From Sporichthya brevicatena (GTDB lineage: Bacteria > Actinomycetota > Actinomycetes > Sporichthyales > Sporichthyaceae), in the NCBI RefSeq assembly GCF_039525035.1, contig NZ_BAAAHE010000017.1, positions 1-64,000 on the forward strand: a stretch of DNA of 64,000 nucleotides, read 5' to 3'. The notes below the pieces were generated by a model. It was not told the DNA's origin. It ran no database searches and saw nothing but the letters and a program-made list of their open reading frames with translations. Made by a program: the position numbers and the translations under genes. This document shows positions 1-64,000 of the stretch, piece after piece; within the stretch, counting starts at the first letter, position 1, and each line of letters begins with the position of its first letter.

Positions 1-139
1 AACACCATCGAGCGCGGGTTCAACATCTTCAAGCAGTGGCGCGGATTGGCCACCCGTTACGAAAGCTCGCCCTGACCTACCGCGGCGGCGCGGTCCTGCG
101 GGCGATCGTCATCTGGGCCACCGGGTTAGGAGACGTGCC

Positions 140-143
<4 letters not shown>
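1..143 (+). mobile_element. IS5-family transposase, 3' remnant with frameshift
   Basis: Frame 1 from base 1 reads NTIERGFNIFKQWRGLATRY, the C-terminal signature of IS5-type DDE transposases (the E of DDE followed by R and a KQWRG/ATRY block), and stops at 73-75. The frame starting at base 63 continues the family pattern (KLALTYRGGAVLRAIVIWA) and stops at 141-143, so the two halves are joined by a shift near bases 61-65. The 5' part lies outside the window. The stop TAG overlaps the stop of livF on the other strand in the shared tetramer CTAG (140-143). No terminal inverted repeat can lie beyond the stop without entering livF, so the element has lost its right end and is probably a fossil. Confidence 0.75.
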
Positions 144-832
<689 letters not shown>

Positions 833-836
833 TCCG

Positions 837-1685
837 TCAGCCCGCTCTCGTCTGGGAGGAGGAGTGCTCCTCGGCCTCGACCTCGGTCTCGACGCTCTCG
901 TCACCGAGGTAGGCGGCGCGCACGAGTTCGCTGGTCCGGACCTGCTCGGCGGTCCCCTCGAAGATCGGCTTGCCGAAGTCCAGCACGTGGATGTAGCCGC
1001 AGATCTTCATCACCAGCGACATGTCGTGCTCGACGAGGAGGATCCCGAGCTCACGGGCCTCGAGCAGCCCCTCCAGGATCTCGCCGAATCGCGCCGTCTC
1101 GACACGGTCCAGACCGCTGCTCGGTTCGTCGAGCAGGAGCACCTGGAACCCGCCGGCGATGACGCGGGCCAACTCGACCAGTCGGCGCTGGCCCGTGGAC
1201 AGCGCCGCGGCCTGACGGGTCGCCAGGTGCGTGATGTCGCACAGCTCCAACGCCTGATCGGTCACCTCGCTGACCCGCGCGCGATTTCCGCGCGCGGGCA
1301 CGAGGTGCCGCCACGGCTTCGAGCCCGCCATGGCGGCCTCGCGGCCGAGGGCCACGTTCGCCCGCACGGTGAGGCTGTCGAACAGCTCCATCCGCTGGAA
1401 CGTCCGGCCCAGACCACGCTGGGCCCGGACCTGCGGGGCGGCGTGCGTGACGTCCTCGCCGAACAGCCGCACCGTGCCGGTCGTCGGACGCAGCAGGCCG
1501 GTGCAGGCGTTGAACGTCGTGGTCTTGCCCGCCCCGTTGGGCCCGATCAATCCGGTGATCCGGCCCAACGGAGCGGTCAGCGAGAGGGTGTCGAGGGCGA
1601 GGTGGCCTCCGTACCGGACGGAGACCCCCTCGACCTCGAGCCCGCGGGATTCCTTCGCCGGTTTCCTCGAAGGAGAGTCCGTCAC
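837..1685 (-). CDS. livG: Branched-chain amino acid type ABC transporter ATP-binding protein (LivG)
   Basis: A 282-residue ATPase, the partner of LivF. It has Walker A GPNGAGKTTTFN, the signature LSTGQRRLVELARV, Walker B VLLLDEPSSGLD and the LivG-type C-terminal block ILLVEHDMSLVMKICGYIHVLDFG. The start is taken as GTG 1685, two bases after the TAA of the receptor gene and preceded by AAGGGA, which overlaps the end of that gene. The usual LSGGQ is LSTGQ here, a common LivG variant. It ends with an acidic tail (VETEVEAEEHSSSQ). Confidence 0.93.
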   Translation of the reverse strand: MTDSPSRKPAKESRGLEVEGVSVRYGGHLALDTLSLTAPLGRITGLIGPNGAGKTTTFNACTGLLRPTTGTVRLFGEDVTHAAPQVRAQRGLGRTFQRMELFDSLTVRANVALGREAAMAGSKPWRHLVPARGNRARVSEVTDQALELCDITHLATRQAAALSTGQRRLVELARVIAGGFQVLLLDEPSSGLDRVETARFGEILEGLLEARELGILLVEHDMSLVMKICGYIHVLDFGKPIFEGTAEQVRTSELVRAAYLGDESVETEVEAEEHSSSQTRAG

Positions 1686-1687
1686 GG

Positions 1688-3199
1688 TTATCCCTTCACC
1701 GGTTCGTGGGCGAAGCAGAGCTTCTGCGCGCCCAGCGGTGCCCGGTACGCCTTGTCGATGACCGCCACCGCGTAGTAGCACGGTTGGGTCTTCGGGAGCT
1801 TGCCGCGCTCGAAGGTGACGCCCGGCCCGAGACCCCCGAGGGTCTCGTTCTTCAGGCTGTACAGCCCGTCGTAGATCATGGCCGTGGTGATCGAACCCGC
1901 GCGGGCCTTGGCGGACACGGACCCCATCGCCGCCTCCAGCAACTTGCCCGAGGCCCAGCCGGACAGCGCCGACTGGTCCGGCACGAAGTCCGGCATGAAC
2001 GTCTTCAGCGCGGTGCGGAAGGCGTCGATCGCCGGGATGCCGGTGGCGGCGAGCGGAGCGTTCGGCGAGCCGGAGTAGACCTTGATCTTGGAGATGAACG
2101 GGTCGCTCAACGCCGCCGAGGTGAAGCTGAACGAGGCACCCACGATCGGCACACGGAAGCCGATGCTGTCGCAGGAGCGCGCCAGACGGAGCTCGGAGGC
2201 GGCGTCGACGTACGCGGTGATGAACTGCGCGCCCTTGTCCTTCGCGAGCTGGCAACCCGAGGTGAAGCTGGGCTGGGTCAGGGAGACGCCCTGGGTGCCC
2301 ACAACCTCGACCTTGGCCATGTCGGCCATGCCACCCTTGGTCTGCGCCGACTTGGCGCTCGTGGTGCAGATCGTCGCCTCGACGCAGTAGAGGATGAACG
2401 TCTTCGTCATCCCCTCGGCCCGCCGGATCGCGTCCATGGGTCCGGCGAAGGCCGACAGCGTGCCGCCGCCCTGCGGGAAGACGTACTGGCTCTCGTTCCA
2501 GATCGGGTCGACCAGGTCACCGCCGATCTGCGGGAACTTGTGCTTCTCCAGCGTCGGAACCATCGCCGCGAACGAGATCGGCATGGCCGACCCGACGATC
2601 GCCTGCACCTTCTTGTTGACGATCAGGTCCTCGGTGACCGACGCGGTGCGCTGCGGGTCGTTCTGGTCATCGACCGCGATGACCTGGACGGGGTGGCACT
2701 CCAGGCCGCCCTTGGCGTTGATCGCGCTGGCCCAGAGCGCCAGGCCCTCCTTGTGCCGACCCGTGGTCTGGCCGACGAGACCGCTGAACGTGCCGACCTG
2801 ACCGATCTTGACCGGGTCCAGCTGCTTCGTGCAGGGCACGATCGCCGGCGTCTTGGCCCCGCCGGCGGCGTTGCCCTTGTTGCCCTTGGTCTTGGCGTCC
2901 TTGCCGCCGCCCTTGGCAGGCTTGTTCGCCTCGCCGGCGGTGTCCGGCGCGGCGGTGGCGCCCGGCGCCGCCGTGGCGTCCGGAGCGGCCGGGTCGGCGG
3001 GAATCGCCTCCGGGTCGGCGGGGGCGGCCGGGTCCGCCGCCGTGTCGGTCGCCGGGTCCTGGATCGCGGCGTCGGCGCCTACCGCTGCCTGGTCCGCGTC
3101 GCTGTCGTCGCCGCCGCACGCGGTGGCGCTCAGCGCAACGGCGAGGCTGAGGCACACCGCCTGGGTGAGGCGGTATCTCCTCCCGCGTGGCTGGAACAT
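1688..3199 (-). CDS. ABC transporter substrate-binding lipoprotein, Leu/Ile/Val-receptor family
   Basis: A 503-residue receptor of the periplasmic-binding-protein type I fold. Residues 1-27 form a signal peptide ending in a lipobox (ATAC, Cys28), so the protein should be anchored in the outer face of the membrane. Residues 29 to about 115 are a low-complexity Ala/Pro/Asp then Lys/Gly linker, far longer than usual. The ligand-binding domain follows, with typical motifs KIGQVGTFSGLVGQ and VQVIAVDDQNDPQR. It sits between the fused permease (2-base gap) and livG (2-base gap), the order of a Liv operon. The ligand cannot be read from sequence. Confidence 0.9.
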   Translation of the reverse strand: MFQPRGRRYRLTQAVCLSLAVALSATACGGDDSDADQAAVGADAAIQDPATDTAADPAAPADPEAIPADPAAPDATAAPGATAAPDTAGEANKPAKGGGKDAKTKGNKGNAAGGAKTPAIVPCTKQLDPVKIGQVGTFSGLVGQTTGRHKEGLALWASAINAKGGLECHPVQVIAVDDQNDPQRTASVTEDLIVNKKVQAIVGSAMPISFAAMVPTLEKHKFPQIGGDLVDPIWNESQYVFPQGGGTLSAFAGPMDAIRRAEGMTKTFILYCVEATICTTSAKSAQTKGGMADMAKVEVVGTQGVSLTQPSFTSGCQLAKDKGAQFITAYVDAASELRLARSCDSIGFRVPIVGASFSFTSAALSDPFISKIKVYSGSPNAPLAATGIPAIDAFRTALKTFMPDFVPDQSALSGWASGKLLEAAMGSVSAKARAGSITTAMIYDGLYSLKNETLGGLGPGVTFERGKLPKTQPCYYAVAVIDKAYRAPLGAQKLCFAHEPVKG

Positions 3200-3201
3200 A
3201 G

Positions 3202-5172
3202 TCAGACTCCTTCGTCGGTTTCATACCGGGACGGCGCGTACGCACCAGCCGGAGCAGGGGACGCCGGCGCTTCACCGGCGTCAGGGGGCACCGCTCGCGC
3301 CGGAGCGCTGTCGGCGCGGGCGTGCGCAGGCGTGGTCGCGGGGTGGCGACGGGCCCAGACCTCACGGGCCTGGCGCTGCAACGCGCCCTGGGAGTTGGCG
3401 GCGAGGAAGATTGCCGCGAGACCAAAGATCACGTAGCTCCACAGCGTCGTCTTCTCACCGCTGATGTACGCCGGCAGCACGTGGAACAGGGACGCCGCGA
3501 CGATCGCGGACGACACCGTCCGGCGACCGCTGATCGCCAGGAAGGCCAGGATCACCAGCGAGTCCTGGCTGGAGAAGGTGTCCTGGCTGACGCGCGAGAA
3601 CAACCCGGCGGTCGTCGCGCCGCTGATCCCCGCGAGGAACGCGGAGATGCAGAAGACGATGACCCGGCTGATCTTGACGTTCGCCCCGAGCGTTGTGAGC
3701 GCCACCGGGGAGTCCGCCATGCCGCGCAGCAACCGGCCCATGCGCGTCTGCTCGATGGTGACCACGATCGCGATCGCGACCAGCGCGATGCCCAGCAGCA
3801 GGTAGTAGTAGTTGTCGTCGTCGGTGAAGCCCTCGGGCCGTCGGGTCGGGATGCCCGAGGAGAACATGTAGTCCCGGCTGTACGCGTACTGCGCCAGCAG
3901 GATCCCGAAGCCGAGCGTCGCCAGCGCCAGGTACAGCCCGGAGAGCCGGATCGCCGGAATCGCGATGACCGCCCCGATCGGGACGGCGAGCAGGCCGCCG
4001 ATCAACATCGCGACCATCCACGGCATGCCCTTGTCGAGCATGTGCGCGAACCCGGCGGCGCCCACCGCGGCGAAGCCGATGTGGCAGAGCGAGATCTGAC
4101 CCGACGTCCGCACCAGCAGCGACAGGCTCAGGAACAGCACGACCGAGGAGATGGCGGCGTTGTAGTAGCTGATCTTCGTGTCGGCGAAGGACGGGACCAG
4201 CAGGGCCACCACCAGCAGCGCGCCCCAGCCGGCGGCGCGCGCCGGTACCGGAACCCGGCTCGGCGGCACCGCGCGCGTCTTGATCTCGCGGCCGACCTCG
4301 ACCAGCCAGCCGCGGCGGGCGAAGACGAGGATGCCGAACAGCACGATGAACGGCATGTTGAAGTCGATGCCGGACAGGTTCGGGTGCGGGGCGAAGATCT
4401 TGGACGTCACGCCCTGAAGGACGCCGACGATGAGGCCACCGACGAAGCTCCACGGCAGGCTCGTGAACCGGCCGATCGCGGCAGCACCGAAGGCCTGAAT
4501 GACGATCACGGACAGGATGAACACGTCGAGCTGGAGCTGGATCGAGGCGAGGAGCACGCCGGCGGCCGCCGCGAAGCAGGAGCCGATCACCCACGCCGAC
4601 AGCCGGATCCGGAACGGGTTCAGCCCGGTCTGGTCCAGCAGCTCCTGGTCGTCGACCACGGCCCGCATCGCCGTGCCCAGCCGCGTCCGCTTGAAGAAGA
4701 CGAACAGCGCGGCGGCGGACGCGACCCCGAGCGCCAGCACGATCAGGCTGTCGTACTTCACCGGGACGCCGGTGATCGTGAACGCCTCGTCCGTGGGCAG
4801 GAACGACTCGACGGACAGGCCGGTGAATCCGTACCGCAGGATCAGCAGCGACTGGATCGCCACCAGCAGACCGATGGTGGCGGTGACCTTCTGCGCGGTG
4901 GGGACCTCACGCAGCGCCGCGGACATCCGTTCCAGCAGGAACCCGAGGCCCAGGCCGAAGAGCAGCAGGACGATCAGCGCGGCGACCGGCCAGGACAGCC
5001 CGGCGTCGTCACGCAGCTCGTAGAACGCGTACGCGCCGGCGGCCGAGATGGCGCCCTGAGCGATGTTGAACAGCCCCGAGGTCTTGTACGTGAGCACCAG
5101 GCCCATCGCGGCGAGTCCGTACACCGACCCCAGGGAGATCCCGAAGATCAGGTACGGCACATAGTCGCTCAT
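3202..5172 (-). CDS. Fused LivH-LivM branched-chain amino acid type ABC permease
   Basis: One 656-residue polypeptide carries both membrane subunits. Residues 1 to about 290 are LivH-like (start MSDYVPYLIFGISLGSVYGL, motif GLFNIAQGAISAAGAYAF), then a basic cytoplasmic linker, then a LivM-like half from about 325 (motif GQISLCHIGFAAVGAAGFAH). In the classical system these are two genes, so the fusion fixes the 1:1 ratio. It ends with a Pro/Ala-rich tail of about 50 residues. ATG 5172 has GGAGG upstream. The gene lies 30 bases after the secreted-protein gene and 2 bases before the receptor gene. Confidence 0.92.
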   Translation of the reverse strand: MSDYVPYLIFGISLGSVYGLAAMGLVLTYKTSGLFNIAQGAISAAGAYAFYELRDDAGLSWPVAALIVLLLFGLGLGFLLERMSAALREVPTAQKVTATIGLLVAIQSLLILRYGFTGLSVESFLPTDEAFTITGVPVKYDSLIVLALGVASAAALFVFFKRTRLGTAMRAVVDDQELLDQTGLNPFRIRLSAWVIGSCFAAAAGVLLASIQLQLDVFILSVIVIQAFGAAAIGRFTSLPWSFVGGLIVGVLQGVTSKIFAPHPNLSGIDFNMPFIVLFGILVFARRGWLVEVGREIKTRAVPPSRVPVPARAAGWGALLVVALLVPSFADTKISYYNAAISSVVLFLSLSLLVRTSGQISLCHIGFAAVGAAGFAHMLDKGMPWMVAMLIGGLLAVPIGAVIAIPAIRLSGLYLALATLGFGILLAQYAYSRDYMFSSGIPTRRPEGFTDDDNYYYLLLGIALVAIAIVVTIEQTRMGRLLRGMADSPVALTTLGANVKISRVIVFCISAFLAGISGATTAGLFSRVSQDTFSSQDSLVILAFLAISGRRTVSSAIVAASLFHVLPAYISGEKTTLWSYVIFGLAAIFLAANSQGALQRQAREVWARRHPATTPAHARADSAPARAVPPDAGEAPASPAPAGAYAPSRYETDEGV

Positions 5173-5202
5173 CGACGAACCTCCACCCCTTCTTCTGCTC
5201 GG

Positions 5203-6330
5203 TCACTCACCGGTGGTGCGGGTGCGCCCCACGCCGGCGAACGCGAGCAGTCCCAGCGCCGTCAGAGCCGCTGCCGGCGCGGTGCCCGCGCCGAACGTGC
5301 TCACCGTGGTCTGTGCCTTCGCGGACGCGGCCGCGAAGCCGATCTCGAACAGCTGCGTCGTGACACCGGCGATGCCGGTCTCGTTGTCCGGCAGTTCGGG
5401 AAGATCGGTGGAGAAGGTCATTCCGGCGGCGGTGACGCCGTCCTTGGTGACGACCGGCTCCTGGTAGGTCATCTTCACGCCGATCGCGGCGAACGCGCTC
5501 TTCACCGCGCCCGCGTCGATCGGCTGCGCCTGCTTCGTGCCGTCGGGCGTGGTGAGGAGGAACTGCCCGTTCCGGAACGAGAGCACCAGGCCCTCGGACT
5601 TGGTGCAGGGCAGCTCACCCTGACCCTCGGGCAGCCCGAGCTGCGGGGGCAGGGCGCACGGAGTCTGGTAGATCAGGCCCGGCGCGGTGATCGAGTCGAA
5701 CTCCAGCAGCGAGGACGTGACGGCCTCGCCGTTGCCCTCCGAGACGGCGGAGGCGACGCTGCGCAGTCCACGGATCTCGATGTTGTTGGCGAGCTCGAGA
5801 ATGTCGTAGGTGCTCTCCGCCGTGGAGCGCACGCCGCCGAACTCGAGCCGCTCGGAGCGGGCGTTGGCGGACGCGCCCGAGAACGCCGCGCCGAGGACGG
5901 CGTCCGCGGTGACCACGCCGGGGTTGCTGGCGGCGTTCAGCGTGGAGAAGGGATTGTCGACACTCCGCGCCCCCTCGCCGGCCTCGGCGGTCACGAAGAA
6001 CGGGTAGGTCGGCAGCTGCGCGCCGGTAATGGCGTTGACGAGGCCGGGCCCCTGCACCGCCACCGGGCCCGGGTACGGGCCGGCCGCGACCGCGTCGGCC
6101 GCGCCGATCGAGGTGAGGTTGGTGCTCGCGAACGGGCCGTACCCCTCGTAGGGCATACCGAGCGGTAACGTCGGGTTCGTCGTAGCCGTCCGGAACGGAT
6201 ACGCGATGGCACTCGCGGTGAACGTCGAGACGTCCGCGTTCGCCGTGGAGGGCAGCAACGTGTACGCCGCGACGCAACCGACCGCGCCCATGGCCGCGGT
6301 CAACCGCAGACCGACAGTCCGAACCTTCAT
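5203..6330 (-). CDS. Secreted or surface protein of unknown function, first gene of the Liv operon
   Basis: A 375-residue protein I do not recognise as a named family. A Sec signal peptide (hydrophobic core about residues 9-30, AxA site at STANA) starts it, and a C-terminal hydrophobic helix (about 347-367, AAALTALGLLAFAGVG) followed by RTRTTGE ends it, so it is probably tethered to the membrane. The middle is rich in Ala, Gly, Ser and Thr, with a Cys pair at CALPPQ and PCTKSEG that may form a disulfide. It precedes livHM by 30 bases on the same strand, which suggests it works with the importer, perhaps as a surface capture or cell-envelope passage protein; that is inference. RBS AGGAG lies before ATG 6330. 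Confidence 0.8.
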   Translation of the reverse strand: MKVRTVGLRLTAAMGAVGCVAAYTLLPSTANADVSTFTASAIAYPFRTATTNPTLPLGMPYEGYGPFASTNLTSIGAADAVAAGPYPGPVAVQGPGLVNAITGAQLPTYPFFVTAEAGEGARSVDNPFSTLNAASNPGVVTADAVLGAAFSGASANARSERLEFGGVRSTAESTYDILELANNIEIRGLRSVASAVSEGNGEAVTSSLLEFDSITAPGLIYQTPCALPPQLGLPEGQGELPCTKSEGLVLSFRNGQFLLTTPDGTKQAQPIDAGAVKSAFAAIGVKMTYQEPVVTKDGVTAAGMTFSTDLPELPDNETGIAGVTTQLFEIGFAAASAKAQTTVSTFGAGTAPAAALTALGLLAFAGVGRTRTTGE

Positions 6331-6565
6331 TCCATTCTCCTCACGTGACGACCCGTCTGGGTGGTCGTACGCCGACAGATTTCTGACGCACCGTCGGGTC
6401 GCCGTTGGGGCGGCAAGCTGTTAGGGGTGTTCGCCCGACCACCGCGCGCTGCGCGCACTGGTTGGATCGTCGCAGCGGCGCGGGTCGTGTCGGGAAAAAT
6501 GTTCACTTTTTGGAAATATCCGGGGAACTCCGTTCAACAGGCGGTCATCGCCCGCTCACGGTTCG
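6331..6565. other. Intergenic region upstream of the Liv operon
   Basis: 235 bases without a credible gene between the P450 stop and the start of the secreted-protein gene, both on the minus strand. It should hold the Liv operon promoter. The only symmetry I see is a weak palindrome AAAAATGTTCACTTTTT around 6497-6513, AT-rich in an otherwise GC-rich stretch. The 19-bp palindrome found at the neighbouring catabolic promoters is absent here. Confidence 0.5.
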
Positions 6566-7864
6566 TCAGGTGCGCTTGTCGAACTCGATCTCCAGGCCCT
6601 CGTACGCGGAGAACGGGAACTGAGCCGCGCGCGTCGGGGTGAAGCCCGCGGCGTACCGGATGTTGTCGACGCGCTCCAGCAGCACCTCGAACGCGATCCG
6701 GGAGACCGCGCGCGCCAGCGGCATGCCGACGCAGACGTGGGGCCCGTAGCCGAAAGCGAGGTGCTTCTTGACGTTCGGGCGGTGGATGTCGAACTCCTGC
6801 GGGTTCTCGAACACCTCCGGGTCGTGGCCGGCGCCACCCCACATCATCGGGACCAGCGCGCCGGCCGGAATCTTCGTCCCGGAGACCTCGGCGTCCTTGG
6901 TGCAGACGCGGTAGGTGGCCCGCAGCGGGGAGTCCTTGCGCAAGGATTCGTCGATCGCGGCGGGGATCAGCTCGGGGTTGGCGCGCAGATCCGCCATCAC
7001 CTCGGGCCGCTCGATGAGCTCGATCAGCAGGTTGCCGATCAGATTCGTCGTGGTGTGGTTGCCGGCGGGCAGCAGCTGGGAGACGGCGCAGAGCAGTTCG
7101 CCGTCCGTCAGGTGCCGCGGTCCGGCCATCTCACCGAACTTCTGCTCGTCCTCCTCGTCGATCGTCGAGTTGACGAGCGCCGAGAGCAGGTCGTCGGTGG
7201 GGTTGGCCCGCCGCGCCTCGATACGAGGCATCAGATCCTCGATGAACGCCTTCGCCGAGCGCAGGACCTCCATCCGCCGCGTGTTGTCCATCGGCGCGAG
7301 GTACCCGTCCGCGATGTCGTCGCTCCACTTCTTGAACAGCTCGCGGTCGCCGTCCATCCCCAGCATCGTCGCGATCATGATGACCGGCAGGGGCTCGGCG
7401 TACGCGGTGTAGAAGTTGCACCGGCCGTCTTCGATGAACGAGTCGACGAGAGTGTTCGCCTCGGCGCGGATCGTGGGCTCCATCTTGCGTACCCGCGCGA
7501 TGTTCATCGACTTGTTCGCGATGGCCTTCTGCCGCGTCTGGGTCGGCGGGTCGCACGAGAACAGGGCGTTCTTCAGCTTGGGGATCGTCGCCCAGAACTC
7601 CTGGACCTCCGTCGACCAGGGCTCGGGGCTGACGCCGGCGAGCTGCGGTCCCTCGGGGCCGTAGAACTCCGAGGAGAACCCACCCGTGTCGAACGTGACC
7701 TGGGAGAGCTCCGCGTGACCGGCGATCACATAACCGAGCGGGCCCGCGTCGAACGCCCCCTCGCCGGACGCGTGCATCGCCGCGTACCAGTCGTAGGGGC
7801 ACCGCTGGACCTCGGGGTTCAGCGGGGTGAGGCCGGTCGGGGCAGCTTGAGCGTCAGCGGACAT
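6566..7864 (-). CDS. Cytochrome P450
   Basis: A 432-residue soluble bacterial P450, a haem monooxygenase that hydroxylates an organic substrate with electrons from a ferredoxin system (none is encoded nearby). Visible motifs are the I-helix AGNHTT, the K-helix ESLRKDSPLR (ExxR) and the haem loop AFGYGPHVCVGMPLAR with Cys378 as thiolate ligand. The start is ATG 7864, preceded by GAGAGGGA; a longer reading to 7915 adds residues that overlap the operator. It is divergent from the luciferase-like oxidoreductase across 189 bases carrying two promoter-operator units, so it is probably co-regulated with the catabolic island. Confidence 0.94.
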   Translation of the reverse strand: MSADAQAAPTGLTPLNPEVQRCPYDWYAAMHASGEGAFDAGPLGYVIAGHAELSQVTFDTGGFSSEFYGPEGPQLAGVSPEPWSTEVQEFWATIPKLKNALFSCDPPTQTRQKAIANKSMNIARVRKMEPTIRAEANTLVDSFIEDGRCNFYTAYAEPLPVIMIATMLGMDGDRELFKKWSDDIADGYLAPMDNTRRMEVLRSAKAFIEDLMPRIEARRANPTDDLLSALVNSTIDEEDEQKFGEMAGPRHLTDGELLCAVSQLLPAGNHTTTNLIGNLLIELIERPEVMADLRANPELIPAAIDESLRKDSPLRATYRVCTKDAEVSGTKIPAGALVPMMWGGAGHDPEVFENPQEFDIHRPNVKKHLAFGYGPHVCVGMPLARAVSRIAFEVLLERVDNIRYAAGFTPTRAAQFPFSAYEGLEIEFDKRT

Positions 7865-7896
7865 CGGTGTCCCTCTCTCCGGGCTCGGCGCGATTT

Positions 7897-7943
7897 TTGC
7901 GCCGGTGAGTCTCAATTTAGAAAGCCGACGTTCGATGGGTCAA
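7897..7943 (-). promoter_or_regulatory. P450 promoter with TetR-type operator
   Basis: On the minus strand a -35 TTGACC (7943-7938), an 18-base spacer and a -10 TAAATT (7919-7914) precede the P450. Overlapping the -10 and covering the predicted start site is the palindromic site TTGCGCCGGTGAGTCTCAA (7897-7915, read on plus), one of five related copies in the island. Binding there would block RNA polymerase. Confidence 0.6.
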
Positions 7944-7987
7944 GGGTTCCGTCGATTCGCCCTGCCGAGCAGGGTGGCGAACAGGCG

Positions 7988-8037
7988 TAGACGCCGTCAC
8001 CGAACGGGTCTATGTTTTGTGCGACGACCCGGCTCAA
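7988..8037 (+). promoter_or_regulatory. Promoter and weaker operator of the luciferase-like oxidoreductase
   Basis: TAGACG (7988-7993), 17 bases, then TATGTT (8011-8016) form a plausible promoter. Just downstream GTGCGACGACCCGGCTCAA (8019-8037) matches 15 of 19 positions of the copy at 15947-15965 read on the opposite strand. The left arm is degraded, so this is the weakest of the five sites. Confidence 0.45.
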
Positions 8038-8053
8038 AAATGGATGGGATGCC

Positions 8054-9301
8054 ATGAAGGTCAGCGTGTTCGCGATGCCGACGATCCCGGCGACGTTGAA
8101 GGAGCGGAAGGCTCTGCGGCCCATCGGCCGCAACACCGAGCGCTACCAGATGATGCTCGAAGAGGTCCGCGAGATCGCGGTCCTGGCCGACGAACTGGGC
8201 TACGACGCCTTCTCCACCACCGAGCACCACCTGCACTCCGAGGGTGGTGAGGTGATGCCGGACCCGATCACGCTGTACGCCGACCTCGCGGTCCGGACCC
8301 AGAACATCCACTTCTACCCGATGTCGATCGTGCCGACGGCCGGTGACCCGATTCGGATCGCCGAGAGCATCGCGCTGCTCGACCAACTGACGAAGGGTCG
8401 CGTCGGGGCCACCTTCGCCCGCGGTTACCAGAAGCGCTGGATCCAGATCCTGTCCCAGGGCGGGTCCACCTCGCTCGTCGACGCCGACTCCGACGTGCGC
8501 AACCGCGAGGTCTACAACGAGCACATCGACGTCATCCTCAAGGCGTGGACGCAGGACTCCTGGGACCACGACGGCAAGCACTACCAGGTGCCGTTCCCGT
8601 ACGGCGAGGGCATCAAAGGCTTCGGCGGCGTCGACTGGACGCGTGACTTCGGGTCCGAGGACGAGGTCGACGCCGACGGCGTGATCCGCAAGATCGGCGT
8701 CACTCCCCCGCCGTACCAGCGGCCGTACCCGCCGATCTGGGTCCCGTACACGGTCTCTCCGGCCAGCATGATCGCGGCCGCGAAGCGCGGGTTCACCTGC
8801 ATCGCGACCGAGAGCCGGCCGGAGAGCTTCCGCGCGCACGCGCAGGCCTACCAGGCCGCCGCCAAGGAACAGGGCCGCGATCTCAAACTCGGCGAACTGT
8901 TCGGCGCCACCCGCTCGGTCTGCATCGGCGAGACCCGCGAGGAGGCCTTCGAGATGGCCGTGCGCACCGCGGCCTACGAGTGGCACAACTACTTCAACAA
9001 GTTCGGCTTCACCGAGATGTGGCGCACCGCGGAGGACGACCCGAACACCCCGCTGTCCTTCCCCGACGAGGCCGCCCTGGCCAAGCGCCTGATCGAGACC
9101 CGCCAGCTGCTCTGCGGCACCGTCGACGACGTCCGCCGCCAGATGGAGGAGCTTCACACCTGCCACGCCGGCCCCGGCGAGGAGGAGGGCCAGCTGGACT
9201 GGATGGTCTGGCAGTTCTTCCAGCAGGGCACCGTGCCCCTCGACGTGCAGAAGCGTCAGCTCGAACTGTTCGCGGAGAAGGTGCTGCCCGCCGTACGCTG
9301 A
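8054..9301 (+). CDS. LLM-class flavin-dependent oxidoreductase (luciferase-like monooxygenase)
   Basis: A 415-residue protein of the bacterial luciferase/alkanal monooxygenase family, a TIM-barrel enzyme that uses reduced FMN or F420. The N-terminal block AVLADELGYDAFSTTEHHLH and the barrel segment LDQLTKGRVGATFARGYQ are typical. ATG 8054 is chosen because residues before it do not match the family and an RBS-like GGATGGGA precedes it. Its promoter shares an operator with the P450 and Baeyer-Villiger genes, so it probably takes part in oxidising the same substrate. Its reaction cannot be told from the sequence. A hairpin terminator follows directly. Confidence 0.9.
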   Translation: MKVSVFAMPTIPATLKERKALRPIGRNTERYQMMLEEVREIAVLADELGYDAFSTTEHHLHSEGGEVMPDPITLYADLAVRTQNIHFYPMSIVPTAGDPIRIAESIALLDQLTKGRVGATFARGYQKRWIQILSQGGSTSLVDADSDVRNREVYNEHIDVILKAWTQDSWDHDGKHYQVPFPYGEGIKGFGGVDWTRDFGSEDEVDADGVIRKIGVTPPPYQRPYPPIWVPYTVSPASMIAAAKRGFTCIATESRPESFRAHAQAYQAAAKEQGRDLKLGELFGATRSVCIGETREEAFEMAVRTAAYEWHNYFNKFGFTEMWRTAEDDPNTPLSFPDEAALAKRLIETRQLLCGTVDDVRRQMEELHTCHAGPGEEEGQLDWMVWQFFQQGTVPLDVQKRQLELFAEKVLPAVR

Positions 9302-9309
9302 CCCGCCCG

Positions 9310-9336
9310 TTGACAAGGGGTGTCACCCTTTGCCAA
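9310..9336. terminator. Bidirectional terminator hairpin
   Basis: Between two convergent stops (9301 and 9341) an 11-base arm TTGACAAGGGG pairs with CCCTTTGCCAA (two mismatches) around TGTCA. The core AAGGGGTGTCACCCTT belongs to a palindrome family found at three other gene ends in this window. Confidence 0.65.
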
Positions 9337-9340
9337 CGAG

Positions 9341-10336
9341 TCAGAGACCGACGGCGCCGGCGAGGACCTCCTGGAGGTGCTCGCCGGCGTCGTGCACCCG
9401 GAAGAAACGCGCCGCCGCGTAGGCGCGGGCGATCGGGTACTCCCACATGTAGCCGTAACCGCCGTGGAGCTGGACGCCGGTGTCGACGGCGGTCCCGAGA
9501 ATCTCCGTCGCGCACAGGCGCAGCGCCGCCGCCGACGCGAGCGAGAGTCCTGACGGGGATTCGAGCGCGGCGTCGACGAACGACTCGACCGCCGCGATCC
9601 GCGCACCCAGGGAGCCGAGGACGTGCCGGGTGTTGCCGAAGGACGCGATCGGCGTCCCGAACGCCTTGCGGTCGCGCGTGTACGCAACGGTGATGTCGAG
9701 CGCCGTCCGGGCCCCCGCGACCGCCGCGACCGCGAGCGCCAGCTGATGGCTCGCTCGGGCCCGCTCCAGGTCCGCGTCGATCGGCTCAACGGTGCCGTTC
9801 CCGGCGTCGTTGCCGTCGAGCGCGAGGTCGAAGGCGCAGTCGGCGACGTCCAGCCCCTCGAGCCCGAGCAGCGGTTCGGCCGGCGCCCGGTGGACCGCGC
9901 CGGCCTCGACGAGGACCACGTGCTCGTCGCCGTCGTCGGTCCGGGCGACCACCAGCAGCAGGTCGGCGCTCATGCCGTTGACCACGGTCTCGGCCCGACC
10001 GCGCAGGAGGCCGCCGGCCAGCCGGACGTCCCCGCCGTCGACGACCGCGGGCCGGGTCGCGGCCCGGCGGCCGGCCAGCAGCGGCAGCGCGAAGCCGTCG
10101 TGCGCGGCCAGGGACAGGGCGAACGCAGGTAGTCCGGCCGCCATCGCCGCCTCCAGGACGACGGCGGCGAACCGCGGGTCGTCCACCTCCGGAGCACCCA
10201 GGCCGACGAACCCGTGCTCGGCCGCGGCCGCCCAGAGGTCCTGCCGCTCCGCGGCGCCGGAGTCGAGGAACCGGGCGACGCTCGCTCGCAACGCCTCGTG
10301 GTCGGCGTCGTAGACGCGGCGCCGGCGGATCGTCAT
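9341..10336 (-). CDS. Acyl-CoA dehydrogenase, short form
   Basis: A 331-residue flavoprotein of the acyl-CoA dehydrogenase family, which inserts the alpha-beta double bond in CoA thioesters. It is about 50 residues shorter than usual and has a poorly conserved N-terminal half, while the C-terminal half is clear (AYTRDRKAFGTPIASFGNTRH, DTGVQLHGGYGYMWEYPIAR). The usual catalytic Glu position in the C-terminal YEGT region reads VHDAGEHLQ. Short degenerate members of this family often pair with a full subunit to make an alpha2beta2 enzyme, and the dehydrogenase at 13145-14272 is the obvious partner; that is inference. ATG 10336 overlaps the crotonase stop as ATGA. Confidence 0.88.
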   Translation of the reverse strand: MTIRRRRVYDADHEALRASVARFLDSGAAERQDLWAAAAEHGFVGLGAPEVDDPRFAAVVLEAAMAAGLPAFALSLAAHDGFALPLLAGRRAATRPAVVDGGDVRLAGGLLRGRAETVVNGMSADLLLVVARTDDGDEHVVLVEAGAVHRAPAEPLLGLEGLDVADCAFDLALDGNDAGNGTVEPIDADLERARASHQLALAVAAVAGARTALDITVAYTRDRKAFGTPIASFGNTRHVLGSLGARIAAVESFVDAALESPSGLSLASAAALRLCATEILGTAVDTGVQLHGGYGYMWEYPIARAYAAARFFRVHDAGEHLQEVLAGAVGL

Positions 10337-11100
10337 CGGCCGGTCCAGCGGGGTTCGCGCTTCTCCGCGAACGCCTTCGCTCCTTCGAGGGCGTCGGCCG
10401 ATTCCCGGATTCGCTGCATCAGCGGTCGTTGCGCCTCGAACGCCTCGGGCATGGACTTGCCCTGGACGAGGTTGATCACCTGCTTCGAGGTGCGGACCGC
10501 CAGCGGGGCGTTGACCGCGATGGAGGCGGCGAGCGCCTGGGCCGCGGCTAGCGCTCCGCCGGGTGGGGTGAGCTCGACGACGAGGCCGAGCTCGTAGGCC
10601 CGCTGGGCCGGAATCGGTTCGCCGGTGAGGATCATGCGCATCGCGTGGGAGTACGGGATCCGCTGGGGAAGGCGGACCGCGCCACCGGCGGCCGCGGCGA
10701 GACCGCGTTTGACCTCGGGCAGGCCGAACGAGGCGTTGTCGGCGGCGACGATGAGGTCGCACGCGAGCGCGATCTCGAACCCGCCCGCCAGCGCCGCGCC
10801 TTCGACGGCCGCGATCAGGGGCTTGGCCGGCGGCTTCTCGACGATGCCGAACGCGCCGCGGCCGGGCACGATCGGGCGCGGTCCTCCCGCGGCGATGACC
10901 TTGAGGTCCATGCCGGCCGAGAACACCGGTCCGTTGCCGGCGATAACGCCGACGACCACGTCGTCGCGCTCGTCGAGCTGGGTCAGCGCCGCGTCGATCG
11001 CCTCCGCGGTGGGCAGGTCGATCGCGTTGCGCCGCTCGGGCCGGTTCAGCGTGATCAGCGCGACCCCGTCGGTGACCTCGAAGAGCACGAGATCACTCAT
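10333..11100 (-). CDS. Enoyl-CoA hydratase/isomerase (crotonase) family protein
   Basis: A 255-residue crotonase that would hydrate the enoyl-CoA made by the acyl-CoA dehydrogenases. Seen are the oxyanion-hole segments VFSAGMDLKVIAAGG and AAVEGAALAGGFEIALACDL and the active-site region FGLPEVKRGLAAAAGG. I start at ATG 11100 (MSDLVLFEV); the longer reading upstream is arginine-rich and overlaps the gap after the SDR. It ends four bases into the next gene, so translation of the short dehydrogenase is coupled to it. Confidence 0.92.
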   Translation of the reverse strand: MSDLVLFEVTDGVALITLNRPERRNAIDLPTAEAIDAALTQLDERDDVVVGVIAGNGPVFSAGMDLKVIAAGGPRPIVPGRGAFGIVEKPPAKPLIAAVEGAALAGGFEIALACDLIVAADNASFGLPEVKRGLAAAAGGAVRLPQRIPYSHAMRMILTGEPIPAQRAYELGLVVELTPPGGALAAAQALAASIAVNAPLAVRTSKQVINLVQGKSMPEAFEAQRPLMQRIRESADALEGAKAFAEKREPRWTGR

Positions 11101-11170
11101 GGCGTCACCGCCACGGACTTCGTCCTCGCGGGGCCGCCATCGGTGTTCATGATGAGCTCGCTGCGCTCGC

Positions 11171-11929
11171 TCATCGCGGCGCCATCCGGATCGCTCCGTC
11201 GAGCCGGATCGTCTCGCCATTGAGCATCGGGTTGTCGATGATCGCGAGCGCGAGCTTGGCGTACTCCTCGGGCGTGCCGAGGCGGCTCGGGTGCGGCACC
11301 GACTTCCCGAGGGAGGCTTTGACCTCTTCGGGCAGGCGCGCGAGCAGGGGCGTGTCGAACAGCCCGGGGGCGATGGTGCAGACCCGGATCTGCTTGGACG
11401 CCAGGTCGCGCGCCGCGACGATCGTCATGCCGACGATCCCGGCCTTGGACGAGGTGTAGGGGATCTGGCCGATCTGCCCCTCGTACGCGGCGACCGAGGC
11501 GGTGAGGATGCAGACGCCGCGCTCGCCGTCGACCGCCTCGGTGCGCGCCATCCGCGCCGCAGCCAGGCGCAGCACGTTGAACGAACCGATCAGGTTGACG
11601 TTCACGATCGCGGTGTAGGTCTCCAGCGAGCCGGGGCTGCCGTCCTTCTCCACGAGGCGAACGGGGCCGCCGCGGCCGGCGCAGTGCACGACCGCGCGCA
11701 ACGGGGCCTGCGCCTCAGCCGCGTCCAGCGCCGCCTCGACCTGCGCCGTGTCGGTGACGTCCGCGGGGGCGAACACGCCACCGATCTCGGCGGCGACCTC
11801 GGCCCCGGCCGAGGACGGCAGGTCGAGGATCGTCACCTTCGCGCCGGCCTTGGCCAGCGCGCGCGCCGTGCCGAGGCCGAGTCCGGACGCGCCGCCGGTG
11901 ACGAGCGCGGAGTTGCCGGCGATCTCCAT
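11171..11929 (-). CDS. SDR-family 3-hydroxyacyl-CoA dehydrogenase
   Basis: A 252-residue short-chain dehydrogenase. It has the NAD-binding TGGASGLGLGTA near the N-terminus and the catalytic block with Ser in LTASVAAYEGQ and YTSSK. The sequence resembles type II 3-hydroxyacyl-CoA dehydrogenases (HSD17B10-like; GERGVCILTASVAAYEGQIG). The expected role is oxidation of the 3-hydroxyacyl-CoA from the crotonase step, feeding the thiolase. ATG 11929 lies 5 bases after the thiolase stop. Confidence 0.92.
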   Translation of the reverse strand: MEIAGNSALVTGGASGLGLGTARALAKAGAKVTILDLPSSAGAEVAAEIGGVFAPADVTDTAQVEAALDAAEAQAPLRAVVHCAGRGGPVRLVEKDGSPGSLETYTAIVNVNLIGSFNVLRLAAARMARTEAVDGERGVCILTASVAAYEGQIGQIPYTSSKAGIVGMTIVAARDLASKQIRVCTIAPGLFDTPLLARLPEEVKASLGKSVPHPSRLGTPEEYAKLALAIIDNPMLNGETIRLDGAIRMAPR

Positions 11930-11934
11930 GGTGG

Positions 11935-13134
11935 TCAGAGCCTTTCGAGAATGGTGGCGTTGGCCATGCCGCCGGCCTCGCACATGGTCTGCAGGCCGAA
12001 GCGGCCGCCGGTGGCCTCGAGGTGGTTGAGCATGGTGGTCATCAGGCGGGCCCCGGACGCCCCGAGCGGGTGCCCGAGCGCGATCGCCCCACCGCGGGGG
12101 TTGAGCTTGGCCGGGTCGGCGCCGAAGTGCTCCGCCCACGCGAGCGGGACGGAGGCGAAGGCCTCGTTGACCTCGTAGTGGTCGATCTGATCGATCGTCA
12201 TGCCGGCGCGCTTGAGCGCCTTCTCCGTCGCCGGGATCGGGCCGGAGAGCATCGTGATCGGGTCGTCGGACGCGACCGCGAAGGCGTGGAACCGCGCCCG
12301 CGGCCGCAGCCCGAGGGCCGCGGCCCGCTCCGCGCTCATGATCAGCAGCGCCGCCGCGCCGTCGGTGATCTGCGAGGAGTTGCCGGCGGTGATCGACCAG
12401 GTGATCTCGGGGAAGCGTGCCGCCATGTCCGCGTTCTCGAAGGCGGGCTGAAGCGCCGCGAGCCCCTCCACCGTCGTCGAGGGGCGGATCGTCTCGTCCG
12501 CCGACACCACCCCGTCCGGGGTCGTGATCGGGACGATCTCGTTCGCGAACCCGCCGTTCGCGGCCGCGGCCGCGGCGCGGGCGTGCGAGGCGGCGGAGAA
12601 CTCGTCCAGCGTCGTGCGGTCCAGCTTCCACCGCGCCGCGACGAGCTCCGCCGAGATGCCCTGGGGGACCAGGCCCGGGGCGTAGCGCGCGGTGGCCGAG
12701 GGCCCGTAGACATCCGCGCCCTGCCGCGCCGATCCCATCGGCACCCGGCTCATCGACTCGACGCCACCGGCGACCACCACGTCGTAGGCGCCGGCGAGAA
12801 TCCCCTGCGCCGCGAAGTCCGCCGCCTGCTGGCTCGATCCGCAACGGCGGTCGACGGTCGTCGAGGGCACGTGCTCGGGCAGGCCCGCCGCCAGCCACGC
12901 CCACCGGCCGGGGCATCCGGCCTGCTCGGCGACCTGACTGACGCAGCCGACGATGAAGTCCTCGACGTCACCGGGATCGAGCGCCGGGTTGCGCTCCAGC
13001 AGTGCCTTCACGGTCTGTCCGAGGAGTTCGACCGGGTGCACGCCGGACAACGCCCCGCCGGGCTTGCCGTCGCGCGGCGCCTTGCCCTTCGCCATCGGCG
13101 ACCGCACCGCGTCGACGATCACTGCCTCATGCAT
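11935..13134 (-). CDS. Thiolase (acetyl-CoA C-acyltransferase)
   Basis: A 399-residue degradative thiolase which would split 3-ketoacyl-CoA with CoA. The nucleophilic Cys is Cys98 in VDRRCGSSQQ; the C-terminal active-site blocks are GGAIALGHPLGASGARL and TMCEAGGMANATIL. ATG 13134 (MHEAVIVDAVRSP) is preceded by AAGGGA, which overlaps the end of the acyl-CoA dehydrogenase gene. It lies in the middle of the beta-oxidation operon. Confidence 0.94.
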   Translation of the reverse strand: MHEAVIVDAVRSPMAKGKAPRDGKPGGALSGVHPVELLGQTVKALLERNPALDPGDVEDFIVGCVSQVAEQAGCPGRWAWLAAGLPEHVPSTTVDRRCGSSQQAADFAAQGILAGAYDVVVAGGVESMSRVPMGSARQGADVYGPSATARYAPGLVPQGISAELVAARWKLDRTTLDEFSAASHARAAAAAANGGFANEIVPITTPDGVVSADETIRPSTTVEGLAALQPAFENADMAARFPEITWSITAGNSSQITDGAAALLIMSAERAAALGLRPRARFHAFAVASDDPITMLSGPIPATEKALKRAGMTIDQIDHYEVNEAFASVPLAWAEHFGADPAKLNPRGGAIALGHPLGASGARLMTTMLNHLEATGGRFGLQTMCEAGGMANATILERL

Positions 13135-13144
13135 GACGATCCCT

Positions 13145-14272
13145 TCACAGCCCCATCGACTGACTGACAATCACTTTCATGATTTCGCTCGACCCACCGA
13201 AGATGCGGGACACCCGCGCGTCCGCGTAGGCGCGACCGAGGGGCGAGGAGCGACGCAACCCCGCCTCGCCCAGCACCTGCACGCACCGGTCCACCACCCG
13301 GCCCTGCGTCTCGGTGGCATGCAGCTTCACCATCGCCGCGTCCGCGGGCGAGAGCTCACCGGCCTCGTGCGCGGCCAGGGCCTGATCCACCAACGCCTGC
13401 CCGGCCGCGACCTCGGTCGCCGCCACGGCCAGCTCGAACTTCACCGGCTGCGCCGGCCGGCCCGGCTGCGCGCGCACGATCTCGACCGTCGCGCTCAGCG
13501 CCGCCGCCGCGGCGGCCTGGGAGTTGACCGCGATCGAGAGCCGTTCCTGCGCCAGGTTCGCCGTCAGATAGGCGAAGCCGTTGTTCTCCTCCCCGAGGAG
13601 GTTCGCCACCGGCACCTCGACGTCGTCGAAGAACAACTCCGCCAGGTCCTGGGCATGCAGCCCGACCTTCTCCAGCTTGCGCCCTCGGGAAAAGCCAGGC
13701 ATGCCCTCCTCGACCACGAGCAGGCTGATCCCGTCTCGGCCCGCGTCGCGATCGGTCTTCACCGCCAGCACGATCAGGTCGGCGTACATGCCGTTGGAGA
13801 TGAAGGTCTTCGCCCCGTTGACGACGTAGACATCGCCCTCCCGCCGGGCCGAGGTCGCCATCGCCTTCAGGTCCGAGCCCGCCCCGGGCTCGGACATCGC
13901 GATCGCGGTCAGCGCCTGCCCCGACGCGATGCGCGGGAGCCAGCGCTGCTTCTGCTCAACGTTCGTGCAGTGCAGGAAGTACGGCGCGCAGATGTCGACG
14001 TGCACGCGCACGCCGCTGATCGCCAGGCCGAGGGCCTGCGCCTCCTCGGCGAACACCGCGCTGTGCAGGTAGGAGGTGTCCGGCGTCCCGCCGTACTCGA
14101 CGGGGATCCCCACACCGAGGATTCCCGCGGCGCCCGCGCGCGGCCAGAAGTCCCGCGGCGGGGCACCGGCCTCCTCCCACGACGGGTACTCGGGCACGAC
14201 CTCCCGGAGCAGGAAGTCGCGCACCTCCTTGCGCCAGAGCTCGTGCCGGTCGGCGAAGACCGTCCTTCTCAC
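13145..14272 (-). CDS. Acyl-CoA dehydrogenase
   Basis: A 375-residue acyl-CoA dehydrogenase of normal length. Signature 1 AMSEPGAGSDL (residues about 126-136) and the C-terminal block YADARVSRIFGGSSEIMK are clear. The reading opens with GTG 14272 with only a poor RBS. The position where many members carry the catalytic Glu (YEGT) is FGG, as in members that use a Glu in an earlier loop. With the short dehydrogenase at 9341-10336 it may form a heteromeric enzyme. Confidence 0.93.
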   Translation of the reverse strand: MRRTVFADRHELWRKEVRDFLLREVVPEYPSWEEAGAPPRDFWPRAGAAGILGVGIPVEYGGTPDTSYLHSAVFAEEAQALGLAISGVRVHVDICAPYFLHCTNVEQKQRWLPRIASGQALTAIAMSEPGAGSDLKAMATSARREGDVYVVNGAKTFISNGMYADLIVLAVKTDRDAGRDGISLLVVEEGMPGFSRGRKLEKVGLHAQDLAELFFDDVEVPVANLLGEENNGFAYLTANLAQERLSIAVNSQAAAAAALSATVEIVRAQPGRPAQPVKFELAVAATEVAAGQALVDQALAAHEAGELSPADAAMVKLHATETQGRVVDRCVQVLGEAGLRRSSPLGRAYADARVSRIFGGSSEIMKVIVSQSMGL

Positions 14273-14284
14273 GCGAACCTGCGA

Positions 14285-15070
14285 CTACAGGCTCTTGCCG
14301 AGGGAACGCAGCGCGTCGGCGACCTCGTGCGGGTGCGTGAGCGCGACCGCGTGGGGCGCGCCCTCGACGATCGTGACGCCGCGGTTGTTCGGGAAGGCCT
14401 CGGCCATCGCGCGCGCACTGTCCACGGTGAAGGCGGCGTCGACGGTGCCGTGCACGACGATCACCGGGCAGGTGATGTCCTTCGCGCGGTCGGTGATGTC
14501 GTCGCGCTTGGTGAGGATGGTCGTCCAGACCTCCGACCACGCCGACGGCGGCTTGCCCTGCCAGGCGGCGCGGTAGCGCGAACCGTCGAAGGGGACGTCG
14601 GAGAACTGGATGCCGTAGATCGCGTCCGCGATCGGCCCGACCGGGCCCATGCCCAGCCACCCCTGCGAGAGCTGGGTGAACCCGGCGGTCTCCTGCTCGC
14701 TCAGCAGCGGCAGCGAGGTGCCGACCAGGCCGAGGCCGCGGACACGGTCCGGGCTCGCGAGTGCGGCGCGCTGGCTGATCCAGCCGCCCTGCGACATGCC
14801 GACGAAGACCGCGTTCGGCGCGCCGACCAGGTCGAGCAGGCCGACGGCGTCGGCCGCGAGGTCGTAGTAGTCGAACGGACCGTTGCACTCGCTCATGCCG
14901 TGCCCGCGCGCGTCCCAGGTGATGCAGCGGTACTCACCCGAGAGCAGGTCGACCACCGGCTGCCAGAGCGTGTGGTCGAGGAACGCACCGTGGGAGAAGA
15001 CGATCGTCTCCGGGCCGTCGCCGGTGACCTCGTAGTAGATCTGGTTGCCATTGAGCTCTGCGAACGGCAT
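14285..15070 (-). CDS. Alpha/beta hydrolase
   Basis: A 261-residue alpha/beta hydrolase with oxyanion region FSHGAFLDHTLW, nucleophile elbow GMSQGG and a C-terminal GAPHAVALTHP carrying the likely His. It is a paralogue of the hydrolase at 26942-27727 (shared ITWDARG and VFxGMSQGG patterns). Within the operon it may open a lactone or ester or cleave a carbon-carbon bond; the sequence does not decide. ATG 15070 has GGAGGAAC upstream. Confidence 0.9.
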   Translation of the reverse strand: MPFAELNGNQIYYEVTGDGPETIVFSHGAFLDHTLWQPVVDLLSGEYRCITWDARGHGMSECNGPFDYYDLAADAVGLLDLVGAPNAVFVGMSQGGWISQRAALASPDRVRGLGLVGTSLPLLSEQETAGFTQLSQGWLGMGPVGPIADAIYGIQFSDVPFDGSRYRAAWQGKPPSAWSEVWTTILTKRDDITDRAKDITCPVIVVHGTVDAAFTVDSARAMAEAFPNNRGVTIVEGAPHAVALTHPHEVADALRSLGKSL

Positions 15071-15122
15071 GGGTTCCTCCGATGACGGGTGGTCAGTTCG
15101 CGGGGGCTGTCGTGTGTGGGCG

Positions 15123-15911
15123 TCAGTGACCCTGGTAGATGCCGGGTCGGCGCTCGGTGAACGCGTCGATCGCCTCGAGCAGATCACGCGACGCCAGCGA
15201 TGTCTCCTCGTGCGCGAGCGAGAGTTCGACGACCTCGCCGGCGCGCAGCTGCGTGACGCGGTTCAGCGCGCGCTTGGTGCCCTGGACCGCCAGCGGGGGC
15301 AGTGCGGCGATGCGGGCGGCCAGCGCCTGCGCGGCGGGCAGCACGTCGTCGGGGGCGTCGACGAGGTCGGTGATCAGGCCCATGGCGTGCGCGGTCTCGG
15401 CGTCGACAGGGTCGCCGGTGAGCAGGTGGCGGCGCGCCCGGAGCATGCCGACGGCCTGCGGCCACACGAGACAGCCGCCGTCCCCGGCCACCAGCCCGAG
15501 CACCACGTGCGGGTCCGCGATCGTCGCCCCCCGTGCGGCGACGATCGCGTCCGCGGTGAGCACCACGGTGGCGCCCAGCCCGATCGCCGGACCCTGCATC
15601 GCCACGACCAGCGGTTGCGGCAGCGAGATCAGCGCGTCGAGGAGGCGGCGTCCGTCGTCGACGATCCGCAACCGCGTCGCGACATCGGCCTGGGCCGCGC
15701 GCATCAGGTCGAAGTCGCCGCCCGCGGAGAACACCGAGCCGGTGGACGCGAGGACGACGGCCCGCACCTTCTCGTCCCGCCGCAGCGATTCGAGCACCGC
15801 GGTGAACTCGACGTGGAGCTCGTCGTCGAAGCGGTTGAACAGCTCGGGCCGGGTCAGCGTGACCTCGGCGACGTGCCCGTCGACCCGAACGTCCAGGGCA
15901 GGTGTGGTCAC
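15123..15911 (-). CDS. Enoyl-CoA hydratase/isomerase (crotonase) family protein
   Basis: A 262-residue second crotonase of the operon, with VFSAGGDFDLMRAAQ and VAMQGPAIGLGATVVLTADAI as the two CoA/oxyanion segments. GTG 15911 (VTTPALDVRVDG) is preceded by GAAGGG. The gene follows the TetR gene on the same strand but has its own operator copy 36 bases upstream of its start, so it may begin a separately controlled transcript. Confidence 0.9.
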   Translation of the reverse strand: MTTPALDVRVDGHVAEVTLTRPELFNRFDDELHVEFTAVLESLRRDEKVRAVVLASTGSVFSAGGDFDLMRAAQADVATRLRIVDDGRRLLDALISLPQPLVVAMQGPAIGLGATVVLTADAIVAARGATIADPHVVLGLVAGDGGCLVWPQAVGMLRARRHLLTGDPVDAETAHAMGLITDLVDAPDDVLPAAQALAARIAALPPLAVQGTKRALNRVTQLRAGEVVELSLAHEETSLASRDLLEAIDAFTERRPGIYQGH

Positions 15912-15946
15912 CGCAAGACCCTTCGCTCCGATGCCGCGAGCTCTTT

Positions 15947-15965
15947 TTGAGCCCGGGCGTCTCAG
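15947..15965. promoter_or_regulatory. TetR-type operator upstream of the crotonase
   Basis: TTGAGCCCGGGCGTCTCAG is the most symmetric copy of the island palindrome (TGAG and CTCA arms, CG-rich centre). It lies between the TetR stop (15977) and the crotonase start (15911). On the minus strand ATTACT (15969-15964) could be the -10; I see no good -35. Confidence 0.55.
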
Positions 15966-15976
15966 TAATCCGGAGC

Positions 15977-16645
15977 TTAACGTTTCGGGTCGGACAGCAC
16001 AAGCCGCAGAGCGACGTCCGCGATGTGGCCGGCGTCGTGCGGCCCGCCCGGGCGAGCCCACCGCGCGACCCACGTCGTCATGCCCGTCACCAGGCGGGTG
16101 ACCAGACGCGGATCGTCGTCCGGCAGGTCCCCGTTGGCGATGGCCTCCTCGACGACCTTCAACCACAAACCCTCGTACCGTCGCCGCCAGGTCTTCCACT
16201 TCTCGTAGTCCTCGGCGGGCAGGTTGCCGCCGCCGAAGAACACGAGCAGGTAGTTGCGCTGCCGGAAGGCCGCGTCGATCTGGGCGCGGACGAGTTGCTC
16301 GACCCGCTCACGCGGCGTCAGGTCGGCGTTCTCCACGATCTCGAGCGCGGCGTCGTAGAGCTCGGTCGTCATCCGCTCGAAGAGGATGGCGAGCAGGTGC
16401 TCCTTCGACGGCACCGTCCGGTAGAGCGTCGCCCGCGACACCGTCAGGCGCTTGGCCGTCTCCTCTATCGAGACCGCCTCGTAGCCGCCCTCCTCGAAGA
16501 GTTCCTCGACGACGTCGGCGACCTGTTCGCGATCGATGCTGCGCCGCGGGCGCCCACGGCCCCGGCGCACGGGCGCGTCGCCGTCGCCCGCGACCTCCAC
16601 TGTTCCGGCGTCGTCCGCAGGTGCTTTCACGGTCCGGCGGCTCAC
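15977..16645 (-). CDS. TetR/AcrR-family transcriptional regulator, likely controller of the catabolic island
   Basis: A 222-residue regulator. After a disordered 30-residue N-terminus with an RGRGRPRR patch, the TetR helix-turn-helix is clear (SIEETAKRLTVSRATLYRTV, about residues 58-77), then a ligand-binding C-terminal domain. It starts at GTG 16645, 16 bases after the acyl-CoA ligase stop, so it is transcribed with the ADH-FadD genes whose promoter carries an operator copy: an autoregulated arrangement. The ligand is probably an acyl-CoA made by the neighbouring ligase, as for many TetR repressors of degradation genes; this is inference. Confidence 0.92.
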   Translation of the reverse strand: MSRRTVKAPADDAGTVEVAGDGDAPVRRGRGRPRRSIDREQVADVVEELFEEGGYEAVSIEETAKRLTVSRATLYRTVPSKEHLLAILFERMTTELYDAALEIVENADLTPRERVEQLVRAQIDAAFRQRNYLLVFFGGGNLPAEDYEKWKTWRRRYEGLWLKVVEEAIANGDLPDDDPRLVTRLVTGMTTWVARWARPGGPHDAGHIADVALRLVLSDPKR

Positions 16646-16661
16646 CGGACCACGGTAGCGC

Positions 16662-18455
16662 TCATCGGGGCTCGACCACCTCGACCACCCGGTCGGACGG
16701 AGGACCGTAGAGCAGCTCGATCTCCTTCGCGTACTTTTCCGCGATCGGCTTGCGCCGCAGCTTCATCGTCGGGGTGAGCTCGTCGGTGCCCGGCAACCAC
16801 GTCGACTCGACGAGAAGGAAGCGCCGGACCTGCTCCGCCGCGTTCAGATGCTCGTTCGCGGCCCGGATCCCGTCGCGGATTCGCTCGCGCACCAGAGGAT
16901 TCGCCGCATTCCGGGCCGGGTCCGCCTCGCCGGTCAGGGCCGCGGTGCCCTCCGGCTCCAGCGCGATCAGCGCGGTGACGTAGGGCCGCGCGTCGCCGAT
17001 GCACACGGCCGGTGCGATCAGCGGACAGTTCGCGACGAGGGTGTTCTCCACCAGGACCGGCGAGACGTTCTTGCCGGTCGACGAGACGAGGATCTCCTTC
17101 TTGCGGTCGACGATCCGGTAGTAGCCCGCCTCGTCCTGCACGAAGATGTCGCCCGTCCGCAGCCAACCGTCGGGGTCGAACGCCTCGGCGGTGAGGTCGG
17201 GTTTCCCGCGATAGCCCTTCATGACCATTGGGCCCTTGAGCAGCAACTCGCCGTCGTCGGCGATCCTGGCCTCGACGCCCGGCAGCGGCAGGCCGTTCGT
17301 CACCGGCCGGGCGGCGCCGGCCGGGTTGCACAGGATGATGCCCGCCGTCTCGCTCTGGCCGTAGCACTCGCACAGGTCCACCCCGATCGCGGCGAAGAAG
17401 CGCAGCGTCTCCGGCGGCAGCGGGGCGGCTCCGGTGAAGAGGAGCTCACCGGCCGCCAGCCCGAGAGTGCGACGGAGGCCGTCGAGCGCCTCGTCGTAGC
17501 TGAGCCACTCCCCGCGCAGCGCGGTGTCGACCTCCTTCCCGGCCAGCCGGTCGTCATGCAGCCGCAGTCCGAGCTCCAGGGCCTTCTCCAACTCGGCACG
17601 CTGGGGCGAGGCCTCGATCGCGGCGTGGGCCAGGCCCATCACGTAGTTCCAGATCCGTGGCACGGCCATGTAGAGCGTGGGCTGCAGCTCGGGCAGCAGC
17701 AGCGCCGCGGTCTTCGGGTTCAGGTGGTAGGTGATCGAGGACCCGCTGACGATCGGCATGTAGTACGCGCAGAGCCGGTCGCCCATGTGCGCGAACGGCA
17801 GGTACGACAGCGAACGGCCGCCCATCGGCAGCCGGCCGAGGGAGTGCAGGCCGCGGATCTGCTCCAGGATGTTGTCGTGCGTGAGCTCCGCGCCCTTCGG
17901 GACCCCGGTGGTGCCGGAGGTGTAGACGACGGTCAGCACGTCGTCGGCGGAAAGTTCCGGACGCGCCCCGGGCGCGAGCGGCTCACCCATCGACGTCAGC
18001 GTCGCCCAGTCGGGCTCGTCGCCCGTGCCGTCGATCACGACCAGCTTCGGTTTCCGTGAGGTTGCGGCGATGGCGGTGCGGGCCTTGTCCGCGAAGGCGG
18101 TTTCGGTCACCAGCACGTCGCAGCGGGCGTCGTCGAGCAGGTACGTCAGCTGCGAGGTGGCGGTGCTGTTGTAGAGCGAGACGGGCACCGCGCCGAGGTG
18201 CAGCGTCGCGAGGTCGGTGACCGCGGCCTGGTACCGGTTCGCCAGCATCATGCAGGTGGTGCCGCCGGTCGTGACGCCGAGCGCCGCCAGGCCGCCGGCG
18301 ACGCGGCGCACCTCGGCGTCCACCTGAGACCACGTCAGGGAGACGGAGCCGTCAGAGGCACGCATCGCCTCCTCGTCGGGCCGTTCCGCCACCGTGCAGG
18401 CGAACGCCTCGCACAGGTCGGTTGCCTGCAGGGCCGCGCCACTCGTCGTCGTCAT
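16662..18455 (-). CDS. AMP-dependent acyl-CoA ligase (FadD family)
   Basis: A 597-residue adenylate-forming enzyme that would activate a carboxylic acid with ATP and CoA. Motifs are VVYTSGTTGVPKGAELTH (P-loop-like), the aromatic-rich YGQSETAGIILC, GWLRTGDIFVQDEAGYY and the A10 lysine region near TPTMKLRRKPI. The length and YLPFAHMGDR resemble long-chain/bulky acid ligases. ATG 18455 overlaps the ADH stop as ATGA, and GGAGGAA precedes it. Confidence 0.94.
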   Translation of the reverse strand: MTTTSGAALQATDLCEAFACTVAERPDEEAMRASDGSVSLTWSQVDAEVRRVAGGLAALGVTTGGTTCMMLANRYQAAVTDLATLHLGAVPVSLYNSTATSQLTYLLDDARCDVLVTETAFADKARTAIAATSRKPKLVVIDGTGDEPDWATLTSMGEPLAPGARPELSADDVLTVVYTSGTTGVPKGAELTHDNILEQIRGLHSLGRLPMGGRSLSYLPFAHMGDRLCAYYMPIVSGSSITYHLNPKTAALLLPELQPTLYMAVPRIWNYVMGLAHAAIEASPQRAELEKALELGLRLHDDRLAGKEVDTALRGEWLSYDEALDGLRRTLGLAAGELLFTGAAPLPPETLRFFAAIGVDLCECYGQSETAGIILCNPAGAARPVTNGLPLPGVEARIADDGELLLKGPMVMKGYRGKPDLTAEAFDPDGWLRTGDIFVQDEAGYYRIVDRKKEILVSSTGKNVSPVLVENTLVANCPLIAPAVCIGDARPYVTALIALEPEGTAALTGEADPARNAANPLVRERIRDGIRAANEHLNAAEQVRRFLLVESTWLPGTDELTPTMKLRRKPIAEKYAKEIELLYGPPSDRVVEVVEPR

Positions 18456-19606
18456 GCCCGTTCCTCCGTCTCGAAGCTCGGCCCGTCCGGCGCCGGACCG
18501 AAAGTCACCACTGCGGAAACGACCTCGCCCGCGCTGACCGCGGCGAGGCCGTCGTTGATCTCGTCCAGGGAGAAGCTGCGGGTCACCAGCTCGTCGAGCA
18601 ACAGCGCACCGGTGCGGTAGTGCTCGACCAGGAGCGGGATGTCGCGGTGCACGTCGGCCGAGCCGAACAGGCAGCCCTTCAACGTCTTGGCGCTCCCGAC
18701 CAGGCCGGTGAACTGCGGGAGATTGATCCGGACGTCGGGTCCACCCGCGCCGACGAGGACGACCTCGCCGCCCTTGCCGGTCATCCGGATCGCCTGATCC
18801 ACGGTCAGCTGGAGGCCCGCCGCCTCGATCGTCGTGTCCGTCCCGCGGCCGGCCGTCAGGTCCTTGACCGCCGCCAGGACGTCGACCTCGCCGGCGGTGA
18901 GCGTGTCCGTGGCGCCCACCCGCCGCGCGAGATCGAGCTTTTCCGGCACCAGGTCGACGGCGAGAATGCGTTCAGCACCCGCGATCCGCGCGCCCTGAAT
19001 GGCCATCAGACCTACGCTGCCGCAGCCGATCACGGCCACCGTGCCGCCCGGACGGATCGCGGCGGTGTTCAGCGCCGCTCCGACTCCGGTGAGCACCGCG
19101 CACCCGAGCAGCGCGGCCGGTGCGAACGGCATGTCGGCGCCGATGCCGACGACGGAGATCGCGGGCACGACCACACGTTCGGCGAAGGTACCCGCCGCGA
19201 CGAACTGGGCGACGGCGACACCGTCGGCCGTGCGCCACCGCGTCGTGCCGTCCATCAGTGCCCCGGTCAGCAGGACGCCGTCACCCTGCTCGCAGAGGCC
19301 GGGCTGCCCCCGCGTGCAGCGGTAGCAGACCCCGCACTGCGGCATCGCGGCGACGGCGACGCGGTCCCCGACCGTGACGGTCTCGACGCCCGGCCCCACC
19401 GCCTCGACGACCCCGGCGGCCTCGTGGCCGAGCACGATCGGCAGCGGGCTCGGGAGCGCACCGTTGCGGACGGAGGCGTCCGAGGCGCAGATTCCGGCCG
19501 CCGCGATGCGGACCGCGACCTCACCCGCCCGCGGCGGTTCCAGGACGAGTTCGCGCACCTCGAGCGGCTTCTCCAGCTGCGCGCAGACCGCCGCCCGGAC
19601 CGCCAT
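18452..19606 (-). CDS. Zinc-dependent alcohol dehydrogenase (MDR family)
   Basis: A 384-residue medium-chain dehydrogenase. Catalytic zinc ligands are seen in GICASDAS and GHEAAGVVEAVG, the structural-zinc loop in CGVCYRCTRGQPGLCE, and the NAD fold in VIGCGSVGLMAIQGA. It resembles class III / NDMA-type alcohol dehydrogenases. In the operon it precedes the acyl-CoA ligase, so it may oxidise an alcohol released by ester hydrolysis to the aldehyde. No aldehyde dehydrogenase lies in the island. ATG 19606 starts the transcript controlled by the operator at 19630-19647. Confidence 0.92.
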   Translation of the reverse strand: MAVRAAVCAQLEKPLEVRELVLEPPRAGEVAVRIAAAGICASDASVRNGALPSPLPIVLGHEAAGVVEAVGPGVETVTVGDRVAVAAMPQCGVCYRCTRGQPGLCEQGDGVLLTGALMDGTTRWRTADGVAVAQFVAAGTFAERVVVPAISVVGIGADMPFAPAALLGCAVLTGVGAALNTAAIRPGGTVAVIGCGSVGLMAIQGARIAGAERILAVDLVPEKLDLARRVGATDTLTAGEVDVLAAVKDLTAGRGTDTTIEAAGLQLTVDQAIRMTGKGGEVVLVGAGGPDVRINLPQFTGLVGSAKTLKGCLFGSADVHRDIPLLVEHYRTGALLLDELVTRSFSLDEINDGLAAVSAGEVVSAVVTFGPAPDGPSFETEERA

Positions 19607-19629
19607 CTCGAGCCCTTCCCGACCATTTT

Positions 19630-19676
19630 TTGAACGAGGTATCTCAATACTTTCCCGCAGGTGGGCGGCACGTCAA
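19630..19676 (-). promoter_or_regulatory. ADH-FadD-TetR operon promoter with operator
   Basis: On the minus strand TTGACG (19676-19671), 18 bases, then AAGTAT (19652-19647) precede the ADH. The palindrome TTGAACGAGGTATCTCAA (19630-19647 on plus; one base shorter in the centre than its relatives) directly follows the -10. The site is about 90 bases from the divergent monooxygenase operator. Confidence 0.55.
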
Positions 19677-19702
19677 CGGCTGACGACGGCTCGAGTCCGC
19701 AC

Positions 19703-19748
19703 TTGACGCGGACCTCGGCCCGCCTATTATTGAGACGTGCCGAGTCAA
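19703..19748 (+). promoter_or_regulatory. Baeyer-Villiger operon promoter with operator; leaderless start
   Basis: TTGACG (19703-19708), 16 bases and TATTAT (19725-19730) form a near-consensus sigma-A promoter. The predicted start of transcription, seven bases after the -10, is G19737, which is also the first base of the GTG start codon; no RBS is present. The palindrome TTGAGACGTGCCGAGTCAA (19730-19748) covers the start site and first codons. Confidence 0.6.
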
Positions 19749-21725
19749 AAAAGATGGTCTGCCGACATCCGGTCGGCGGCCGTGCCCTTGCGCACCGAGA
19801 TCGGCGACGACGAGTTGCGCAGCGCACTGCAGGAAGCGAACCTCCCGACGCTGCTCGCCGCGCTGGCCCAGCTCACCGGGGACGACACCTGGCTGACCGG
19901 GAGGTACCGGCCGACGAGCCCCCTCGGCGTCGACGACCACGACTCGGCGGGCCTGACCCCCGAGCTCCAGGCGCAGGCACGCGCGGAGGCCTTCACGGTG
20001 CTCCGCGCCTGGCACGACGGCGAGTTCGAAGCCGCGCCACCACCCTCGCCGGAGCGCCTGACCGAGATGCTGCACGTCTCGCTCGGCTCGTCCCAGCAAC
20101 TGCCGGCCGACTTGGGCGGCCTGCTGGCCGAGGAGTTCGGCGTCGCCGACCGCGACCCGGTGCCCCCGCCGGGCATGACGATCCGTCACATCGAGGTGCT
20201 GGTGATCGGCGCCGGTCTGTCGGGGCTGTGCGCCGCGGTCAAGCTCAAGAGGGCCGGCATCGCCTTCACGATTCTCGACAAGAATCCGGCCGTCGGTGGC
20301 ACCTGGCTGGAGAACGTCTACCCCGCCTGCGGCGTCGACACCCCGAGCCACCTCTACTGCTACTCGTTCGCCCAGTCGCCCAGCTGGTCGCGGTACTTCG
20401 CCAAGCGCGACGAGCTCTACGGCTACCTCGAAGAGGTCGCCGACCACTACGACCTGCGTCGCCACATCCGGTTCGACTCCGAGGTCGAGACGATGAGCTG
20501 GGACGAGGACACGCAGCAGTGGCGCGTGACCGTTCGCAGCTCCGCCGGCGAGCGCGACACCCTCACTGCGAACGCGGTCATCAGCGGCGTCGGCCTGCTG
20601 AACCGGCCGTCGATCCCGGCGATCCCCGGGCTGGAGACGTTCGCCGGCCCGAGTATGCACACCGCGAACTGGGACACCTCGGTGGACGTGACCGGCAAGC
20701 GGGTCCTCGTCATCGGCACCGGCGCCAGCGCAATGCAACTCGTGCCGGCGATCGCGGGCACCGCTGCTCATGTGACGGTCTTTCAGCGTTCCCCTCAGTG
20801 GGGCCTGCCGAACCCCAACTACATGCGCGAGACCAGCGAGGCGACGCGGACGCTGATGGCGCACGTCCCGTTCTACCTGGGTTGGTACCGCCTGCGGCTG
20901 GTCTGGAACTTCGGCGACCGGCTCTACCCGGCGCTGCAGATCGACCCCGACTGGCCGCACCCGGAGCGCGCCGTCAACCGCAGCAACGACAAGCACCGCG
21001 AGTACCTCACGGAGTACATCCGCTCCGAGCTCGGCGACCGGCAGGACCTGCTTGACAAGTGCCTGCCGACCTACCCGCCGTACGGCAAGCGCCCGCTGCT
21101 GGACAACGGCTGGTTCCGCACGATGACCCGCGACGACGTGACGCTGTGCACGGACCCGGTCGTCGAGGTGCGGGAGCACAGCGTCGTCGATGCGAACGGC
21201 GTCGAGCACCCGGCGGACATCCTCGTGCTGGCCACGGGATTTCAGGCGGTGCGCGTGCTCGGTCCGATGGAGGTTCGCGGCCGGTCCGGCAAGAGCCTGC
21301 GCGAGGTCTGGGGCGAGGACGACGCCCGTGCCTACCTCGGCACCACCGTGCCGGACTTCCCCAACTTCTTCCTGCTGCTCGGCCCGAACACCTTCGCCGC
21401 GCACGGCGGCAGCGCGGCACTGACGATCGAGATGCAGGTCCGCTACGTCATGTCGTTGCTGCTGACGCTCGCGAGCGGCGAGACGAGCAGCATCGAGGTA
21501 CGGCAGGAGGTCTTCGAGGCCTACGACCGCCGGATCAGCGACGCGCTCACCCGCACGATCTGGTCACACCCGGGCATGACGACGTACTACCGGAACGCCG
21601 CCGGACGCATCGTGATCCCGATGCCCTGGACCAACGTCGAGTTCTGGCAGATGACGCACGACGTGAACCTCGACGACTTCCACCTCACGCCGGCCACGGA
21701 TCCGGCGCCGGTCCAGGCCGGCTGA
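19737..21725 (+). CDS. Flavin-containing Baeyer-Villiger monooxygenase (4-hydroxyacetophenone monooxygenase-like)
   Basis: A 662-residue FAD/NADPH enzyme that inserts oxygen next to a ketone to give an ester or lactone. The FAD Rossmann motif VIGAGLSGLC lies at about 157-166, GGTWLENVYPACGVD follows, the Baeyer-Villiger fingerprint FAGPSMHTANWD is at about 302-313, and the NADPH motif VLVIGTGASAMQ comes after it. The 150-residue N-terminal extension (IGDDELRSALQEANLPTLLAAL) is the hallmark of the HAPMO subgroup, which acts on aryl and some linear ketones. GTG 19737 fits the promoter as a leaderless start; GTG 19782 is the alternative. It is translationally linked to the hydrolase behind it. 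Confidence 0.94.
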   Translation: MPSQKRWSADIRSAAVPLRTEIGDDELRSALQEANLPTLLAALAQLTGDDTWLTGRYRPTSPLGVDDHDSAGLTPELQAQARAEAFTVLRAWHDGEFEAAPPPSPERLTEMLHVSLGSSQQLPADLGGLLAEEFGVADRDPVPPPGMTIRHIEVLVIGAGLSGLCAAVKLKRAGIAFTILDKNPAVGGTWLENVYPACGVDTPSHLYCYSFAQSPSWSRYFAKRDELYGYLEEVADHYDLRRHIRFDSEVETMSWDEDTQQWRVTVRSSAGERDTLTANAVISGVGLLNRPSIPAIPGLETFAGPSMHTANWDTSVDVTGKRVLVIGTGASAMQLVPAIAGTAAHVTVFQRSPQWGLPNPNYMRETSEATRTLMAHVPFYLGWYRLRLVWNFGDRLYPALQIDPDWPHPERAVNRSNDKHREYLTEYIRSELGDRQDLLDKCLPTYPPYGKRPLLDNGWFRTMTRDDVTLCTDPVVEVREHSVVDANGVEHPADILVLATGFQAVRVLGPMEVRGRSGKSLREVWGEDDARAYLGTTVPDFPNFFLLLGPNTFAAHGGSAALTIEMQVRYVMSLLLTLASGETSSIEVRQEVFEAYDRRISDALTRTIWSHPGMTTYYRNAAGRIVIPMPWTNVEFWQMTHDVNLDDFHLTPATDPAPVQAG

Positions 21726-21727
21726 CC

Positions 21728-22549
21728 GTGCCTCGCCTCGAGGTCGAACCCGGCGTCGAGATCCACGTCGAGGACCACCGGCCCGCGGAGGGCGCGGGCC
21801 GGCCGGTCCTGTTCGTCGCCGGCTTCGGTCTGCACTCCGACGCGTGGCAGGGTCAGGTCCATCCCCTCACCACCGCGGGCTACCGCGCCCTCGCCCTCGA
21901 CGTCCGGGGGACGGGTCAGTCGTCGAAGCCGTTGAACGACTACGGCATGGACCGACTCGCCGCCGACGTCGTCGCGGTGCTCGACCGTCTGGACCTGCGC
22001 CACGTCACGCTCGTCGGCTGGTCGTTCGGGGCACAGATCGCCATGCGCGCCGCGGTCACCGCGCCGGAGCGCCTGGCTCAACTGGTGTTCGTCGGCTCCA
22101 ACGCGGTGCGCGCGAGCGCGAGCGCGGAGTTCCCGTTCGGCGGGGACGCCGCGGACCTCGAGGCGCGGCTCGTCCGGCTGGAGCGGACCAAGCGCATCGA
22201 GACGCGGCGGCGCACGATCGCCTCCGCGTTCCGTGTCGAGCCCGACCCCGACGTGCTCGGCTGGCTGCTGCGCATGCAGCTGCAGATGCCGTCGTGGGCG
22301 GCGATCGCCTGCTACCGGACCTACCTGCACACGGACCAGATCGCGGACGTCGGGGCGCTCAAGCTCCCGGTTCTGCAGATCATGGGCGCCGTCGACCCGG
22401 TGTCCCCGATCGCGGGCGCGGCCTGGCTGCAGCAACGCCTGCCGGACGGCCGGCTGGTGGAACTCGACTGCGGGCACTACCCGATGCTCGAAGTTCCCGA
22501 GGCCTTCGACGAGACGCTGCTGACCTTCCTCGCCGAGGTCGAGACGTGA
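21728..22549 (+). CDS. Alpha/beta hydrolase, probable ester hydrolase partner of the monooxygenase
   Basis: A 273-residue alpha/beta hydrolase: oxyanion FVAGFGLHSDAW, nucleophile elbow GWSFGA, acid in MGAVDPVSP, His in DCGHYPMLE. GTG 21728 lies two bases after the monooxygenase stop. Pairing of a Baeyer-Villiger enzyme with a hydrolase is well known (the ester or lactone product is opened at once), so that role is proposed here. Confidence 0.9.
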   Translation: MPRLEVEPGVEIHVEDHRPAEGAGRPVLFVAGFGLHSDAWQGQVHPLTTAGYRALALDVRGTGQSSKPLNDYGMDRLAADVVAVLDRLDLRHVTLVGWSFGAQIAMRAAVTAPERLAQLVFVGSNAVRASASAEFPFGGDAADLEARLVRLERTKRIETRRRTIASAFRVEPDPDVLGWLLRMQLQMPSWAAIACYRTYLHTDQIADVGALKLPVLQIMGAVDPVSPIAGAAWLQQRLPDGRLVELDCGHYPMLEVPEAFDETLLTFLAEVET

Positions 22550-23373
22550 GCGCCCCGGTCACCACCGAGGAGCGCACGGTCCGGGCGGGCCGCCACGACC
22601 TGCGCGTCTCCGTCGCCGGGCCGGCGGAGAGCAGCGGCACGCCGTTGCTGCTCGTCAACGGGCTCGGCGGACACGTCCGGATGTGGGACCCGCTGCGCCG
22701 CCATCTGACGGGGATTCGGACGTTCGCCTTCGACGCCCCCGGAACCGGGGAGTCGCCCACCCCGACGCTTCCGCTCGGGATCGCCGGGTCGGCGCGGATG
22801 CTGACGAAGCTGATGGACGCCCTCGAGCTCGACCGGGTCGACGTCCTCGGCTACTCCCTCGGCGGGATGATCGCGCAACAGCTCGCGTGGACGTCGCCGC
22901 GACGGGTCCGTCGCGTGGTCCTGATGTCGACGAACACCGGGTGGGGCAGCATCCCCTCGCACCCGATCGCCTTCGCCGGTCTGCTCTCGATGCGGCGCCT
23001 GCGCGACCCCCAGCACTACGCCGCCCTGGCGCCGAAGCTGCTCGGCGGCGAGATGCGCCGCAACCCCGACCTCGTCCAGCAGGCCGCTGCGCTGCGGACG
23101 ACCGAGTCCCCCGACACCCGCGGCTACCTCTACCAGATGCTGGCGGTCACGACCTGGTCGACGATGCCGATGCTCCGCCTGATCCGGCAGCCGACGCTCG
23201 TCGTGAACGGCGACGACGACCCACTGGCCCGCCCGGTCAACGCGAAGGCGATCGCCGCGCTGATCCCCCACGCCGAACTGCACCTGGTGCGCGGCGCCGG
23301 GCACCATCTGTTCCTCGAACGTCCGGACGAGGTGAGCTCCGTGATCGACGACTTCCTGGCGGCGGGGCAATGA
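22546..23373 (+). CDS. phaZ: Intracellular poly(3-hydroxyalkanoate) depolymerase-like alpha/beta hydrolase (PhaZ)
   Basis: A 275-residue protein with the layout of medium-chain-length PHA depolymerases: LLLVNGLGGHVRMWDPL, lipase box GYSLGG, the PhaZ-type insert (DPQHYAALAPKLLGGEMRRNPDL), then QPTLVVNGDDDPL and the His in GAGHHLFLERP. The close likeness to Pseudomonas PhaZ in the last 130 residues and its position before phaC support the call. GTG 22546 overlaps the previous stop (GTGA). An alternative is a general esterase. Confidence 0.75.
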   Translation: MSAPVTTEERTVRAGRHDLRVSVAGPAESSGTPLLLVNGLGGHVRMWDPLRRHLTGIRTFAFDAPGTGESPTPTLPLGIAGSARMLTKLMDALELDRVDVLGYSLGGMIAQQLAWTSPRRVRRVVLMSTNTGWGSIPSHPIAFAGLLSMRRLRDPQHYAALAPKLLGGEMRRNPDLVQQAAALRTTESPDTRGYLYQMLAVTTWSTMPMLRLIRQPTLVVNGDDDPLARPVNAKAIAALIPHAELHLVRGAGHHLFLERPDEVSSVIDDFLAAGQ

Positions 23374-23612
23374 TCGGGCGCCGCCTGGAAGCGGCCCTCG
23401 GCACGCGCACCGCGACCGACCTGCTGCTGCGCGGCTTCCGGTTGCAGGGTTCGGTGACGCGCCTGGTCGAACGCCCGGCGGGCGCGGTGCTGCACGCGGT
23501 GAACCTGCCGACCCGGGGCGACGTCGCTGCCCTGCGCCGTCAGCTGGCGAGCACCCGTGAGGAACTGGCGGAGCTCTCGCGGCGGTTGGAGGACGGGGCG
23601 CCGCCGCGATGA
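23370..23612 (+). CDS. Small PhaE-like protein, candidate PHA synthase subunit
   Basis: An 80-residue protein linked by ATGA overlaps to both phaZ and phaC. Residues about 45-76 (NLPTRGDVAALRRQLASTRE and the following ELAELSRRLE) form a heptad-patterned coiled coil starting with LPTR. The end of class III PhaE subunits and of some phasins has the same form (LPTRxEVDxLxRRLxEL), and in that family this tail contacts PhaC. PhaE itself is about 350 residues, so this would be a minimal version. It could instead be a granule-binding phasin fragment. No other domain is visible. Confidence 0.6.
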   Translation: MIGRRLEAALGTRTATDLLLRGFRLQGSVTRLVERPAGAVLHAVNLPTRGDVAALRRQLASTREELAELSRRLEDGAPPR

Positions 23613-24691
23613 GCGCGGTCGGCCCGATCGCCTGGGTGACCCGAGAGGTCGGCCGCAGCGTCGGGCGGTTCCGCAACGGCGTCCGCTACCTCGCCGGGAC
23701 CGAGTTCGCGCCGATCGGTCCGACGCCGAGTCGCGTCGTGTGGCGGGAGGGCAAGGCGGAGCTGCGGCACTACAGCGGACACGGCCTGGGTCCCGAACCG
23801 CGGCTGGGTCCACCGGTCGTCGTGCTCGGTGGGCTGGTCGGACGGTCCTACATCTTCGACCTGCACACCGGGAACAGCTTCGTCGCGCGGATGCTCGAGG
23901 CGGGCTTCGACACCTTCGTGCTCGACTGGGGGATCCCGGACGCCGACGACTGCGCGAACACCCTGGAGACCTACCTGGCGCGGTACCTCCCCCGCGCCCT
24001 GCGCGCCGCACAGCGCGAGACCGGCAGCGCCGAGCTCAGCGTTCTCGGCTACTGCATGGGCGGCACCATGGCGCTGCAGGCGCTGGCCGCGGACCCCGCC
24101 GCGCCGGTGCGCAACCTCGTCGTCATCGCGACGCCGGTGGACTTCCGTCACCTCGGCGCGATGGTCGACGCCGTCGCCGAGCGTCGACTGGACCCCGCGA
24201 CCGTCCTCGACTCCGACGGGAACGTCCCGGCCGCGCTGATCGCGGCGTTCTTCTCCGTGCTCAAGCCGACCGCGCCGGTGGTCAAGTATTCGAATCTCTG
24301 GCAGAACCTTTGGAACGAGGAGTATCTGAAGGGTTATCAGGCCCTCAACCGGTGCTTCGAGCAGCACTCACCCCTGCCCGGTGGCTTCTTCCTCCAGATC
24401 GCCGATCAGTGGATACAGGCGAACGCGTTCGTCACCGACTCGCTGCGTCTCGACGGCCGCGCCGTCCACCTCGCGGACCTGACGATGCCCGTCCTGATCG
24501 TGACCGGCGACCGCGACGAACTCGTGCCCGCCGGCGCGACCGGCCCGCTCGCGGACCTGTTGACCGGCACGAAGCCCGAGACCCTCGAGCTCTCCGCCGG
24601 CCACGCCAGCCTGACCACCGGCCGCACCGCCGCCCGCCACACCGTGCCGCGGATCCTCGGCTGGCTCGCCGACCACAGCGACCCCCGCTGA
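23609..24691 (+). CDS. phaC: Class III poly(R)-hydroxyalkanoic acid synthase subunit PhaC
   Basis: A 360-residue PHA synthase of class III length. The lipase-like box GYCMGG places the nucleophile at Cys149, the same number as in the Allochromatium enzyme; the acid is in TGDRDELVP (Asp303) and the base in SAGHASL (His332). It polymerises 3-hydroxyacyl-CoA into polyester granules and in class III needs a PhaE partner, which the small gene before it may supply. It is the last gene of the monooxygenase operon and is followed by a strong hairpin terminator. Confidence 0.88.
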   Translation: MSAVGPIAWVTREVGRSVGRFRNGVRYLAGTEFAPIGPTPSRVVWREGKAELRHYSGHGLGPEPRLGPPVVVLGGLVGRSYIFDLHTGNSFVARMLEAGFDTFVLDWGIPDADDCANTLETYLARYLPRALRAAQRETGSAELSVLGYCMGGTMALQALAADPAAPVRNLVVIATPVDFRHLGAMVDAVAERRLDPATVLDSDGNVPAALIAAFFSVLKPTAPVVKYSNLWQNLWNEEYLKGYQALNRCFEQHSPLPGGFFLQIADQWIQANAFVTDSLRLDGRAVHLADLTMPVLIVTGDRDELVPAGATGPLADLLTGTKPETLELSAGHASLTTGRTAARHTVPRILGWLADHSDPR

Positions 24692-24713
24692 CCCCCGCTG
24701 ACCCCCTGTCGGA

Positions 24714-24757
24714 AAAGGGTGACACCCCTTACTCCGCAGTAAGGGGTGTCACCCTTT
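24714..24757. terminator. Long perfect hairpin terminator, repeat family copy
   Basis: Left arm AAAGGGTGACACCCCTTACT (24714-24733), loop CCGC, and a perfectly complementary right arm (24738-24757). It lies between convergent phaC and SDR genes. Each arm contains its own near-palindrome, and all 44 bases are identical to 60797-60840. Confidence 0.85.
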
Positions 24758-24812
24758 CTTGACCGCAGGTCGGCCGCCCCGTCGCCGACCGCGGTGTGGC
24801 GGTGTGCCGCGG

Positions 24813-25580
24813 TCAGGTCGTGTTGATCAGACCGCCGTCGACGAGCAGCGAGGAGCCGGTCATGTAGCGGGCGTGGTTGCTGCACAGCAGGGCGATCGCG
24901 TCACCGATCTCGTCGGGACCGGCGGGGCGGCCCATCGGGATCGGGAAGACCTGAGCCGCCATTTCGGCGGGGAGACCGAAGTCGCCGGTGACGAGTTCGG
25001 TCGTGATGACGCCGGGGTGGATCGCGTTGACCCGGATTCCCTTCGGCGCCAGGGCCTGCGCCGCGGAGTAGGTCATCAGCTTGATGGCGCCCTTCGAGCT
25101 GCTGTACGCCGCGACGCCGGCACTGCCCGCGAAGCCGAGGATGCTGGAGACGTTGACGATGACGCCGGCGCCCTTCTCGGCCATCTTCTTCGCCGCGGCC
25201 TGCGTGCCGAAGAACGCGCCCTTGGCGTTGGTGTCCATCTGGCGGTCGTAGTCCTCCTCGGTGATGTCGAGGAAGTCCTTCGGGATCACGATGCCGGCGT
25301 TGTTCACCATGATGTCGATGCCGCCGAACTCGTCGGCGGCGGCGACCGCCGCCTCGAGGTCCGCCGGCCGCGAGACGTCGCAGGAGACAAAGCGACCCTC
25401 GGCGCCGTGCTCGGCGACGGCCTCCTGGGTCGGGGTCCCACCCTCCCGCGGGTCCTTGCGGATGTCGGCCACCACGACGGCCTTCGCACCCTCGCGCGCG
25501 AGCGCGAGCGCAGCCGCACGTCCGATGCCGCTCGCCGCTCCGGTGACGACTGCGACCTTGCCCTCGACCAGTCCTGCCAT
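24813..25580 (-). CDS. SDR-family oxidoreductase
   Basis: A 255-residue classical short-chain dehydrogenase: TGAASGIGRA cofactor loop, NNAG, catalytic Ser in NVSSILGFAG and YSSSK, and PG in HPGVITTEL. FabG-like in form but with an Asp-type NAD pocket (VVVADIRKDP). Substrate unknown. It is divergent from a second SDR across a 93-base region with a palindromic operator, so the two are probably controlled together. Confidence 0.9.
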   Translation of the reverse strand: MAGLVEGKVAVVTGAASGIGRAAALALAREGAKAVVVADIRKDPREGGTPTQEAVAEHGAEGRFVSCDVSRPADLEAAVAAADEFGGIDIMVNNAGIVIPKDFLDITEEDYDRQMDTNAKGAFFGTQAAAKKMAEKGAGVIVNVSSILGFAGSAGVAAYSSSKGAIKLMTYSAAQALAPKGIRVNAIHPGVITTELVTGDFGLPAEMAAQVFPIPMGRPAGPDEIGDAIALLCSNHARYMTGSSLLVDGGLINTT

Positions 25581-25623
25581 CTGCGCTGCGCTCCTTTACG
25601 TCGCGAGATCTCCGCCCCTATTC

Positions 25624-25640
25624 TGCGACACATCGTCGCA
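25624..25640. promoter_or_regulatory. Palindromic operator between two divergent SDR genes
   Basis: TGCGAC-ACATC-GTCGCA is a perfect 6-base inverted repeat with a 5-base spacer, centred between the divergent starts (25580 and 25674). No regulator gene lies next to it, and it differs from the island operator. Confidence 0.5.
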
Positions 25641-25673
25641 ATATTTCTAGGGTGCGGGCCGAAGGAGCAACCG

Positions 25674-26444
25674 ATGACGGCAGCAGGAGCGCTCGACGGC
25701 CAGGTCGCGCTGATCACCGCGGCCGCGGGCGCGGGCATCGGCCGGGCGACGGCGCGGACGCTGGCACTCGCCGGCGCGGACGTCGTCATCACCGATCTCG
25801 ACGCGGGCCGGACCGCGAAGGTCGCGGACGCGCTCGCCGAGGAGACCGGGCGCAAGATCGTCGGCCGGCCGCTCGACGTGCGGGACGAGGCGGCGATCAC
25901 CGCGCTCGTCGACGAGGTGCTCGCCGACCGCGGCCGGATCGACCTGCTCGTGAACAATGCGGGGACCTCGGAGCCGGCGCCGCTGTGGGAGACGTCGACC
26001 GAGTCGTGGCACCGGGTGCTCGACGTCTGTCTGACGGGGCACTTCCTGCTGATGCGAGCGGTCCTGCCGCACATGATCGAGCGCGGGTCGGGCTGCATCG
26101 TCAACATCGCCTCGATCGAGGCGTGGACCGACGTCATCCCCGACAACGTCGTCTACCAGACCGCGAAGTCCGGGGTCGTGGGGCTCACGCGCGCGACGGC
26201 CGCGCAGGTCGGCCGCTTCGGGGTCCGCGTCAACGGCGTCGCCCCCGGGCTGGTCCCGAACCCGTTCCTGTCCCGGATGATCCCCGCCGACGACCTGCGG
26301 CGCCTGCACGAGCGCGCCCCGCTGCAGCACACCATCACGCCGGAGGACATCGCCAACGCGGTGCTGTTCCTCGCCGGCGACTCCGGCCGGTCGATCACCG
26401 GCGAGACGATCAACGTCTCCTCCGGCGCCTACATGCGGGCCTGA
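25674..26444 (+). CDS. SDR-family oxidoreductase
   Basis: A 256-residue short-chain dehydrogenase: TAAAGAGIGRATA cofactor loop (the usual TGxxxGIG is TAAAGAGIG), NNAGTSEPAP, Ser in NIASIEAWTD, YQTAK, and GETINVSSGAYM at the end. Distinct from the divergent SDR in the cofactor loop and C-terminus. ATG 25674 has GAAGGAG upstream. Substrate unknown. Confidence 0.9.
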   Translation: MTAAGALDGQVALITAAAGAGIGRATARTLALAGADVVITDLDAGRTAKVADALAEETGRKIVGRPLDVRDEAAITALVDEVLADRGRIDLLVNNAGTSEPAPLWETSTESWHRVLDVCLTGHFLLMRAVLPHMIERGSGCIVNIASIEAWTDVIPDNVVYQTAKSGVVGLTRATAAQVGRFGVRVNGVAPGLVPNPFLSRMIPADDLRRLHERAPLQHTITPEDIANAVLFLAGDSGRSITGETINVSSGAYMRA

Positions 26445-26463
26445 CCACCGCCACGTCGGGGCG

Positions 26464-26778
26464 TCAGTGCGCCAGCTTGAGCCCCACGACCCCGGCGACG
26501 ATCGCGAGCAGGCAGAGGATCCGGGCGAGGGACGCCGGCTCGTCGAGGGCGACCATGCCGTAGAGCGCGGTGCCGGTCGCGCCGATGCCCACCCACACCG
26601 CGTAACCGGTGCCGACGGGCAAGGTGCGCAGCGCGTAGGCCAGGCCGATCATGCTGAGCACCACGGCGACGGCGAACAGCACCGACGGCCCGAGGCGGGT
26701 CAGGCCACGGGACTGGGCGAGCGCCGAGGCCCAGACGGCTTCGAGCAGCCCGGAGATCACGAGAACGAACCACGCCAT
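26464..26778 (-). CDS. SMR-family exporter, probable guanidinium exporter (Gdx/SugE type)
   Basis: A 104-residue, four-helix small multidrug resistance protein. Glu13 in SGLLEAVWA is the conserved proton/substrate residue, and the W-A-x-x-L-x-x-S-x-G-x-T pattern after it matches the Gdx (SugE) branch, which exports guanidinium rather than drugs. The guanidine-III riboswitch directly upstream supports that function strongly. ATG 26778 has GGAGG upstream. Confidence 0.9.
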   Translation of the reverse strand: MAWFVLVISGLLEAVWASALAQSRGLTRLGPSVLFAVAVVLSMIGLAYALRTLPVGTGYAVWVGIGATGTALYGMVALDEPASLARILCLLAIVAGVVGLKLAH

Positions 26779-26796
26779 GACGCACCTCCGCGGTGG

Positions 26797-26835
26797 GCGT
26801 CGTCTTGTCGTGCCGGGTACGACGCACTCGTCCGG
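26797..26835 (-). promoter_or_regulatory. Guanidine-III (ykkC-III) riboswitch
   Basis: In the leader of the SMR gene the RNA begins CCGGACGAG (26835-26827), continues with GTACCCGG (26820-26813) and ends GACAAGACGACGC (26809-26797). The order, spacing and bases match the roughly 40-base ykkC-III consensus known from actinobacteria. The 3' part sits just before the RBS, fitting translational control by free guanidine. Confidence 0.85.
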
Positions 26836-26941
26836 GGAGGCCGCGGCTGCGGCTCCGCCTTCAGGGTAGACGACCCGGCCGCCGCGGACCTTCTGCCGGC
26901 GACCTCCCGCCGGTAGCGTGCGCGCAGCGGAGGAGGCCCCC

Positions 26942-27727
26942 ATGGCGTACGCGGACATCAACGGGCAGCGCATCTTCTACACCGACAGCGGTGGCGACGG
27001 GCCCCCGGTCGTGTTCTCGCACGGCTTTCTGATGGACTCCTCGATGTTCGCGCCCCAGGTGGCGGCGCTCGCCGGCGAGTTCCGGGTGATCACCTGGGAC
27101 GCCCGCGGGTTCGGGGCCACCGAGTTCGACGAGAAGCCCTTCACCTACTGGGACAACGCGAGCGACGTCCTCGCGCTCTGCGACCACCTGGGCATCGAGC
27201 GCGCGGTGTTCGCCGGAATGTCCCAGGGCGGGTTCGCCTCGCTGCGCGTCGCCCTCCTCGCGCCGGAACGCAGGCGCGGCCTGATCCTGATCGACACTCA
27301 GGCGGGCGCCGAGAATCCGGACAAGGTCGACCTCTACGCCGACCTGATCGAGGCGTGGGCGACGGTCGGTCCCGGCGACGACCTCGCGAACATCGTCGCC
27401 GGGATCATCCTCGACGACCCCGACCTCAACAGGCAGTGGATCGCGCGCTGGCAGTCCCGGCCGCACGAGACGATCCGCGAACCCGGCCGTTGCCTGCTCG
27501 AGCGCGAGAGCCTCGTCGACCGCCTCGGGGACATCACCTGTCCGGCACTGGTGATCCACGGCGACAACGACTCGGCGATCGAGCTCGAGCGCGCGGAGGA
27601 GATGAGCGCGCGACTGTCGGGGAGCGACGGCGTGGTCGTCGTCCGCGGCGGAGCGCACGCCGCGAACCTGACCCACCCCGAGCCGGTGAACGCGGCGATC
27701 CTCAAGTTCCTGCGTTCGCTGTCCTGA
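26942..27727 (+). CDS. Alpha/beta hydrolase
   Basis: A 261-residue hydrolase: FSHGFLMDSSMF oxyanion region, ITWDARGFG, nucleophile elbow GMSQGG, Asp in HGDNDSAIE, His in GAHAANLTHP. It is a paralogue of the hydrolase at 14285-15070. ATG 26942 follows GGAGGAGG. It is divergent from the SMR gene and overlaps the end of the permease gene tail to tail by 26 bases. Substrate not evident. Confidence 0.88.
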   Translation: MAYADINGQRIFYTDSGGDGPPVVFSHGFLMDSSMFAPQVAALAGEFRVITWDARGFGATEFDEKPFTYWDNASDVLALCDHLGIERAVFAGMSQGGFASLRVALLAPERRRGLILIDTQAGAENPDKVDLYADLIEAWATVGPGDDLANIVAGIILDDPDLNRQWIARWQSRPHETIREPGRCLLERESLVDRLGDITCPALVIHGDNDSAIELERAEEMSARLSGSDGVVVVRGGAHAANLTHPEPVNAAILKFLRSLS

Positions 27728-28313
27728 CGGCGAAGCGATTCCGCACCACCAGCTCGAGCGTCACGGCGACCGCGACGATCTCGGCGGCGAGCAGGCCGAA
27801 CAGCACGAGGATCTGAGCTGACGCCGCCTCAGCCGCGCTGCCGCCGCCGAGCAGGACGCCGATGAAGGCGCCCGGCAGCGTGACCAGGCCGACGGTGCGG
27901 GTCTGGTCGAGCGGGGGGAACAGCGCCTGCGCCGCGGACGGCCGCGCGATCTCCAGGCCGGCGGCGCGGCGGTCGAAGCCGAGCGCCAGCGCGGCCTCGA
28001 ACTCCCCCGCCCGGGCGCGCAGCTCGTCCCGCGCCCGCCGTCCGGCCTGTCCGCACGCGGTCATCGCTCCCCCGATCACGATGCCGGAGGTCGCGACTAT
28101 CGCCGGGCCAGAGAAGGGCACGGCGCCGGACGCGAGAATCAACGTCAGCACCGGGACCGCGCCGGTCGCCACCGCGAGCCCGGCCCAGGGCGCGCTCCGC
28201 CACCCGACGATCCGCTGGGCACTGGTGACGGCGGCCGCAACGAGCATCCCGCCGACGAACACGAACGACAGGGCGTCGGACGGCAGAACGGCCGCGATGA
28301 CGAGCGCGACCAC
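27702..28313 (-). CDS. FetB/UPF0014-family ABC permease, N-terminally shortened
   Basis: A 203-residue membrane protein of the UPF0014 (FetB, YbbM) family, which in E. coli exports iron with the ATPase FetA. The GxGMLVAAAVTSAQR motif, SGIVIGGAMTACGQ and the block TVGLVTLPGAFIGVLLGG are family hallmarks. Family members are about 250-260 residues. Homology-like sequence continues a little upstream of GTG 28313 (VLVAAARAALQLTV) but then meets an in-frame TAG, so the first membrane helix is missing and no FetA gene is adjacent. It may be decaying or use an odd start. It lies beside iron-related lipoproteins. Confidence 0.75.
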   Translation of the reverse strand: MVALVIAAVLPSDALSFVFVGGMLVAAAVTSAQRIVGWRSAPWAGLAVATGAVPVLTLILASGAVPFSGPAIVATSGIVIGGAMTACGQAGRRARDELRARAGEFEAALALGFDRRAAGLEIARPSAAQALFPPLDQTRTVGLVTLPGAFIGVLLGGGSAAEAASAQILVLFGLLAAEIVAVAVTLELVVRNRFAVRTANAGT

Positions 28314-28397
28314 CGTCAGTTGGAGGGCGGCCCGCGCCGCCGCGACCAGAACCTCCCGGGCTCCCTACGGCGGCGAGCCCCCGGGCAGGGCCCGGGA

Positions 28398-29453
28398 CTA
28401 GCTCACCACCGCCGTGTCGGCCTCGGCCACCACCTTGGTCAGTTCCTCGATCGCGTCGGCGAACCCGCGCGGGCTGAAGACCGCCTCGCCGTTCCAGGCG
28501 CCGATCTGACCCGCCTTCACCGCGGGCAGGTTGGCCCAGGTCGGCTGGTCGCGCTCGAGCACGTCGGGCTGCAGGGCGGCGGAACGGTCGTCGACGAAGA
28601 TCAGGTCTGCCGGGAACTTGTTGGCGTTCTCCCAGGACAGCGCCTCGTAGTAGGGCTCGCTGCCGCCCGGATCCACGATGTCCATGCCGAGGGCCTGGAA
28701 CGTCTTCAGGTCCGGGTAGTCCGCGGTCTTGGCGACGTAGAGCTGGTCCTCGTACGCCGAGACGAACATGACCTTCAGCCCCGACTTGCCCTCGAGGGTG
28801 CTCTTGAGGTTGGCCTGCGCGTCGACGAGCCGGGTGCGCTCAGCCTGCCGGTCGGGCGCGTTCAGGTCCGCGCCCAGCGCCTCGGCCAGCCGCTCGTAGG
28901 ACCGCACGACGGTCTCGGCGTCGGTGCCGTAGGCCCAGACCGCGACGAACGGCGCGATCTTGCGGGCGTCGGCCTCCTGGGACTCGGTGATCGGGTAGTA
29001 GTCGATCGCCTCGGCGTTGCGCTGGAGGACGATGATGTCCGGGTCCAGCGCCGCGAGCTTCTCCAGATCGGTCTCCTCGGCACCGGTGTCGGTGATCCGC
29101 GAGACGTCGATGCGCCCGGCCACCTTCAGCGCGGTGCCGTCGGCGTCCTTGACCGGGCCCAGCGTCCCGACGACCTCGATGCCGAGGTCCCACAGGACGG
29201 CGGCCGCGCTGCTGTAGGCGACGATCCGCTCCGGGCGCTTCTCCAGTTCGATGAGCTGACCGAGGTCGTCGGTGTAGCGCCACGGGCCGTCGGACGGCAC
29301 CGCGCTCGCCGAGGCCGAGGGCTCCTCCTCCGGGACGCTCGCCGACGGGCTGGCGAGATCGTCGTCGTCGTCCGCGCAGGCGGCGAGCAGCAGCAGCGAC
29401 GCGGATCCGGTGAGGAAGGTGCGACGGTTGATTCCGGCGAGCGGGGGCTTCAC
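28398..29453 (-). CDS. Siderophore/iron ABC transporter substrate-binding lipoprotein
   Basis: A 351-residue FecB/FepB-type receptor. NRRTFLTGSASLLLLAACA combines a twin-arginine motif with a lipobox (Cys26), so export may use Tat. An acidic/Ser-rich linker (DDDDDLASPSAS) precedes the binding domain, which holds ERIVAYSSAAAVLWDLG and LAALDPDIIVLQ. GTG 29453 follows AGGAGG. It is the last of three tandem paralogues with the same ACxxDDD(D)LAS start, clear duplicates. No permease or ATPase gene is linked. Confidence 0.9.
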   Translation of the reverse strand: MKPPLAGINRRTFLTGSASLLLLAACADDDDDLASPSASVPEEEPSASASAVPSDGPWRYTDDLGQLIELEKRPERIVAYSSAAAVLWDLGIEVVGTLGPVKDADGTALKVAGRIDVSRITDTGAEETDLEKLAALDPDIIVLQRNAEAIDYYPITESQEADARKIAPFVAVWAYGTDAETVVRSYERLAEALGADLNAPDRQAERTRLVDAQANLKSTLEGKSGLKVMFVSAYEDQLYVAKTADYPDLKTFQALGMDIVDPGGSEPYYEALSWENANKFPADLIFVDDRSAALQPDVLERDQPTWANLPAVKAGQIGAWNGEAVFSPRGFADAIEELTKVVAEADTAVVS

Positions 29454-29475
29454 GGGCAGTCCTCCTGAGGGGCCG

Positions 29476-30597
29476 TCAACTGGACGATGTACTGGCAGAG
29501 GGGCTCGCCGACTCCTCGGAACCGGTGGCGCCTTCGCCGCCGTCCCTGTCGAGGGCGGCTTCGATCAGGGCCTCGATCCGGTCGAGGACGTACGGAAGAC
29601 TGAGCACGGTGTTGAAGGCGTACGCGAACTCGATGTCGCCCTCGGTGTAGACGACGCGGCCTTCCTTCATCGCGTCGAACTGACTGAACAGCGGGTCATT
29701 GTCGATGGTCGAGCGGCCGCCCTCGGTGTAGGAGACCTGGTCCCAGACCAACAGGTCCCGGTCGAGCATCCGCGCGTTCTCCTTGGCGACCTTGAGGTAG
29801 AACGCATCGCCCGCCGCGTCGTCGATCTCCTTCGGCGTGACGAAGCCCAGCTTCTGGAAGAAGCGGGACCGCGGGTCGGAGCCGGCGAAGGTGGCGAGGG
29901 AGTCGTCGGCGCCGCCGAAGCTCGCGACCGCGACCTCCTTGCCGGCCCACTCGGGGTGCCGGTCCCTGATCTCGGAGAACTTCGCCTCGACGGCGTCGAT
30001 CAACTCACGAGCTCGATCGGACCGGCCGAGCGCCTTCGCCGTGATCTCGAGCTGGACGTCCCAAGGGGTGCCGTAGTCGATGTGGTCCTTCGGCCGGCCG
30101 ATGGTCGGCGCGATCTGCGACAGCCGGTCGTAGCTGGTCTGGTCGAGGTCGGAGTAGACGCCGACGATGAGGTCCGGGTCGAGCGCGGCGATCTTCTCGA
30201 ACTGGATGCCGTCGGTCATCGTCAGGATCTCGACGTCCTTGCCGTCGCTGCCCGCGGCCTCCTCGGCCCACGGCCAGATCTGGTCGTCGTCGGGGCCGAA
30301 CCAGTAACGGACCGCGATGGGCTTCACCCCGAGCGCCAGGATCGAGTCCTGGTCCTGGTAGCCCAGGCTCAGCACACGGGTCGGCTCCCGCTCGACGACC
30401 GCGGTCCCCCAGGCGTGCTCGATCGACACCGGGAACGCGGGCGCGCTGGTCGCGCTCGTGGTCGCCGTGGCCGCCGGCTCGGAGGCCGAGGACGACGCGA
30501 GATCGTCGTCGTCGTCCGCGCAGGCGGTGAGGCCGAGGGCCAACGCGGCAACCGCCGCCACCACGGAAAATCTGCGCAGGGATCGGCGGACCGTCAT
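29476..30597 (-). CDS. Siderophore/iron ABC transporter substrate-binding lipoprotein
   Basis: A 373-residue paralogue of the gene before. Signal peptide with lipobox GLTACADDDDD (Cys about 26), Ser/Ala/Thr-rich linker, then the binding domain (PTRVLSLGYQDQDSILALGV, IAALDPDLIVGVYSD) and a Ser-rich tail. ATG 30597 follows GGAGG. An excellent IdeR/DtxR iron box lies 18 bases upstream, so it should be expressed when iron is scarce. Confidence 0.92.
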   Translation of the reverse strand: MTVRRSLRRFSVVAAVAALALGLTACADDDDDLASSSASEPAATATTSATSAPAFPVSIEHAWGTAVVEREPTRVLSLGYQDQDSILALGVKPIAVRYWFGPDDDQIWPWAEEAAGSDGKDVEILTMTDGIQFEKIAALDPDLIVGVYSDLDQTSYDRLSQIAPTIGRPKDHIDYGTPWDVQLEITAKALGRSDRARELIDAVEAKFSEIRDRHPEWAGKEVAVASFGGADDSLATFAGSDPRSRFFQKLGFVTPKEIDDAAGDAFYLKVAKENARMLDRDLLVWDQVSYTEGGRSTIDNDPLFSQFDAMKEGRVVYTEGDIEFAYAFNTVLSLPYVLDRIEALIEAALDRDGGEGATGSEESASPSASTSSS

Positions 30598-30614
30598 CTG
30601 AACCTCCGGCGGCA

Positions 30615-30633
30615 TTAGGTTAGGCGATCCTAA
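30615..30633. promoter_or_regulatory. IdeR/DtxR iron box
   Basis: TTAGGTTAGGCGATCCTAA agrees with the actinobacterial iron box TTAGGTTAGGCTAACCTAA at 17 of 19 positions. It overlaps the stop codon of the upstream lipoprotein (TAG at 30632-30630) and controls the lipoprotein gene starting at 30597. Confidence 0.8.
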
Positions 30634-31742
30634 CTAGAGGTCGGGGAGGCGCTCGCACCGGCTGTCTCGTCCGCCCGCACCGCGTCGGCCAGGTCGTCGA
30701 TCAGTTCCCGCACCGCGTACTGGACGGACAGGATCGAGGGGAACGCCATCGCGGTGGCCGGACCGATGCCGAAGCCGAGGAACGAACCGCGGGCGACCGC
30801 GGGTACCCGCTGAAACAGGTCGCTGTTCTCCAGCTCGTCCAGCGCAGCGGGGTCCGTGCTGGTGCCGAGGAGGACGTCGGCGTCGATCACCGAGTACCGC
30901 TCGGCGCTGATCAGCGCGCGCGCCGAGACGGGGGTTCCGCTGTTGTTGAGCGCGGTGACCGACGTCGGCGCCCCGGCGAAGCCGAGGTCGCGGATGAAGC
31001 GCATCGACACGTCGTCGTTGGAGCTGATGACGTACAGGCCGTCGTTGGGCACGAAGTTGAAGAACGACGCCGTCCGACCCAGGAACTCGGGGTGGTCGCG
31101 CTTGGTCTGGGTGATCACGCTCTCGGCCTCGGCGAGGAGGCGGTCGCCGTCGGTGGTCTTCCCGAGCGCCCGCGCGATCTTGCGGAAGCCGTCCTGCCAG
31201 TCGTCACCGCCGGCCTCGTCGACGTGCCCGACGACCGGGGCGATCGCGTTCAGCTGCGACCAGTTCTCGGTGATCAGCGGGTACGTGTTCGTCGCGAGGA
31301 TGACGTCGGGGTCGAGCGCCGCGATCTGCTCGAACGGGAAGCCGTTGTCCTGATCGATCAGTTCGGGCACCGGGTTCGTGCCGAGCGCCTCCTTCGTCCA
31401 CTCCTGGACGCCGCCCTCGACGTAGGTGATGTTCTGCATCCCGACCGGGATCACCCCGAGCGCGATCGAGGCGTCGGCGCTGGGGAAGTCCAGCGCGACC
31501 ACGCGGCTCGGCGCCGACGGGATCGTCACGTTGCCGACGGACTGCTCGATCGTCACCGGGAACGAGTCCGCGGCCGGGGCGGCGGACTCGGTCGGGGTCT
31601 CGGCGGTCGACGCCGACGACGACCCCGAGGACGAGGCGAGCGGGTCGTCGTCGTTCGCGCACGCGGTGAGCGGCGCGAGGACGACGAGGGCGAGCGCGGC
31701 GCAACCGCGGCGGACACGGCGGGAACGCAACGTCACCGGCAT
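30630..31742 (-). CDS. Siderophore/iron ABC transporter substrate-binding lipoprotein
   Basis: A 370-residue third member of the tandem set: lipobox APLTACANDDDPLAS, Ser-rich linker, binding domain with PSRVVALDFPSADASIALGV and IAALDPDVILATNTYP. ATG 31742. It carries its own, weaker iron box upstream. The three proteins differ enough to bind different siderophores while sharing a transporter encoded elsewhere; this is inference. Confidence 0.92.
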   Translation of the reverse strand: MPVTLRSRRVRRGCAALALVVLAPLTACANDDDPLASSSGSSSASTAETPTESAAPAADSFPVTIEQSVGNVTIPSAPSRVVALDFPSADASIALGVIPVGMQNITYVEGGVQEWTKEALGTNPVPELIDQDNGFPFEQIAALDPDVILATNTYPLITENWSQLNAIAPVVGHVDEAGGDDWQDGFRKIARALGKTTDGDRLLAEAESVITQTKRDHPEFLGRTASFFNFVPNDGLYVISSNDDVSMRFIRDLGFAGAPTSVTALNNSGTPVSARALISAERYSVIDADVLLGTSTDPAALDELENSDLFQRVPAVARGSFLGFGIGPATAMAFPSILSVQYAVRELIDDLADAVRADETAGASASPTSS

Positions 31743-31751
31743 GCGCCCACC

Positions 31752-31770
31752 TTAGGGCAGGCTTACCAAA
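31752..31770. promoter_or_regulatory. Probable IdeR/DtxR iron box
   Basis: TTAGGGCAGGCTTACCAAA matches the iron-box consensus at 15 of 19 positions and lies 9 bases upstream of the lipoprotein start at 31742, in the short gap after the thiolase gene. Confidence 0.6.
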
Positions 31771-31790
31771 CCGTGGGTTTCGCCGGTGTG

Positions 31791-33011
31791 TCAGGCCTTC
31801 TCGAAGATCGCGGTCAGGCCCTGACCGCCGCCGATGCACATGGTCTCGAGGCCGTACCGGGCGTCGCGGCGGACCATCTCGCGGGCGAGGGTGGCGAGGA
31901 TCCGGCCGCCGGTGGCGCCGACGGGGTGACCCATCGAGATGCCGGAGCCGTGGACGTTGAGCCGGGCGAAGTCGTCGCCGGTGAAGCCCCACTCGCGGGT
32001 GCAGGCGAGCACCTGGGCGGCGAAGGCCTCGTTGAGCTCGATCAGGTCGATGTCGGCGAGCTTGAGCTCCGCCGCGGCGAGCGCCTTGGCGGTCGACGGG
32101 ACCGGCCCGATGCCCATCGTCTTCGGCGGGACGCCGGCGACGCCCCAGCTGACGAGACGGACCAGCGGGCGCAGGCCGAGCGACTCGGCCGTCGCGCGGG
32201 TCATGACCGCGCAGATGGAGGCGCCGTCGTTCTGGCCGGAGGCGTTGCCGGCGGTGACGGTGGCCTCGGGGTCCTGCTTGGCCAGCACCGGCTTGAGCTT
32301 GGCGAGGGACTCGATCGAGGCATCCGGGCGGATGTGCTCGTCGGTGTCGATGACGGTGTCGCCCTTCCGGCCCGGCACGGTGACCGGGACGATCTCCTCA
32401 GCGAAGATCCCGGCGTCGCGGGCGGCGGTCGCCCGGCGGTGGCTCTCGACGGCGAACTCGTCCTGCTCGGCCCGGGGGATCGAGTACTCGCGGCGCAGGT
32501 TCTCCGCGGTCTCGAGCATCCCGCCGGGGACGGGGTAGTTCTGCCCACCGGCGGTGACGCGGCCACGGGCCAGCGCGTCGTGCAGCATCACGCCGCCGGC
32601 ACCCTTGGCGCCCCAGCGCATCGAGGTCGAGTAGAACGCGGCGTTCGACATCGACTCCGCGCCACCGGCGAGCACGATCTCGGACGCGCCGTCCCGGATC
32701 TGCATGGCGGCGTAGAGGACGGCCTGCAGGCCGGACCCGCAACGCCGGTCGATCTGCAGGCCCGTCACGGTCACCGGCAGTCCGGCGTCCAGCGCCGCGA
32801 CGCGGCCGATCGCCGGGGCGTCCATCGTCGGGTAGCAGTTACCGAGCAGTACGTCGTCGACCCGGTCCGCCGGAATCCCGGTGCGCTCGATCAGGGCTTG
32901 GATGACGATGCTCGCGAGCTGGTGCGGAGCCAGCGGGGCCAGGCCCCCACCGAAGCCCCCGACGGGCGTACGCAGGGGCTCGCAGATGACGATGTCGGTA
33001 CCGGCGCTCAT
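31791..33011 (-). CDS. Thiolase (acetyl-CoA acetyltransferase)
   Basis: A 406-residue thiolase: nucleophile Cys91 in IDRRCGSGLQA, GGAESMSN, NEAFAAQVLA, then GSGISMGHPVGATGGRI and the final active-site Cys in TMCIGGGQGLTAIFE. Closer to biosynthetic/acetoacetyl-CoA thiolases than the copy in the catabolic operon. ATG 33011 is divergent from the uracil glycosylase gene with only 38 bases between. Confidence 0.93.
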   Translation of the reverse strand: MSAGTDIVICEPLRTPVGGFGGGLAPLAPHQLASIVIQALIERTGIPADRVDDVLLGNCYPTMDAPAIGRVAALDAGLPVTVTGLQIDRRCGSGLQAVLYAAMQIRDGASEIVLAGGAESMSNAAFYSTSMRWGAKGAGGVMLHDALARGRVTAGGQNYPVPGGMLETAENLRREYSIPRAEQDEFAVESHRRATAARDAGIFAEEIVPVTVPGRKGDTVIDTDEHIRPDASIESLAKLKPVLAKQDPEATVTAGNASGQNDGASICAVMTRATAESLGLRPLVRLVSWGVAGVPPKTMGIGPVPSTAKALAAAELKLADIDLIELNEAFAAQVLACTREWGFTGDDFARLNVHGSGISMGHPVGATGGRILATLAREMVRRDARYGLETMCIGGGQGLTAIFEKA

Positions 33012-33049
33012 GGCCGCAGCGTAGAGCGCCCCCGGCGAAAGGCTGTGTG

Positions 33050-33634
33050 ATGGGGTTCTCACGGGCGGAGCTGGAGCGCCACCGCGGCGCAACCGTGCCC
33101 GACCTCGTGGGCCCGGAAACGAGGCTGCTGCTCGTCGGCATCAATCCCGGCCTCTGGACCGCTGCGGCGCAGGCGCACTTCGCCAAGCGTGGCAACCGCT
33201 TCTACCCCGCGCTGTACGGGGCCGGCATCACCGGCCACCTGATCGACGCCTCCGCCGGCTACCGCCCGGGCGACCGGGAGCACCTGCTGGAGCGGGGCAT
33301 CGGAATCACCAACGTGGTCCCGATCGCCACCGCACGCGCCGACGAGTTGACCCCGGAGCAATTCGTCGCCGGCGGCCGCGCGCTCGTCCGCCGCGTCCGC
33401 CGGATCCGGCCGGCGGTCGTCGCCGTCCTCGGCGTGACGGCCTACCGCGCCGCGTTCGCCCGGCCCAAGGCGGTGCCGGGCCGTCAGGACGAGACCCTCG
33501 GCGGCGCCGAACTCTGGGTCGCGCCGAACCCCAGTGGTCTCAACGCCCACGCCCAGATCCCCGACCTCGCCGCCGCCTACCGGGAGATCGCCCTCGCCGC
33601 CGGCCTCGCCCTGTTCCCGCCGCCGGTCGCCTGA
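33050..33634 (+). CDS. mug: Mug/TDG-type G/U mismatch uracil-DNA glycosylase
   Basis: A 194-residue base-excision repair enzyme of the uracil glycosylase superfamily. [14 protein letters not shown] (GINPG at 30-34) supplies the catalytic Asn32, and [11 protein letters not shown] the second active-site loop. It removes uracil or ethenocytosine opposite G. ATG 33050 has AAAGG upstream; the GTG three bases earlier is possible. A macro-domain gene follows on the same strand. Confidence 0.9.
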
Positions 33635-33650
33635 CGGGCACAGTGGGGTC

Positions 33651-34169
33651 ATGGCCACAGCCGAGATCCTGGTCGTCGTCGGGGACATCACCGAGCTCGA
33701 GGTCGACGCGATCGTCAACGCGGCGAACTCCGCCCTCCGCGGCGGGGGCGGCGTGGACGGCGCGATCCACCGCGCAGCCGGGCCGGAGCTCGCGCGGGCG
33801 GGGGCACGGCTGGCGCCGTGTGCGACCGGCGACGCGAAGGCGACCCCGGCCTTCGACCTGGACCCGCCGATCCGGCACGTCATCCACACCGTCGGACCGG
33901 TCTGGGACGGCGGGGACGCCGGCGAGCCCGAGCTGCTCGCCTCCTGCTACCGCCGCTCCCTCGAGGTCGCGGACTCGCTGGGCGCGCGGACCGTCGCGTT
34001 CCCCGCGATCTCGACCGGGATCTACGGCTACCCGCCCGCGCTCGCCGCCGAGGTCGCCGTGCGCACGATCCGGTCCACCGCCACCGACGTCGCACGCGTC
34101 CTGCTCGTCGCCTTCGACGACCGGACGGCGGCGTTGCTCCGCACCGCCTCGGCGTCTGACGGTTCGTAA
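33651..34169 (+). CDS. Macro-domain protein, probable O-acetyl-ADP-ribose deacetylase
   Basis: A 172-residue single macro domain of the YmdB/MacroD class. [34 protein letters not shown] carries the ADP-ribose loop with the conserved Asn-Ala-Asn and GGGVDGAIH, and [13 protein letters not shown] the second loop. It hydrolyses O-acetyl-ADP-ribose or mono-ADP-ribosyl groups. It lies 16 bases after the glycosylase gene. ATG 33651. Confidence 0.92.
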
Positions 34170-34253
34170 GAGCTTCGAAAGCGCCGGAGCGGTTCCGCCG
34201 ATTCGACCGCCGGTCTAGCGTCGGGCGCATCGACCGAGCGGGAGGAGACCGCG

Positions 34254-35336
34254 ATGAGCGCACCCACCGACACCGTCAACGCCTCGTTCGACGCGACCAA
34301 GGCCGAGGAGTTCGGCGGTCGCCTGTTCGAGATGCTCTCGTCCTCGGTCGTGGTGATGATGATCGACCTCGCGGCCCGGACCGGCCTGCTGGACACCCTG
34401 GCGACCGGGTCCGGGACGAGCGAGGACCTGGCGACGCGCGCGGGTCTGCAGGAGCGGTACGTCCGCGAGTGCCTCGGTTCCCTCGTCACCGCCGGCATCG
34501 TCGACTACGACGCGACGACGCGCACGTACTCGATCCCCGCGGAGCACGCCGCCTGTCTCACCGGGGGTGGTCCGACCGACCTGGCCCCGATGACGCGGAT
34601 GGCGACGGTCATGGCCCCGCACGTGCCTGCGGTCGCCACGGCGTTCCGCGAGGGCGGTGGTGTCCCGTACGAGGCCTTCCGGCCCGAGTTCACCGTCACG
34701 ATGGACCTGCTGTCCCGCGGTCTGCTGGACGGCCACCTGCTCCAGGACATCCTGCCGACGGCCGGCCTGGTGGAGCAGTTCCGCTCGGGCGCTCGCGTCG
34801 CCGACATCGGCTGCGGGACCGGGCACGCGATCAACCTGATGGCCGGGGAGTTCCCCGCGTCGGCCTTCACCGGGTTCGATTTCTCCACCGAGGCCATCGA
34901 CGCCGGGCGCAAGGAGGCGGCCGAACTCGGGCTGTCCAACGCAACGTTCGAGGTCCGCGACGTCAGCACGCTGCCCGCAGGTTCGTTCGACGTCGTCTTC
35001 GCGATCGACTCGATCCACGACCAGCGCGACCCGGCCGGCGTCCTGCGCGCCGTCCACGACGCCCTCGCGCCGGGTGGCACGTTCGTGATGATCGACATCA
35101 AGGCGAACAGCGCCCTGGAGGACAACCTGGACAACCCGTTCGCCCCGCTGCTCTACGGCGTCAGCACCCTGCACTGCATGACCGTGTCCCTGGCCCTCGG
35201 CGGCGCCGGCCTCGGCACCGTGTGGGGCGAGCAGACCGCACGGGCGATGCTCGCCGAGGCCGGGTTCGAGGTGCTCGCCGTCCACGACGTCCCGGACGAC
35301 CCGATGGACTCGGTGTACGTCTCGCGCCGCGACTGA
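34254..35336 (+). CDS. SAM-dependent methyltransferase with N-terminal winged helix
   Basis: A 360-residue class I methyltransferase. Residues about 20-90 form a winged-helix dimerisation-like domain (LAARTGLLDTL, ERYVRECLGSLVTAGIVDYD), and the SAM site starts with VADIGCGTGHAINLM, then FDFSTEAID and AIDSIHDQRDPAGVLR. Similar to the Rv2258c-like group in actinobacteria. GGAGGAG precedes ATG 34254. Acceptor unknown. It stands alone. Confidence 0.9.
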   Translation: MSAPTDTVNASFDATKAEEFGGRLFEMLSSSVVVMMIDLAARTGLLDTLATGSGTSEDLATRAGLQERYVRECLGSLVTAGIVDYDATTRTYSIPAEHAACLTGGGPTDLAPMTRMATVMAPHVPAVATAFREGGGVPYEAFRPEFTVTMDLLSRGLLDGHLLQDILPTAGLVEQFRSGARVADIGCGTGHAINLMAGEFPASAFTGFDFSTEAIDAGRKEAAELGLSNATFEVRDVSTLPAGSFDVVFAIDSIHDQRDPAGVLRAVHDALAPGGTFVMIDIKANSALEDNLDNPFAPLLYGVSTLHCMTVSLALGGAGLGTVWGEQTARAMLAEAGFEVLAVHDVPDDPMDSVYVSRRD

Positions 35337-35343
35337 CGCCCCG

Positions 35344-36579
35344 TCAGTCGGGCAGCTTCGGTACCTCGAACCCGGTCGACCGACCGAGCAGAACGGCCCG
35401 GTCGATCGCGGCGCGGCCGAAGCGTTCGCGCACCGCGTCGAGCGTGGCGTCGAGGGCCCCGGCTTCACCGGCGGTCGGCGTCTCGGTGCCCGAGCGCGGC
35501 AACGGCAGCGCGAGCTGCACGGCGTCCGCGTCGTCGAGGTCCGCGACCGAGACGCCGACGAGCGTCAGCCCGCGCTCCGCGATCACCGGCCGGGCCGCGG
35601 CCAGCAGGGCCTGCACCGCCGCCAGGACGGTGGCGGTGTCGTCGGTCGGGGCCGGAAGGGTGTGCGAGCGCGTCACCGAGGTGAAGTCGTCGAACCGCAG
35701 CCGCAGCACCACCGTGCGCCCGACCCGATGCGCCGCGCGCACGCGCCGCATCACCCGGTCGACGATCGCGATCGTCAGGGCGTCGACCTCGGCCGGAATT
35801 CGGCGGCCGCGGCCGAACGCCGACTGGGAGCCGATCGACCTCCGCCGGCGCCCGACCACGACCGGGCGCGGGTCGAGGTTGTGCGAGAGCGCGAAGAGCT
35901 GGCGCCCGGCCGCCGGGCCGAGCATCGCCGTGAGCGCCTCGGGGGCAAGCGTCGCGACCTCGCCGACGGTCGTGATCCCGCGTTCGGCGAGCTTCGCCGT
36001 CGTCACCGGCCCGACGCCCCAGAGCGCGTTCACCGGCAGCGGGTGCAGGAACTCCAGTTCGGTCTCCGGCGGGACGAGGAGCAGGCCGTCGGGCTTGGCG
36101 ACCCGGCTCGCGACCTTGGCGAGGAACTTGGTGCGCGCGATGCCGACGGTGATCGCGAGCCCGACCTCCTCACGGACGCGGGTCCGCAGGCGCATCCCGA
36201 TCTCGGCCGGCGCACCCGAGAGCCGCCGCAGCCCGCCGACGTCGAGGAAGGCCTCGTCGATCGAGATGCCCTCCACCAGCGGGGTGACGTCCTCGAAGAT
36301 CTGGAACACCGCGCGGCTCGCCTCGGTGTAGGCCTCGAACCGCGGCGGCACCACGACCGCGTGGGGGCAGAGCCGACGGGCCTGCACCCCGCCCATCGCC
36401 CCACGCACGCCGTACGCCTTGGCCTCGTAGCTGGCCGCGAGCACCACGCCGCCGCCGACCAGGACCGGCCGCCCGCGCAGCGCGGGGTCGTCCCGCTGCT
36501 CGACCGACGCGTAGAACGAGTCCAGGTCGGCGTGCAGGATCGACGCCTCGCGGCGGTCAGCGTTCTCCACCCGGCTCAT
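35344..36579 (-). CDS. dinB: DNA polymerase IV (DinB family)
   Basis: A 411-residue Y-family translesion polymerase. HADLDSFYASVEQ gives the first metal site, SYEAKAYGVRGAMGG the YxAR-like block, GISIDEAFLDVGG the SxDE catalytic acidics, TVGIARTKFLAKVAS the IAxNKxLAK block, and a little-finger domain follows. No obvious beta-clamp motif closes the C-terminus. ATG 36579 sits directly against a LexA box, and the gene overlaps the DUF899 gene by 23 bases, so it has a damage-inducible promoter inside that operon. Confidence 0.94.
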   Translation of the reverse strand: MSRVENADRREASILHADLDSFYASVEQRDDPALRGRPVLVGGGVVLAASYEAKAYGVRGAMGGVQARRLCPHAVVVPPRFEAYTEASRAVFQIFEDVTPLVEGISIDEAFLDVGGLRRLSGAPAEIGMRLRTRVREEVGLAITVGIARTKFLAKVASRVAKPDGLLLVPPETELEFLHPLPVNALWGVGPVTTAKLAERGITTVGEVATLAPEALTAMLGPAAGRQLFALSHNLDPRPVVVGRRRRSIGSQSAFGRGRRIPAEVDALTIAIVDRVMRRVRAAHRVGRTVVLRLRFDDFTSVTRSHTLPAPTDDTATVLAAVQALLAAARPVIAERGLTLVGVSVADLDDADAVQLALPLPRSGTETPTAGEAGALDATLDAVRERFGRAAIDRAVLLGRSTGFEVPKLPD

Positions 36580-37387
36580 CGAACATATGTTCCCATGCCG
36601 GGTGCGGGGTTGTCGCGTACTCGTCGTGCAGGCGGACCCAGGTCCGGCCCCCACCGAGGTCGGGCATGCCGTCCCATCCCTCGCCCCTCCCGAACGGGGT
36701 GAGGTCGAGCCACATGTACGTGCTCAGCAGGAGCTCGACGCCGCGGCCGTAGGTCGAGTAGGTGTGCAGGACGGTGTCCCGGTCCGGCTCGGGACGCAGG
36801 AACACGGAGACCCCGTTGAGCTCCTCGGCCTCGGCGAGGGCGCCCAGTCCGGCCTGCCGCAGTTCGGCGGCGGTCCGGTGGTTCCACAGCACGGGGGCGA
36901 TGCGCTCGTCGAGCGAGACCCCGAAGTCGTAGTGGAACGTGCTGCCGGCCGAGGAGTACCAGGGAAAGGCCCAGCCCATCCGGCGGGCGAAGGCGGCGAG
37001 CTCAGGCCACGGCGCGCGGGACACCGCGACCAAGGTCGTGTCGCGGGCGTGCAGGTGCGTCAGATCGCCGATGGCGTCGGCGTGGAAGGCGCAGCCCGGG
37101 CACGACCGGCCCCACCCCGGGCCGAACATCAGGTGCAGGACGATCAACTGGCGCCGGCCGGCGAAGAGGTCCGCCAGCGTCCGCCGGCCGTCCGGCCCGC
37201 GGAACTCGTACGGCTGCTCGACACGCACCGCCGGCATCGCCCGGCGGGCCCGATTGATGCGGTCACGCCAGCGCGTCTCCTCCTTCTCGAGCTCAAGAAG
37301 GGCCTTGCGCGCCGCCAGCCAGGTTGCGCGGTCCACCACCTCGGGAGTGCCCATACCTCCCAGACCGCCCGGGGGCGGGGAACTCAT
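36557..37387 (-). CDS. DUF899 thioredoxin-fold protein
   Basis: A 276-residue DUF899 protein with a thioredoxin-like fold. The family core is visible: FAGRRQLIVLHLMFGPGWGRSCPGC (Cys-Pro-Gly-Cys), FHYDFGVS and the RGxELLLSTYMWLDLTP end. Members are predicted dithiol/disulfide proteins without settled function. ATG 37387 lies 3 bases after the sigma-factor stop, so it is co-transcribed; ATG 37354 has a GGGAGG but too close. It may be a target or partner in the sigma factor's stress response. Confidence 0.88.
   Translation of the reverse strand: MSSPPPGGLGGMGTPEVVDRATWLAARKALLELEKEETRWRDRINRARRAMPAVRVEQPYEFRGPDGRRTLADLFAGRRQLIVLHLMFGPGWGRSCPGCAFHADAIGDLTHLHARDTTLVAVSRAPWPELAAFARRMGWAFPWYSSAGSTFHYDFGVSLDERIAPVLWNHRTAAELRQAGLGALAEAEELNGVSVFLRPEPDRDTVLHTYSTYGRGVELLLSTYMWLDLTPFGRGEGWDGMPDLGGGRTWVRLHDEYATTPHPAWEHMFDEPGGER
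36579..36594. promoter_or_regulatory. LexA (SOS) box of dinB
   Basis: TCGAACATATGTTCCC fits the actinobacterial SOS consensus TCGAACnnnnGTTCGA apart from the last two bases. It lies at the dinB start codon, inside the end of the DUF899 coding region. Confidence 0.75.
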
Positions 37388-37390
37388 CGC

Positions 37391-38407
37391 TCAGACGGGG
37401 ACGGGCAGGTCGTCCGGGTGCGCGGGAAGGCCGTAGAGCGGGAAGAGGCGTTCGACGTCGAGGAAGAAGTTGAGCCCGACGATGACGCCGTCGCGCACCT
37501 CGAGGACCTGGATCGACCAGGGGTAGTAGGACGTCCCGTCCTCGGTCCGCCGCCACTGGGCGAAGGCGGGCATGCCGTTCGCGGAGACCGGCACCATCGT
37601 CGAGCCCTCGCACCGGTTGCCGGGCCCGGTCATCCAGGCGAACACCTGCTCGGGGCCGGACAGCCACATCGGGTACGGCGGCATGCACATCGTCGCGTCG
37701 GAGTGCAGCAGCTTCACCAGGCCGTCGATGTCGTAACGGGTGAACGCGTCGAGGTACTTCTCGAGCAGCTCGCGCTGCGCGGCGTCGGTGGGCTCGTAGG
37801 TCTCGGCCTCGACCGCGGGCGAGGTGTCCAGCGTCGCGCGGGCGCGTTGCAGCGCACTGTTCACCGACGCGACCGACGTCCCGAGCAGTTCCGCCACCTC
37901 GGCCGCGGACCAGCGGAGCACCTCACGCAGGAGCAGGACCGCGCGCTGACGGGGCGGCAGTTTCTGCAGGGCGGCGACGAAGGCCAGCCGGACGGACTCC
38001 TTCGCCAGCGCCGCCTCGGCCGGGTCGACGACCCCCGGAAGGGTCCGCGCGTCGACCGACGGCTCCACCCACACCGACTCGGCGGTGGGCGGGGCGTGGT
38101 TGTCCAGCGCCTGCGAACACGGGCCGAGATCCATCGGGCGCGCCCGCCGCTGACGGGCCGCCAGCATGTCGAAGCAGACGTTGGTCGCGATGCGGTACAG
38201 CCAGGACTTGCGCGACGAGCGCCCCTCGAAGGAGTCCTGCGCCTTCCACGCCCGGAGCATCGTCTCCTGGACGGCGTCCTCGGCCTCGAAGCTCGACCCG
38301 AGCATCCGATAGCAGTAGCCCGTGAGCCCGACGCGGTGCGTTTCGACCTCGGCGAGGACGTCGGCGGCCGCGGGGTCGCCGGCGGGGTCGAGCACGGAGG
38401 ACGTCAT
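37391..38407 (-). CDS. ECF-type RNA polymerase sigma factor with C-terminal SnoaL-like domain
   Basis: A 338-residue sigma-70 factor. Region 2 (LTGYCYRMLGSSFEAEDAVQETMLRAW...SWLYRIATNVCFDML, about 28-85) and region 4 (LPPRQRAVLLLREVLRWSAAEVAELLGTSVASVNSALQRA, about 150-190) are followed by a SnoaL-like/NTF2 domain (DAFTRYDIDGLVKLLHSDATM and onward). This is the build of ECF factors that replace an anti-sigma protein with a fused sensory tail. GGGAG precedes ATG 38407. The DUF899 gene is its co-transcribed neighbour. Confidence 0.92.
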   Translation of the reverse strand: MTSSVLDPAGDPAAADVLAEVETHRVGLTGYCYRMLGSSFEAEDAVQETMLRAWKAQDSFEGRSSRKSWLYRIATNVCFDMLAARQRRARPMDLGPCSQALDNHAPPTAESVWVEPSVDARTLPGVVDPAEAALAKESVRLAFVAALQKLPPRQRAVLLLREVLRWSAAEVAELLGTSVASVNSALQRARATLDTSPAVEAETYEPTDAAQRELLEKYLDAFTRYDIDGLVKLLHSDATMCMPPYPMWLSGPEQVFAWMTGPGNRCEGSTMVPVSANGMPAFAQWRRTEDGTSYYPWSIQVLEVRDGVIVGLNFFLDVERLFPLYGLPAHPDDLPVPV

Positions 38408-38430
38408 GAGCACTCCCGGGGTCGGGTCGG

Positions 38431-38943
38431 TCAGGGGACGCGGGACGCGGCCGAGGCGTGACCGAGCCAGGTGTGTCGGTTACCGGCCCAGCACCAGCCG
38501 AGCTTGGCCGCGCCCTTGCGCTCGCGGCCGTCCTTGCCGGTGCCGCCGCTGATCCAGAGGGCCGGGACGCGTTTGTCGCCGCACCGGGAGCCGAGCAGCA
38601 TGAAGCAGCGGTTCGCCACGAGCAGATCGGGGTGCGCGGTGACCAGCGCGATGCCCTCGACGATCGTGAGCGGGGTGCGCCCGCGCTCGGTGATCGCCGG
38701 GAGCGCCTCGTCCGGCGACCAGTTTCGGTACTCGTCGCCGCGCTCGACGTCGACGAGCCGGTAGGACCCGGTCGGTATCTCCAGGTCGGGCCGCGGGGCG
38801 AACCGTCCCCAGTCCGCGAGATCGGCCGAGACGAACCCCGGCTTGTCCCCGATCCGGATCTGCGCCATCGCCGCGGCGACGTCCACCGGCCCCGCCGGGA
38901 CGACGACCTCCGCCACCGCCACGCTCGTACCGGCGTCTGTCAT
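38431..38943 (-). CDS. DUF5701-like hypothetical protein
   Basis: A 170-residue soluble protein with RVPALWISGGTGKDGRERKG and GWCWAGNRHTWLGHAS near its end and TERGRTPLTIVEGIALV in the middle, a pattern I associate with DUF5701 of actinobacteria. Function unknown. GGGGAG precedes ATG 38943. It is divergent from the HxlR regulator gene, whose putative operator lies in the gap, so it may be that regulator's target. It ends 23 bases before the sigma-factor gene on the same strand. Confidence 0.7.
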   Translation of the reverse strand: MTDAGTSVAVAEVVVPAGPVDVAAAMAQIRIGDKPGFVSADLADWGRFAPRPDLEIPTGSYRLVDVERGDEYRNWSPDEALPAITERGRTPLTIVEGIALVTAHPDLLVANRCFMLLGSRCGDKRVPALWISGGTGKDGRERKGAAKLGWCWAGNRHTWLGHASAASRVP

Positions 38944-39025
38944 TCGGACTCCCCTTGCCGATCCGGACCGACCAGGACCGGACGAGTGGGTGCTCGGAGA
39001 AGTTCCGCGGGGCGCCACGCAGTCA

Positions 39026-39042
39026 GGTTGCTATTTACAACC
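39026..39042. promoter_or_regulatory. Palindromic operator between HxlR and DUF5701-like genes
   Basis: GGTTG-CTATTTA-CAACC is a perfect 5-base inverted repeat around an AT-rich centre, 39 bases before the HxlR start. HxlR proteins bind such sites next to their own genes. Confidence 0.5.
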
Positions 39043-39080
39043 ATTGCTTGTCAAGAGAACTGGACTCTAGAATCCGGACC

Positions 39081-39782
39081 ATGGCCGAACGCAGCTACGG
39101 ACAGTACTGCGGGCTCGCGCGCGCCCTCGATCTCGTCGGCGAGCGCTGGGCCCTGCTGCTGATCCGCGACCTGTTGGTCGGGCCCAAGCGGTTCACCGAC
39201 CTGCGCCGCGGGCTGCCGAAGATCCCGTCCAACGTGCTCAGCACGCGGCTGCGCGAACTGGAGGAGGGCGGTGTCGTCCGCCGACGGCCGCTGCCGCGCC
39301 CGGACTCCGGGGTCGTCTACGAGCTGACCGACTACGGCCGGGCGCTGGAGGACGTCGTGCTGCGCCTCGGGAGCTGGGGCGCAGCGCACCTGGCCGACCC
39401 GCGGCCGGGCGAGGTGCTGACGCCGGACGCGATGGTGATCGCGCTGCGCGCGATGTTCCGCCCGTCCGCGGCGACCGACCTGCAGGCCGCGTTCCGGTTC
39501 GTGCTCGGTCCGCCGGACGCACCCACGGTGTTCTTCGCCCGCGTCGAGGGCGCCATGCTGGAGGCGGGGCCCGGCCCCGGCCCGGAGGCGGACCTCGTGA
39601 TCGTGGGCGGCCCCGACGTCCGGCGGCTGTTCGCGGGCGAGGTCTCCGCGCGCGAGGCGATCGCGGCCGGGCTGGTCCACCTCGACGGCCCGGCCCCCGA
39701 CCCGGAGGCGCTGCTGACGGCGTTCACCGTCGCGTTCCGGCTCGGGGACGGGGTGCCGGCACCGGAGCCGGTGCCGGCCTGA
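39081..39782 (+). CDS. HxlR-family transcriptional regulator with C-terminal SCP2-like domain
   Basis: A 233-residue regulator. Residues 5-105 are an HxlR winged helix (YCGLARALDLVGERWALLLI, KRFTDLRRGLPKIPSNVLSTRL, YELTDYGRALEDVVLRLGSWG). Residues about 125-225 look like an SCP2-type ligand pocket (DLQAAFRFVLG, ADLVIVGGPDVRRLFAGEVSA), a combination known in actinobacteria. The AT-rich palindrome upstream suggests autoregulation and control of the divergent gene. Confidence 0.9.
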   Translation: MAERSYGQYCGLARALDLVGERWALLLIRDLLVGPKRFTDLRRGLPKIPSNVLSTRLRELEEGGVVRRRPLPRPDSGVVYELTDYGRALEDVVLRLGSWGAAHLADPRPGEVLTPDAMVIALRAMFRPSAATDLQAAFRFVLGPPDAPTVFFARVEGAMLEAGPGPGPEADLVIVGGPDVRRLFAGEVSAREAIAAGLVHLDGPAPDPEALLTAFTVAFRLGDGVPAPEPVPA

Positions 39783-39786
39783 GGAT

Positions 39787-40191
39787 CTACTCCTCGAACA
39801 GGTCGTCGTCCTCGAGGTAGCCGAACTCGTCCTCCTCCTCGGCCTCCTCCGGGGGAACCTCTTCGAGGGTGCAGACGACGGCGTGGGTGACGGCCCAGAC
39901 GTCGCCACCGGGCTGCTTGCTGGCCGTGATCGAGGCGTGGGTCGTGCCGTCACCGAACAGGCCGGCGAAGATCACCTGGTCGGCGAACGAGCTGCGGGAC
40001 TCGTACTTGAGCAGGTTCAGCAGCTCGGTGTCACCGGCCTCGGTGTCCTTGCCGAGCCACACCTGCAGCGCGTTGTCGGCATCCGGGGCCGCGTAGGAGG
40101 CCCAGTCGACGTCCTCGATCGCCGCGAACTCCACGCGGTACGCCTCGTGGATCTCGCAGTTGACGACCTCGTCGATCGGTTGGTCGGTCAT
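39787..40191 (-). CDS. Hypothetical acidic protein
   Basis: A 134-residue soluble protein, not recognised. It is alpha/beta in pattern with a strongly acidic end (PPEEAEEEDEFGYLEDDDLFEE). ATG 40191 (MTDQPIDEVVNCEIHEAYRVEF) is chosen since upstream residues are basic filler. It ends 4 bases from the HxlR stop, tail to tail. Codon use is that of a normal gene. Confidence 0.65.
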   Translation of the reverse strand: MTDQPIDEVVNCEIHEAYRVEFAAIEDVDWASYAAPDADNALQVWLGKDTEAGDTELLNLLKYESRSSFADQVIFAGLFGDGTTHASITASKQPGGDVWAVTHAVVCTLEEVPPEEAEEEDEFGYLEDDDLFEE

Positions 40192-40420
40192 GGAAAGTCG
40201 TGCCTTTCGAGGTCTGCATCTGCTGCGCCGGACCGGGGGTATCCGGGCGGGTGTCAGCATGACATGCGCCACAGCGACCCGGGAGAACTGCCCGGGAACT
40301 CGGGCGCCGCGCCCTCGTACCCGGGACGCCGGGCGCCCCAGAGTCCTTCGTGTGCCCCGCGGCGCAACCCGCGCCGGGACGGTCCGCACGTACTCCGCCG
40401 AACTTCACGAAGGAACTGCC
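40192..40420. other. Intergenic region with divergent starts
   Basis: 229 bases between the hypothetical acidic protein (minus) and a membrane protein (plus). It should hold two promoters. A CCCGGGAGAACTGCCCGGG hairpin (about 40277-40295) is the only clear structure; nothing identifiable otherwise. Confidence 0.4.
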
Positions 40421-41110
40421 ATGACCACCCTCGCCCCCTCGGCCACGTACTCCCCGGCCTCCGTCCTGGGCCGGTCCCGCGCCTGGGCCGTCACCGGCAT
40501 CGCGGCCGGCCTGACGGGCGCGCTGAGCATCTTCGCCTCGCTGACCTACGGCGCCCCGGTCTACGAGGACGACCACCTCGCGAACGGCGCCGCGACGGTC
40601 GAGACCCTCGCCGACGACCGCGGCTGGCTCGTCGTGTTCCACACCGCGACGATGGCGACCGTCCTCCTGCTGCTCGTGTTCGCCGCCGGCCTCAAGCGGC
40701 GTCTGGAGGAGCAGGCCCCCGTCGGGAGCCTGCTGCCGAACGTCGCGGCGTCGGGTCTGCTGCTGGTCTCGGTTGCGGGCCTGATGGGGTCGGCGCTCGA
40801 CACCGAGTTCCTGTTCGGCCTCGGCGAGGACGAGGGCTTCTCCGAGTCCAACGCGATGTTCTTCGGCCACTGGGTCGGCACCGTGCCGTGGCTGTGGGTC
40901 GGCGCCGGCGTGACCGCCCTCGCCGTCGGCATCGCCGCGCTCAAGCACGACGCCGCCCCGCGCTGGATCGGCTGGGTCTCGCTCGTGCTCGGCGGCATCA
41001 CCACCGCCTTCGGTGTGAGCCCGCTGCAGTACATGGCCGGTTTCTTCGCCCCGGTGTGGCTGTTCGTCGCCGCCCTCGGCTTCACCCTCAGCGAGCGTTC
41101 GACCCGCTGA
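40421..41110 (+). CDS. Integral membrane protein, function unknown
   Basis: A 229-residue protein with about six predicted membrane helices (near residues 22-44, 73-94, 103-125, 148-168, 180-200 and 203-222) and no cofactor motif. It resembles DUF4386-type or related small membrane proteins only in general form. ATG 40421 follows GAAGGAA. The histidine kinase gene starts 30 bases downstream on the same strand, so it may belong to that operon, perhaps as a sensed or sensing partner. Confidence 0.65.
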   Translation: MTTLAPSATYSPASVLGRSRAWAVTGIAAGLTGALSIFASLTYGAPVYEDDHLANGAATVETLADDRGWLVVFHTATMATVLLLLVFAAGLKRRLEEQAPVGSLLPNVAASGLLLVSVAGLMGSALDTEFLFGLGEDEGFSESNAMFFGHWVGTVPWLWVGAGVTALAVGIAALKHDAAPRWIGWVSLVLGGITTAFGVSPLQYMAGFFAPVWLFVAALGFTLSERSTR

Positions 41111-41139
41111 TCGTCCTTCGCGCTCGTAGAGTCCAGCGA

Positions 41140-43119
41140 ATGACGTCCGGAAACTCGGCCCCGGGAGCCCCCTCTCCCGGGGCCGAACCGCGTCCCGAGG
41201 GCGGCCTGCCCCGGGTGGCGTTCGCCGTCGTCACCTCGGCGTGGGCCCTCGCCCTGATCTCGCTCGGGATCCTGGTCGCCGGCCGGCCGCCGGTCGACGA
41301 GAACCTGCTCTTCTACGTCGTCGACGCCACCGACGCCTGCGTCTACGGCACGGTCGCCGCGGTGACGCTCGCCCGCCGGCGGCACCCGGTCGGGTGGATC
41401 CTCGCGCTCACCGCAGTGGGGGGCGGGGTGGCCGCGCTCTCCTACGCCTGGACCGTTCTGACGATCCGGCATCCCGACCTCCCGGCGCCGGAGTGGGCGC
41501 TGCAGCTGCAGGGCCAGGCGTGGGTCCCCGGCACGATCGCGCTGATGTGCGTCCTGCCGTACCTGGTGCGGGAGCGGCGCCTGACCCCGGTGGCGGGTGC
41601 CGGCCTGATCGTCGGGCTCGCGATCACCGCGGTGCTCACCTGGTGGAGCTTCGCGAGGTCGGACTGGGACTTCCGCCTGATGTTCGCCCTCACCGTCGTC
41701 GGCGGGACCCTCGCCGCGCTCGAGGTGGGGTGGCGGCGGCTGCGCGGCCCGGCCGCCGAACGCATCGGGCTCGGCTGGCTGGCCCTCGGCACCGGGATCA
41801 TGACCGCGACGTTCGTCCCGCTGACGCGCAACGACGGCTTCGACCTGCCGCTGTGGTTCACCCCGACGCTGCACCTGGCGTCGCAGGCCTTCTTCCCCGC
41901 GGCGATCCTCGTCGTGGTCCTCCGCCAGCGGCTGTGGGGCATGGACCTCGCCATCAGCCGGACCGCCCTCGCCTCGACCCTCACCGTCGGCCTCGTCGCG
42001 ATCTACGTCGCGGTCACCGCGGCGGTCACGGCGGCGCTGCCGTGGGACGGCGCGGCCCAGGTGATGGCGGCCGCCGCGGTCGCGGTCGCGGTCCAGCCCT
42101 CGCGGCTCTGGCTCAACCGCCGGGTCCACCGGCTCGTCTACGGCACCGGCGTCGAACCGGATTCCGCCCTGCGCGGGCTCGGATCCTCGCTCGGGGCGGG
42201 GACGGTCGAGGACCTGCTCACCGGCCTGACCGCGAACGTGGCCGCCGCGCTCCGCCTGGAGTCGGTGACGCTGCTGCTGGACGGCACCCCGGCCGCGGCG
42301 ACCGGGACACCGACCGGTCCGCCGCTGATCGTCCCGCTCGTGCGCGGGGACGACGTCATCGCCGAGCTCGCGGTCACCGCACCGCCCGGCGAGACGCTCG
42401 ACGGCCGCGCCCGCCGGGCCCTGGACGACCTGGTGCCGCTGATCACGACCGGCGTCGCCCTCGCACGGTCGTCGGCGGACCTGGCCGAGGCCCGGGACCG
42501 GCTCGCGTCGGTCCGGCTCGAGGAACGCCGCGTCCTGCGCCGCGAGCTCCACGACGGGCTCGGGCCGGCGCTGGCCGGGATCCGGCTGGGGCTGCAGGGG
42601 GCGCGGAACCTGCTGACCCGGGACCCGGTCCAGGCCGAAACCCTGCTCGCCGCCCTGCAGGACGAGCTCGACGGCCGGGTCGAGGACGTGCGTGCCCTGT
42701 CCCGCAGCCTGCTCCCGCCGACGCTCGACACCGCCGGTCTCGGACCCGCGCTCGACGAGCTCGCCGCCCGGCACCGCGCGGGTGGGCTCGCCGTCGAGGT
42801 GGACTGCGCCGCCGCCGACCTGCGGGGCGACCTCGCCGCGGCGGTCTACGGCATCGCGGTCGAGGCGATGATGAACGTGGCCCGGCACAGCCGCGCGCGG
42901 TCCGCGCGCGTCGAGGTCCGGGCGGAGGGTGCCGAGCTGGTCGTGCGCGTCGACGACGACGGGCGGGGCCTCGCCCCCGACGCGCCGCCCGGGGTCGGGA
43001 CCCGCTCGATGCGCGAGCGCGCCGAGGAGCAGGGCGGCTCGGTCCGGATCGGCGCGCTGCCGACCGGCGGCACCCGCGTCGAGGCCCGTCTTCCCGTCCC
43101 CACCGGAGTTCGGACATGA
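41140..43119 (+). CDS. Sensor histidine kinase, NarL-group (HisKA_3)
   Basis: A 659-residue membrane kinase. About nine hydrophobic helices fill residues 25-310, then a GAF-like region, then the HisKA_3 dimerisation block LEERRVLRRELHDGLGPALAG with phospho-acceptor His471, and the HATPase domain (AVEAMMNVARHSRA, VDDDGRGL, GTRSMRERAEEQGG). It passes its phosphate to the response regulator encoded with a 4-base overlap. The long membrane part suggests sensing of a lipophilic or membrane signal. Confidence 0.92.
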   Translation: MTSGNSAPGAPSPGAEPRPEGGLPRVAFAVVTSAWALALISLGILVAGRPPVDENLLFYVVDATDACVYGTVAAVTLARRRHPVGWILALTAVGGGVAALSYAWTVLTIRHPDLPAPEWALQLQGQAWVPGTIALMCVLPYLVRERRLTPVAGAGLIVGLAITAVLTWWSFARSDWDFRLMFALTVVGGTLAALEVGWRRLRGPAAERIGLGWLALGTGIMTATFVPLTRNDGFDLPLWFTPTLHLASQAFFPAAILVVVLRQRLWGMDLAISRTALASTLTVGLVAIYVAVTAAVTAALPWDGAAQVMAAAAVAVAVQPSRLWLNRRVHRLVYGTGVEPDSALRGLGSSLGAGTVEDLLTGLTANVAAALRLESVTLLLDGTPAAATGTPTGPPLIVPLVRGDDVIAELAVTAPPGETLDGRARRALDDLVPLITTGVALARSSADLAEARDRLASVRLEERRVLRRELHDGLGPALAGIRLGLQGARNLLTRDPVQAETLLAALQDELDGRVEDVRALSRSLLPPTLDTAGLGPALDELAARHRAGGLAVEVDCAAADLRGDLAAAVYGIAVEAMMNVARHSRARSARVEVRAEGAELVVRVDDDGRGLAPDAPPGVGTRSMRERAEEQGGSVRIGALPTGGTRVEARLPVPTGVRT

Positions 43120-43784
43120 GCGGACCCAGCCGCGGGTCGGAGATCCGCGTCGCCGTCGTCGACGACCACCCGATGTTCCGCCTCGGGATGGTCGCGCTGC
43201 TGGAGACCCTCGACGACATCGCAGTGGTCGGCCAGGCGTCCTCCGCCGCCGAGGCGGAGGCGACCGTCGGTGCGGACGTCGACGTCGTGCTCATGGATCT
43301 CGAGCTCGGCGACGGGAACGGCATCGACGTCACCCGCACGCTGGTGCGCGCCCACCCGGACCTGCGCGTGCTGGTCGTGACCATGCACGAGGACGACGAC
43401 TCGGTGTTCGCCGCGATCCGGGCCGGCGCCCGCGGCTACCTGCTCAAGGGTGCGACGCCCGCCGAGGTCGAACGCGCCCTCCGGGCCGTCGCCAACGGCG
43501 AGATGATCCTCGGCCCGGCCGTCGCGGCCCGGGCGATGGGCTACGTCGCGGGCACCCGGACCACTGGCGGCGGCGCGTTCCCCGAGCTGACCGACCGGGA
43601 GCGCGAGGTCCTCGACCTCGTCGCCCGCGGGCACGACAACACCGCGATCTCCCGGCGCCTCTCGCTCAGCCCGAAGACCGTCCGCAACGTCGTGGCGAAC
43701 GTCCTCACGAAGCTGAACCTGCCCGACCGCTCGGCCGCGATCGTCCGGGCCCGCGAGGCCGGCCTCGGCCTCGACCCGGACTGA
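43116..43784 (+). CDS. LuxR/NarL-family response regulator
   Basis: A 222-residue regulator. The receiver has VAVVDDHPMFRLG, phospho-acceptor Asp61 in VVLMDLELGDGNG, and YLLKGATPAEVERAL; the C-terminal GerE helix-turn-helix is LTDREREVLDLVARGHDNTAISRRLSLSPKTVRNVV. ATG 43116 overlaps the kinase stop. A hairpin of the AAGGGTG family terminates the operon 10 bases later. Confidence 0.94.
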   Translation: MSGPSRGSEIRVAVVDDHPMFRLGMVALLETLDDIAVVGQASSAAEAEATVGADVDVVLMDLELGDGNGIDVTRTLVRAHPDLRVLVVTMHEDDDSVFAAIRAGARGYLLKGATPAEVERALRAVANGEMILGPAVAARAMGYVAGTRTTGGGAFPELTDREREVLDLVARGHDNTAISRRLSLSPKTVRNVVANVLTKLNLPDRSAAIVRAREAGLGLDPD

Positions 43785-43794
43785 CGATCACCAG

Positions 43795-43811
43795 AAAGGG
43801 TGTCACCCTTT
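43795..43811 (+). terminator. Terminator hairpin, AAGGGTG family
   Basis: AAAGGGTG-T-CACCCTTT, followed by one further T, directly behind the response regulator gene. It is the single-unit form of the repeat whose doubled form lies at 24714 and 60797. Confidence 0.7.
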
Positions 43812-43846
43812 TCGGCGAGAAGTTAGGGGGGCCTAAGCTGCCGCTC

Positions 43847-44167
43847 ATGAGTGACTACGTGGCCATCAACGTGCTGACCGTCCCCGCCGAGATGGGTGCC
43901 CACCTGGAGGAGCGCTTCAGCGCCCGCGCGGGCATGGTCGAGAAGTCCGAGGGCTTCCGCGGCTTCCAGCTCCTGCGCCCCGCCGAGGGCACCGACAAGT
44001 ACTTCGTCTTCACCCGCTGGGAGAGCAAGGCCGCCTTCGAGAAGTGGCGGGACGGCATGGGCGCCGCCGCCCACGACGCCGAGCGCCAGCAGAACGGCCC
44101 GATGGCCGCCTCCGGCTCCGAGCTGTGGGCCTTCGACGTCGTCCTGGACGTCGCCCCCTCCTCCTAG
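43847..44167 (+). CDS. ABM-fold antibiotic biosynthesis/haem monooxygenase family protein
   Basis: A 106-residue dimeric alpha/beta-barrel protein: EERFSARAGMVEKSEGFRGFQLLRP and YFVFTRWESKAAFEKWR are the ABM-family core shared with haem-degrading MhuD/IsdG. The residues Asn/Trp/His of IsdG-type enzymes are partly visible (Trp in RWES), so haem breakdown is possible, not shown. A palindrome TTAGG-GGGG-CCTAA (43823-43836) lies just upstream and may be an iron-related site. Its stop shares CTAG (44164-44167) with the hydrolase on the other strand. Confidence 0.85.
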   Translation: MSDYVAINVLTVPAEMGAHLEERFSARAGMVEKSEGFRGFQLLRPAEGTDKYFVFTRWESKAAFEKWRDGMGAAAHDAERQQNGPMAASGSELWAFDVVLDVAPSS

Positions 44168-44976
44168 GCCGCCAGGGCGGAGACGCTCGAGCCGTCGAGC
44201 AGGACCGCCGCGACGCCCTTCGGGTCGTCGTACATCGGCATGTGCCCCCAGCCGCGCGGCGTGAGCCAGCGGGTGTGCTCGGGCAGCTCGCCGCGGTAGC
44301 GGCAGCCCGGGCCGAGGATGACGTCGCGCGTGCCGAACGCGATCGTGATCGGCACGTCGATGTCGTGCCCGTCGGCGAAGCGCTGCCCGGACGCCGACGC
44401 CATCGTCAGCTTGAACGCCTCGGAGGCGAGCATCGCGCGGGAGTCCTCGAGCAGGACCGAGCGCGGCGTCCGCCACGGCTTGCCCATGACGTTCGCCGTC
44501 ATCGCCAGGCGGAGCGGGGTGATGCGGGTGACCGGGTCCATCAGCGGCCCGAACAGCTTGGGCAGGTCGTAGAGGCTGACGACCTGCCACTTCGTGTACC
44601 GCGGGACGCGGGTGCGCCACAGCCCGGCCGGGGCGATGCCGGTGACGGAGGCGGCGCGGCCGGCCTTGGCGATCTCCAGCGACAGCCATCCGCCGAGGGA
44701 GTTGCCGCCGTAGTGCGGGCGCTCCAGCCCGATCGAGGCGCAGAAGTCCGCGACGGTCCGCGCGATCCCGACCGCGCGCAGGTCCTGGCCCTCCGGGAGC
44801 GGGCTGGCCCCGAACCCGGGCAGGTCGATCGTGATCACCTCGCGGTGCGGCGCCAGCAGCGGAACGATCGGGTCCCACATGGCGCGGCGGCCGCCGATCC
44901 CGTGAAGCAGCACGAGCGGCGGGCCCTCGCCGGTCCGGGTGTGTTCCAGGACGATCTCGGTCCGGCGTGCCGCCAT
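44164..44976 (-). CDS. Alpha/beta hydrolase
   Basis: A 270-residue hydrolase: LLHGIGGRRAMWDP, DLPGFGASP, nucleophile elbow GNSLGG, acid in FGTRDVILGP and His in GWGHMPMYDDP. ATG 44976 is preferred over ATG 44985, because AAGGAG lies 9 bases before the former and directly against the latter. Divergent from the large acyl-CoA dehydrogenase. Substrate unknown. Confidence 0.88.
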   Translation of the reverse strand: MAARRTEIVLEHTRTGEGPPLVLLHGIGGRRAMWDPIVPLLAPHREVITIDLPGFGASPLPEGQDLRAVGIARTVADFCASIGLERPHYGGNSLGGWLSLEIAKAGRAASVTGIAPAGLWRTRVPRYTKWQVVSLYDLPKLFGPLMDPVTRITPLRLAMTANVMGKPWRTPRSVLLEDSRAMLASEAFKLTMASASGQRFADGHDIDVPITIAFGTRDVILGPGCRYRGELPEHTRWLTPRGWGHMPMYDDPKGVAAVLLDGSSVSALAA

Positions 44977-45019
44977 CGGGTGCATCTCCTTGCGGATCCT
45001 GGGCCGGATCGGCCTAAGT

Positions 45020-45031
45020 TACTGGCGAGTA
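45020..45031. promoter_or_regulatory. Palindromic operator upstream of the large acyl-CoA dehydrogenase
   Basis: TACT-GGCG-AGTA, extended to TTACTGGCGAGTAT, lies 80 bases before the dehydrogenase start and 44 before the divergent hydrolase. TTACTnGCnAGTAA-like sites are typical for TetR-type fatty-acid regulators. TATGCT (45031-45036) next to it could be a -10. Confidence 0.5.
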
Positions 45032-45110
45032 TGCTAAGGTTACCAAGCAGTAGGAAACGACTTCCCGCATTGTTCCGGGGTAGCCCGGGACGCTCGGCCA
45101 GGGGGCTGAC

Positions 45111-46940
45111 ATGGGTCACTACAAGAGCAACCGCCGCGACATCGAGTTCAACCTCTTCGAGTTCCTCCGGCGCGACGAGATTCTCGGCTCGGGCGCGTAC
45201 GCGGACATGGACGTGGAGTCCGCCCGCTCCATCCTGGACGAGGTCGAGCGCCTCGCGGTGGAGGACCTCGCCGACTCGATGATCGATTCCGACCGCAACC
45301 CGCCCGTCTTCGACCCGAAGACGAATTCGGTGACGATGCCGGAGTCGTTCAAGAAGTCGATGAACGCCTACATGAACTCCGAGATGTGGCGTCTCGACAT
45401 CCCCGTCGAGCTCGACGGCACGCGCGCGCCGGCCTCGCTGCGCTGGGCCGTCCAGGAGATGGTGCTCGGCGCCAACCCCGCGATCCACATGTTCGCGGCC
45501 GGCCCCGGCTTCGCGAGCATGCTGTACCAGAACGGCACCGAGGACCAGCGCAAGCTCGCGCAGCTCATGGTCGACAAGCGCTGGGGCGCCACGATGTGCC
45601 TCACCGAGCCCGACGCGGGCTCCGACGTCGGCGCCGGCCGCACCAAGGCCGTCCAGCAGCCCGACGGCACCTGGCACATCACCGGCGTGAAGCGCTTCAT
45701 CACCTCGGCCGAGCACGACATGGCCGACAACATCGTGCACTTCGTGCTGGCTCGCCCCGAGGGCGCCGGCATCGGCACCAAGGGCCTCTCGCTGTTCATC
45801 GTCCCCAAGTTCCACGTGAACCTGGAGACCGGTGAGCTCGGCGAGCGCAACGGCGCCTTCGTCACCAACGTCGAGCACAAGATGGGCCTGAAGGTCTCGA
45901 CGACCTGCGAGCTCACCCTCGGCGACTCGATCCCGGCCGTCGGCACCCTGCTCGGCGACGTGCACAACGGCATTGCGCAGATGTTCCTCATCATCGAGAA
46001 CGCCCGCATGATGGTCGGCACCAAGGCCATCGCGACGCTCTCGACCGGCTACCTCAACGCGCTCGAGTACGCCAAGGAGCGCGTCCAGGGCGCCGACCTC
46101 ACCCGCTTCACCGACAAGGCCGCGCCGCGGGTCACGATCCTCCACCACCCGGAGGTCCGCCGCTCGCTGATGATGCAGAAGGCGTACGCCGAGGGCATGC
46201 GCGCCCTCGTGCTCTACACCGCGAGCATCCAGGACGAGATCCACGCCGCCCAGGCGACCGGCGGGGAGGTCGACTCCGACGCCGAGCGTCTCAACGACCT
46301 GCTGCTCCCGATCGTCAAGGGCGTCGGCTCGGAGCGCTCCTGGGCCCTGCTGAGCGAGGCGCTGCAGATCTTCGGCGGCTCCGGCTACCTGCAGGAGTAC
46401 CCGCTCGAGCAGTACATCCGCGACGCCAAGATCGACACCCTCTACGAGGGCACCACGGCGATCCAGGCGATGGACTTCTTCTTCCGGAAGATCGTCCGCG
46501 ACTCCGGCCAGGCCCTCACCCGCCTCGCCGGCGAGATCGAGACCTTCGCGACCTCCGACCAGGACGGCCCGCTGGCCATCGAGCGGGCCCTGCTCGCCCG
46601 CGCGCTGGAGGACGTCCAGGGCATCGTCGGCACGATGGTGGAGTCGCTGACCAACGCCATGGGCGAGGTCACCGAGATGTACAAGGTCGGCCAGAACGCG
46701 AACCGCCTGCTGTTCGCCGCCGGCGACCTCGTCATCGGCTGGCTCCTGCTCCGTCAGGCCGAGGTGGCTCTGACCAAGCTCGCCGGCGAGCCGTCCGCCC
46801 GCGACAAGGCGTTCTACGAGGGCAAGGTCGCCGCGGCCCGCTTCTTCGCCGCGCAGGTCCTGCCGCTGCTCACCGCCCAGCGCGTCATCGCCGGGACGGT
46901 CGACAACAGCCTCATGGACGTCGCCGAGGACAGCTTCTAG
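45111..46940 (+). CDS. Acyl-CoA dehydrogenase, large (about 600-residue) class
   Basis: A 609-residue dehydrogenase of the FadE5-like class, with an extra N-terminal helix domain and a C-terminal helical extension relative to 380-residue members. It has [14 protein letters not shown] (signature 1), [41 protein letters not shown] and [15 protein letters not shown] with the catalytic Glu in YEGT. Codons are strongly biased, suggesting high expression. It acts on fatty acyl-CoAs in general metabolism, apart from the island. Two strong hairpins follow it. Confidence 0.94.
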
Positions 46941-46986
46941 GAATTTCGCCGAGGCAGGTGTACGACGCCGTTTGCCCGGGTAATCG

Positions 46987-47023
46987 ACGAGGGACCGTGG
47001 AGCACGTCGCCACGGTCCCTCGT
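46987..47023 (+). terminator. Hairpin terminator of the acyl-CoA dehydrogenase gene
   Basis: ACGAGGGACCGTGG (46987-47000) and its exact complement (47010-47023) form a 14-bp stem with a 9-base loop, 46 bases after the stop codon. Confidence 0.8.
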
Positions 47024-47106
47024 TCGATATCGGGCGACTGGGCACCTGGTGGGGGTTCCCGAGTCGCCACCGGCAGGTCGCAACACCGGCACCAGCGACC
47101 GGCCCC

Positions 47107-47155
47107 GATACGGGTGAGGCGCAGCGGATCGGCAGCCGCGCGCCTCACCCGTATC
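47107..47155. terminator. Second hairpin, between convergent genes
   Basis: GATACGGGTGAGGCGC (47107-47122) pairs perfectly with 47140-47155 (16 bp, 17-base loop) and is followed by AATTTCTCT. It stands between the dehydrogenase terminator and the end of the ArsB-like gene on the other strand, whose transcript it would stop. Confidence 0.7.
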
Positions 47156-47237
47156 AATTTCTCTGGTGCGTGCTCCGCACGCGTCGCGCTCGGCGGGGGG
47201 ACGGCTCGCTGCGCTCGCGACCCCGTGGCGTGCGGCG

Positions 47238-48491
47238 TCAGGCGCCGATGGTGTGGAGGCTCGCCCAGAGGGCAGCGGTTGCTCCGAGGAGAGCGACGGG
47301 GACGGTGACCAGACCGTGGCGGGTGAAGTCCGCGAGCTTCGGGTGCGCGCCTTCGGAGCGCGAGACGCGGAGCCAGAGCATCGAGGCCAGCGAGCCGACG
47401 TAGGTCAGGTTCGGCCCGATGTTGACGCCGAGCAACAGGGCGAGCACCGGGCCGCTGCCGCTCGGCGCGACGAACGGGAGCAACAGCAACGTCGCGGGCA
47501 GGTTGTTGAGCAGATTGGCGGCGACGGCGCCGACGACCGCGATCACCAGCAGCCCCGCGAGGGTGTCGGGCTGGTCGACGAGCCCGTCGACGACGTCGCC
47601 CAGGCCCTCGTCGGTGGCCGTGCGCACGACGACGGCGAGCGCGGCCACGAACAGCAGGAACCCCGGCTCGCACCAGCGGACCAGGTCGACCGGTGTCGGC
47701 CCGGCGCCCCGCCACTGCTTCCCCGCCAGCACCAGCGCGGCGGCCGCGACCACCCAGCCCGGGTGGATGCCGAGCGGCGAACTCGCCACCAGCCCGGCGA
47801 GGGTGACGACGAGGACCGCGAGTGCGAGGACCGGCGCGCGTTCGTCCGGCCCGGCAGTACGGTCCGGTACCGGCGCGGTCGCGGCCGGCCGCAGGTCGCC
47901 CGCGAAGCAGACCCGCGTCCCGACGTACTCCACCACCAGCACGACGAGCAGCGGCAGCGCCATGAGCGCCGCGAACCTCGCGAACGAAAGACCGCTCGCC
48001 TCGTAGGCCAGCAGGTTCGTCAGGTTCGAGACCGGCAGCAGGAGCGACGCCGAGTTCGCCAGGTGCACGGTGGCGTGCAGGTGCGGACGGGCGGGGGTCC
48101 GGACGCGCACTGCCGCCGCGATCACGACCGGCGTGAACAGCACGACGGTCGCGTCCAGACTCAGCACGGTCGTGATCGTTGTCCCGACGAACAACACCCA
48201 CGCCAGCAAGGCGGACGGGCGCCCCCGGGCCGCGGCCGAGAGCACCGCACCGGCCCACCGGAACAGGCCCTCCCGGGCGCACAACCGCCCCAGCACGAGC
48301 ACGGCGGCGAGGAAGCCGAGCGTCGGCGCGATCGCCTCGACCTCGTCGGCGGCGGTCCGCACGTTCGTCGGGCCGAGGACGCACAGCGCGGCGGCGGGCA
48401 CCGCGACGACCGCCTCGGTGAACCGGGGCGGACGCACGATGGCTGCCGCAAGTGTGACGGCGAGCAACACGAGCGCCATCACCAGCCCCAT
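47238..48491 (-). CDS. ArsB/NhaD-type (SLC13-like) permease
   Basis: A 417-residue protein with about eleven membrane helices. LNNLPATLLLLPF and GTTITTVLSLDATVVLFTPV are the two ion-transporter hallmark regions, with SNLTNLLAYEASGLSF between. ArsB-like sequence suggests arsenite efflux or an anion/sodium antiporter. No other ars gene is near, so arsenite is not assured. GGGAG precedes ATG 48491. It is divergent from a TetR gene. Confidence 0.85.
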   Translation of the reverse strand: MGLVMALVLLAVTLAAAIVRPPRFTEAVVAVPAAALCVLGPTNVRTAADEVEAIAPTLGFLAAVLVLGRLCAREGLFRWAGAVLSAAARGRPSALLAWVLFVGTTITTVLSLDATVVLFTPVVIAAAVRVRTPARPHLHATVHLANSASLLLPVSNLTNLLAYEASGLSFARFAALMALPLLVVLVVEYVGTRVCFAGDLRPAATAPVPDRTAGPDERAPVLALAVLVVTLAGLVASSPLGIHPGWVVAAAALVLAGKQWRGAGPTPVDLVRWCEPGFLLFVAALAVVVRTATDEGLGDVVDGLVDQPDTLAGLLVIAVVGAVAANLLNNLPATLLLLPFVAPSGSGPVLALLLGVNIGPNLTYVGSLASMLWLRVSRSEGAHPKLADFTRHGLVTVPVALLGATAALWASLHTIGA

Positions 48492-48721
48492 GCTGCTCTC
48501 CCGTTTTCCGATGCCTCGTCAGTTGCACAAATCGGACGGGCGTGGCGATCTCGTTTTCCGCCCGAAAAGTGGCAAAGATGATCTTGGTCGGCGAGCCGTC
48601 GGTGAGGACCGAGTAGCGCGTCGGTGCACAAGCAGGAGTAATCTTCGGGCTTTGTAGAAAGAAGATCTTGGACGACACCGCTACCGCCGGCGGTCTCCCC
48701 CGACAGGCGAGGACGAGGTCC
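48492..48721. other. Divergent regulatory region with AAGAT/ATCTT palindromes
   Basis: 230 bases between the permease and the TetR gene. AAGAT-G-ATCTT (48575-48585) followed by GGTCG, and AAGATCTT (48662-48669) followed by GGACG, are two similar palindromes and candidate binding sites of the TetR protein. No gene is seen. Confidence 0.45.
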
Positions 48722-49450
48722 ATGACCCTCCAGCACTTCGAGACCGGCTCCGGGACACCGCTGCAGCCACTCCGACGCGCACCCATGCAGCGTCGCAGCG
48801 TCGAGCGTGTCCAGCGGATGCTCGACGCCGCCCAGCAACTCGTCGCCGAGGTCGGGTACGACGCGCTGACGACGACGCTGATCGCCGAGCGCGCAGACGT
48901 CTCGATCGGCTCGCTGTACCAGTTCTTCCCGGACAAGCAGGCGGTCGTCCGTGCCGTCGCCCTGCGGAACCTGGAGCGCTTCACCGAGCGCCTCACGGAC
49001 CTCGCGGGGTCGAAGGAGCACACGACCTGGTGGGACCTCACCAACGCCGTGCTCGACGCCTATGTCGCGATGCACCACGACATCCCGGGCTTCCAGACGA
49101 TCCGTTTCGGCGACGTTGCGGATCTTCATCTGCTCGACCCGGTGCGCGACAACGACAGCGTCGTCGCCGAGCGTTTCGTGAAGCTGATCCGGCCGACGGT
49201 CGACGTGGCGGAGGACGTCGACCTCGAGCTGGACATGGTCATCGCCGTCAAGATCGCCGACGTCCTGACCCGCTACGCGTTCGAGCGTGACCCGAACGGC
49301 GACCAGGCGGTGCTGGGCGAGGCCAAGCGCCTCGTGCGCGCGCATCTCGCACGGCGCTTCGGGGATCCGACCGAGTCCGACGCTCCATCAGAAGCTGAGG
49401 CGTCGTCAGATTCTGCGGGCTCGACTGCGTCAGAGTCGCCGGTCGCGTAG
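48722..49450 (+). CDS. TetR-family transcriptional regulator
   Basis: A 242-residue regulator with the helix-turn-helix TTTLIAERADVSIGSLYQFFPDK (about residues 55-77) and a variable C-terminal domain with a Ser/Glu/Ala tail. ATG 48722 (MTLQHFETGSG) is preceded by GAGG; an upstream TTG at 48668 is possible but lies in a candidate operator. It may regulate the divergent permease. Its end overlaps the nitrilase gene by 21 bases, tail to tail. Confidence 0.88.
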   Translation: MTLQHFETGSGTPLQPLRRAPMQRRSVERVQRMLDAAQQLVAEVGYDALTTTLIAERADVSIGSLYQFFPDKQAVVRAVALRNLERFTERLTDLAGSKEHTTWWDLTNAVLDAYVAMHHDIPGFQTIRFGDVADLHLLDPVRDNDSVVAERFVKLIRPTVDVAEDVDLELDMVIAVKIADVLTRYAFERDPNGDQAVLGEAKRLVRAHLARRFGDPTESDAPSEAEASSDSAGSTASESPVA

Positions 49451-50200
49451 CGCCGGGAAGTCGGCCCGCACCTGCTCGACGCGGGCCGGGTCGATCTCGA
49501 CGTCGATCACCGTGGGCTCGGTGCCGGCCTCGGCCACGACCTCGCCCCACGGGTCGATGACGACGCTGTGCCCGGCCTGCCGCACGCCGTGGTGCTCACC
49601 GCACGCGTCGGCGGCGACGACGTACGCGAGGTTCTCCACCGCCCGCGCGCGCGTGAGCAGGCGCCAGTGCTCGAGGCGCCGCTCGGGCCACGACGACGCG
49701 ATGACGAACATCTGCGCCCCGGCCTCGGTGAGGCGCCGGAACAGCTCCGGGAACCGGAGGTCGTAGCAGGTGGCGACACCCATCGTCAGTTCGCCACCGG
49801 TCACGGTCAGGAACTCGTCGCCCGCGGTCATCACCGCGGCCTCCCCCTCGGCGAAGCCGAAGCGGTGGATCTTGCGGTAGATCGCGCGCAGGTCCCCGTG
49901 CGGACCGAGGAGCACGGAGGTGTTGAACAGGTCGTCCCCCGCGCGCTCGACGACCGATCCGCCGTGCAGCATGACGCCGGCGTCCTTGGCCGCCTGGGCG
50001 AGCGCGGCGACCGTCGGCCCGTCGAGCGGCTCCGCCGTCTGCTCCCACTCGCGGTACGCCCACGCGCCCTGCGGCCAGAGCTCCGGGAGCACGACCAGGT
50101 CGGCCCCGGCGCAGCTCCGCACCGTCTCGCACGCCTGCGCCACCCGCTCGGCGAGCGGCTGCGCCAGGTTGACCTCGAGCTGGACCAGGCAGACCCTCAT
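49430..50200 (-). CDS. Carbon-nitrogen hydrolase (nitrilase superfamily amidase)
   Basis: A 256-residue nitrilase-superfamily enzyme. The triad is Glu in VVLPELWPQGAW, Lys in YRKIHRFGFAEGE, and Cys in GVATCYDLRFPELFR. The motifs are those of omega-amidase/Nit-type proteins, which hydrolyse deaminated glutathione or short amides. ATG 50200. It sits directly behind the E2 gene on the other side of a short gap, same strand but downstream. Confidence 0.9.
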   Translation of the reverse strand: MRVCLVQLEVNLAQPLAERVAQACETVRSCAGADLVVLPELWPQGAWAYREWEQTAEPLDGPTVAALAQAAKDAGVMLHGGSVVERAGDDLFNTSVLLGPHGDLRAIYRKIHRFGFAEGEAAVMTAGDEFLTVTGGELTMGVATCYDLRFPELFRRLTEAGAQMFVIASSWPERRLEHWRLLTRARAVENLAYVVAADACGEHHGVRQAGHSVVIDPWGEVVAEAGTEPTVIDVEIDPARVEQVRADFPALRDRRL

Positions 50201-50219
50201 CCCCCCATCCTGCCCGCCC

Positions 50220-51728
50220 TCAGAAGAGCAGGGCCGCGATGGGGTTCTCGATGACGTTGGCGACGTCGACGAGGAACTTCGACCCGGCCGCACCGTCGAC
50301 GATCCGGTGGTCGAAGGACAGCGCCAACGTCGTCACCTGACGGGGCATCACGACGCCTTCGACGACCCACGGCTGCGGCTTGATCGCGCCGAAGGCGAGG
50401 ATCGCGGACTCGCCGGGGTTGATGATCGGCGTTCCGGTGTCCACGCCGAACACGCCGACGTTCGTGATGGTGAACGTGCCGCCGGCCATGTCCGACGGCG
50501 CGGTGCGCCCGGCGCGCGCGGTCTCGGTGAGCTGGTTGAGCGCCGTGGCGAGCTCCGGCCAGGACATCGCGTCCGCGTCCTTGATGTTCGGGACGATCAG
50601 CCCGCGCGGGGTGGCCGCGGCGATGCCGAGGTTCACGTACCGCTTGAGGACGATCTCCTGCGCCTGCTCGTCCCACGTCGCGTTCACCTCGGGGGTGTTG
50701 CGCACCGCGAGGCACACGGCCTTCGCGAGGACGAGCAGCGGCGAGACCTTGATGCCGGCCATGCCGGGGTGCTTCTTCAACTGCTCGACGAAGTCCATCG
50801 TGCGCGTCGCGTCGACGGTGACGAACTCCGTGACGTGCGGCGCGGTGAACGCACTCGTCACCATCGCCTGCGCCGTCATCTTGCGGACGCCCTTGATCGG
50901 GATCCGCTCCTCGCGGGCGGTCGACGGGCGCGACTCCCCGGCGAGGGAGACGGCCGAGGGCCCGGCCGCCGCGGCGACGTCGGCGCGGGTGATGGTCCCG
51001 CCCGGGCCGGTCGGGGTCACCGTGCGCAGGTCGACGCCGAGGTCGCGCGCCATCTTGCGGACCGGCGGCTTGGCCAGGACGGTGACCTTGCCGATCTCGC
51101 CCTGCTCCTCGACCGCGATGGTGCGGGCCGGGACGGCCGAGCCGGCGTGCGGGGCTTCGCGGGCCTCGACCAGGCGACCGACCTCGAGGCCGCCGTGGCG
51201 CACCGGCTTCACGCCCTCGCTGCCGAGCGGACCGCCGGGGACCTCCGGGTCGCCCGCGGGCGGCGGCTGGTGAGCTCCGTCGTGGACTGCGCGTCGCGGG
51301 CGACGCTTCGCCGTCGTGTTCCGCGGCCCGTACCCGACGAGGACGGCGGTGCGCCCGCCCGGCGCCTCGCCGCCGATCAGACCGGCGGCGACCGCGGGTT
51401 CCTCGTCGGCACCACCCATCGCCTCGGCGACCGCGGCCTGCGCCGGCACGGCCGGCGCCTCGGACGGGGCCGCCGGCGCGGATCCCGGCTCGGTCTCGAT
51501 GGTGATGATCGGAGCACCCACGTCGACCATGTCGCCGACGCTCGCCAGCAGTTCGACGACCTCGCCCTCGTACGGGCTGGGGAGCTCGACCGCGGCCTTG
51601 GCCGTCTCGATCTCGACCAGGGTCTGATTGGTCGTCACGCGGTCGCCGACCTGGACGAACCACTGCAGGATCTCGCCCTCGGTGAGACCCTCACCGACGT
51701 CGGGGAGCTTGAACTGGCGACGAGCCAC
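50220..51728 (-). CDS. 2-oxoacid dehydrogenase complex E2 (dihydrolipoamide acyltransferase)
   Basis: A 502-residue E2. One lipoyl domain (Lys in VEIETAKAAVELPSP) starts it, a linker of about 100 residues follows, the E1/E3-binding domain is PPVRKMARDLGVDLRTVTPTGPGG, and the catalytic domain ends in LSFDHRIVDGAAGSKFL (HxxxDG). The linker lacks the usual Ala/Pro form over residues about 145-200 and is His/Gly/Glu-rich there. GTG 51728 follows AAGGGAAGG. E1 genes upstream point to a branched-chain 2-oxoacid dehydrogenase. Confidence 0.93.
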   Translation of the reverse strand: MARRQFKLPDVGEGLTEGEILQWFVQVGDRVTTNQTLVEIETAKAAVELPSPYEGEVVELLASVGDMVDVGAPIITIETEPGSAPAAPSEAPAVPAQAAVAEAMGGADEEPAVAAGLIGGEAPGGRTAVLVGYGPRNTTAKRRPRRAVHDGAHQPPPAGDPEVPGGPLGSEGVKPVRHGGLEVGRLVEAREAPHAGSAVPARTIAVEEQGEIGKVTVLAKPPVRKMARDLGVDLRTVTPTGPGGTITRADVAAAAGPSAVSLAGESRPSTAREERIPIKGVRKMTAQAMVTSAFTAPHVTEFVTVDATRTMDFVEQLKKHPGMAGIKVSPLLVLAKAVCLAVRNTPEVNATWDEQAQEIVLKRYVNLGIAAATPRGLIVPNIKDADAMSWPELATALNQLTETARAGRTAPSDMAGGTFTITNVGVFGVDTGTPIINPGESAILAFGAIKPQPWVVEGVVMPRQVTTLALSFDHRIVDGAAGSKFLVDVANVIENPIAALLF

Positions 51729-51750
51729 CTGCGACCTTCCCTTCGACGAT

Positions 51751-52779
51751 TCAGTACGCGAGCGAGCGGTCCACGGCGTCGAGCACACGATCGAGGTCCG
51801 GCAGATACTCCTCCTCGATCCGCGACGGCGGGTAGGGCGTGTCGAACCCGCCCACGCGCAGCACCGGCGCCTCGAGGTGGTGGAAGCAGGCCTCGGTGAC
51901 CGCGGCTGCGATCTCCGCGCCCATGCCGAGCGTCACCGGTGCCTCGTGGACGACGACGAGCCGGCTGGTGCGGCGCACCGACGCGACGATCGTGTCCATG
52001 TCGAGCGGTGAGAGCGAACGGAGGTCGAGCACCTCGATGCTCGTGCCGTCCTCCGCCGCGGCGGACGCGGCGTCCATGCAGACCTTCACCATCGGTCCGT
52101 AGGCCGCGACCGTGATGTCCGCGCCCTCGCGGACCACGCGCGCCTGGTCGAGCCCCTCCGGCGGCGGCCCGGCCGAGACGTCGAGGGAGGACTTCTCCCA
52201 GTAGCGCCGCTTCGGCTCGAAGAAGATGACGGGGTCGTCGGAGGCGATGGCCTGCTGGATCATCCAGTAGGCGTCGACCGGGTTGGAGCACGCGACGACG
52301 CGCAGGCCGGCGGTGTGGGCGAAGTACGCCTCGGGCGACTCGGAGTGGTGCTCGACCGCACCGATGCCCCCACCGAAGGGGATGCGCACGACGACCGGCA
52401 GCTTCGAGTGCCCCTTGGACCGCGCGTGCATCTTCGCGAGCTGGCAGACGATCTGGTCGAAGGCCGGGAAGACGAAGCCGTCGAACTGGATCTCGCACAC
52501 CGGGCGGTAGCCGCGCAGCGCCATGCCGATCGCGGTGCCGAGGATCCCGGACTCGGCGAGCGGGGTGTCGATGACGCGGTCCTCGCCGAAGTCCTTCTGC
52601 AGTCCGTCGGTGACGCGGAAGACGCCACCCAGCTTGCCGATGTCCTCACCCATCAGGACGACCTTCGGGTCGCGCTCCATCGCGGCGCGCAGGCCCATCG
52701 TGATCGCCTTGGCGAGGGTCGTCGTCTGGCCGGCCGCGGGAGCCGCGGCCGCCGTGCTCGACACCGGTGTGCTCGTCAC
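51751..52779 (-). CDS. 2-oxoacid dehydrogenase E1 component, beta subunit
   Basis: A 342-residue transketolase-like beta subunit: MGEDIGKLGGVFRVTDGLQKDFG, DTPLAESGILGTAIG, EIQFDGFVFPAFDQ, PFGGGIGAVEHHSES and the C-terminal EAPVTLGMGAEI. With E1 alpha it decarboxylates 2-oxoacids and passes the acyl group to E2. GTG 52779 overlaps the E1 alpha stop (GTGA). Confidence 0.95.
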   Translation of the reverse strand: MTSTPVSSTAAAAPAAGQTTTLAKAITMGLRAAMERDPKVVLMGEDIGKLGGVFRVTDGLQKDFGEDRVIDTPLAESGILGTAIGMALRGYRPVCEIQFDGFVFPAFDQIVCQLAKMHARSKGHSKLPVVVRIPFGGGIGAVEHHSESPEAYFAHTAGLRVVACSNPVDAYWMIQQAIASDDPVIFFEPKRRYWEKSSLDVSAGPPPEGLDQARVVREGADITVAAYGPMVKVCMDAASAAAEDGTSIEVLDLRSLSPLDMDTIVASVRRTSRLVVVHEAPVTLGMGAEIAAAVTEACFHHLEAPVLRVGGFDTPYPPSRIEEEYLPDLDRVLDAVDRSLAY

Positions 52780-53894
52780 TGCTCCTCCTCCACACCCTCG
52801 AACGACGCCAGGTAGGCGGCGAACGCGTCGCGCTGCCGCGCCAGCGGCGGATGCGGGTCGGCGTAGACGTGGTCGAACATCGACAACGGGTCCGGGTCCG
52901 GCATCTCGATGCAACCGGAGCGGATGTGCTTGGCGAGTTCGTCCGACTCCTGCTCGAGCGCCTCGAACCACGCCTGGTCGACCTTGCCGGTACGGATCAG
53001 GTAGGAACGCAGCCGCTCGATCGGGTCCTTGAGCTTCCACGACTCGACCTCGGCGGCGATGCGGTACCGCGTCGGGTCGTCGGAGGTGGTGTGCGCGCCC
53101 ATCCGGTACGTGTACGCCTCGATGAACGTGGGACCGCTGCCCTCCCGGGCTCGGGCCAGCGCCGCCTGCGTGACCGCGTAGGTCGCGAGGACGTCGTTGC
53201 CGTCGACGCGCACGCCGGGGAAGCCGAAGCCCCGGGCCCGCTGGTAGAGCGGGATGCGCGACTGCCGCTCGAGCGGCTCGGAGATCGCCCACTGGTTGTT
53301 CTGGCAGAAGAAGACGACCGGGGCGTTGTTCACCGCCGCCCAGATGAAGGCCTCGTTGACGTCGCCCTGACTGGTCGCGCCGTCGCCGAAGTACGCGACG
53401 GCAGCCGCGTTGCGCGCCGGGTCGGCGTCGCCGGTCATGCCGTCGCGCTGGATGCCCATCGCGTAGCCGACCGCGTGCAGCGTCTGCGCGCCGATGACGA
53501 TCGTGTACAGGTGGAAGTGGTGCTCCTCGGGGTCCCAGCCGCCCATGTCGACACCGCGGAACAGGCCGAGCAGCTTGAGCGGGTCGACCCCACGGCACCA
53601 CGCGACGCCGTGCTCGCGGTAGGTCGGGAAGACGTGGTCGTTCGGGCCCATCGCGCGGCCCGAGCCGATCTGCGCCGCCTCCTGCCCGAGCAGGGAGGCC
53701 CAGATCCCGAGCTCGCCCTGGCGCTGCAACGCGGTCGCCTCGGCGTCGATGCGGCGAACGAGTGCGAGGTCGCGGTACAGCCCCCGTAGCTCCTCATCAC
53801 TGAACTCGACCCGGTACTCCGGATGCTCGACCAGCTCGCCCTCGGGCGTGAGCAGTTGCACGAGTTCGACGGCGTCGTCAGGGGTCACGGCCAC
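52776..53894 (-). CDS. 2-oxoacid dehydrogenase E1 component, alpha subunit
   Basis: A 372-residue alpha subunit. The thiamine diphosphate motif GDGATSQGDVNEAFIWAAVN runs on to the closing NN; YRMGAHTTSDDPTRYR is the phosphorylation-loop region found in branched-chain enzymes. GTG 53894 is the longest start, but GTG 53888 is better spaced from GGGAG. First gene of an E1 alpha - E1 beta - E2 operon; no E3 is present. Confidence 0.95.
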   Translation of the reverse strand: MAVTPDDAVELVQLLTPEGELVEHPEYRVEFSDEELRGLYRDLALVRRIDAEATALQRQGELGIWASLLGQEAAQIGSGRAMGPNDHVFPTYREHGVAWCRGVDPLKLLGLFRGVDMGGWDPEEHHFHLYTIVIGAQTLHAVGYAMGIQRDGMTGDADPARNAAAVAYFGDGATSQGDVNEAFIWAAVNNAPVVFFCQNNQWAISEPLERQSRIPLYQRARGFGFPGVRVDGNDVLATYAVTQAALARAREGSGPTFIEAYTYRMGAHTTSDDPTRYRIAAEVESWKLKDPIERLRSYLIRTGKVDQAWFEALEQESDELAKHIRSGCIEMPDPDPLSMFDHVYADPHPPLARQRDAFAAYLASFEGVEEEQ

Positions 53895-53983
53895 TCCCGT
53901 CAGGAAGACCTCACCGAAGATCCACGGTATCCACTCGCACCCGTTCCCGCGGTGACATTGGGCCGCTCACACGCCCCCAACGC

Positions 53984-54019
53984 GAACTCCCCCGCCGGCC
54001 GAGGCCGACGGGGGAGTTC
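53984..54019 (-). terminator. Terminator of the glycine-rich protein gene
   Basis: GAACTCCCCCGCCGGC (53984-53999) pairs with 54004-54019 with one wobble, loop CGAG: a 16-bp stem about 40 bases behind the stop of the large surface protein and upstream of the E1 alpha operon. Confidence 0.75.
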
Positions 54020-54057
54020 GTGTTGTCCGTTGTGTTCAGTTTTGCGCGATGCGGGTC

Positions 54058-57000
54058 CTAGTCGCGGAAGCGACGGCGGAGAGCCGCGCCACCGAGCATG
54101 AGCACCGCACCGAGGCCGGCCGCCGCGCCCATACCGTCCGCGCTGCCACCGGTCGCCGGAAGCTCTTCCTCGACCTCGACGCCACCGGCGCTCGGCGGGG
54201 TGACGTTGACCTGGACCTCGCCGACGTCGCCACCGTTGCCGATGCCGATGCCACCGCCGGAGCCACCGTCGTACGGGCTGCCCGGGATGCCGTCGCCGCC
54301 GTTGCCGACGCTGACCAGGCCGTCAGCCGGGCCACCACGGCCGCCGTCGTCGTCGCCGGGGCCGGTGCCGCCGTCGCCGCCGTTGACGATCGAGGTGATG
54401 CCGCCGGGGCCACCGTCGCCACCCTTGCCACCGGTGCCGTTACCGCCGGGGCCACCGTTGTAGAGGCCGACCAGGACGACGTCGCCGCCGTTCTCGCCGG
54501 ACTCGTCGCCCGCGCCACCGTCGCCACCGTTGCCGGCGCCGACGACCGCCACGGAACCACCGTCGCCACCGGAGTGACCGGCGCCGGCGGAGCCGTCGCC
54601 ACCCTCACCCGCGCGGACGATGTTGCTGTCGCCACCGTCGCCGTCGAGGCCGCCACCGTTACCGCCGTTGGCGATCTCGATGAGGGTCGGCAGCGAGTGC
54701 GGAGCAGGGCCGCCGGTGTTGCCGGAGTTGCCGCCGTTGCCGACGTCGATCGCGCCGGGGCTGCGGCCGGTGTCCGGACCGGTGTTGGCGCCCGCGCCGT
54801 CACCGGCGTTGGCGACCGAGATGAGCGGGATGTCGCCCTTGTCCGGGCCCGCACCGTCGGCGTCCGCCGCGTTGAAGGCCTCGATGATCTGACCCTCGTT
54901 GTACGTGCCCGAGTCGTCGTCGCTCGGCTCGTCGGAGCCGACGTTGCCGCCCGCGCCGCCGTTGCCGATGTGGACGCCCGGAGCGTCGTTCGCGCCGGCC
55001 GGGGTGCCGGCACCGGGGCCACCGTTCGCGACGTCGACCAGCGGCTTGTTGCCGTTGCCGATCTCGATGAGGTGGTTCTTGCCGTTGTCCGCGCCGTTGA
55101 ACAGGGAGATCAGCGCGCCGTCGCCGCCCGGCAGGACGCCGTCGTCGTCGCCGTCGCCGTCGCCACCACCGCTGGTGTCGTCGTCGCTGTTCGGGTTGTT
55201 GTCGTTCTCCTCGTGCTTGCCGTTGCCGCCGTTGGCCGCACCGACGACCGCGGCCGAACCGCCGTCACCGTTGCCCGAGGAGTTACCGCCGTTGCCGAGG
55301 GCGAGGAGGCCACCGTCGGCCGGCTTGCCCGCGGTCTTCGGGTTGTCCGAGTCGCCGGAGTGGTCGTCGTTCTCGCCGACGCCACCGGTCGCGGCCTCGA
55401 CGAGCGAGCCGTCGCCACCGGAGCCGGAGCCGTCGGACATCGCGTCGCCACCGTTGGCGATGTTGATCAGGCCCTTGCGCTCGGCGTCGCTGCCGTCACC
55501 GGCACCGTCACTCGACGCCGCGCCGTCGCCACCGTTGCCGGCGTTGAGGATGCCGCCCGTGCCGTCGCTGCCGTTGCCGCCACCGGCGTTGCCGCCGAGG
55601 CCCGCGTCGACGAGCGTGCCCGCACCGCCGTTGCCCGTGCCGCCACCGGAGGAGCGCCCGCCGTTGCCGGCGTTGAGCAGCGCGCCCGTGGCGCCCGAGA
55701 CGCCGTTGGCCGGGTTCGCGTTGCGCGCACCGTCGGAGTTCGGCTTCGCGCCGCCGCCGCCGTTGCCGACGCCCGCGACCGTGCCGTCGCCACCGTGGTT
55801 GTGGCCGCGGTCCGAGGACCCGGCCTTCGAGACCTCGGCGACGCCACCGTTGCCGGCGTTGCCGCTCTCGGAGCCCTTGTCGCCACCACCGGTGCCAGCC
55901 TCGACGCCGGTGCCGTTGCCACCGTTGCCGGAGGAGGAACCCTTGTCGTCGCCACCGTTGCCGACGCCGGCGATGGTGCCGTTGCCACCGTTGCCGGTCG
56001 CGGTGCCCTTGGCGTCGCCACCGTTGCCGATGTTGCCGACCGCGCCGTCGCCGCCGTTACCGCCCTGGGGGCCGTCGTCGCTCGAGGGCGGGTCCTCGAC
56101 CGGGGCCATCTGGCCGGTCGGACGCAGCTCGTCGCCCGGGGTCTTCGAGGAGGTGCGCAGGCTCGCGTCGCTCCACGTACGCCCACCCGGGTTGTTGAGC
56201 AGGTTGAGGATGCCGCCGTCGCCGCCGGAGCCGTCGCTCTTGGGCTCCTTCGGCTCCAGGTTCAGGATGTTGCTCAGGCCGCCGTCGCCGCCGGAGCCCT
56301 CAGCCTTGCCCGCACCCGGGCCGAGCTGAGCGATCGTCAGAAGGTTGCCCTCGCCGCCGACCGGGTCGTCCTCGGCCGGAGCGGAGGTCTGGACGCTGCC
56401 GAGGTCGAGCGCCTCGCCGAGCTCGTCCAGCAGGGTGTCGACGGTCTCGCCGAGCTCCGCACCGAGGTCCGCGCTGAGCACGTCGTCGAGGAGGAGGCCG
56501 ACACCGTCGACAACCTCGTCGAGCACGTCGCCGACCGCGTCGAGGAGCTCCTCGACGACGTCCTGGCTGCCGCCCGTGAGGACGGTGACGAGCGTGCCGT
56601 CGCCGCCGGAGTTCTTCGGGACCGACTGCTCGATGTCGAGGATCGAGATCAGGTTGCCGTCGCCGCCGGAGGTCGGGATCTTCGCGTCCGCCGGGGGCTT
56701 GCGGATCAGGCCGTTGAGGGCCGAGATGAGGCCACCGTCGCCACCGACGCCGGGGCCGATCTGGCCACCGTCACCACCGTTGCCGATGTTGAGCAGCGCG
56801 CCGTCACCGCCGGGGCCGACGTCGCCCTGGCTCGGGTCCGCGTTGCCCTTCTCGCCGTTGGCGATGGAGATGAGGCCGTCCTCGAGGAGGCCGGTGCCCA
56901 GCAGGCCGCCGTCGGTGTCGACCCGCGGCTCAGCCAGCGTGCGGGCGACGTCCGCGCCTGACGGACCGTCAGGGGCGTCCTTGTCGAGCAGGGTGATGAG

Positions 57001-57978
57001 CTTGCCGTCCTTGGGGTCGAACGTGACGACGTTCAGGACGGACACGACGCCGCCGTTGCCGCCGTTCGCGTCGTCGTGCGCACCGCCGTCGGCGCCCTCG
57101 CCGATCTCGAGGATGACGCCGTCGCCACCCTTGTTCGGGAGCAGGCCACCGTCGCCACCGTTGCCGATGGAGATCAGGGCGCCGTCGTCGCCGGCCGTCG
57201 CGAAGCGCGGGGCGACCGACTTGCCGTCGCCGCCGTTGCCGATGGCGAGGATGCTGCCCTCGCCGTCGTTGCCGTCCTCGCCGAGCTGCAGCGGGCTGTC
57301 GTTGGTGCCGTCACCGAGGACGATGAGGCCGAGCACGTCGACGCCGGCGGTCGCGACGCGGGGCGCCACGGCGTCGGGACCCTCGGGACCCTGGTCGTTG
57401 CCACCGACGGCGATGGGGTTGGCGTCGCCACCGGAGTTCTCGCCCTGGATGTGGCCGCCGTCGACGACGTCGATCAGGCCGCCGTCGCCACCGGAGTTGT
57501 CGCCGTTGGTGTGGGCCTCACCGAGGAGGCTGAGGATCGAGCCGTCGCCGCCCTCGGCGCCCTCACCCGGCTCCGCCAGGTCGAGGATGTGGCCGAGGCC
57601 GAGCAGCTCGTCCTCGTCGTCCTCGTCCAGCTCGCCGAGGAGCGGCGAGAGGTCGAGGTCCAGGCCGTCGATCAGGCTCTCCTTCTTCACCGGGGCGAAG
57701 GGAATGGAGGCCTTGTCCTGCTGCTCCTGCTCGGCCGGCGCCACCGGGGCGCCACCGTCGAAGGTGATGGCCATGCCGGAGCGCTGCGTCAAGTCCTTGG
57801 CGGGCGCCCCGGCGGGGGCGGTGGAGGCTTGCGCGGTCGTGGCCACGCCGGCCGCCTGCAGGACGACGAGACCGACGCCCGCAGCGCATGCCAACGTCAG
57901 CCGACGAACTGTCGGCGTCATGCCGGACGACGCCGAGCGATGCCGCCCGGTGGGTCCAACAGAAGAACGAACTCGCAT
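54058..57978 (-). CDS. Large NGGDG-repeat, LPxTG-anchored surface protein (PGRS-like)
   Basis: A 1306-residue secreted protein. A signal peptide (hydrophobic RLTLACAAGVGLVVLQAAGV, cleavage after AQA near residue 51) is followed by a short acidic region (about 110-140), then over 1100 residues of imperfect units of 12-25 residues in which a short hydrophobic stretch (for example LISIG, ILNAG) precedes NGGDGG or NGGNG. At least a dozen NGGD motifs are present. A sorting signal closes it: LPATGG at 1273-1278, a hydrophobic helix and RRRFRD. It resembles mycobacterial PE_PGRS repeats without a PE domain. Start ATG 57978 has GAGG upstream; ATG 57921 is the alternative. Function unknown. Confidence 0.85.
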   Translation of the reverse strand: MRVRSSVGPTGRHRSASSGMTPTVRRLTLACAAGVGLVVLQAAGVATTAQASTAPAGAPAKDLTQRSGMAITFDGGAPVAPAEQEQQDKASIPFAPVKKESLIDGLDLDLSPLLGELDEDDEDELLGLGHILDLAEPGEGAEGGDGSILSLLGEAHTNGDNSGGDGGLIDVVDGGHIQGENSGGDANPIAVGGNDQGPEGPDAVAPRVATAGVDVLGLIVLGDGTNDSPLQLGEDGNDGEGSILAIGNGGDGKSVAPRFATAGDDGALISIGNGGDGGLLPNKGGDGVILEIGEGADGGAHDDANGGNGGVVSVLNVVTFDPKDGKLITLLDKDAPDGPSGADVARTLAEPRVDTDGGLLGTGLLEDGLISIANGEKGNADPSQGDVGPGGDGALLNIGNGGDGGQIGPGVGGDGGLISALNGLIRKPPADAKIPTSGGDGNLISILDIEQSVPKNSGGDGTLVTVLTGGSQDVVEELLDAVGDVLDEVVDGVGLLLDDVLSADLGAELGETVDTLLDELGEALDLGSVQTSAPAEDDPVGGEGNLLTIAQLGPGAGKAEGSGGDGGLSNILNLEPKEPKSDGSGGDGGILNLLNNPGGRTWSDASLRTSSKTPGDELRPTGQMAPVEDPPSSDDGPQGGNGGDGAVGNIGNGGDAKGTATGNGGNGTIAGVGNGGDDKGSSSGNGGNGTGVEAGTGGGDKGSESGNAGNGGVAEVSKAGSSDRGHNHGGDGTVAGVGNGGGGAKPNSDGARNANPANGVSGATGALLNAGNGGRSSGGGTGNGGAGTLVDAGLGGNAGGGNGSDGTGGILNAGNGGDGAASSDGAGDGSDAERKGLINIANGGDAMSDGSGSGGDGSLVEAATGGVGENDDHSGDSDNPKTAGKPADGGLLALGNGGNSSGNGDGGSAAVVGAANGGNGKHEENDNNPNSDDDTSGGGDGDGDDDGVLPGGDGALISLFNGADNGKNHLIEIGNGNKPLVDVANGGPGAGTPAGANDAPGVHIGNGGAGGNVGSDEPSDDDSGTYNEGQIIEAFNAADADGAGPDKGDIPLISVANAGDGAGANTGPDTGRSPGAIDVGNGGNSGNTGGPAPHSLPTLIEIANGGNGGGLDGDGGDSNIVRAGEGGDGSAGAGHSGGDGGSVAVVGAGNGGDGGAGDESGENGGDVVLVGLYNGGPGGNGTGGKGGDGGPGGITSIVNGGDGGTGPGDDDGGRGGPADGLVSVGNGGDGIPGSPYDGGSGGGIGIGNGGDVGEVQVNVTPPSAGGVEVEEELPATGGSADGMGAAAGLGAVLMLGGAALRRRFRD

Positions 57979-58350
57979 CTCAACCTCATCAAAGTCGCGG
58001 CGTCGCCGAAGACGGCCGACGTCCTGAAGCCCCGTGTCGTGCCGCCTGTTTCTACCAGTTCGTCACGGGGCACGCCCGTGCCGAAACGGCCAAAACTGGC
58101 TCCTGAGAAAACCCTGTGACACAACGTGACATTGCACGATCACGGGAGCGATGCGGAACACTGCGCTCACCTGCGCCGATTCCGGAAATCCACTCCGTTA
58201 CGTGATGTGAGACGTGTTCATCGTCACGCCGCGTTGTGGCCAATTAATTTCGCTCCGTGATCAATTCGGCCTAATCCCCGGCGTGTGAGCGCGCGTGTCC
58301 CAGGCCTCGACAGCGTGGTGTAACCCATTCGGAGCAACGTCCTCACGCGA
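57979..58350. other. 372-base region upstream of the surface protein
   Basis: No gene is seen. It should hold the promoter and leader of the surface-protein gene, both on the minus strand. A hairpin CACGGG-GCACG-CCCGTG (58064-58080) lies in the leader. Direct repeats GTGACACAACGTGACA (58116-58131, period 10) look like a site for an OmpR-type response regulator. AATTAATTT (58242-58250) is the only AT-rich patch and may mark the promoter. Confidence 0.45.
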
Positions 58351-59409
58351 TCACCGAGGGCGGGTGGCGACGGCCAGGAAGCGGTCGTCGATCTCGGGGG
58401 TGGCGACGGTGATCCGGACGCCCTCCGGTTCGAAGGGACGCACCATCACGCCGGCGGCCTCGCAGGTCGCTGCGAACTCGCTACTGCCCACGCCAATCGG
58501 GAGCCAAACGAAATTTCCTTGCGTTTCGGGCATTTCCCACCCGGCGTCCCGCAGCGCCTGCACGACCCGCGTCCGCTCGGCGACCAGGTCGGCCACGCGC
58601 GCCCGCAGCTGGTCCTCCGCCTGCAGGGACGCGACCGCCGCCGCCTGGGCCGGCACGGACACCCCGAACGGGACCGCGCACGCCCGCGCCGCCGCCGCGA
58701 CCTGCGGCGGGGCGATGACGTAGCCGACCCGGAGGCCCGCGAGGCCGTACGCCTTCGAGAAGGTGCGCAGCACGGCGACGTTGGGCCGCTCGCGGTAGAC
58801 GTCGACCCCGTCCGGCACCTCGGGGTCGGTGACGAACTCCCGGTAGGCCTCGTCGAGCACGACCAGCACGTCGGTGGGGACCGCGTCGAGGAACTCGGTC
58901 AGCTCGTCCCGCCGGATCGCCGGTCCGGTGGGGTTGTTGGGGCTGCACAGAAAGATCAGCCGGGTCCGGTCGGTGACCGCGGCGGCCATCGCCGGTAGGT
59001 CGTGCCGCGCGTCCGGGGTGAGCGGGACGCGCACCGAGGTGCCGCCGGCGATCTGGACGAGGATCGGGTACGCCTCGAACGACCGCCAGGCGTAGACGAC
59101 CTCGTCACCCGGCCCGGTCGTGGCCTGGAGGAGCTGCTGCGCGACGCCGACCGAGCCGGTGCCGGTCGCGATGTCGTCCACCGGCACGCCGAACCGCTCG
59201 GACAGTGCGTTCACCAGCGCCGTCGCGGCGAGGTCCGGGTACCGGTTGATCTCGGTCGCGGCGCCGGCGAGCACCTCCAGCACCGCCGGGAGCGGCGGGT
59301 AGGGGTTCTCGTTCGAGGACAGCTTGAACGCCGCCCCGCCCGGCGGTACGCGGCCAGGCTTGTAACCAGGGATGTCATTGATCGCCTGCCGAATCCGGGG
59401 GCCCGCCAT
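58351..59409 (-). CDS. Histidinol-phosphate/aromatic aminotransferase (HisC/Pat family)
   Basis: A 352-residue PLP enzyme of fold type [12 protein letters not shown] is the substrate-side motif, CSPNNPTGP and DEAYREF the PLP-binding parts, and the Schiff-base lysine is Lys219 in [16 protein letters not shown]. It is not in a histidine operon; actinobacterial copies outside one are often aromatic aminotransferases (Pat) that finish phenylalanine or tyrosine synthesis. ATG 59409. Confidence 0.92.
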
Positions 59410-59419
59410 GGGCGGCAAG

Positions 59420-59947
59420 TTACCGGCTGGCGACCGGCAGATGCTCCAGACACAAGGTGCGCTTGGGGACCGAGTAGGTGAGCGCTGCGACCGGCCCGGC
59501 GTCGCTGTCCCGGCAGGCCTTCGCGGTGGCACGGCCGTCGACGACCTGCACGACCCGGAAGGTGGGCGTCAGAACCTCCGGGGCGCACGGCACGCGCCGC
59601 GGGCTCTCGGGGTCGTCCTGGACGCAGTCGCCGACCGACACGTTGTAGCCGAGGCAGAGGCCGTCGGAACCCCGCCCGGCGGCCTCGGCGAAGAAGTAGT
59701 CCCCGGTGGGGCAGCCCGGCGCGGACCTCGCGGTCGCGAGGACCTCGTACACCGCCGCCGGGTCGGCGCACTCCGCCGACTGTTTGTCCCCGTCGACGCA
59801 CGACCCGACCGTCGGCGCGGCGGACGCCTCGTTCGGGGCCGCCGTCGGGGCCGCGTTGGACGCCACGTTCGGCCCCAGGCCGACCGCGACGACCGCCAGG
59901 GCACCGGCGCCGACCCCGGCGAGCAGTCGTCCCGCTGAAACACGCAT
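59420..59947 (-). CDS. Secreted protein of unknown function
   Basis: A 175-residue exported protein: signal peptide ([18 protein letters not shown]), Ala/Pro-rich linker, then a Cys-rich domain with at least seven cysteines (SCVDGD, AECAD, GCPTG, LCLGY, DCVQDD, PCAPE, ACRDS), enough for several disulfides. The motif [16 protein letters not shown] is reminiscent of actinobacterial LppU/DUF-type secreted domains, but I cannot name the family. ATG 59947 follows AGGGGA. It ends 10 bases before the aminotransferase start. Confidence 0.75.
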
Positions 59948-60072
59948 GGCAGTCCCCTGCCCGGGCGCGCGCGTGGCCAAAACGCGGCCTGCGGGGTGTG
60001 CGGGGCCTCACGTGACACGATCGAGGAGTTCTCGCAGTGATTCGCGCACCAGCTCGCCCGTGAGGAGCCGAG

Positions 60073-60465
60073 ATGAAGGACCTGGCGATCCGGCTCGGCA
60101 TCAATGCCGCCGCCCTCTGGGTGGCGGCGGCCGTCGTGAGCGGCATCACCCTCAACACCACGGGGCCCGAGGACGACGGCTGGGGCGACAAGCTCCTGAT
60201 CCTGCTGCTCGTCGCGGCCATCTTCGGCGTGGTGAACGCGGTGGTGAAGCCGATCGCCACGCTCGTCGGGCTGCCGTTCATCATCGTCACGCTCGGGTTG
60301 TTCATCTTCGTCATCAACGCGTTGATGTTGTTGCTGACCAGCGCGATCTCCGACGCGCTCGACGTCCCGTTCCATGTCGACGGCTTCGGCGCCGCCCTGC
60401 TCGGGGCCCTCGTCGTGACGCTCGTGAGCTGGCCGCTGAGCATGGTCAGCAAGGTCGTCGACTGA
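60073..60465 (+). CDS. Phage holin family 4-like (PF04020-type) membrane protein
   Basis: A 130-residue protein with four membrane helices. GVVNAVVKPIATLVGLPFIIVTLGLFIFVINALMLLL is the core of the YvlD/mycobacteriophage holin-like family, common in chromosomes and not evidence of a prophage; no phage genes are near. GAGGAG precedes ATG 60073. Role in the envelope is unknown. Confidence 0.9.
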   Translation: MKDLAIRLGINAAALWVAAAVVSGITLNTTGPEDDGWGDKLLILLLVAAIFGVVNAVVKPIATLVGLPFIIVTLGLFIFVINALMLLLTSAISDALDVPFHVDGFGAALLGALVVTLVSWPLSMVSKVVD

Positions 60466-60583
60466 CCTCTCCGGGCCGACATTCCCCGGGTGTGAGGTGC
60501 CCCGCCGATTGACCGGCCGCGGGGCGGGCAGTCCTGCTCCGTGCCGGGCACTCCCCCGGCGCAGGAGAGAAGGGAGCCCAACC

Positions 60584-60769
60584 ATGGGTGCCACCGACAA
60601 GCTGGGCAACGCCATCGACGACGCCGCCGGTAAGGCGAAGGAAGCTGCGGGCCGCATGGGCGGCGACCGCGACATGCAGGCCGAGGGCCAGGGCGACCAG
60701 GCCAAGGCTCAGGTCAAGAAGGCCGGCGAGAACGTGAAGGACGCGGCGAAGAAGCTCATGGGCGACTGA
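60584..60769 (+). CDS. CsbD-family stress protein
   Basis: A 61-residue, highly charged helical protein (MGATDKLGNAIDDAAGKAKE, DMQAEGQGDQAKAQVKKAGE) of the CsbD type, a general-stress protein of unknown mechanism usually under sigma-B-like control. ATG 60584 follows AAGGGAG. A perfect long hairpin terminates it. Confidence 0.93.
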   Translation: MGATDKLGNAIDDAAGKAKEAAGRMGGDRDMQAEGQGDQAKAQVKKAGENVKDAAKKLMGD

Positions 60770-60793
60770 CGCCGCCTGTCCTGCAACGCGTGC

Positions 60794-60843
60794 AAAAAAG
60801 GGTGACACCCCTTACTCCGCAGTAAGGGGTGTCACCCTTTTTT
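60794..60843. terminator. Long perfect hairpin terminator, repeat family copy
   Basis: A 23-bp perfect stem (60794-60816 with 60821-60843, loop CCGC) with six A on one side and seven T on the other, between the convergent CsbD and thiC genes. The central 44 bases equal those at 24714-24757. Confidence 0.9.
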
Positions 60844-60869
60844 TCACGTCCGGGGACGGGCGCGGTGGG

Positions 60870-62765
<1,896 letters not shown>

Positions 62766-62811
62766 ATATGGACTTGTGAAGTCCCTCAACCTACCGGGGC
62801 AGGATGAACCC

Positions 62812-63294
62812 GTGGCTTATCGCATCTGCATGGTCTGTCTCGGCAACATCTGCCGCTCCCCGATGGCGGCGGCGGTGCTGCGGCACAAGCTCGCCGAGGC
62901 CGGTCTCGACGACCGCGTCTTCGTCGAGAGCGCGGGCACCGGCGACTGGCACGTCGGGCAGGGCGCGCACCCGCCGGCGCGGGCGATGCTCGTCGCCAAC
63001 GGCTATGACGACACCCACACCGCGCGGCAGTTCGTCCCGCGCTTCTACGACGACTACGACCTGGTGATCGCGCTCGACGCGAACAACCGGCGCGATCTCC
63101 GCCGGCTCGCGCCCGATCCCGAGATCGGCGACCGCGTCCGCATGCTGCGCTCCTACGACCCGGAGGCCGGCGAGGACGACCTCGACGTCCCCGACCCCTA
63201 CGGCGGCACGACCGCGGACTACCAGCTCGTCCTCGACCAGGTCGAGCGCGCGTGCGACGGCCTGATCGCCGAACTGAAGACCCAGCTGCACTGA
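62812..63294 (+). CDS. Low molecular weight protein-tyrosine phosphatase
   Basis: A 160-residue cytoplasmic phosphatase. The P-loop is CLGNICRSP (Cys9, Arg15) at the N-terminus and the general acid lies in DVPDPYGG. ESAGTGDWHVG and ARQF are family segments. GTG 62812 is the first in-frame start giving a normal N-terminus (VAYRICMVCLGN). Divergent from thiC; a kinase-like gene follows. Confidence 0.92.
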   Translation: MAYRICMVCLGNICRSPMAAAVLRHKLAEAGLDDRVFVESAGTGDWHVGQGAHPPARAMLVANGYDDTHTARQFVPRFYDDYDLVIALDANNRRDLRRLAPDPEIGDRVRMLRSYDPEAGEDDLDVPDPYGGTTADYQLVLDQVERACDGLIAELKTQLH

Positions 63295-63348
63295 AGATGA
63301 CATCTCCAACGGCGGAGGGCTGATTCGGTGGAGATGACATCTCCAACG
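63294..63348. repeat. Two copies of a GATGACATC palindrome
   Basis: The 17-base unit AGATGACATCTCCAACG occurs at 63295-63311 and 63332-63348, between and overlapping the ends of the two genes. The second copy sits in a perfect palindrome GGAGATG-A-CATCTCC (63330-63344). It has the same build (a TGACA centre) as the AAGGGTGACACCCTT family. Confidence 0.6.
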
Positions 63349-64000
63349 ACGGCGCTCGGGGTCGACGTCGCTGCGGCGGTGCCGGTCGGCGGAGGCGACA
63401 TGTGCCGCGCGACCCGGCTGACCCTGCCGACGGCCGGGTCGTGTTCGCGAAGACGCGACCGGGCGCACCCGCCGACTTCTTCCGCACCGAGGCCGACGGG
63501 CTGCGGCGGCTCGGGGCCGCGGGCGGGGCGCCGGTGCCGGCGGTCCTCGACGTCACCGACGACGCGCTCGTGCTCGAGTGGATCGAGCCGGGACGGCCCA
63601 CGCCGGCGGCGGCCGAGGAGTTCGGCCGTGCGCTCGCCGCGACCCACGCGGCCGGGGCCGAACACTTCGGCGGGACCGGCGACGGCTACCTGGGATCGCT
63701 CCGGTTGCCGAACCGTCCGGCGGCGACCTGGCCCGAGCTCTACGCCGAACAACGTGTCGGCGCCGCGCTGAAGCACGCGGTCGACCGGGGTCGGATCGAC
63801 GCCGCGGACGCCGCGCTGGTCGAGCAGGTGCTCGCGGTGCTGCCCGCCGTGGCGGGACCGGCCGAGCCGCCGGCCCTGCTGCACGGCGACCTGTGGGCGG
63901 GCAACGTGCACTGGTCCGCGGCCGGGCCCGCGTACCTGATCGACCCCGCCGTGCACGGCGGCCACCGCGAGACCGACCTCGCGATGCTCGCCCTGTTCGG
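63334..64000 (+). CDS. Fructosamine kinase family protein, apparent frameshift near 63427; 3' end outside window
   Basis: An APH-fold kinase of the fructosamine-3-kinase family, which phosphorylates glycated amines. From 63402 one open frame gives GRVVFAKTRPGAPADFF (ATP-site Lys), AEQRVGAALKHAV, the catalytic HGDLWAGNVHW and IDPAVHGGHRETDLAM. The expected N-terminus (ALGVDVAAAVPVGGGDMCRA then TRLTLP) is in a different frame, from 63334, and meets the main frame at 63427-63429 with one base missing (CTGCCGAC for CTGCCGGAC or similar). So the gene is frameshifted, or the sequence has an error; a GTG start at 63402 would give a shortened protein. The window ends inside it. Confidence 0.7.

Follow-up and report, generated by a model that had tools for sequence, protein, structure and literature searches.

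PHA genes usually adjoin their own supply genes or regulators. In Sporichthya brevicatena, genes for a putative PHA synthase, its putative small partner and a candidate PHA depolymerase follow a Baeyer-Villiger monooxygenase (BVMO) gene and a hydrolase gene in a window of 64,000 nucleotides (the whole stretch of DNA analysed), which raises the question whether polymer storage belongs to the same transcript as ketone oxidation, in which lineages this linkage is kept and how it might have originated.

The monooxygenase genes and the PHA module

On the plus strand, the genes for the BVMO, the hydrolase HYD1, a PhaZ-like protein, a PhaE/PhaR-like protein and a class III-like PhaC are placed head to tail from 19737 to 24691, flanked by a promoter and a palindrome:

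19703-19730, plus strand: promoter TTGACG-16-TATTAT, the lone sigma70-like match in 19500-25000
19737-21725, plus strand: type I Baeyer-Villiger monooxygenase, N-terminally extended (HAPMO-type), by FMO-like and other Pfam domains and PDB matches to BVMOs
21728-22549, plus strand: alpha/beta hydrolase HYD1 (Abhydrolase_1; best NCBIfam match PcaD-type, under the cut-off)
22546-23373, plus strand: candidate PhaZ-like intracellular PHA depolymerase (TIGR02240)
23370-23612, plus strand: 80-aa PhaE/PhaR-like small subunit (profile search, LP[TS]RxD motif alignment)
23609-24691, plus strand: class III-like PHA synthase PhaC (TIGR01836, triad, predicted fold)
24714-24757, no strand assigned: palindrome after phaC with a perfect 20-bp stem and a 4-nt loop (folding)

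The monooxygenase, introduced as HAPMO-like in a preliminary description of the locus, carries in its translation the Rossmann motifs GAGLSG and GTGASA together with the BVMO fingerprint FxGxxxHxxxW[P/D], present as FAGPSMHTANWD, and its flavoprotein domains begin at residue ~152 according to Pfam, behind an N-terminal extension of ~150 aa. Such an extension ahead of the first Rossmann fold is a HAPMO trait (PMC10028610, PMC5407406), and the early assignment can be retained. Orthologues of the enzyme are 93, 83, 76 and 75% identical. The hydrolase that had been noted beside it is HYD1, a probable ester or lactone hydrolase acting on the BVMO product; its gene is part of the operon in the sister genus too. 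A BVMO with an esterase, leading from ketone via ester to alcohol and acid, is shared with acpAB, the acetophenone genes of Rhodococcus strain GD02 (PMC9618137), and with the HAPMO pathway of Pseudomonas fluorescens ACB; PHA genes are not described there, whereas Sporichthya has a divergent full beta-oxidation unit and phaZ-E-C in the BVMO operon.

The names PhaZ-, PhaE- and PhaC-'like' reflect that all three proteins score under the curated NCBIfam cut-offs. The PhaZ-like protein reaches 165 bits against TIGR02240 (cut-off 250.6), its best family, in a nearly full-length match, and is 40-41% identical to the PhaZ adjoining PhaC in the sister genome G003. A PhaE partner adjoins PhaC in the form of a homologous small protein encoded directly upstream; by its sequence it is a PhaE/PhaR homologue, at 80 aa an unusually small one. 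A three-protein profile of small PhaE-like proteins ranked the ORF upstream of phaC top in 64 of 68 loci (13,510 ORFs), while the match of the 80-aa protein to TIGR01834 (PhaE) is confined to the C-terminal part of the model (16.4 bits, cut-off 154.95). With class III (PhaE-PhaC) and class IV (PhaR-PhaC) synthases the locus shares the PhaC triad and fold, the upstream partner gene and the LP[TS]RxD motif, but the partner has only 80 aa compared with ORFs of ~130-500 codons before phaC in the loci compared, and PhaC itself scores 226 bits against a class III cut-off of 365.3 (TIGR01836). The PhaC triad C149/D303/H332 is invariant in an alignment of 11 sequences, the catalytic residue within G-Y-C-M-G-G is Cys and not Ser, and the nearest solved structures to the predicted fold are PHA synthases. 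The three proteins are present as first described, under names qualified by their scores.

The scores under the family cut-offs, and the alpha/beta-hydrolase fold of a PhaC that adjoins two other such hydrolases, would equally suit proteins that make no storage polymer, with PhaC acting as a catabolic acyltransferase or hydrolase for BVMO-derived hydroxy acids or esters. This reading is nevertheless rendered quite improbable by the catalytic Cys in place of Ser, the full triad and the retained PhaE/PhaR-like partner, as well as by related actinobacterial PhaE-PhaC pairs, which adjoin PhaZ and SDR genes and not BVMOs.

The junction between the BVMO gene and HYD1 is a 2-nt gap and the remaining three junctions are 4-bp ATGA/GTGA overlaps. 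The BVMO message is probably leaderless, since the GTG start lies only 6 nt past the -10 element of the promoter, of which TTGAC and TATTATTGAGACGTG are invariant in five genomes of two genera. Beyond this promoter, no second sigma70-like promoter, including one for phaC, was found in 19500-25000. The palindrome after phaC, which folds with its flanks at -45.4 kcal/mol, is a probable two-way terminator; a strong terminator occurs only at this operon end, and two weak terminator-like matches inside phaC (24230, 24368) are at about chance level. The same strand, overlapping genes, one promoter and a strong terminator only at the end are thus found together for the five genes from BVMO to phaC, which apparently form one operon under the BVMO promoter, the pha genes being included because the genes overlap and the sole sigma70-like promoter found is located upstream of BVMO. 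At the sequence level, this agrees with the earlier placement of PhaZ, PhaE-like protein and PhaC in the BVMO transcript, and no sign was found of an independent regulation of phaC, which had been named as an observation that would contradict it.

The divergent catabolic unit

Separated by 130 bp from BVMO, a minus-strand unit (9341-19606) runs in the opposite direction and, judged by its layout, is part of the same island with a separate transcript:

18452-19606, minus strand: zinc alcohol dehydrogenase, first gene of the unit (TIGR03989, 343.7 bits, cut-off 440)
16662-18455, minus strand: acyl-CoA ligase, FadD11-like (AMP-binding; NF038343, 507 bits, cut-off 950)
15977-16645, minus strand: TetR-family regulator (TetR_N and TetR_C_24; 80-81% identical in the sister genus)
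15123-15911, minus strand: second enoyl-CoA hydratase (82% sister genus)
14285-15187, minus strand: alpha/beta hydrolase HYDm, start codon uncertain
13145-14272, minus strand: acyl-CoA dehydrogenase (77% sister genus)
11935-13170, minus strand: thiolase (TIGR01930 over the cut-off; 85% sister genus)
11171-11962, minus strand: short-chain dehydrogenase (SDR), probable 3-hydroxyacyl-CoA dehydrogenase (88% sister genus)
10333-11220, minus strand: enoyl-CoA hydratase (ECH_1; 84% sister genus)
9341-10309, minus strand: second acyl-CoA dehydrogenase (Acyl-CoA_dh_1; 55% sister genus)

A domainless gene at 15184-16002 was rejected as a wrong frame, the real gene being the enoyl-CoA hydratase at 15123-15911. 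The preliminary description had grouped the alcohol dehydrogenase and the acyl-CoA ligase with the BVMO; they do belong to the same island, but fall outside the BVMO transcript because they are on the divergent minus strand. Equally, the full beta-oxidation set exists as announced, yet at 9341-15911 on the minus strand and thus outside the interval 18452-24691 originally given.

A related island is located on plasmid pRZP2 of Rhodococcus sp. ZPP, with identities of 55% for the BVMO, 73% each for thiolase and SDR, 68% for the second enoyl-CoA hydratase, 61% for the acyl-CoA dehydrogenase at 13145-14272 and 49% for the TetR protein. It differs by a carotenoid oxygenase, a P450 and an aldehyde dehydrogenase instead of alcohol dehydrogenase and HYD1, and is devoid of pha genes.

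Distribution and origin of the linkage

Order and frames of the five genes are kept in all three Sporichthya species compared, at 70-98% protein identity, so that the arrangement is, by sequence comparison, more than chance. In the sister genus, island and promoter are present in both genomes compared and phaZ-E-C in neither, the operon order being BVMO - acyl-CoA dehydrogenase - HYD1; the comparison at family level comprises five genomes. Further away, none of 79 other class III phaC loci showed a BVMO of this type over the neighbourhood covered, at most 10 kb, and a search with class III phaC found none near the BVMO in 27 monooxygenase loci. Among plasmids, the best PhaC match reached only 33% and was not close, while the BVMO relatives had no pha genes around them in either of the two neighbourhoods inspected. 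The sole similar case elsewhere is genome G097, where an FMO-type enzyme is encoded 3.5 kb ahead of a distant PhaC-like gene; with an HTH protein, an SDR-like stretch and a pirin in between and no PhaE found, the pair was judged unrelated. Among the titles and abstracts retrieved by literature searches, chiefly from outside the subscription journals, none describes an operon joining a Baeyer-Villiger monooxygenase to a PHA synthase. The proposed neighbourhood search has hence found the linkage in Sporichthya only, and its initial characterization as unusual holds; the expectation that it be kept in relatives is borne out within the genus and fails in the sister genus and beyond. Kept in three of three Sporichthya species, in neither sister-genus genome and absent further away, the linkage is on this sampling a genus-level coupling and not a widely conserved pathway.

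We therefore consider it reasonably probable (roughly 60%) that a conserved actinobacterial ketone-catabolism island gained phaZ-E-C under the BVMO promoter in Sporichthya only; the link that this would create between ketone degradation and carbon storage looks real and recent. Gain is the simpler history because the outgroup BVMO loci (pRZP2, G047 and G034) hold no pha genes. The PhaC of the operon and the PhaC of G003 are sisters in the tree (support 100/99), which makes the gene itself old in the family and might be read as a trace of an ancestral BVMO-pha linkage with subsequent loss in the sister genus; with three more distant related BVMO loci lacking pha genes, several losses would be needed, and such a history is very improbable.

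G003 harbours a free-standing PhaE-PhaC-GNAT-PhaZ cluster; since its PhaC is the sister of the operon enzyme, the phaZ/E/C module also occurs as a unit in another member of the family. Free-standing PhaE-PhaC clusters (G003, the second copy in G001, G126 and G013) resemble the operon in a short PhaE-like protein and a PhaC, 38-49% identical, and several have an SDR or PhaZ-like gene close by, but unlike the Sporichthya operon they show no BVMO linkage. The host also has a class I phaC, separate from the operon, along with a phaZ-like gene on another contig; the pha genes of the operon are therefore an extra set.

A rearrangement might also have put general PHA genes behind the ketone operon by accident, the linkage being without metabolic meaning. 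Its restriction to one genus would fit, as would the palindrome after phaC, a dispersed genus-specific repeat (~110 copies in the S. brevicatena genome, ~90 in G001, none in the one sister-genus genome searched) which could have taken part in such a rearrangement. Order and tight overlaps are, however, kept between S. brevicatena and G002 despite only 70-83% protein identity, and the host retains the class I phaC and the phaZ-like gene named above, which leaves incidental placement unlikely.

Proposed route and biological meaning

According to the preferred reading, a gain of phaZ-E-C by the ketone island, the BVMO would convert a ketone to an ester or lactone, which HYD1 would cleave, giving an acid together with an alcohol or a hydroxy acid. 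Through the divergent unit, the alcohol might be oxidised, the acid CoA-activated and beta-oxidation yield acetyl-CoA, from whose pool PhaC with its small PhaE/PhaR-like partner would polymerise (R)-hydroxyacyl-CoA; the PhaZ-like hydrolase would free the stored polymer again. The capacity for storage polymer would rise whenever the ketone pathway is on, probably via release of the TetR protein. The BVMO-phaC operon contains no PhaJ/(R)-hydratase or proven PhaB, and MaoC-domain genes (17 matches) and the many acetoacetyl-CoA-reductase-like SDRs in the host genome could supply (R)-monomers. A dedicated line from ketone to polyester is a speculative and improbable extension: in it, the 80-aa protein would be a minimal PhaE/PhaR core that activates PhaC, and hydroxyacyl-CoAs derived straight from the products of Baeyer-Villiger oxidation, such as omega-hydroxyacyl-CoA out of lactones, would be polymerised to an unusual natural polyester.

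In one genus, a single promoter apparently serves ketone oxidation together with the making and the release of polymer, and the sister genus, with the same locus and the same promoter without phaZ-E-C, represents a natural 'before' state; whether storage is wired to one catabolic route therefore becomes testable. As a candidate minimal PhaE/PhaR subunit that still works, the 80-aa partner would furthermore help to define the partner needs of PhaC.

Gene order, promoters and the repeat behind phaC

The window is part of contig C17 in a high-GC genome of 5.2 Mb, and the genes concerned are arranged as follows.

19737-24691, plus strand: predicted operon of five genes, encoding a type I Baeyer-Villiger monooxygenase (BVMO), an alpha/beta hydrolase (HYD1), a PhaZ-like hydrolase, an 80-aa PhaE/PhaR-like protein and PhaC
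Start 130 bp from the BVMO side, minus strand: divergent unit of alcohol dehydrogenase (ADH), acyl-CoA ligase, TetR regulator, enoyl-CoA hydratase, hydrolase, acyl-CoA dehydrogenase, thiolase, SDR, second enoyl-CoA hydratase and second acyl-CoA dehydrogenase
24813-25580: SDR gene after the pha block

The gene list of the preliminary description is retained; its grouping of ADH and ligase with the BVMO applies to the island and not to the transcript, both genes belonging to the divergent minus-strand unit. Within the operon, BVMO and HYD1 are separated by 2 nt and the three following gene pairs overlap by 4 bp (stop-start), an arrangement identical in one further Sporichthya genome (G001) and nearly identical in another (G002). 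The island is bordered at 6566-9301 by genes for a P450 and a luciferase-like monooxygenase, the latter adjoining the island also in the sister-genus genome G004 (89%). A gene of the small multidrug resistance type is located at 26464-26973, and the minus strand at 28398-31742 encodes three periplasmic binding proteins in a row (Peripla_BP_2).

The only sigma70-like promoter match in 19500-25000 is TTGACG-16-TATTAT at 19703-19730 (0.2 expected in shuffles), immediately followed by the BVMO start codon in the style of a leaderless message. TTGAC plus TATTATTGAGACGTG of this region do not vary among five genomes, which represent two genera. Since an inverted partner, TCTCAATA, is located across the gap close to the ADH gene start in the Sporichthya genomes and CGTCAACG, the minus-strand TTGACG on the ADH side, is invariant in 5/5 genomes, the BVMO-ADH gap likely holds two divergent promoters, on which the TetR protein may act.

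A perfect 20-bp stem 3' of phaC (24714-24757), located between convergent genes, could plausibly terminate transcription in both directions. This perfect palindrome, GGGTGACACCCCTTACT ... AGTAAGGGGTGTCACCC, belongs to a dispersed repeat with a further window copy at about 60800-60840. With half-sites counted 113/110 times in this genome, 88/91 times in G001, once in G002 and not at all in the sister-genus genome G003, the palindrome resembles a REP-like or terminator repeat specific to the genus.

The synthase and its small partner

In an alignment of 11 sequences, the triad residues of the operon PhaC (C149, D303, H332) show no variation. The structural model predicted for this PhaC (pLDDT 85.5) has the PHA synthases of Aeromonas, Chromobacterium and Cupriavidus as top matches; its sequence score is about 140 bits under the class III cut-off. 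Elsewhere, a long open frame begins with a PhaC-like domain (L002, G000:C2:120478-121431) that is probably no polymer synthase, because Ser replaces the catalytic Cys (GYSQGG).

The 80-aa protein matches the PhaE model over its last ~37 positions only, far under the cut-off. A profile built from three small PhaE/PhaR-like proteins was run on 13,510 ORFs from 68 loci, and its top match was the ORF immediately 5' of phaC in 64 of them (Bacillota, Rubrobacter, Chloroflexota, haloarchaea); of the four that deviate, two (L070, L073) stand immediately before a second phaC-like match. The alignment reveals a shared core motif, LP[TS]RxD[IV] or a near variant. There is consequently good sequence evidence for a stripped PhaE/PhaR, which may activate PhaC.

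Distribution and origin of the linkage

The linkage is seen in 3/3 Sporichthya species examined. The window PhaC shares 81% identity with the PhaC of a Sporichthya MAG (L055), and this MAG has the same locus as G002, a genome from the genus of the window, which places the window in Sporichthya or very close to it. Both sister-genus genomes, G003 and G004, possess BVMO (75-76%), HYD1 and the divergent unit (thiolase 84-85%), with an acyl-CoA dehydrogenase between BVMO and HYD1, while phaZ, phaE and phaC are absent from their island. As the downstream SDR gene is also kept there, the two genera differ cleanly by the pha block, with conserved borders on either side of it, the HYD1-side genes and the SDR gene.

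No BVMO-phaC pair was found in 79 class III-like phaC loci of GTDB species, within the limits of their contigs and of 10-kb flanks, or in 27 BVMO loci with class III phaC as query, so that, with the sister genus, the linkage is seen only in Sporichthya. Among 48 actinomycete phaC stretches, only that of G097 has a remote FMO-type gene in the vicinity, and the context there is unrelated. The Rhodococcus sp. ZPP plasmid pRZP2 shares a related BVMO and the beta-oxidation core, and G047 a related BVMO and part of that core; neither has pha genes. On pRZP2, the beta-oxidation island includes a carotenoid oxygenase gene (L192, 10079-11575) divergent to the BVMO, a hint that the substrate class of that plasmid's island is ketones of the apocarotenoid type.

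G003 carries a cluster SDR-X-PhaE-PhaC-GNAT-PhaZ unlinked to the island, and its PhaC is sister to the operon PhaC (support 100/99); such a pha module therefore exists in the family, and in Sporichthya one follows HYD1. A second PhaC (43% identical) with its own small PhaE is encoded elsewhere in G001. The pha genes of the operon are an additional set, since contig C7 of the window's genome harbours a class I phaC together with a phaZ-like gene.

A proposed route from ketone to polymer

Judged from the enzyme families, the BVMO would convert a ketone to an ester or lactone, HYD1 would cleave this product, ADH would oxidise the alcohol, the ligase would activate the acid moiety with CoA and the beta-oxidation set would lead to acetyl-CoA, with PhaC polymerising part of the hydroxyacyl-CoA pool and the PhaZ-like enzyme freeing the polymer again. 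In strain GD02, acetophenone breakdown has been proposed to begin with a BVMO and an esterase (PMC9618137). The scan of the island genes detected neither an aldehyde dehydrogenase nor an (R)-specific hydratase; the latter function could be supplied by MaoC-domain genes, with 17 matches elsewhere in the genome. No new kind of system is seen, rather known parts in a new arrangement, the mini PhaE/PhaR being the one that is unusual; as read from gene order, the association of ketone operon and PHA genes is a real, rare coupling at the level of the genus.

Follow-up and report, generated by a model that had tools for sequence, protein, structure and literature searches.

A giant glycine-repeat protein with an LPXTG sorting signal in Sporichthya brevicatena

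The locus and its features

The DNA analysed (the window) is a stretch of 64,000 nucleotides from Sporichthya brevicatena, a soil bacterium whose genus has received little study. Its minus strand carries at 54058-57978 a coding sequence of 1306 codons, and the product of 1306 amino acids is predicted to be secreted and to end in a sortase sorting signal. The elements of the locus are as follows.

57979-58350, minus strand: upstream region, probable promoter and leader (87% identity to the congener G002)
54058-57978, minus strand: coding sequence for a glycine-repeat protein of the proposed strand-and-spacer type, predicted to be secreted and carrying an LPXTG sorting signal (open reading frame, dN/dS, homologues in 5 of 5 family genomes)
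57826-57978, minus strand: N-terminal leader, residues 1-51 (read by eye)
54193-57588, minus strand: repeat region, residues 131-1262, with about 32 aliphatic strand-like segments between Gly/Asn/Asp/Ser spacers and a unit near 22 residues (motif counts, periodicity)
56374-56550, minus strand: insert, residues about 477-535, a helix in a low-confidence model, present only in the three genomes of the genus (alignment, AlphaFold)
54061-54162, minus strand: sorting signal, consisting of LPATGG (residues 1273-1278), a hydrophobic stretch and the tail RRRFRD (TIGR01167)
53984-54019, minus strand: hairpin with a 17-bp stem just past the stop codon, probable transcription terminator (sequence and fold)

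The gene is real. One might suspect that GC-rich repeats keep the frame open by chance and that no protein is made, the more so as an antisense frame of 970 codons (54049-56961) mirrors it. This explanation is scarcely credible, however, given that a leader lies at one end and a sorting signal at the other, that dN/dS against two congeners is 0.22-0.43 (0.22 for G001, 0.41-0.43 for pieces of G002) and that internal stops are absent from the listed matches in 5 genomes of two genera. A preliminary description of the sequence proved right on the reading frame with its coordinates and strand, on the leader and repeats, and on LPATGG with the basic tail behind it. The mature form would have a mass of about 113 kDa and a pI of about 4; it is hydrophilic (GRAVY -0.41), carries a charge of about -144 and contains no cysteine.

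The upstream region is 87% identical to that of G002, while dS in the coding sequence is 0.41-0.45. It is conserved within the genus, and the upstream regions of the other genus align poorly. Neither an Rfam family nor a sigma-70-like site was found in it, and its fold is unremarkable (z -0.96). On the other side of the gene the hairpin, judged from its sequence, probably acts as a terminator that separates the gene from dehydrogenase genes. It is not among the predicted terminator-like sites because no T run follows the stem.

The repeat unit, its conservation and its distribution

Gly/Asn/Asp-rich repeats span about 1130 residues; glycine makes up 29% of the repeat region and aspartate plus asparagine 19%. 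The preliminary description had taken NGGDGG as the unit. A glycine repeat is indeed present, but it is degenerate, with no more than 4 exact copies of the hexamer (mean 0.05 and maximum 2 in 500 shuffles). Decomposition of the repeats gave instead a unit of about 22 residues, composed of an aliphatic segment of the form GxLIxIGN and a hydrophilic glycine spacer. The motif GG[DN]G was found 32 times (shuffle mean 4.2, maximum 11) and GNGG 21 times (mean 1.7, maximum 6), and a strict motif, GxphiphixphixN, had 13 copies against a mean of 0.3 and a maximum of 3 in 2000 shuffles. Autocorrelation peaked at lags 11 and 22 for glycine and at lags 22 and 23 for LIVF (z about 4-5). The shuffle tests and the autocorrelation thus place the repeat pattern far above chance.

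The preliminary description was right that short hydrophobic stretches alternate with Gly-Asn-Asp turns, and this alternation turned out to be the most conserved feature. In the other genus the aliphatic residues of the segments are conserved at 88 of 91 (G004) and 87 of 93 (G003) aligned positions and those elsewhere at 51 of 83 and 54 of 82, a contrast that the method partly favours, as the window sequence served to define the segments and GN/GG motifs served to anchor the alignment. Whole segments are conserved in 26 of 29 cases in G004 and in 23 of 29 in G003. In the comparison of homologues glycine was retained at 83-84% of positions and the Asp/Glu class at 27-35%.

Structure prediction gave no confident fold, the pLDDT of the AlphaFold models being 32.2 with 2 sequences and 33.5 with 1 sequence. 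The low-confidence model placed strands on most segments of the N-terminal half; its C-terminal half had no strands of at least 3 residues.

Homologues were present in 5 of 5 family genomes from two genera and absent from the other 291 sampled genomes of the class, so that the protein appears to be confined to its own bacterial family. One copy was found in each genome, and G004 has a diverged relative in addition. Searches of plasmids, viral contigs and phage families returned no relatives, and among solved structures only chance-level matches were obtained (E 0.69 and 1). Among the open-licence papers that the literature searches listed, none described the 1306-residue protein or Sporichthya surface proteins. 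The locus encodes a putative surface protein that occurs throughout its family and is otherwise an orphan, in an actinobacterial order that has been little studied.

Leader, sorting signal and sortases

The leader has a basic n-region (MRVRSSVGPTGRHR...), a hydrophobic core and a likely cleavage site after AQA. It is conserved in the N-terminal rows of the family alignment; its assignment to the Sec type was made by eye. At the other end, residues 1272-1305 match the LPXTG anchor model TIGR01167 with 21.7 bits (cut-off 15.9), and this protein is the sole match in the genome. The corresponding motifs in relatives are LPETG in G002 and G004 and LPKTG in G003.

A genome without a sortase would have been at odds with a wall-linked protein, but a search for the genes found five above the Pfam cut-off, one of class E and four class F-like. 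One of the latter does not reach the cut-off for class F, and its catalytic Cys and His are missing. Actinoplanes missouriensis has the same sortase set; according to PMC13251363 only its class E enzyme is required for sporangia to form, and LPVTG is the apparent target. By analogy we infer that the class E sortase is the enzyme for LPATG here. Against this inference stands that in Streptomyces the enzymes of this class are reported to act on LAXTG (PMC5148588). The class E enzyme would probably cut the secreted protein between LPAT and GG and join it to peptidoglycan.

The suggestion of a wall-linked glycine-repeat protein outside the mycobacteria that lacks a PE domain is therefore supported at the level of sequence, namely by the TIGR01167 match, the sortase genes and the absence of PF00934. 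The PE model PF00934 matched in 0 of 5 family genomes, in a search whose control was E. coli rather than a mycobacterium, and Pfam returned no family for the 1306-residue protein at E values up to 1.

What the repeat region may be

The likeness to PE_PGRS proteins that had been proposed holds only loosely. It lies in long glycine-rich repeats, which in PE_PGRS proteins extend to more than 1000 residues and are reported at the cell surface (PMC9436101). The differences are that the protein of Sporichthya has neither a PE domain nor a match to the PGRS model, few GGX runs and almost no aromatic residues, and that it carries a Sec-type leader (read by eye) and an LPXTG signal in place of PE-directed export, which in PE_PGRS proteins runs through the type VII secretion system ESX-5. 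PF21526, the PGRS model, matched in 0 of 5 family genomes and in 14 of 296 genomes of the class, all from a single other family (f4). Membership in PGRS is thus not supported, which bears on the idea of a polyglycine-II sandwich in which glycine triplets stack as left-handed helices, as modelled for mycobacterial PGRS. The glycine content, the GG motifs, an autocorrelation of glycine at lag 3 (z 4.9) and GGX runs of up to 4 triplets near residues 1105-1250 would suit such a fold. However, only 1% of the repeat region consists of runs of at least 3 GGX triplets, as opposed to 47% of the mycobacterial-type PGRS domain L033. In the best 150-residue window the share is 8%, while L033 reaches 79% and L034 36%, although this yardstick is uneven, since L032 is likewise at 8%. 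In PGRS models one edge is rich in aromatic residues (PMC9436101); here such residues amount to 0.7%. Taken together we consider the sandwich unlikely. Not every glycine-repeat protein should be labelled PGRS-like; the conserved unit here differs.

A calcium-binding coil had been offered as the other possibility. RTX proteins have short Gly/Asp/Asn-rich repeats with a hydrophobic position and a nonapeptide unit, and in an RTX-like beta-roll the Asp and Asn of the turns would bind calcium, which would drive folding outside the cell. The Asp and Asn content fits this, as does the conservation of the Asp of GGD within the genus (32 of 32 in G001, 22 of 28 in G002). Across the genus boundary, however, G004 retains the Asp at only 8 of 32 positions and G003 at 11 of 33, with N, S, H, P or G in its place elsewhere, and this loss argues against a calcium coil. 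As the repeat length is different too and no RTX model matched at E values up to 1, we regard the coil as very unlikely, even more so than the sandwich.

The best reading, to which we give an even chance, is that of an acidic, sortase-linked strand-and-spacer coat protein. The repeat region would be a polymer in which the roughly 32 aliphatic segments (GxLIxIGN and variants) pair by weak beta-type contacts, within one molecule and between neighbours, while the Gly/Asn/Asp/Ser spacers, hydrophilic and for the most part acidic, hold the chain in an extended, hydrated state. Hyphae or spores might in this way gain a fibrous coat, with a job like that of the long chaplins, CwpA, CwpB and SspA. In favour of this reading are the LPXTG match and the sortase set, the conservation of the segments across genera, the period of 22 residues, the strands modelled in the N-terminal half, the acidic, hydrophilic and cysteine-free composition, the presence in all 5 family genomes and the absence of chaplin matches there. 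Counting against the coat protein are the low pLDDT values, the C-terminal half without strands and the overall hydrophilicity, unlike the hydrophobic chaplins and CwpA/B. A disordered acidic brush without strands, wall-linked and acting by hydration, by charge or as a scaffold for matrix polysaccharides, as has been suggested for SspA, would account for the low confidence of the models, the charge and the GRAVY value, and SspA offers a precedent as a sortase-linked disordered spore protein required for rigid sporangia (PMC13293333). Yet the aliphatic segments, for which a pure brush has no need, are the best-conserved non-glycine feature across genera, and the net charge is not conserved (-144 here against -52 in G004). 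The brush is a possibility to be taken seriously, but a distinctly weaker one than the coat protein.

The long chaplins ChpA-C of Streptomyces are sortase-linked, as the Sporichthya protein probably is, and resemble it in having short hydrophobic strands and closely spaced GN turns; the GN motifs of chaplins are 12-13 residues apart (PMC13251363). The protein is not itself a chaplin: PF03777 matched in 0 of 5 family genomes and in 3 of 3 comparison genomes. It also differs in its cysteine-free mature form, its strongly acidic and hydrophilic character, its roughly 32 segments and its LPATG in place of LAXTG. By their descriptions CwpA (337 residues) and CwpB (436 residues) of A. missouriensis are set apart by size and as hydrophobic proteins, and SspA of the same species, with its sorting signal at residues 158-191, is much shorter. 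Sporichthyaceae are filamentous and gave no chaplin match; it is conceivable, as a tentative suggestion, that in them the giant acidic sortase-linked protein replaces chaplins as a separately evolved developmental coat, its grammar being convergent with those of chaplins and PGRS. If it is a coat protein, it would offer a simple way to find out whether chaplin-free aerial growth depends on an independent polymer.

A stretch that stands apart from the repeats is the insert of 59 residues (about 477-535), which interrupts them and is missing from the other genus. Two minor matches outside the homologues proper fell into the same Asp/Glu/Leu-rich region. Both were set aside: the open frame of the one in G017, which matches only residues 477-564, reads by eye as an enolase, and the other, in G001, covers residues 481-562. 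In the low-confidence model the insert itself forms a helix.

The repeat-protein gene and its distribution

The glycine-repeat protein is encoded by a long open reading frame, identified with its translation, and a hairpin predicted from sequence and fold follows the stop codon:

54058-57978, minus strand: 1306-codon frame encoding the window protein
53984-54019: hairpin with a 17-bp stem

The N-terminus reads MRVRSSVGPTGRHR and is followed by a hydrophobic core up to ...TTAQA/S (approximately residue 51), while the C-terminus is LPATGGSADGMGAAAGLGAVLMLGGAALRRRFRD. The preliminary description had correctly spotted a predicted surface protein. Residues 1272-1305 match the NCBIfam LPXTG anchor model with 21.7 bits (cut-off 15.9); the window protein is the sole match of this model in the genome (E up to 0.001). 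Searches of the protein against Pfam (E up to 1) and PHROGs gave no families, and solved structures gave only chance-level matches. The hairpin stands between the gene and downstream branched-chain-type dehydrogenase genes, whose names were read by eye from translations.

Homologues occurred in all five Sporichthyaceae genomes examined, and a profile of the N-terminal half matched these five of the 296 class genomes and none besides. Compared with the 95% identical protein of G001, a genome of the same genus, dN was 0.029 and dS 0.129; for the two pieces found in G002, also Sporichthya, dN was 0.18 and dS 0.41-0.45. With dN the lower in both comparisons, the frame is under purifying selection, repeats notwithstanding. 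An antisense frame of 970 codons opposite the gene is a mirror image of the GC-rich repeats. The window protein is real, conserved and lineage-restricted and, judged from its sequence, probably a surface protein.

The genes of G001 and G002 are flanked by the same neighbours as the window gene; the G002 copy is split by contig ends, with the correct neighbours on each side. A relative in Sporichthya sp. MGR_bin378 (order Sporichthyales; contig NZ_JACDFE010000231.1) is apparently the same copy as that of G002. At the equivalent position G004, from another genus of the family, encodes a different protein of 783 aa (L023:5016-7364, minus strand, G004:C19). Its leader resembles that of the window protein (59% over 54 residues), its middle is rich in Pro/Ala/Ser/Lys and its end is LPETG. 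The repeat protein of G004 is on a separate contig. Scattered LLDVVNGG-like segments remain in the 783-aa protein. In the stretches read of G003, which belongs to the same genus as G004, the copy is not beside window-type neighbours. Two contig-end pieces of G003 (L024:9430-10827 and L025:1-2283) overlap by about 38 residues and differ there, which means either two copies or mixed strains in G003.

The region upstream of the window gene (57979-58350, minus strand) is well kept within the genus, with 87% identity to G002; other intergenic stretches reach 79-88%. Within it, a frame of 7 codons that begins at 58221 is conserved (MNTSHIT, with V for I in G002). The window also carries a TPP riboswitch (RF00059; 62663-62773, minus strand) upstream of a thiC-like gene, named by eye, and a guanidine-III riboswitch (RF01763; 26794-26858, minus strand).

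Repeat unit and its conservation

The repeats had been described as NGGDGG units. They are real, but the exact hexamer is rare (4 copies), whereas GG[DN]G occurs 32 times and GNGG 21 times, both far above shuffled sequences. Cutting the window protein and its G004 homologue at GGxG gave recurrent pieces of 11, 20 and 22 residues besides other lengths, and autocorrelation peaked at lags 3, 11 and 22 for Gly and at 3 and 22-23 for LIVF. A strict segment, GxphiphixphixN, was found 13 times (mean 0.3, maximum 3 in 2000 shuffles) and a looser pattern 32 times (mean 13.5, maximum 27 in 1000). These figures indicate a unit in which a strand-like aliphatic segment, closed by (G)N, is followed by a hydrophilic spacer rich in glycine.

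In an alignment with G001, G004 and the two pieces each of G002 and G003, identity to the window protein was 95% for G001, 75 and 77% for G002, 49% for G004 and 46 and 51% for G003. Across the genus boundary Gly was retained at 83-84% of aligned positions, Asn at 51-57% and the Asp/Glu class at only 27-35%. Segment aliphatics were still aliphatic (LIVMFA) at 88/91 positions in G004 and 87/93 in G003, against 51/83 and 54/82 outside segments, a contrast to be read with caution because the segments were chosen on the window sequence and adjoin the best alignable motifs. Whole segments were retained in 26/29 cases in G004 and 23/29 in G003; segments meeting a gap were excluded (3/32 in G004), and each G003 piece covers only part of the protein. 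The Asp of GGD was kept at 32/32 positions in G001 and 22/28 in G002, and across genera at 8/32 in G004 and 11/33 in G003. Net charge is about -144 in the window protein versus -52 in G004. Taken together, these values argue that the constrained part comprises the segments and the glycines and that putative calcium ligands are not constrained. Late in the G004 protein (L022:10834-14763, plus strand) lies a short two-Cys insert (SSCSVTV...TTCASD) that the window protein lacks.

PGRS and calcium-binding readings

The protein had been proposed to be PE_PGRS-like without a PE domain. The latter part holds, the PE domain being found in none of the five family genomes. The PGRS identity does not: the Pfam PGRS model likewise matched none of the five, its matches being confined to 14 of the 296 class genomes, all of one other family (f4, genera g5 and g78) and most likely mycobacteria. 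Runs of at least three GGX make up 1% of the window repeat region versus 47% of the region after GRPLI in L033, a comparison PGRS-type locus; L032 and L034 reach only 3% and 12% over regions that include other domains. In the best 150-residue stretch the values are 8% for the window protein, 79% for L033, 36% for L034 and 8% for L032. In the published PGRS model, polyglycine-II helices are stacked and one edge is hydrophobic and aromatic (PMC9436101), whereas aromatics make up 0.7% of the window repeat region.

According to a review, a roll or helix that binds calcium is a possible form of PGRS repeats (PMC11939664). The calcium-binding coil suggested for the window protein, checked by Asp conservation only, does not hold, given the poor retention of the GGD Asp across genera. 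AlphaFold gave no fold for residues 130-640 with one homologue (alignment depth 2; pLDDT 32.2, pTM 0.25) or for residues 640-1262 alone (depth 1; pLDDT 33.5, pTM 0.16). The former model placed short strands on most aliphatic segments and a helix on an insert of the window protein (about residues 477-535), the latter no strands. The models speak neither for nor against a sandwich, a roll or disorder.

Possible function and anchoring

Sporichthya grows as upright hyphae that carry holdfasts, and its spores are motile. Of these traits, PMC6113628 confirms that the organism is motile. The chaplin model matched all three comparison genomes and none of the five family genomes. Chaplins likewise have short strands with GN turns (PMC13251363). 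On these grounds we favour a wall-linked coat polymer, in which the aliphatic segments would make weak beta contacts and the glycine-rich acidic spacers would keep the polymer hydrated. The protein is hydrophilic on average (GRAVY -0.41), which argues against a chaplin-like water-repellent layer and leaves room for a hydrated sheath or, as the nearest rival, for a purely disordered brush like SspA of Actinoplanes missouriensis (PMC13293333).

Linkage of such a coat polymer to the wall would require a sortase, and the suggested genome search gave five matches over the Pfam cut-off:

L001: class E sortase (231.5 bits, cut-off 160)
L002, L003 and L004: class F sortases (above the class F cut-off)
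L005:1495-2427, minus strand, G000:C21: class F-like sortase (108 bits, class F cut-off 166)

In L005, as judged by eye, S replaces the catalytic Cys (LITSTG) and R the catalytic His, and it is possibly an inactive pseudo-sortase. According to PMC13251363, class E alone is required for sporangium formation in A. missouriensis, whose sortase set is the same, and apparently acts on the LPVTG of SspA, CwpA and CwpB. Since LPATG of the window protein differs from this motif by one letter, our guess is that the class E enzyme would process it; caution is due because Streptomyces class E enzymes act on LAXTG (PMC5148588).
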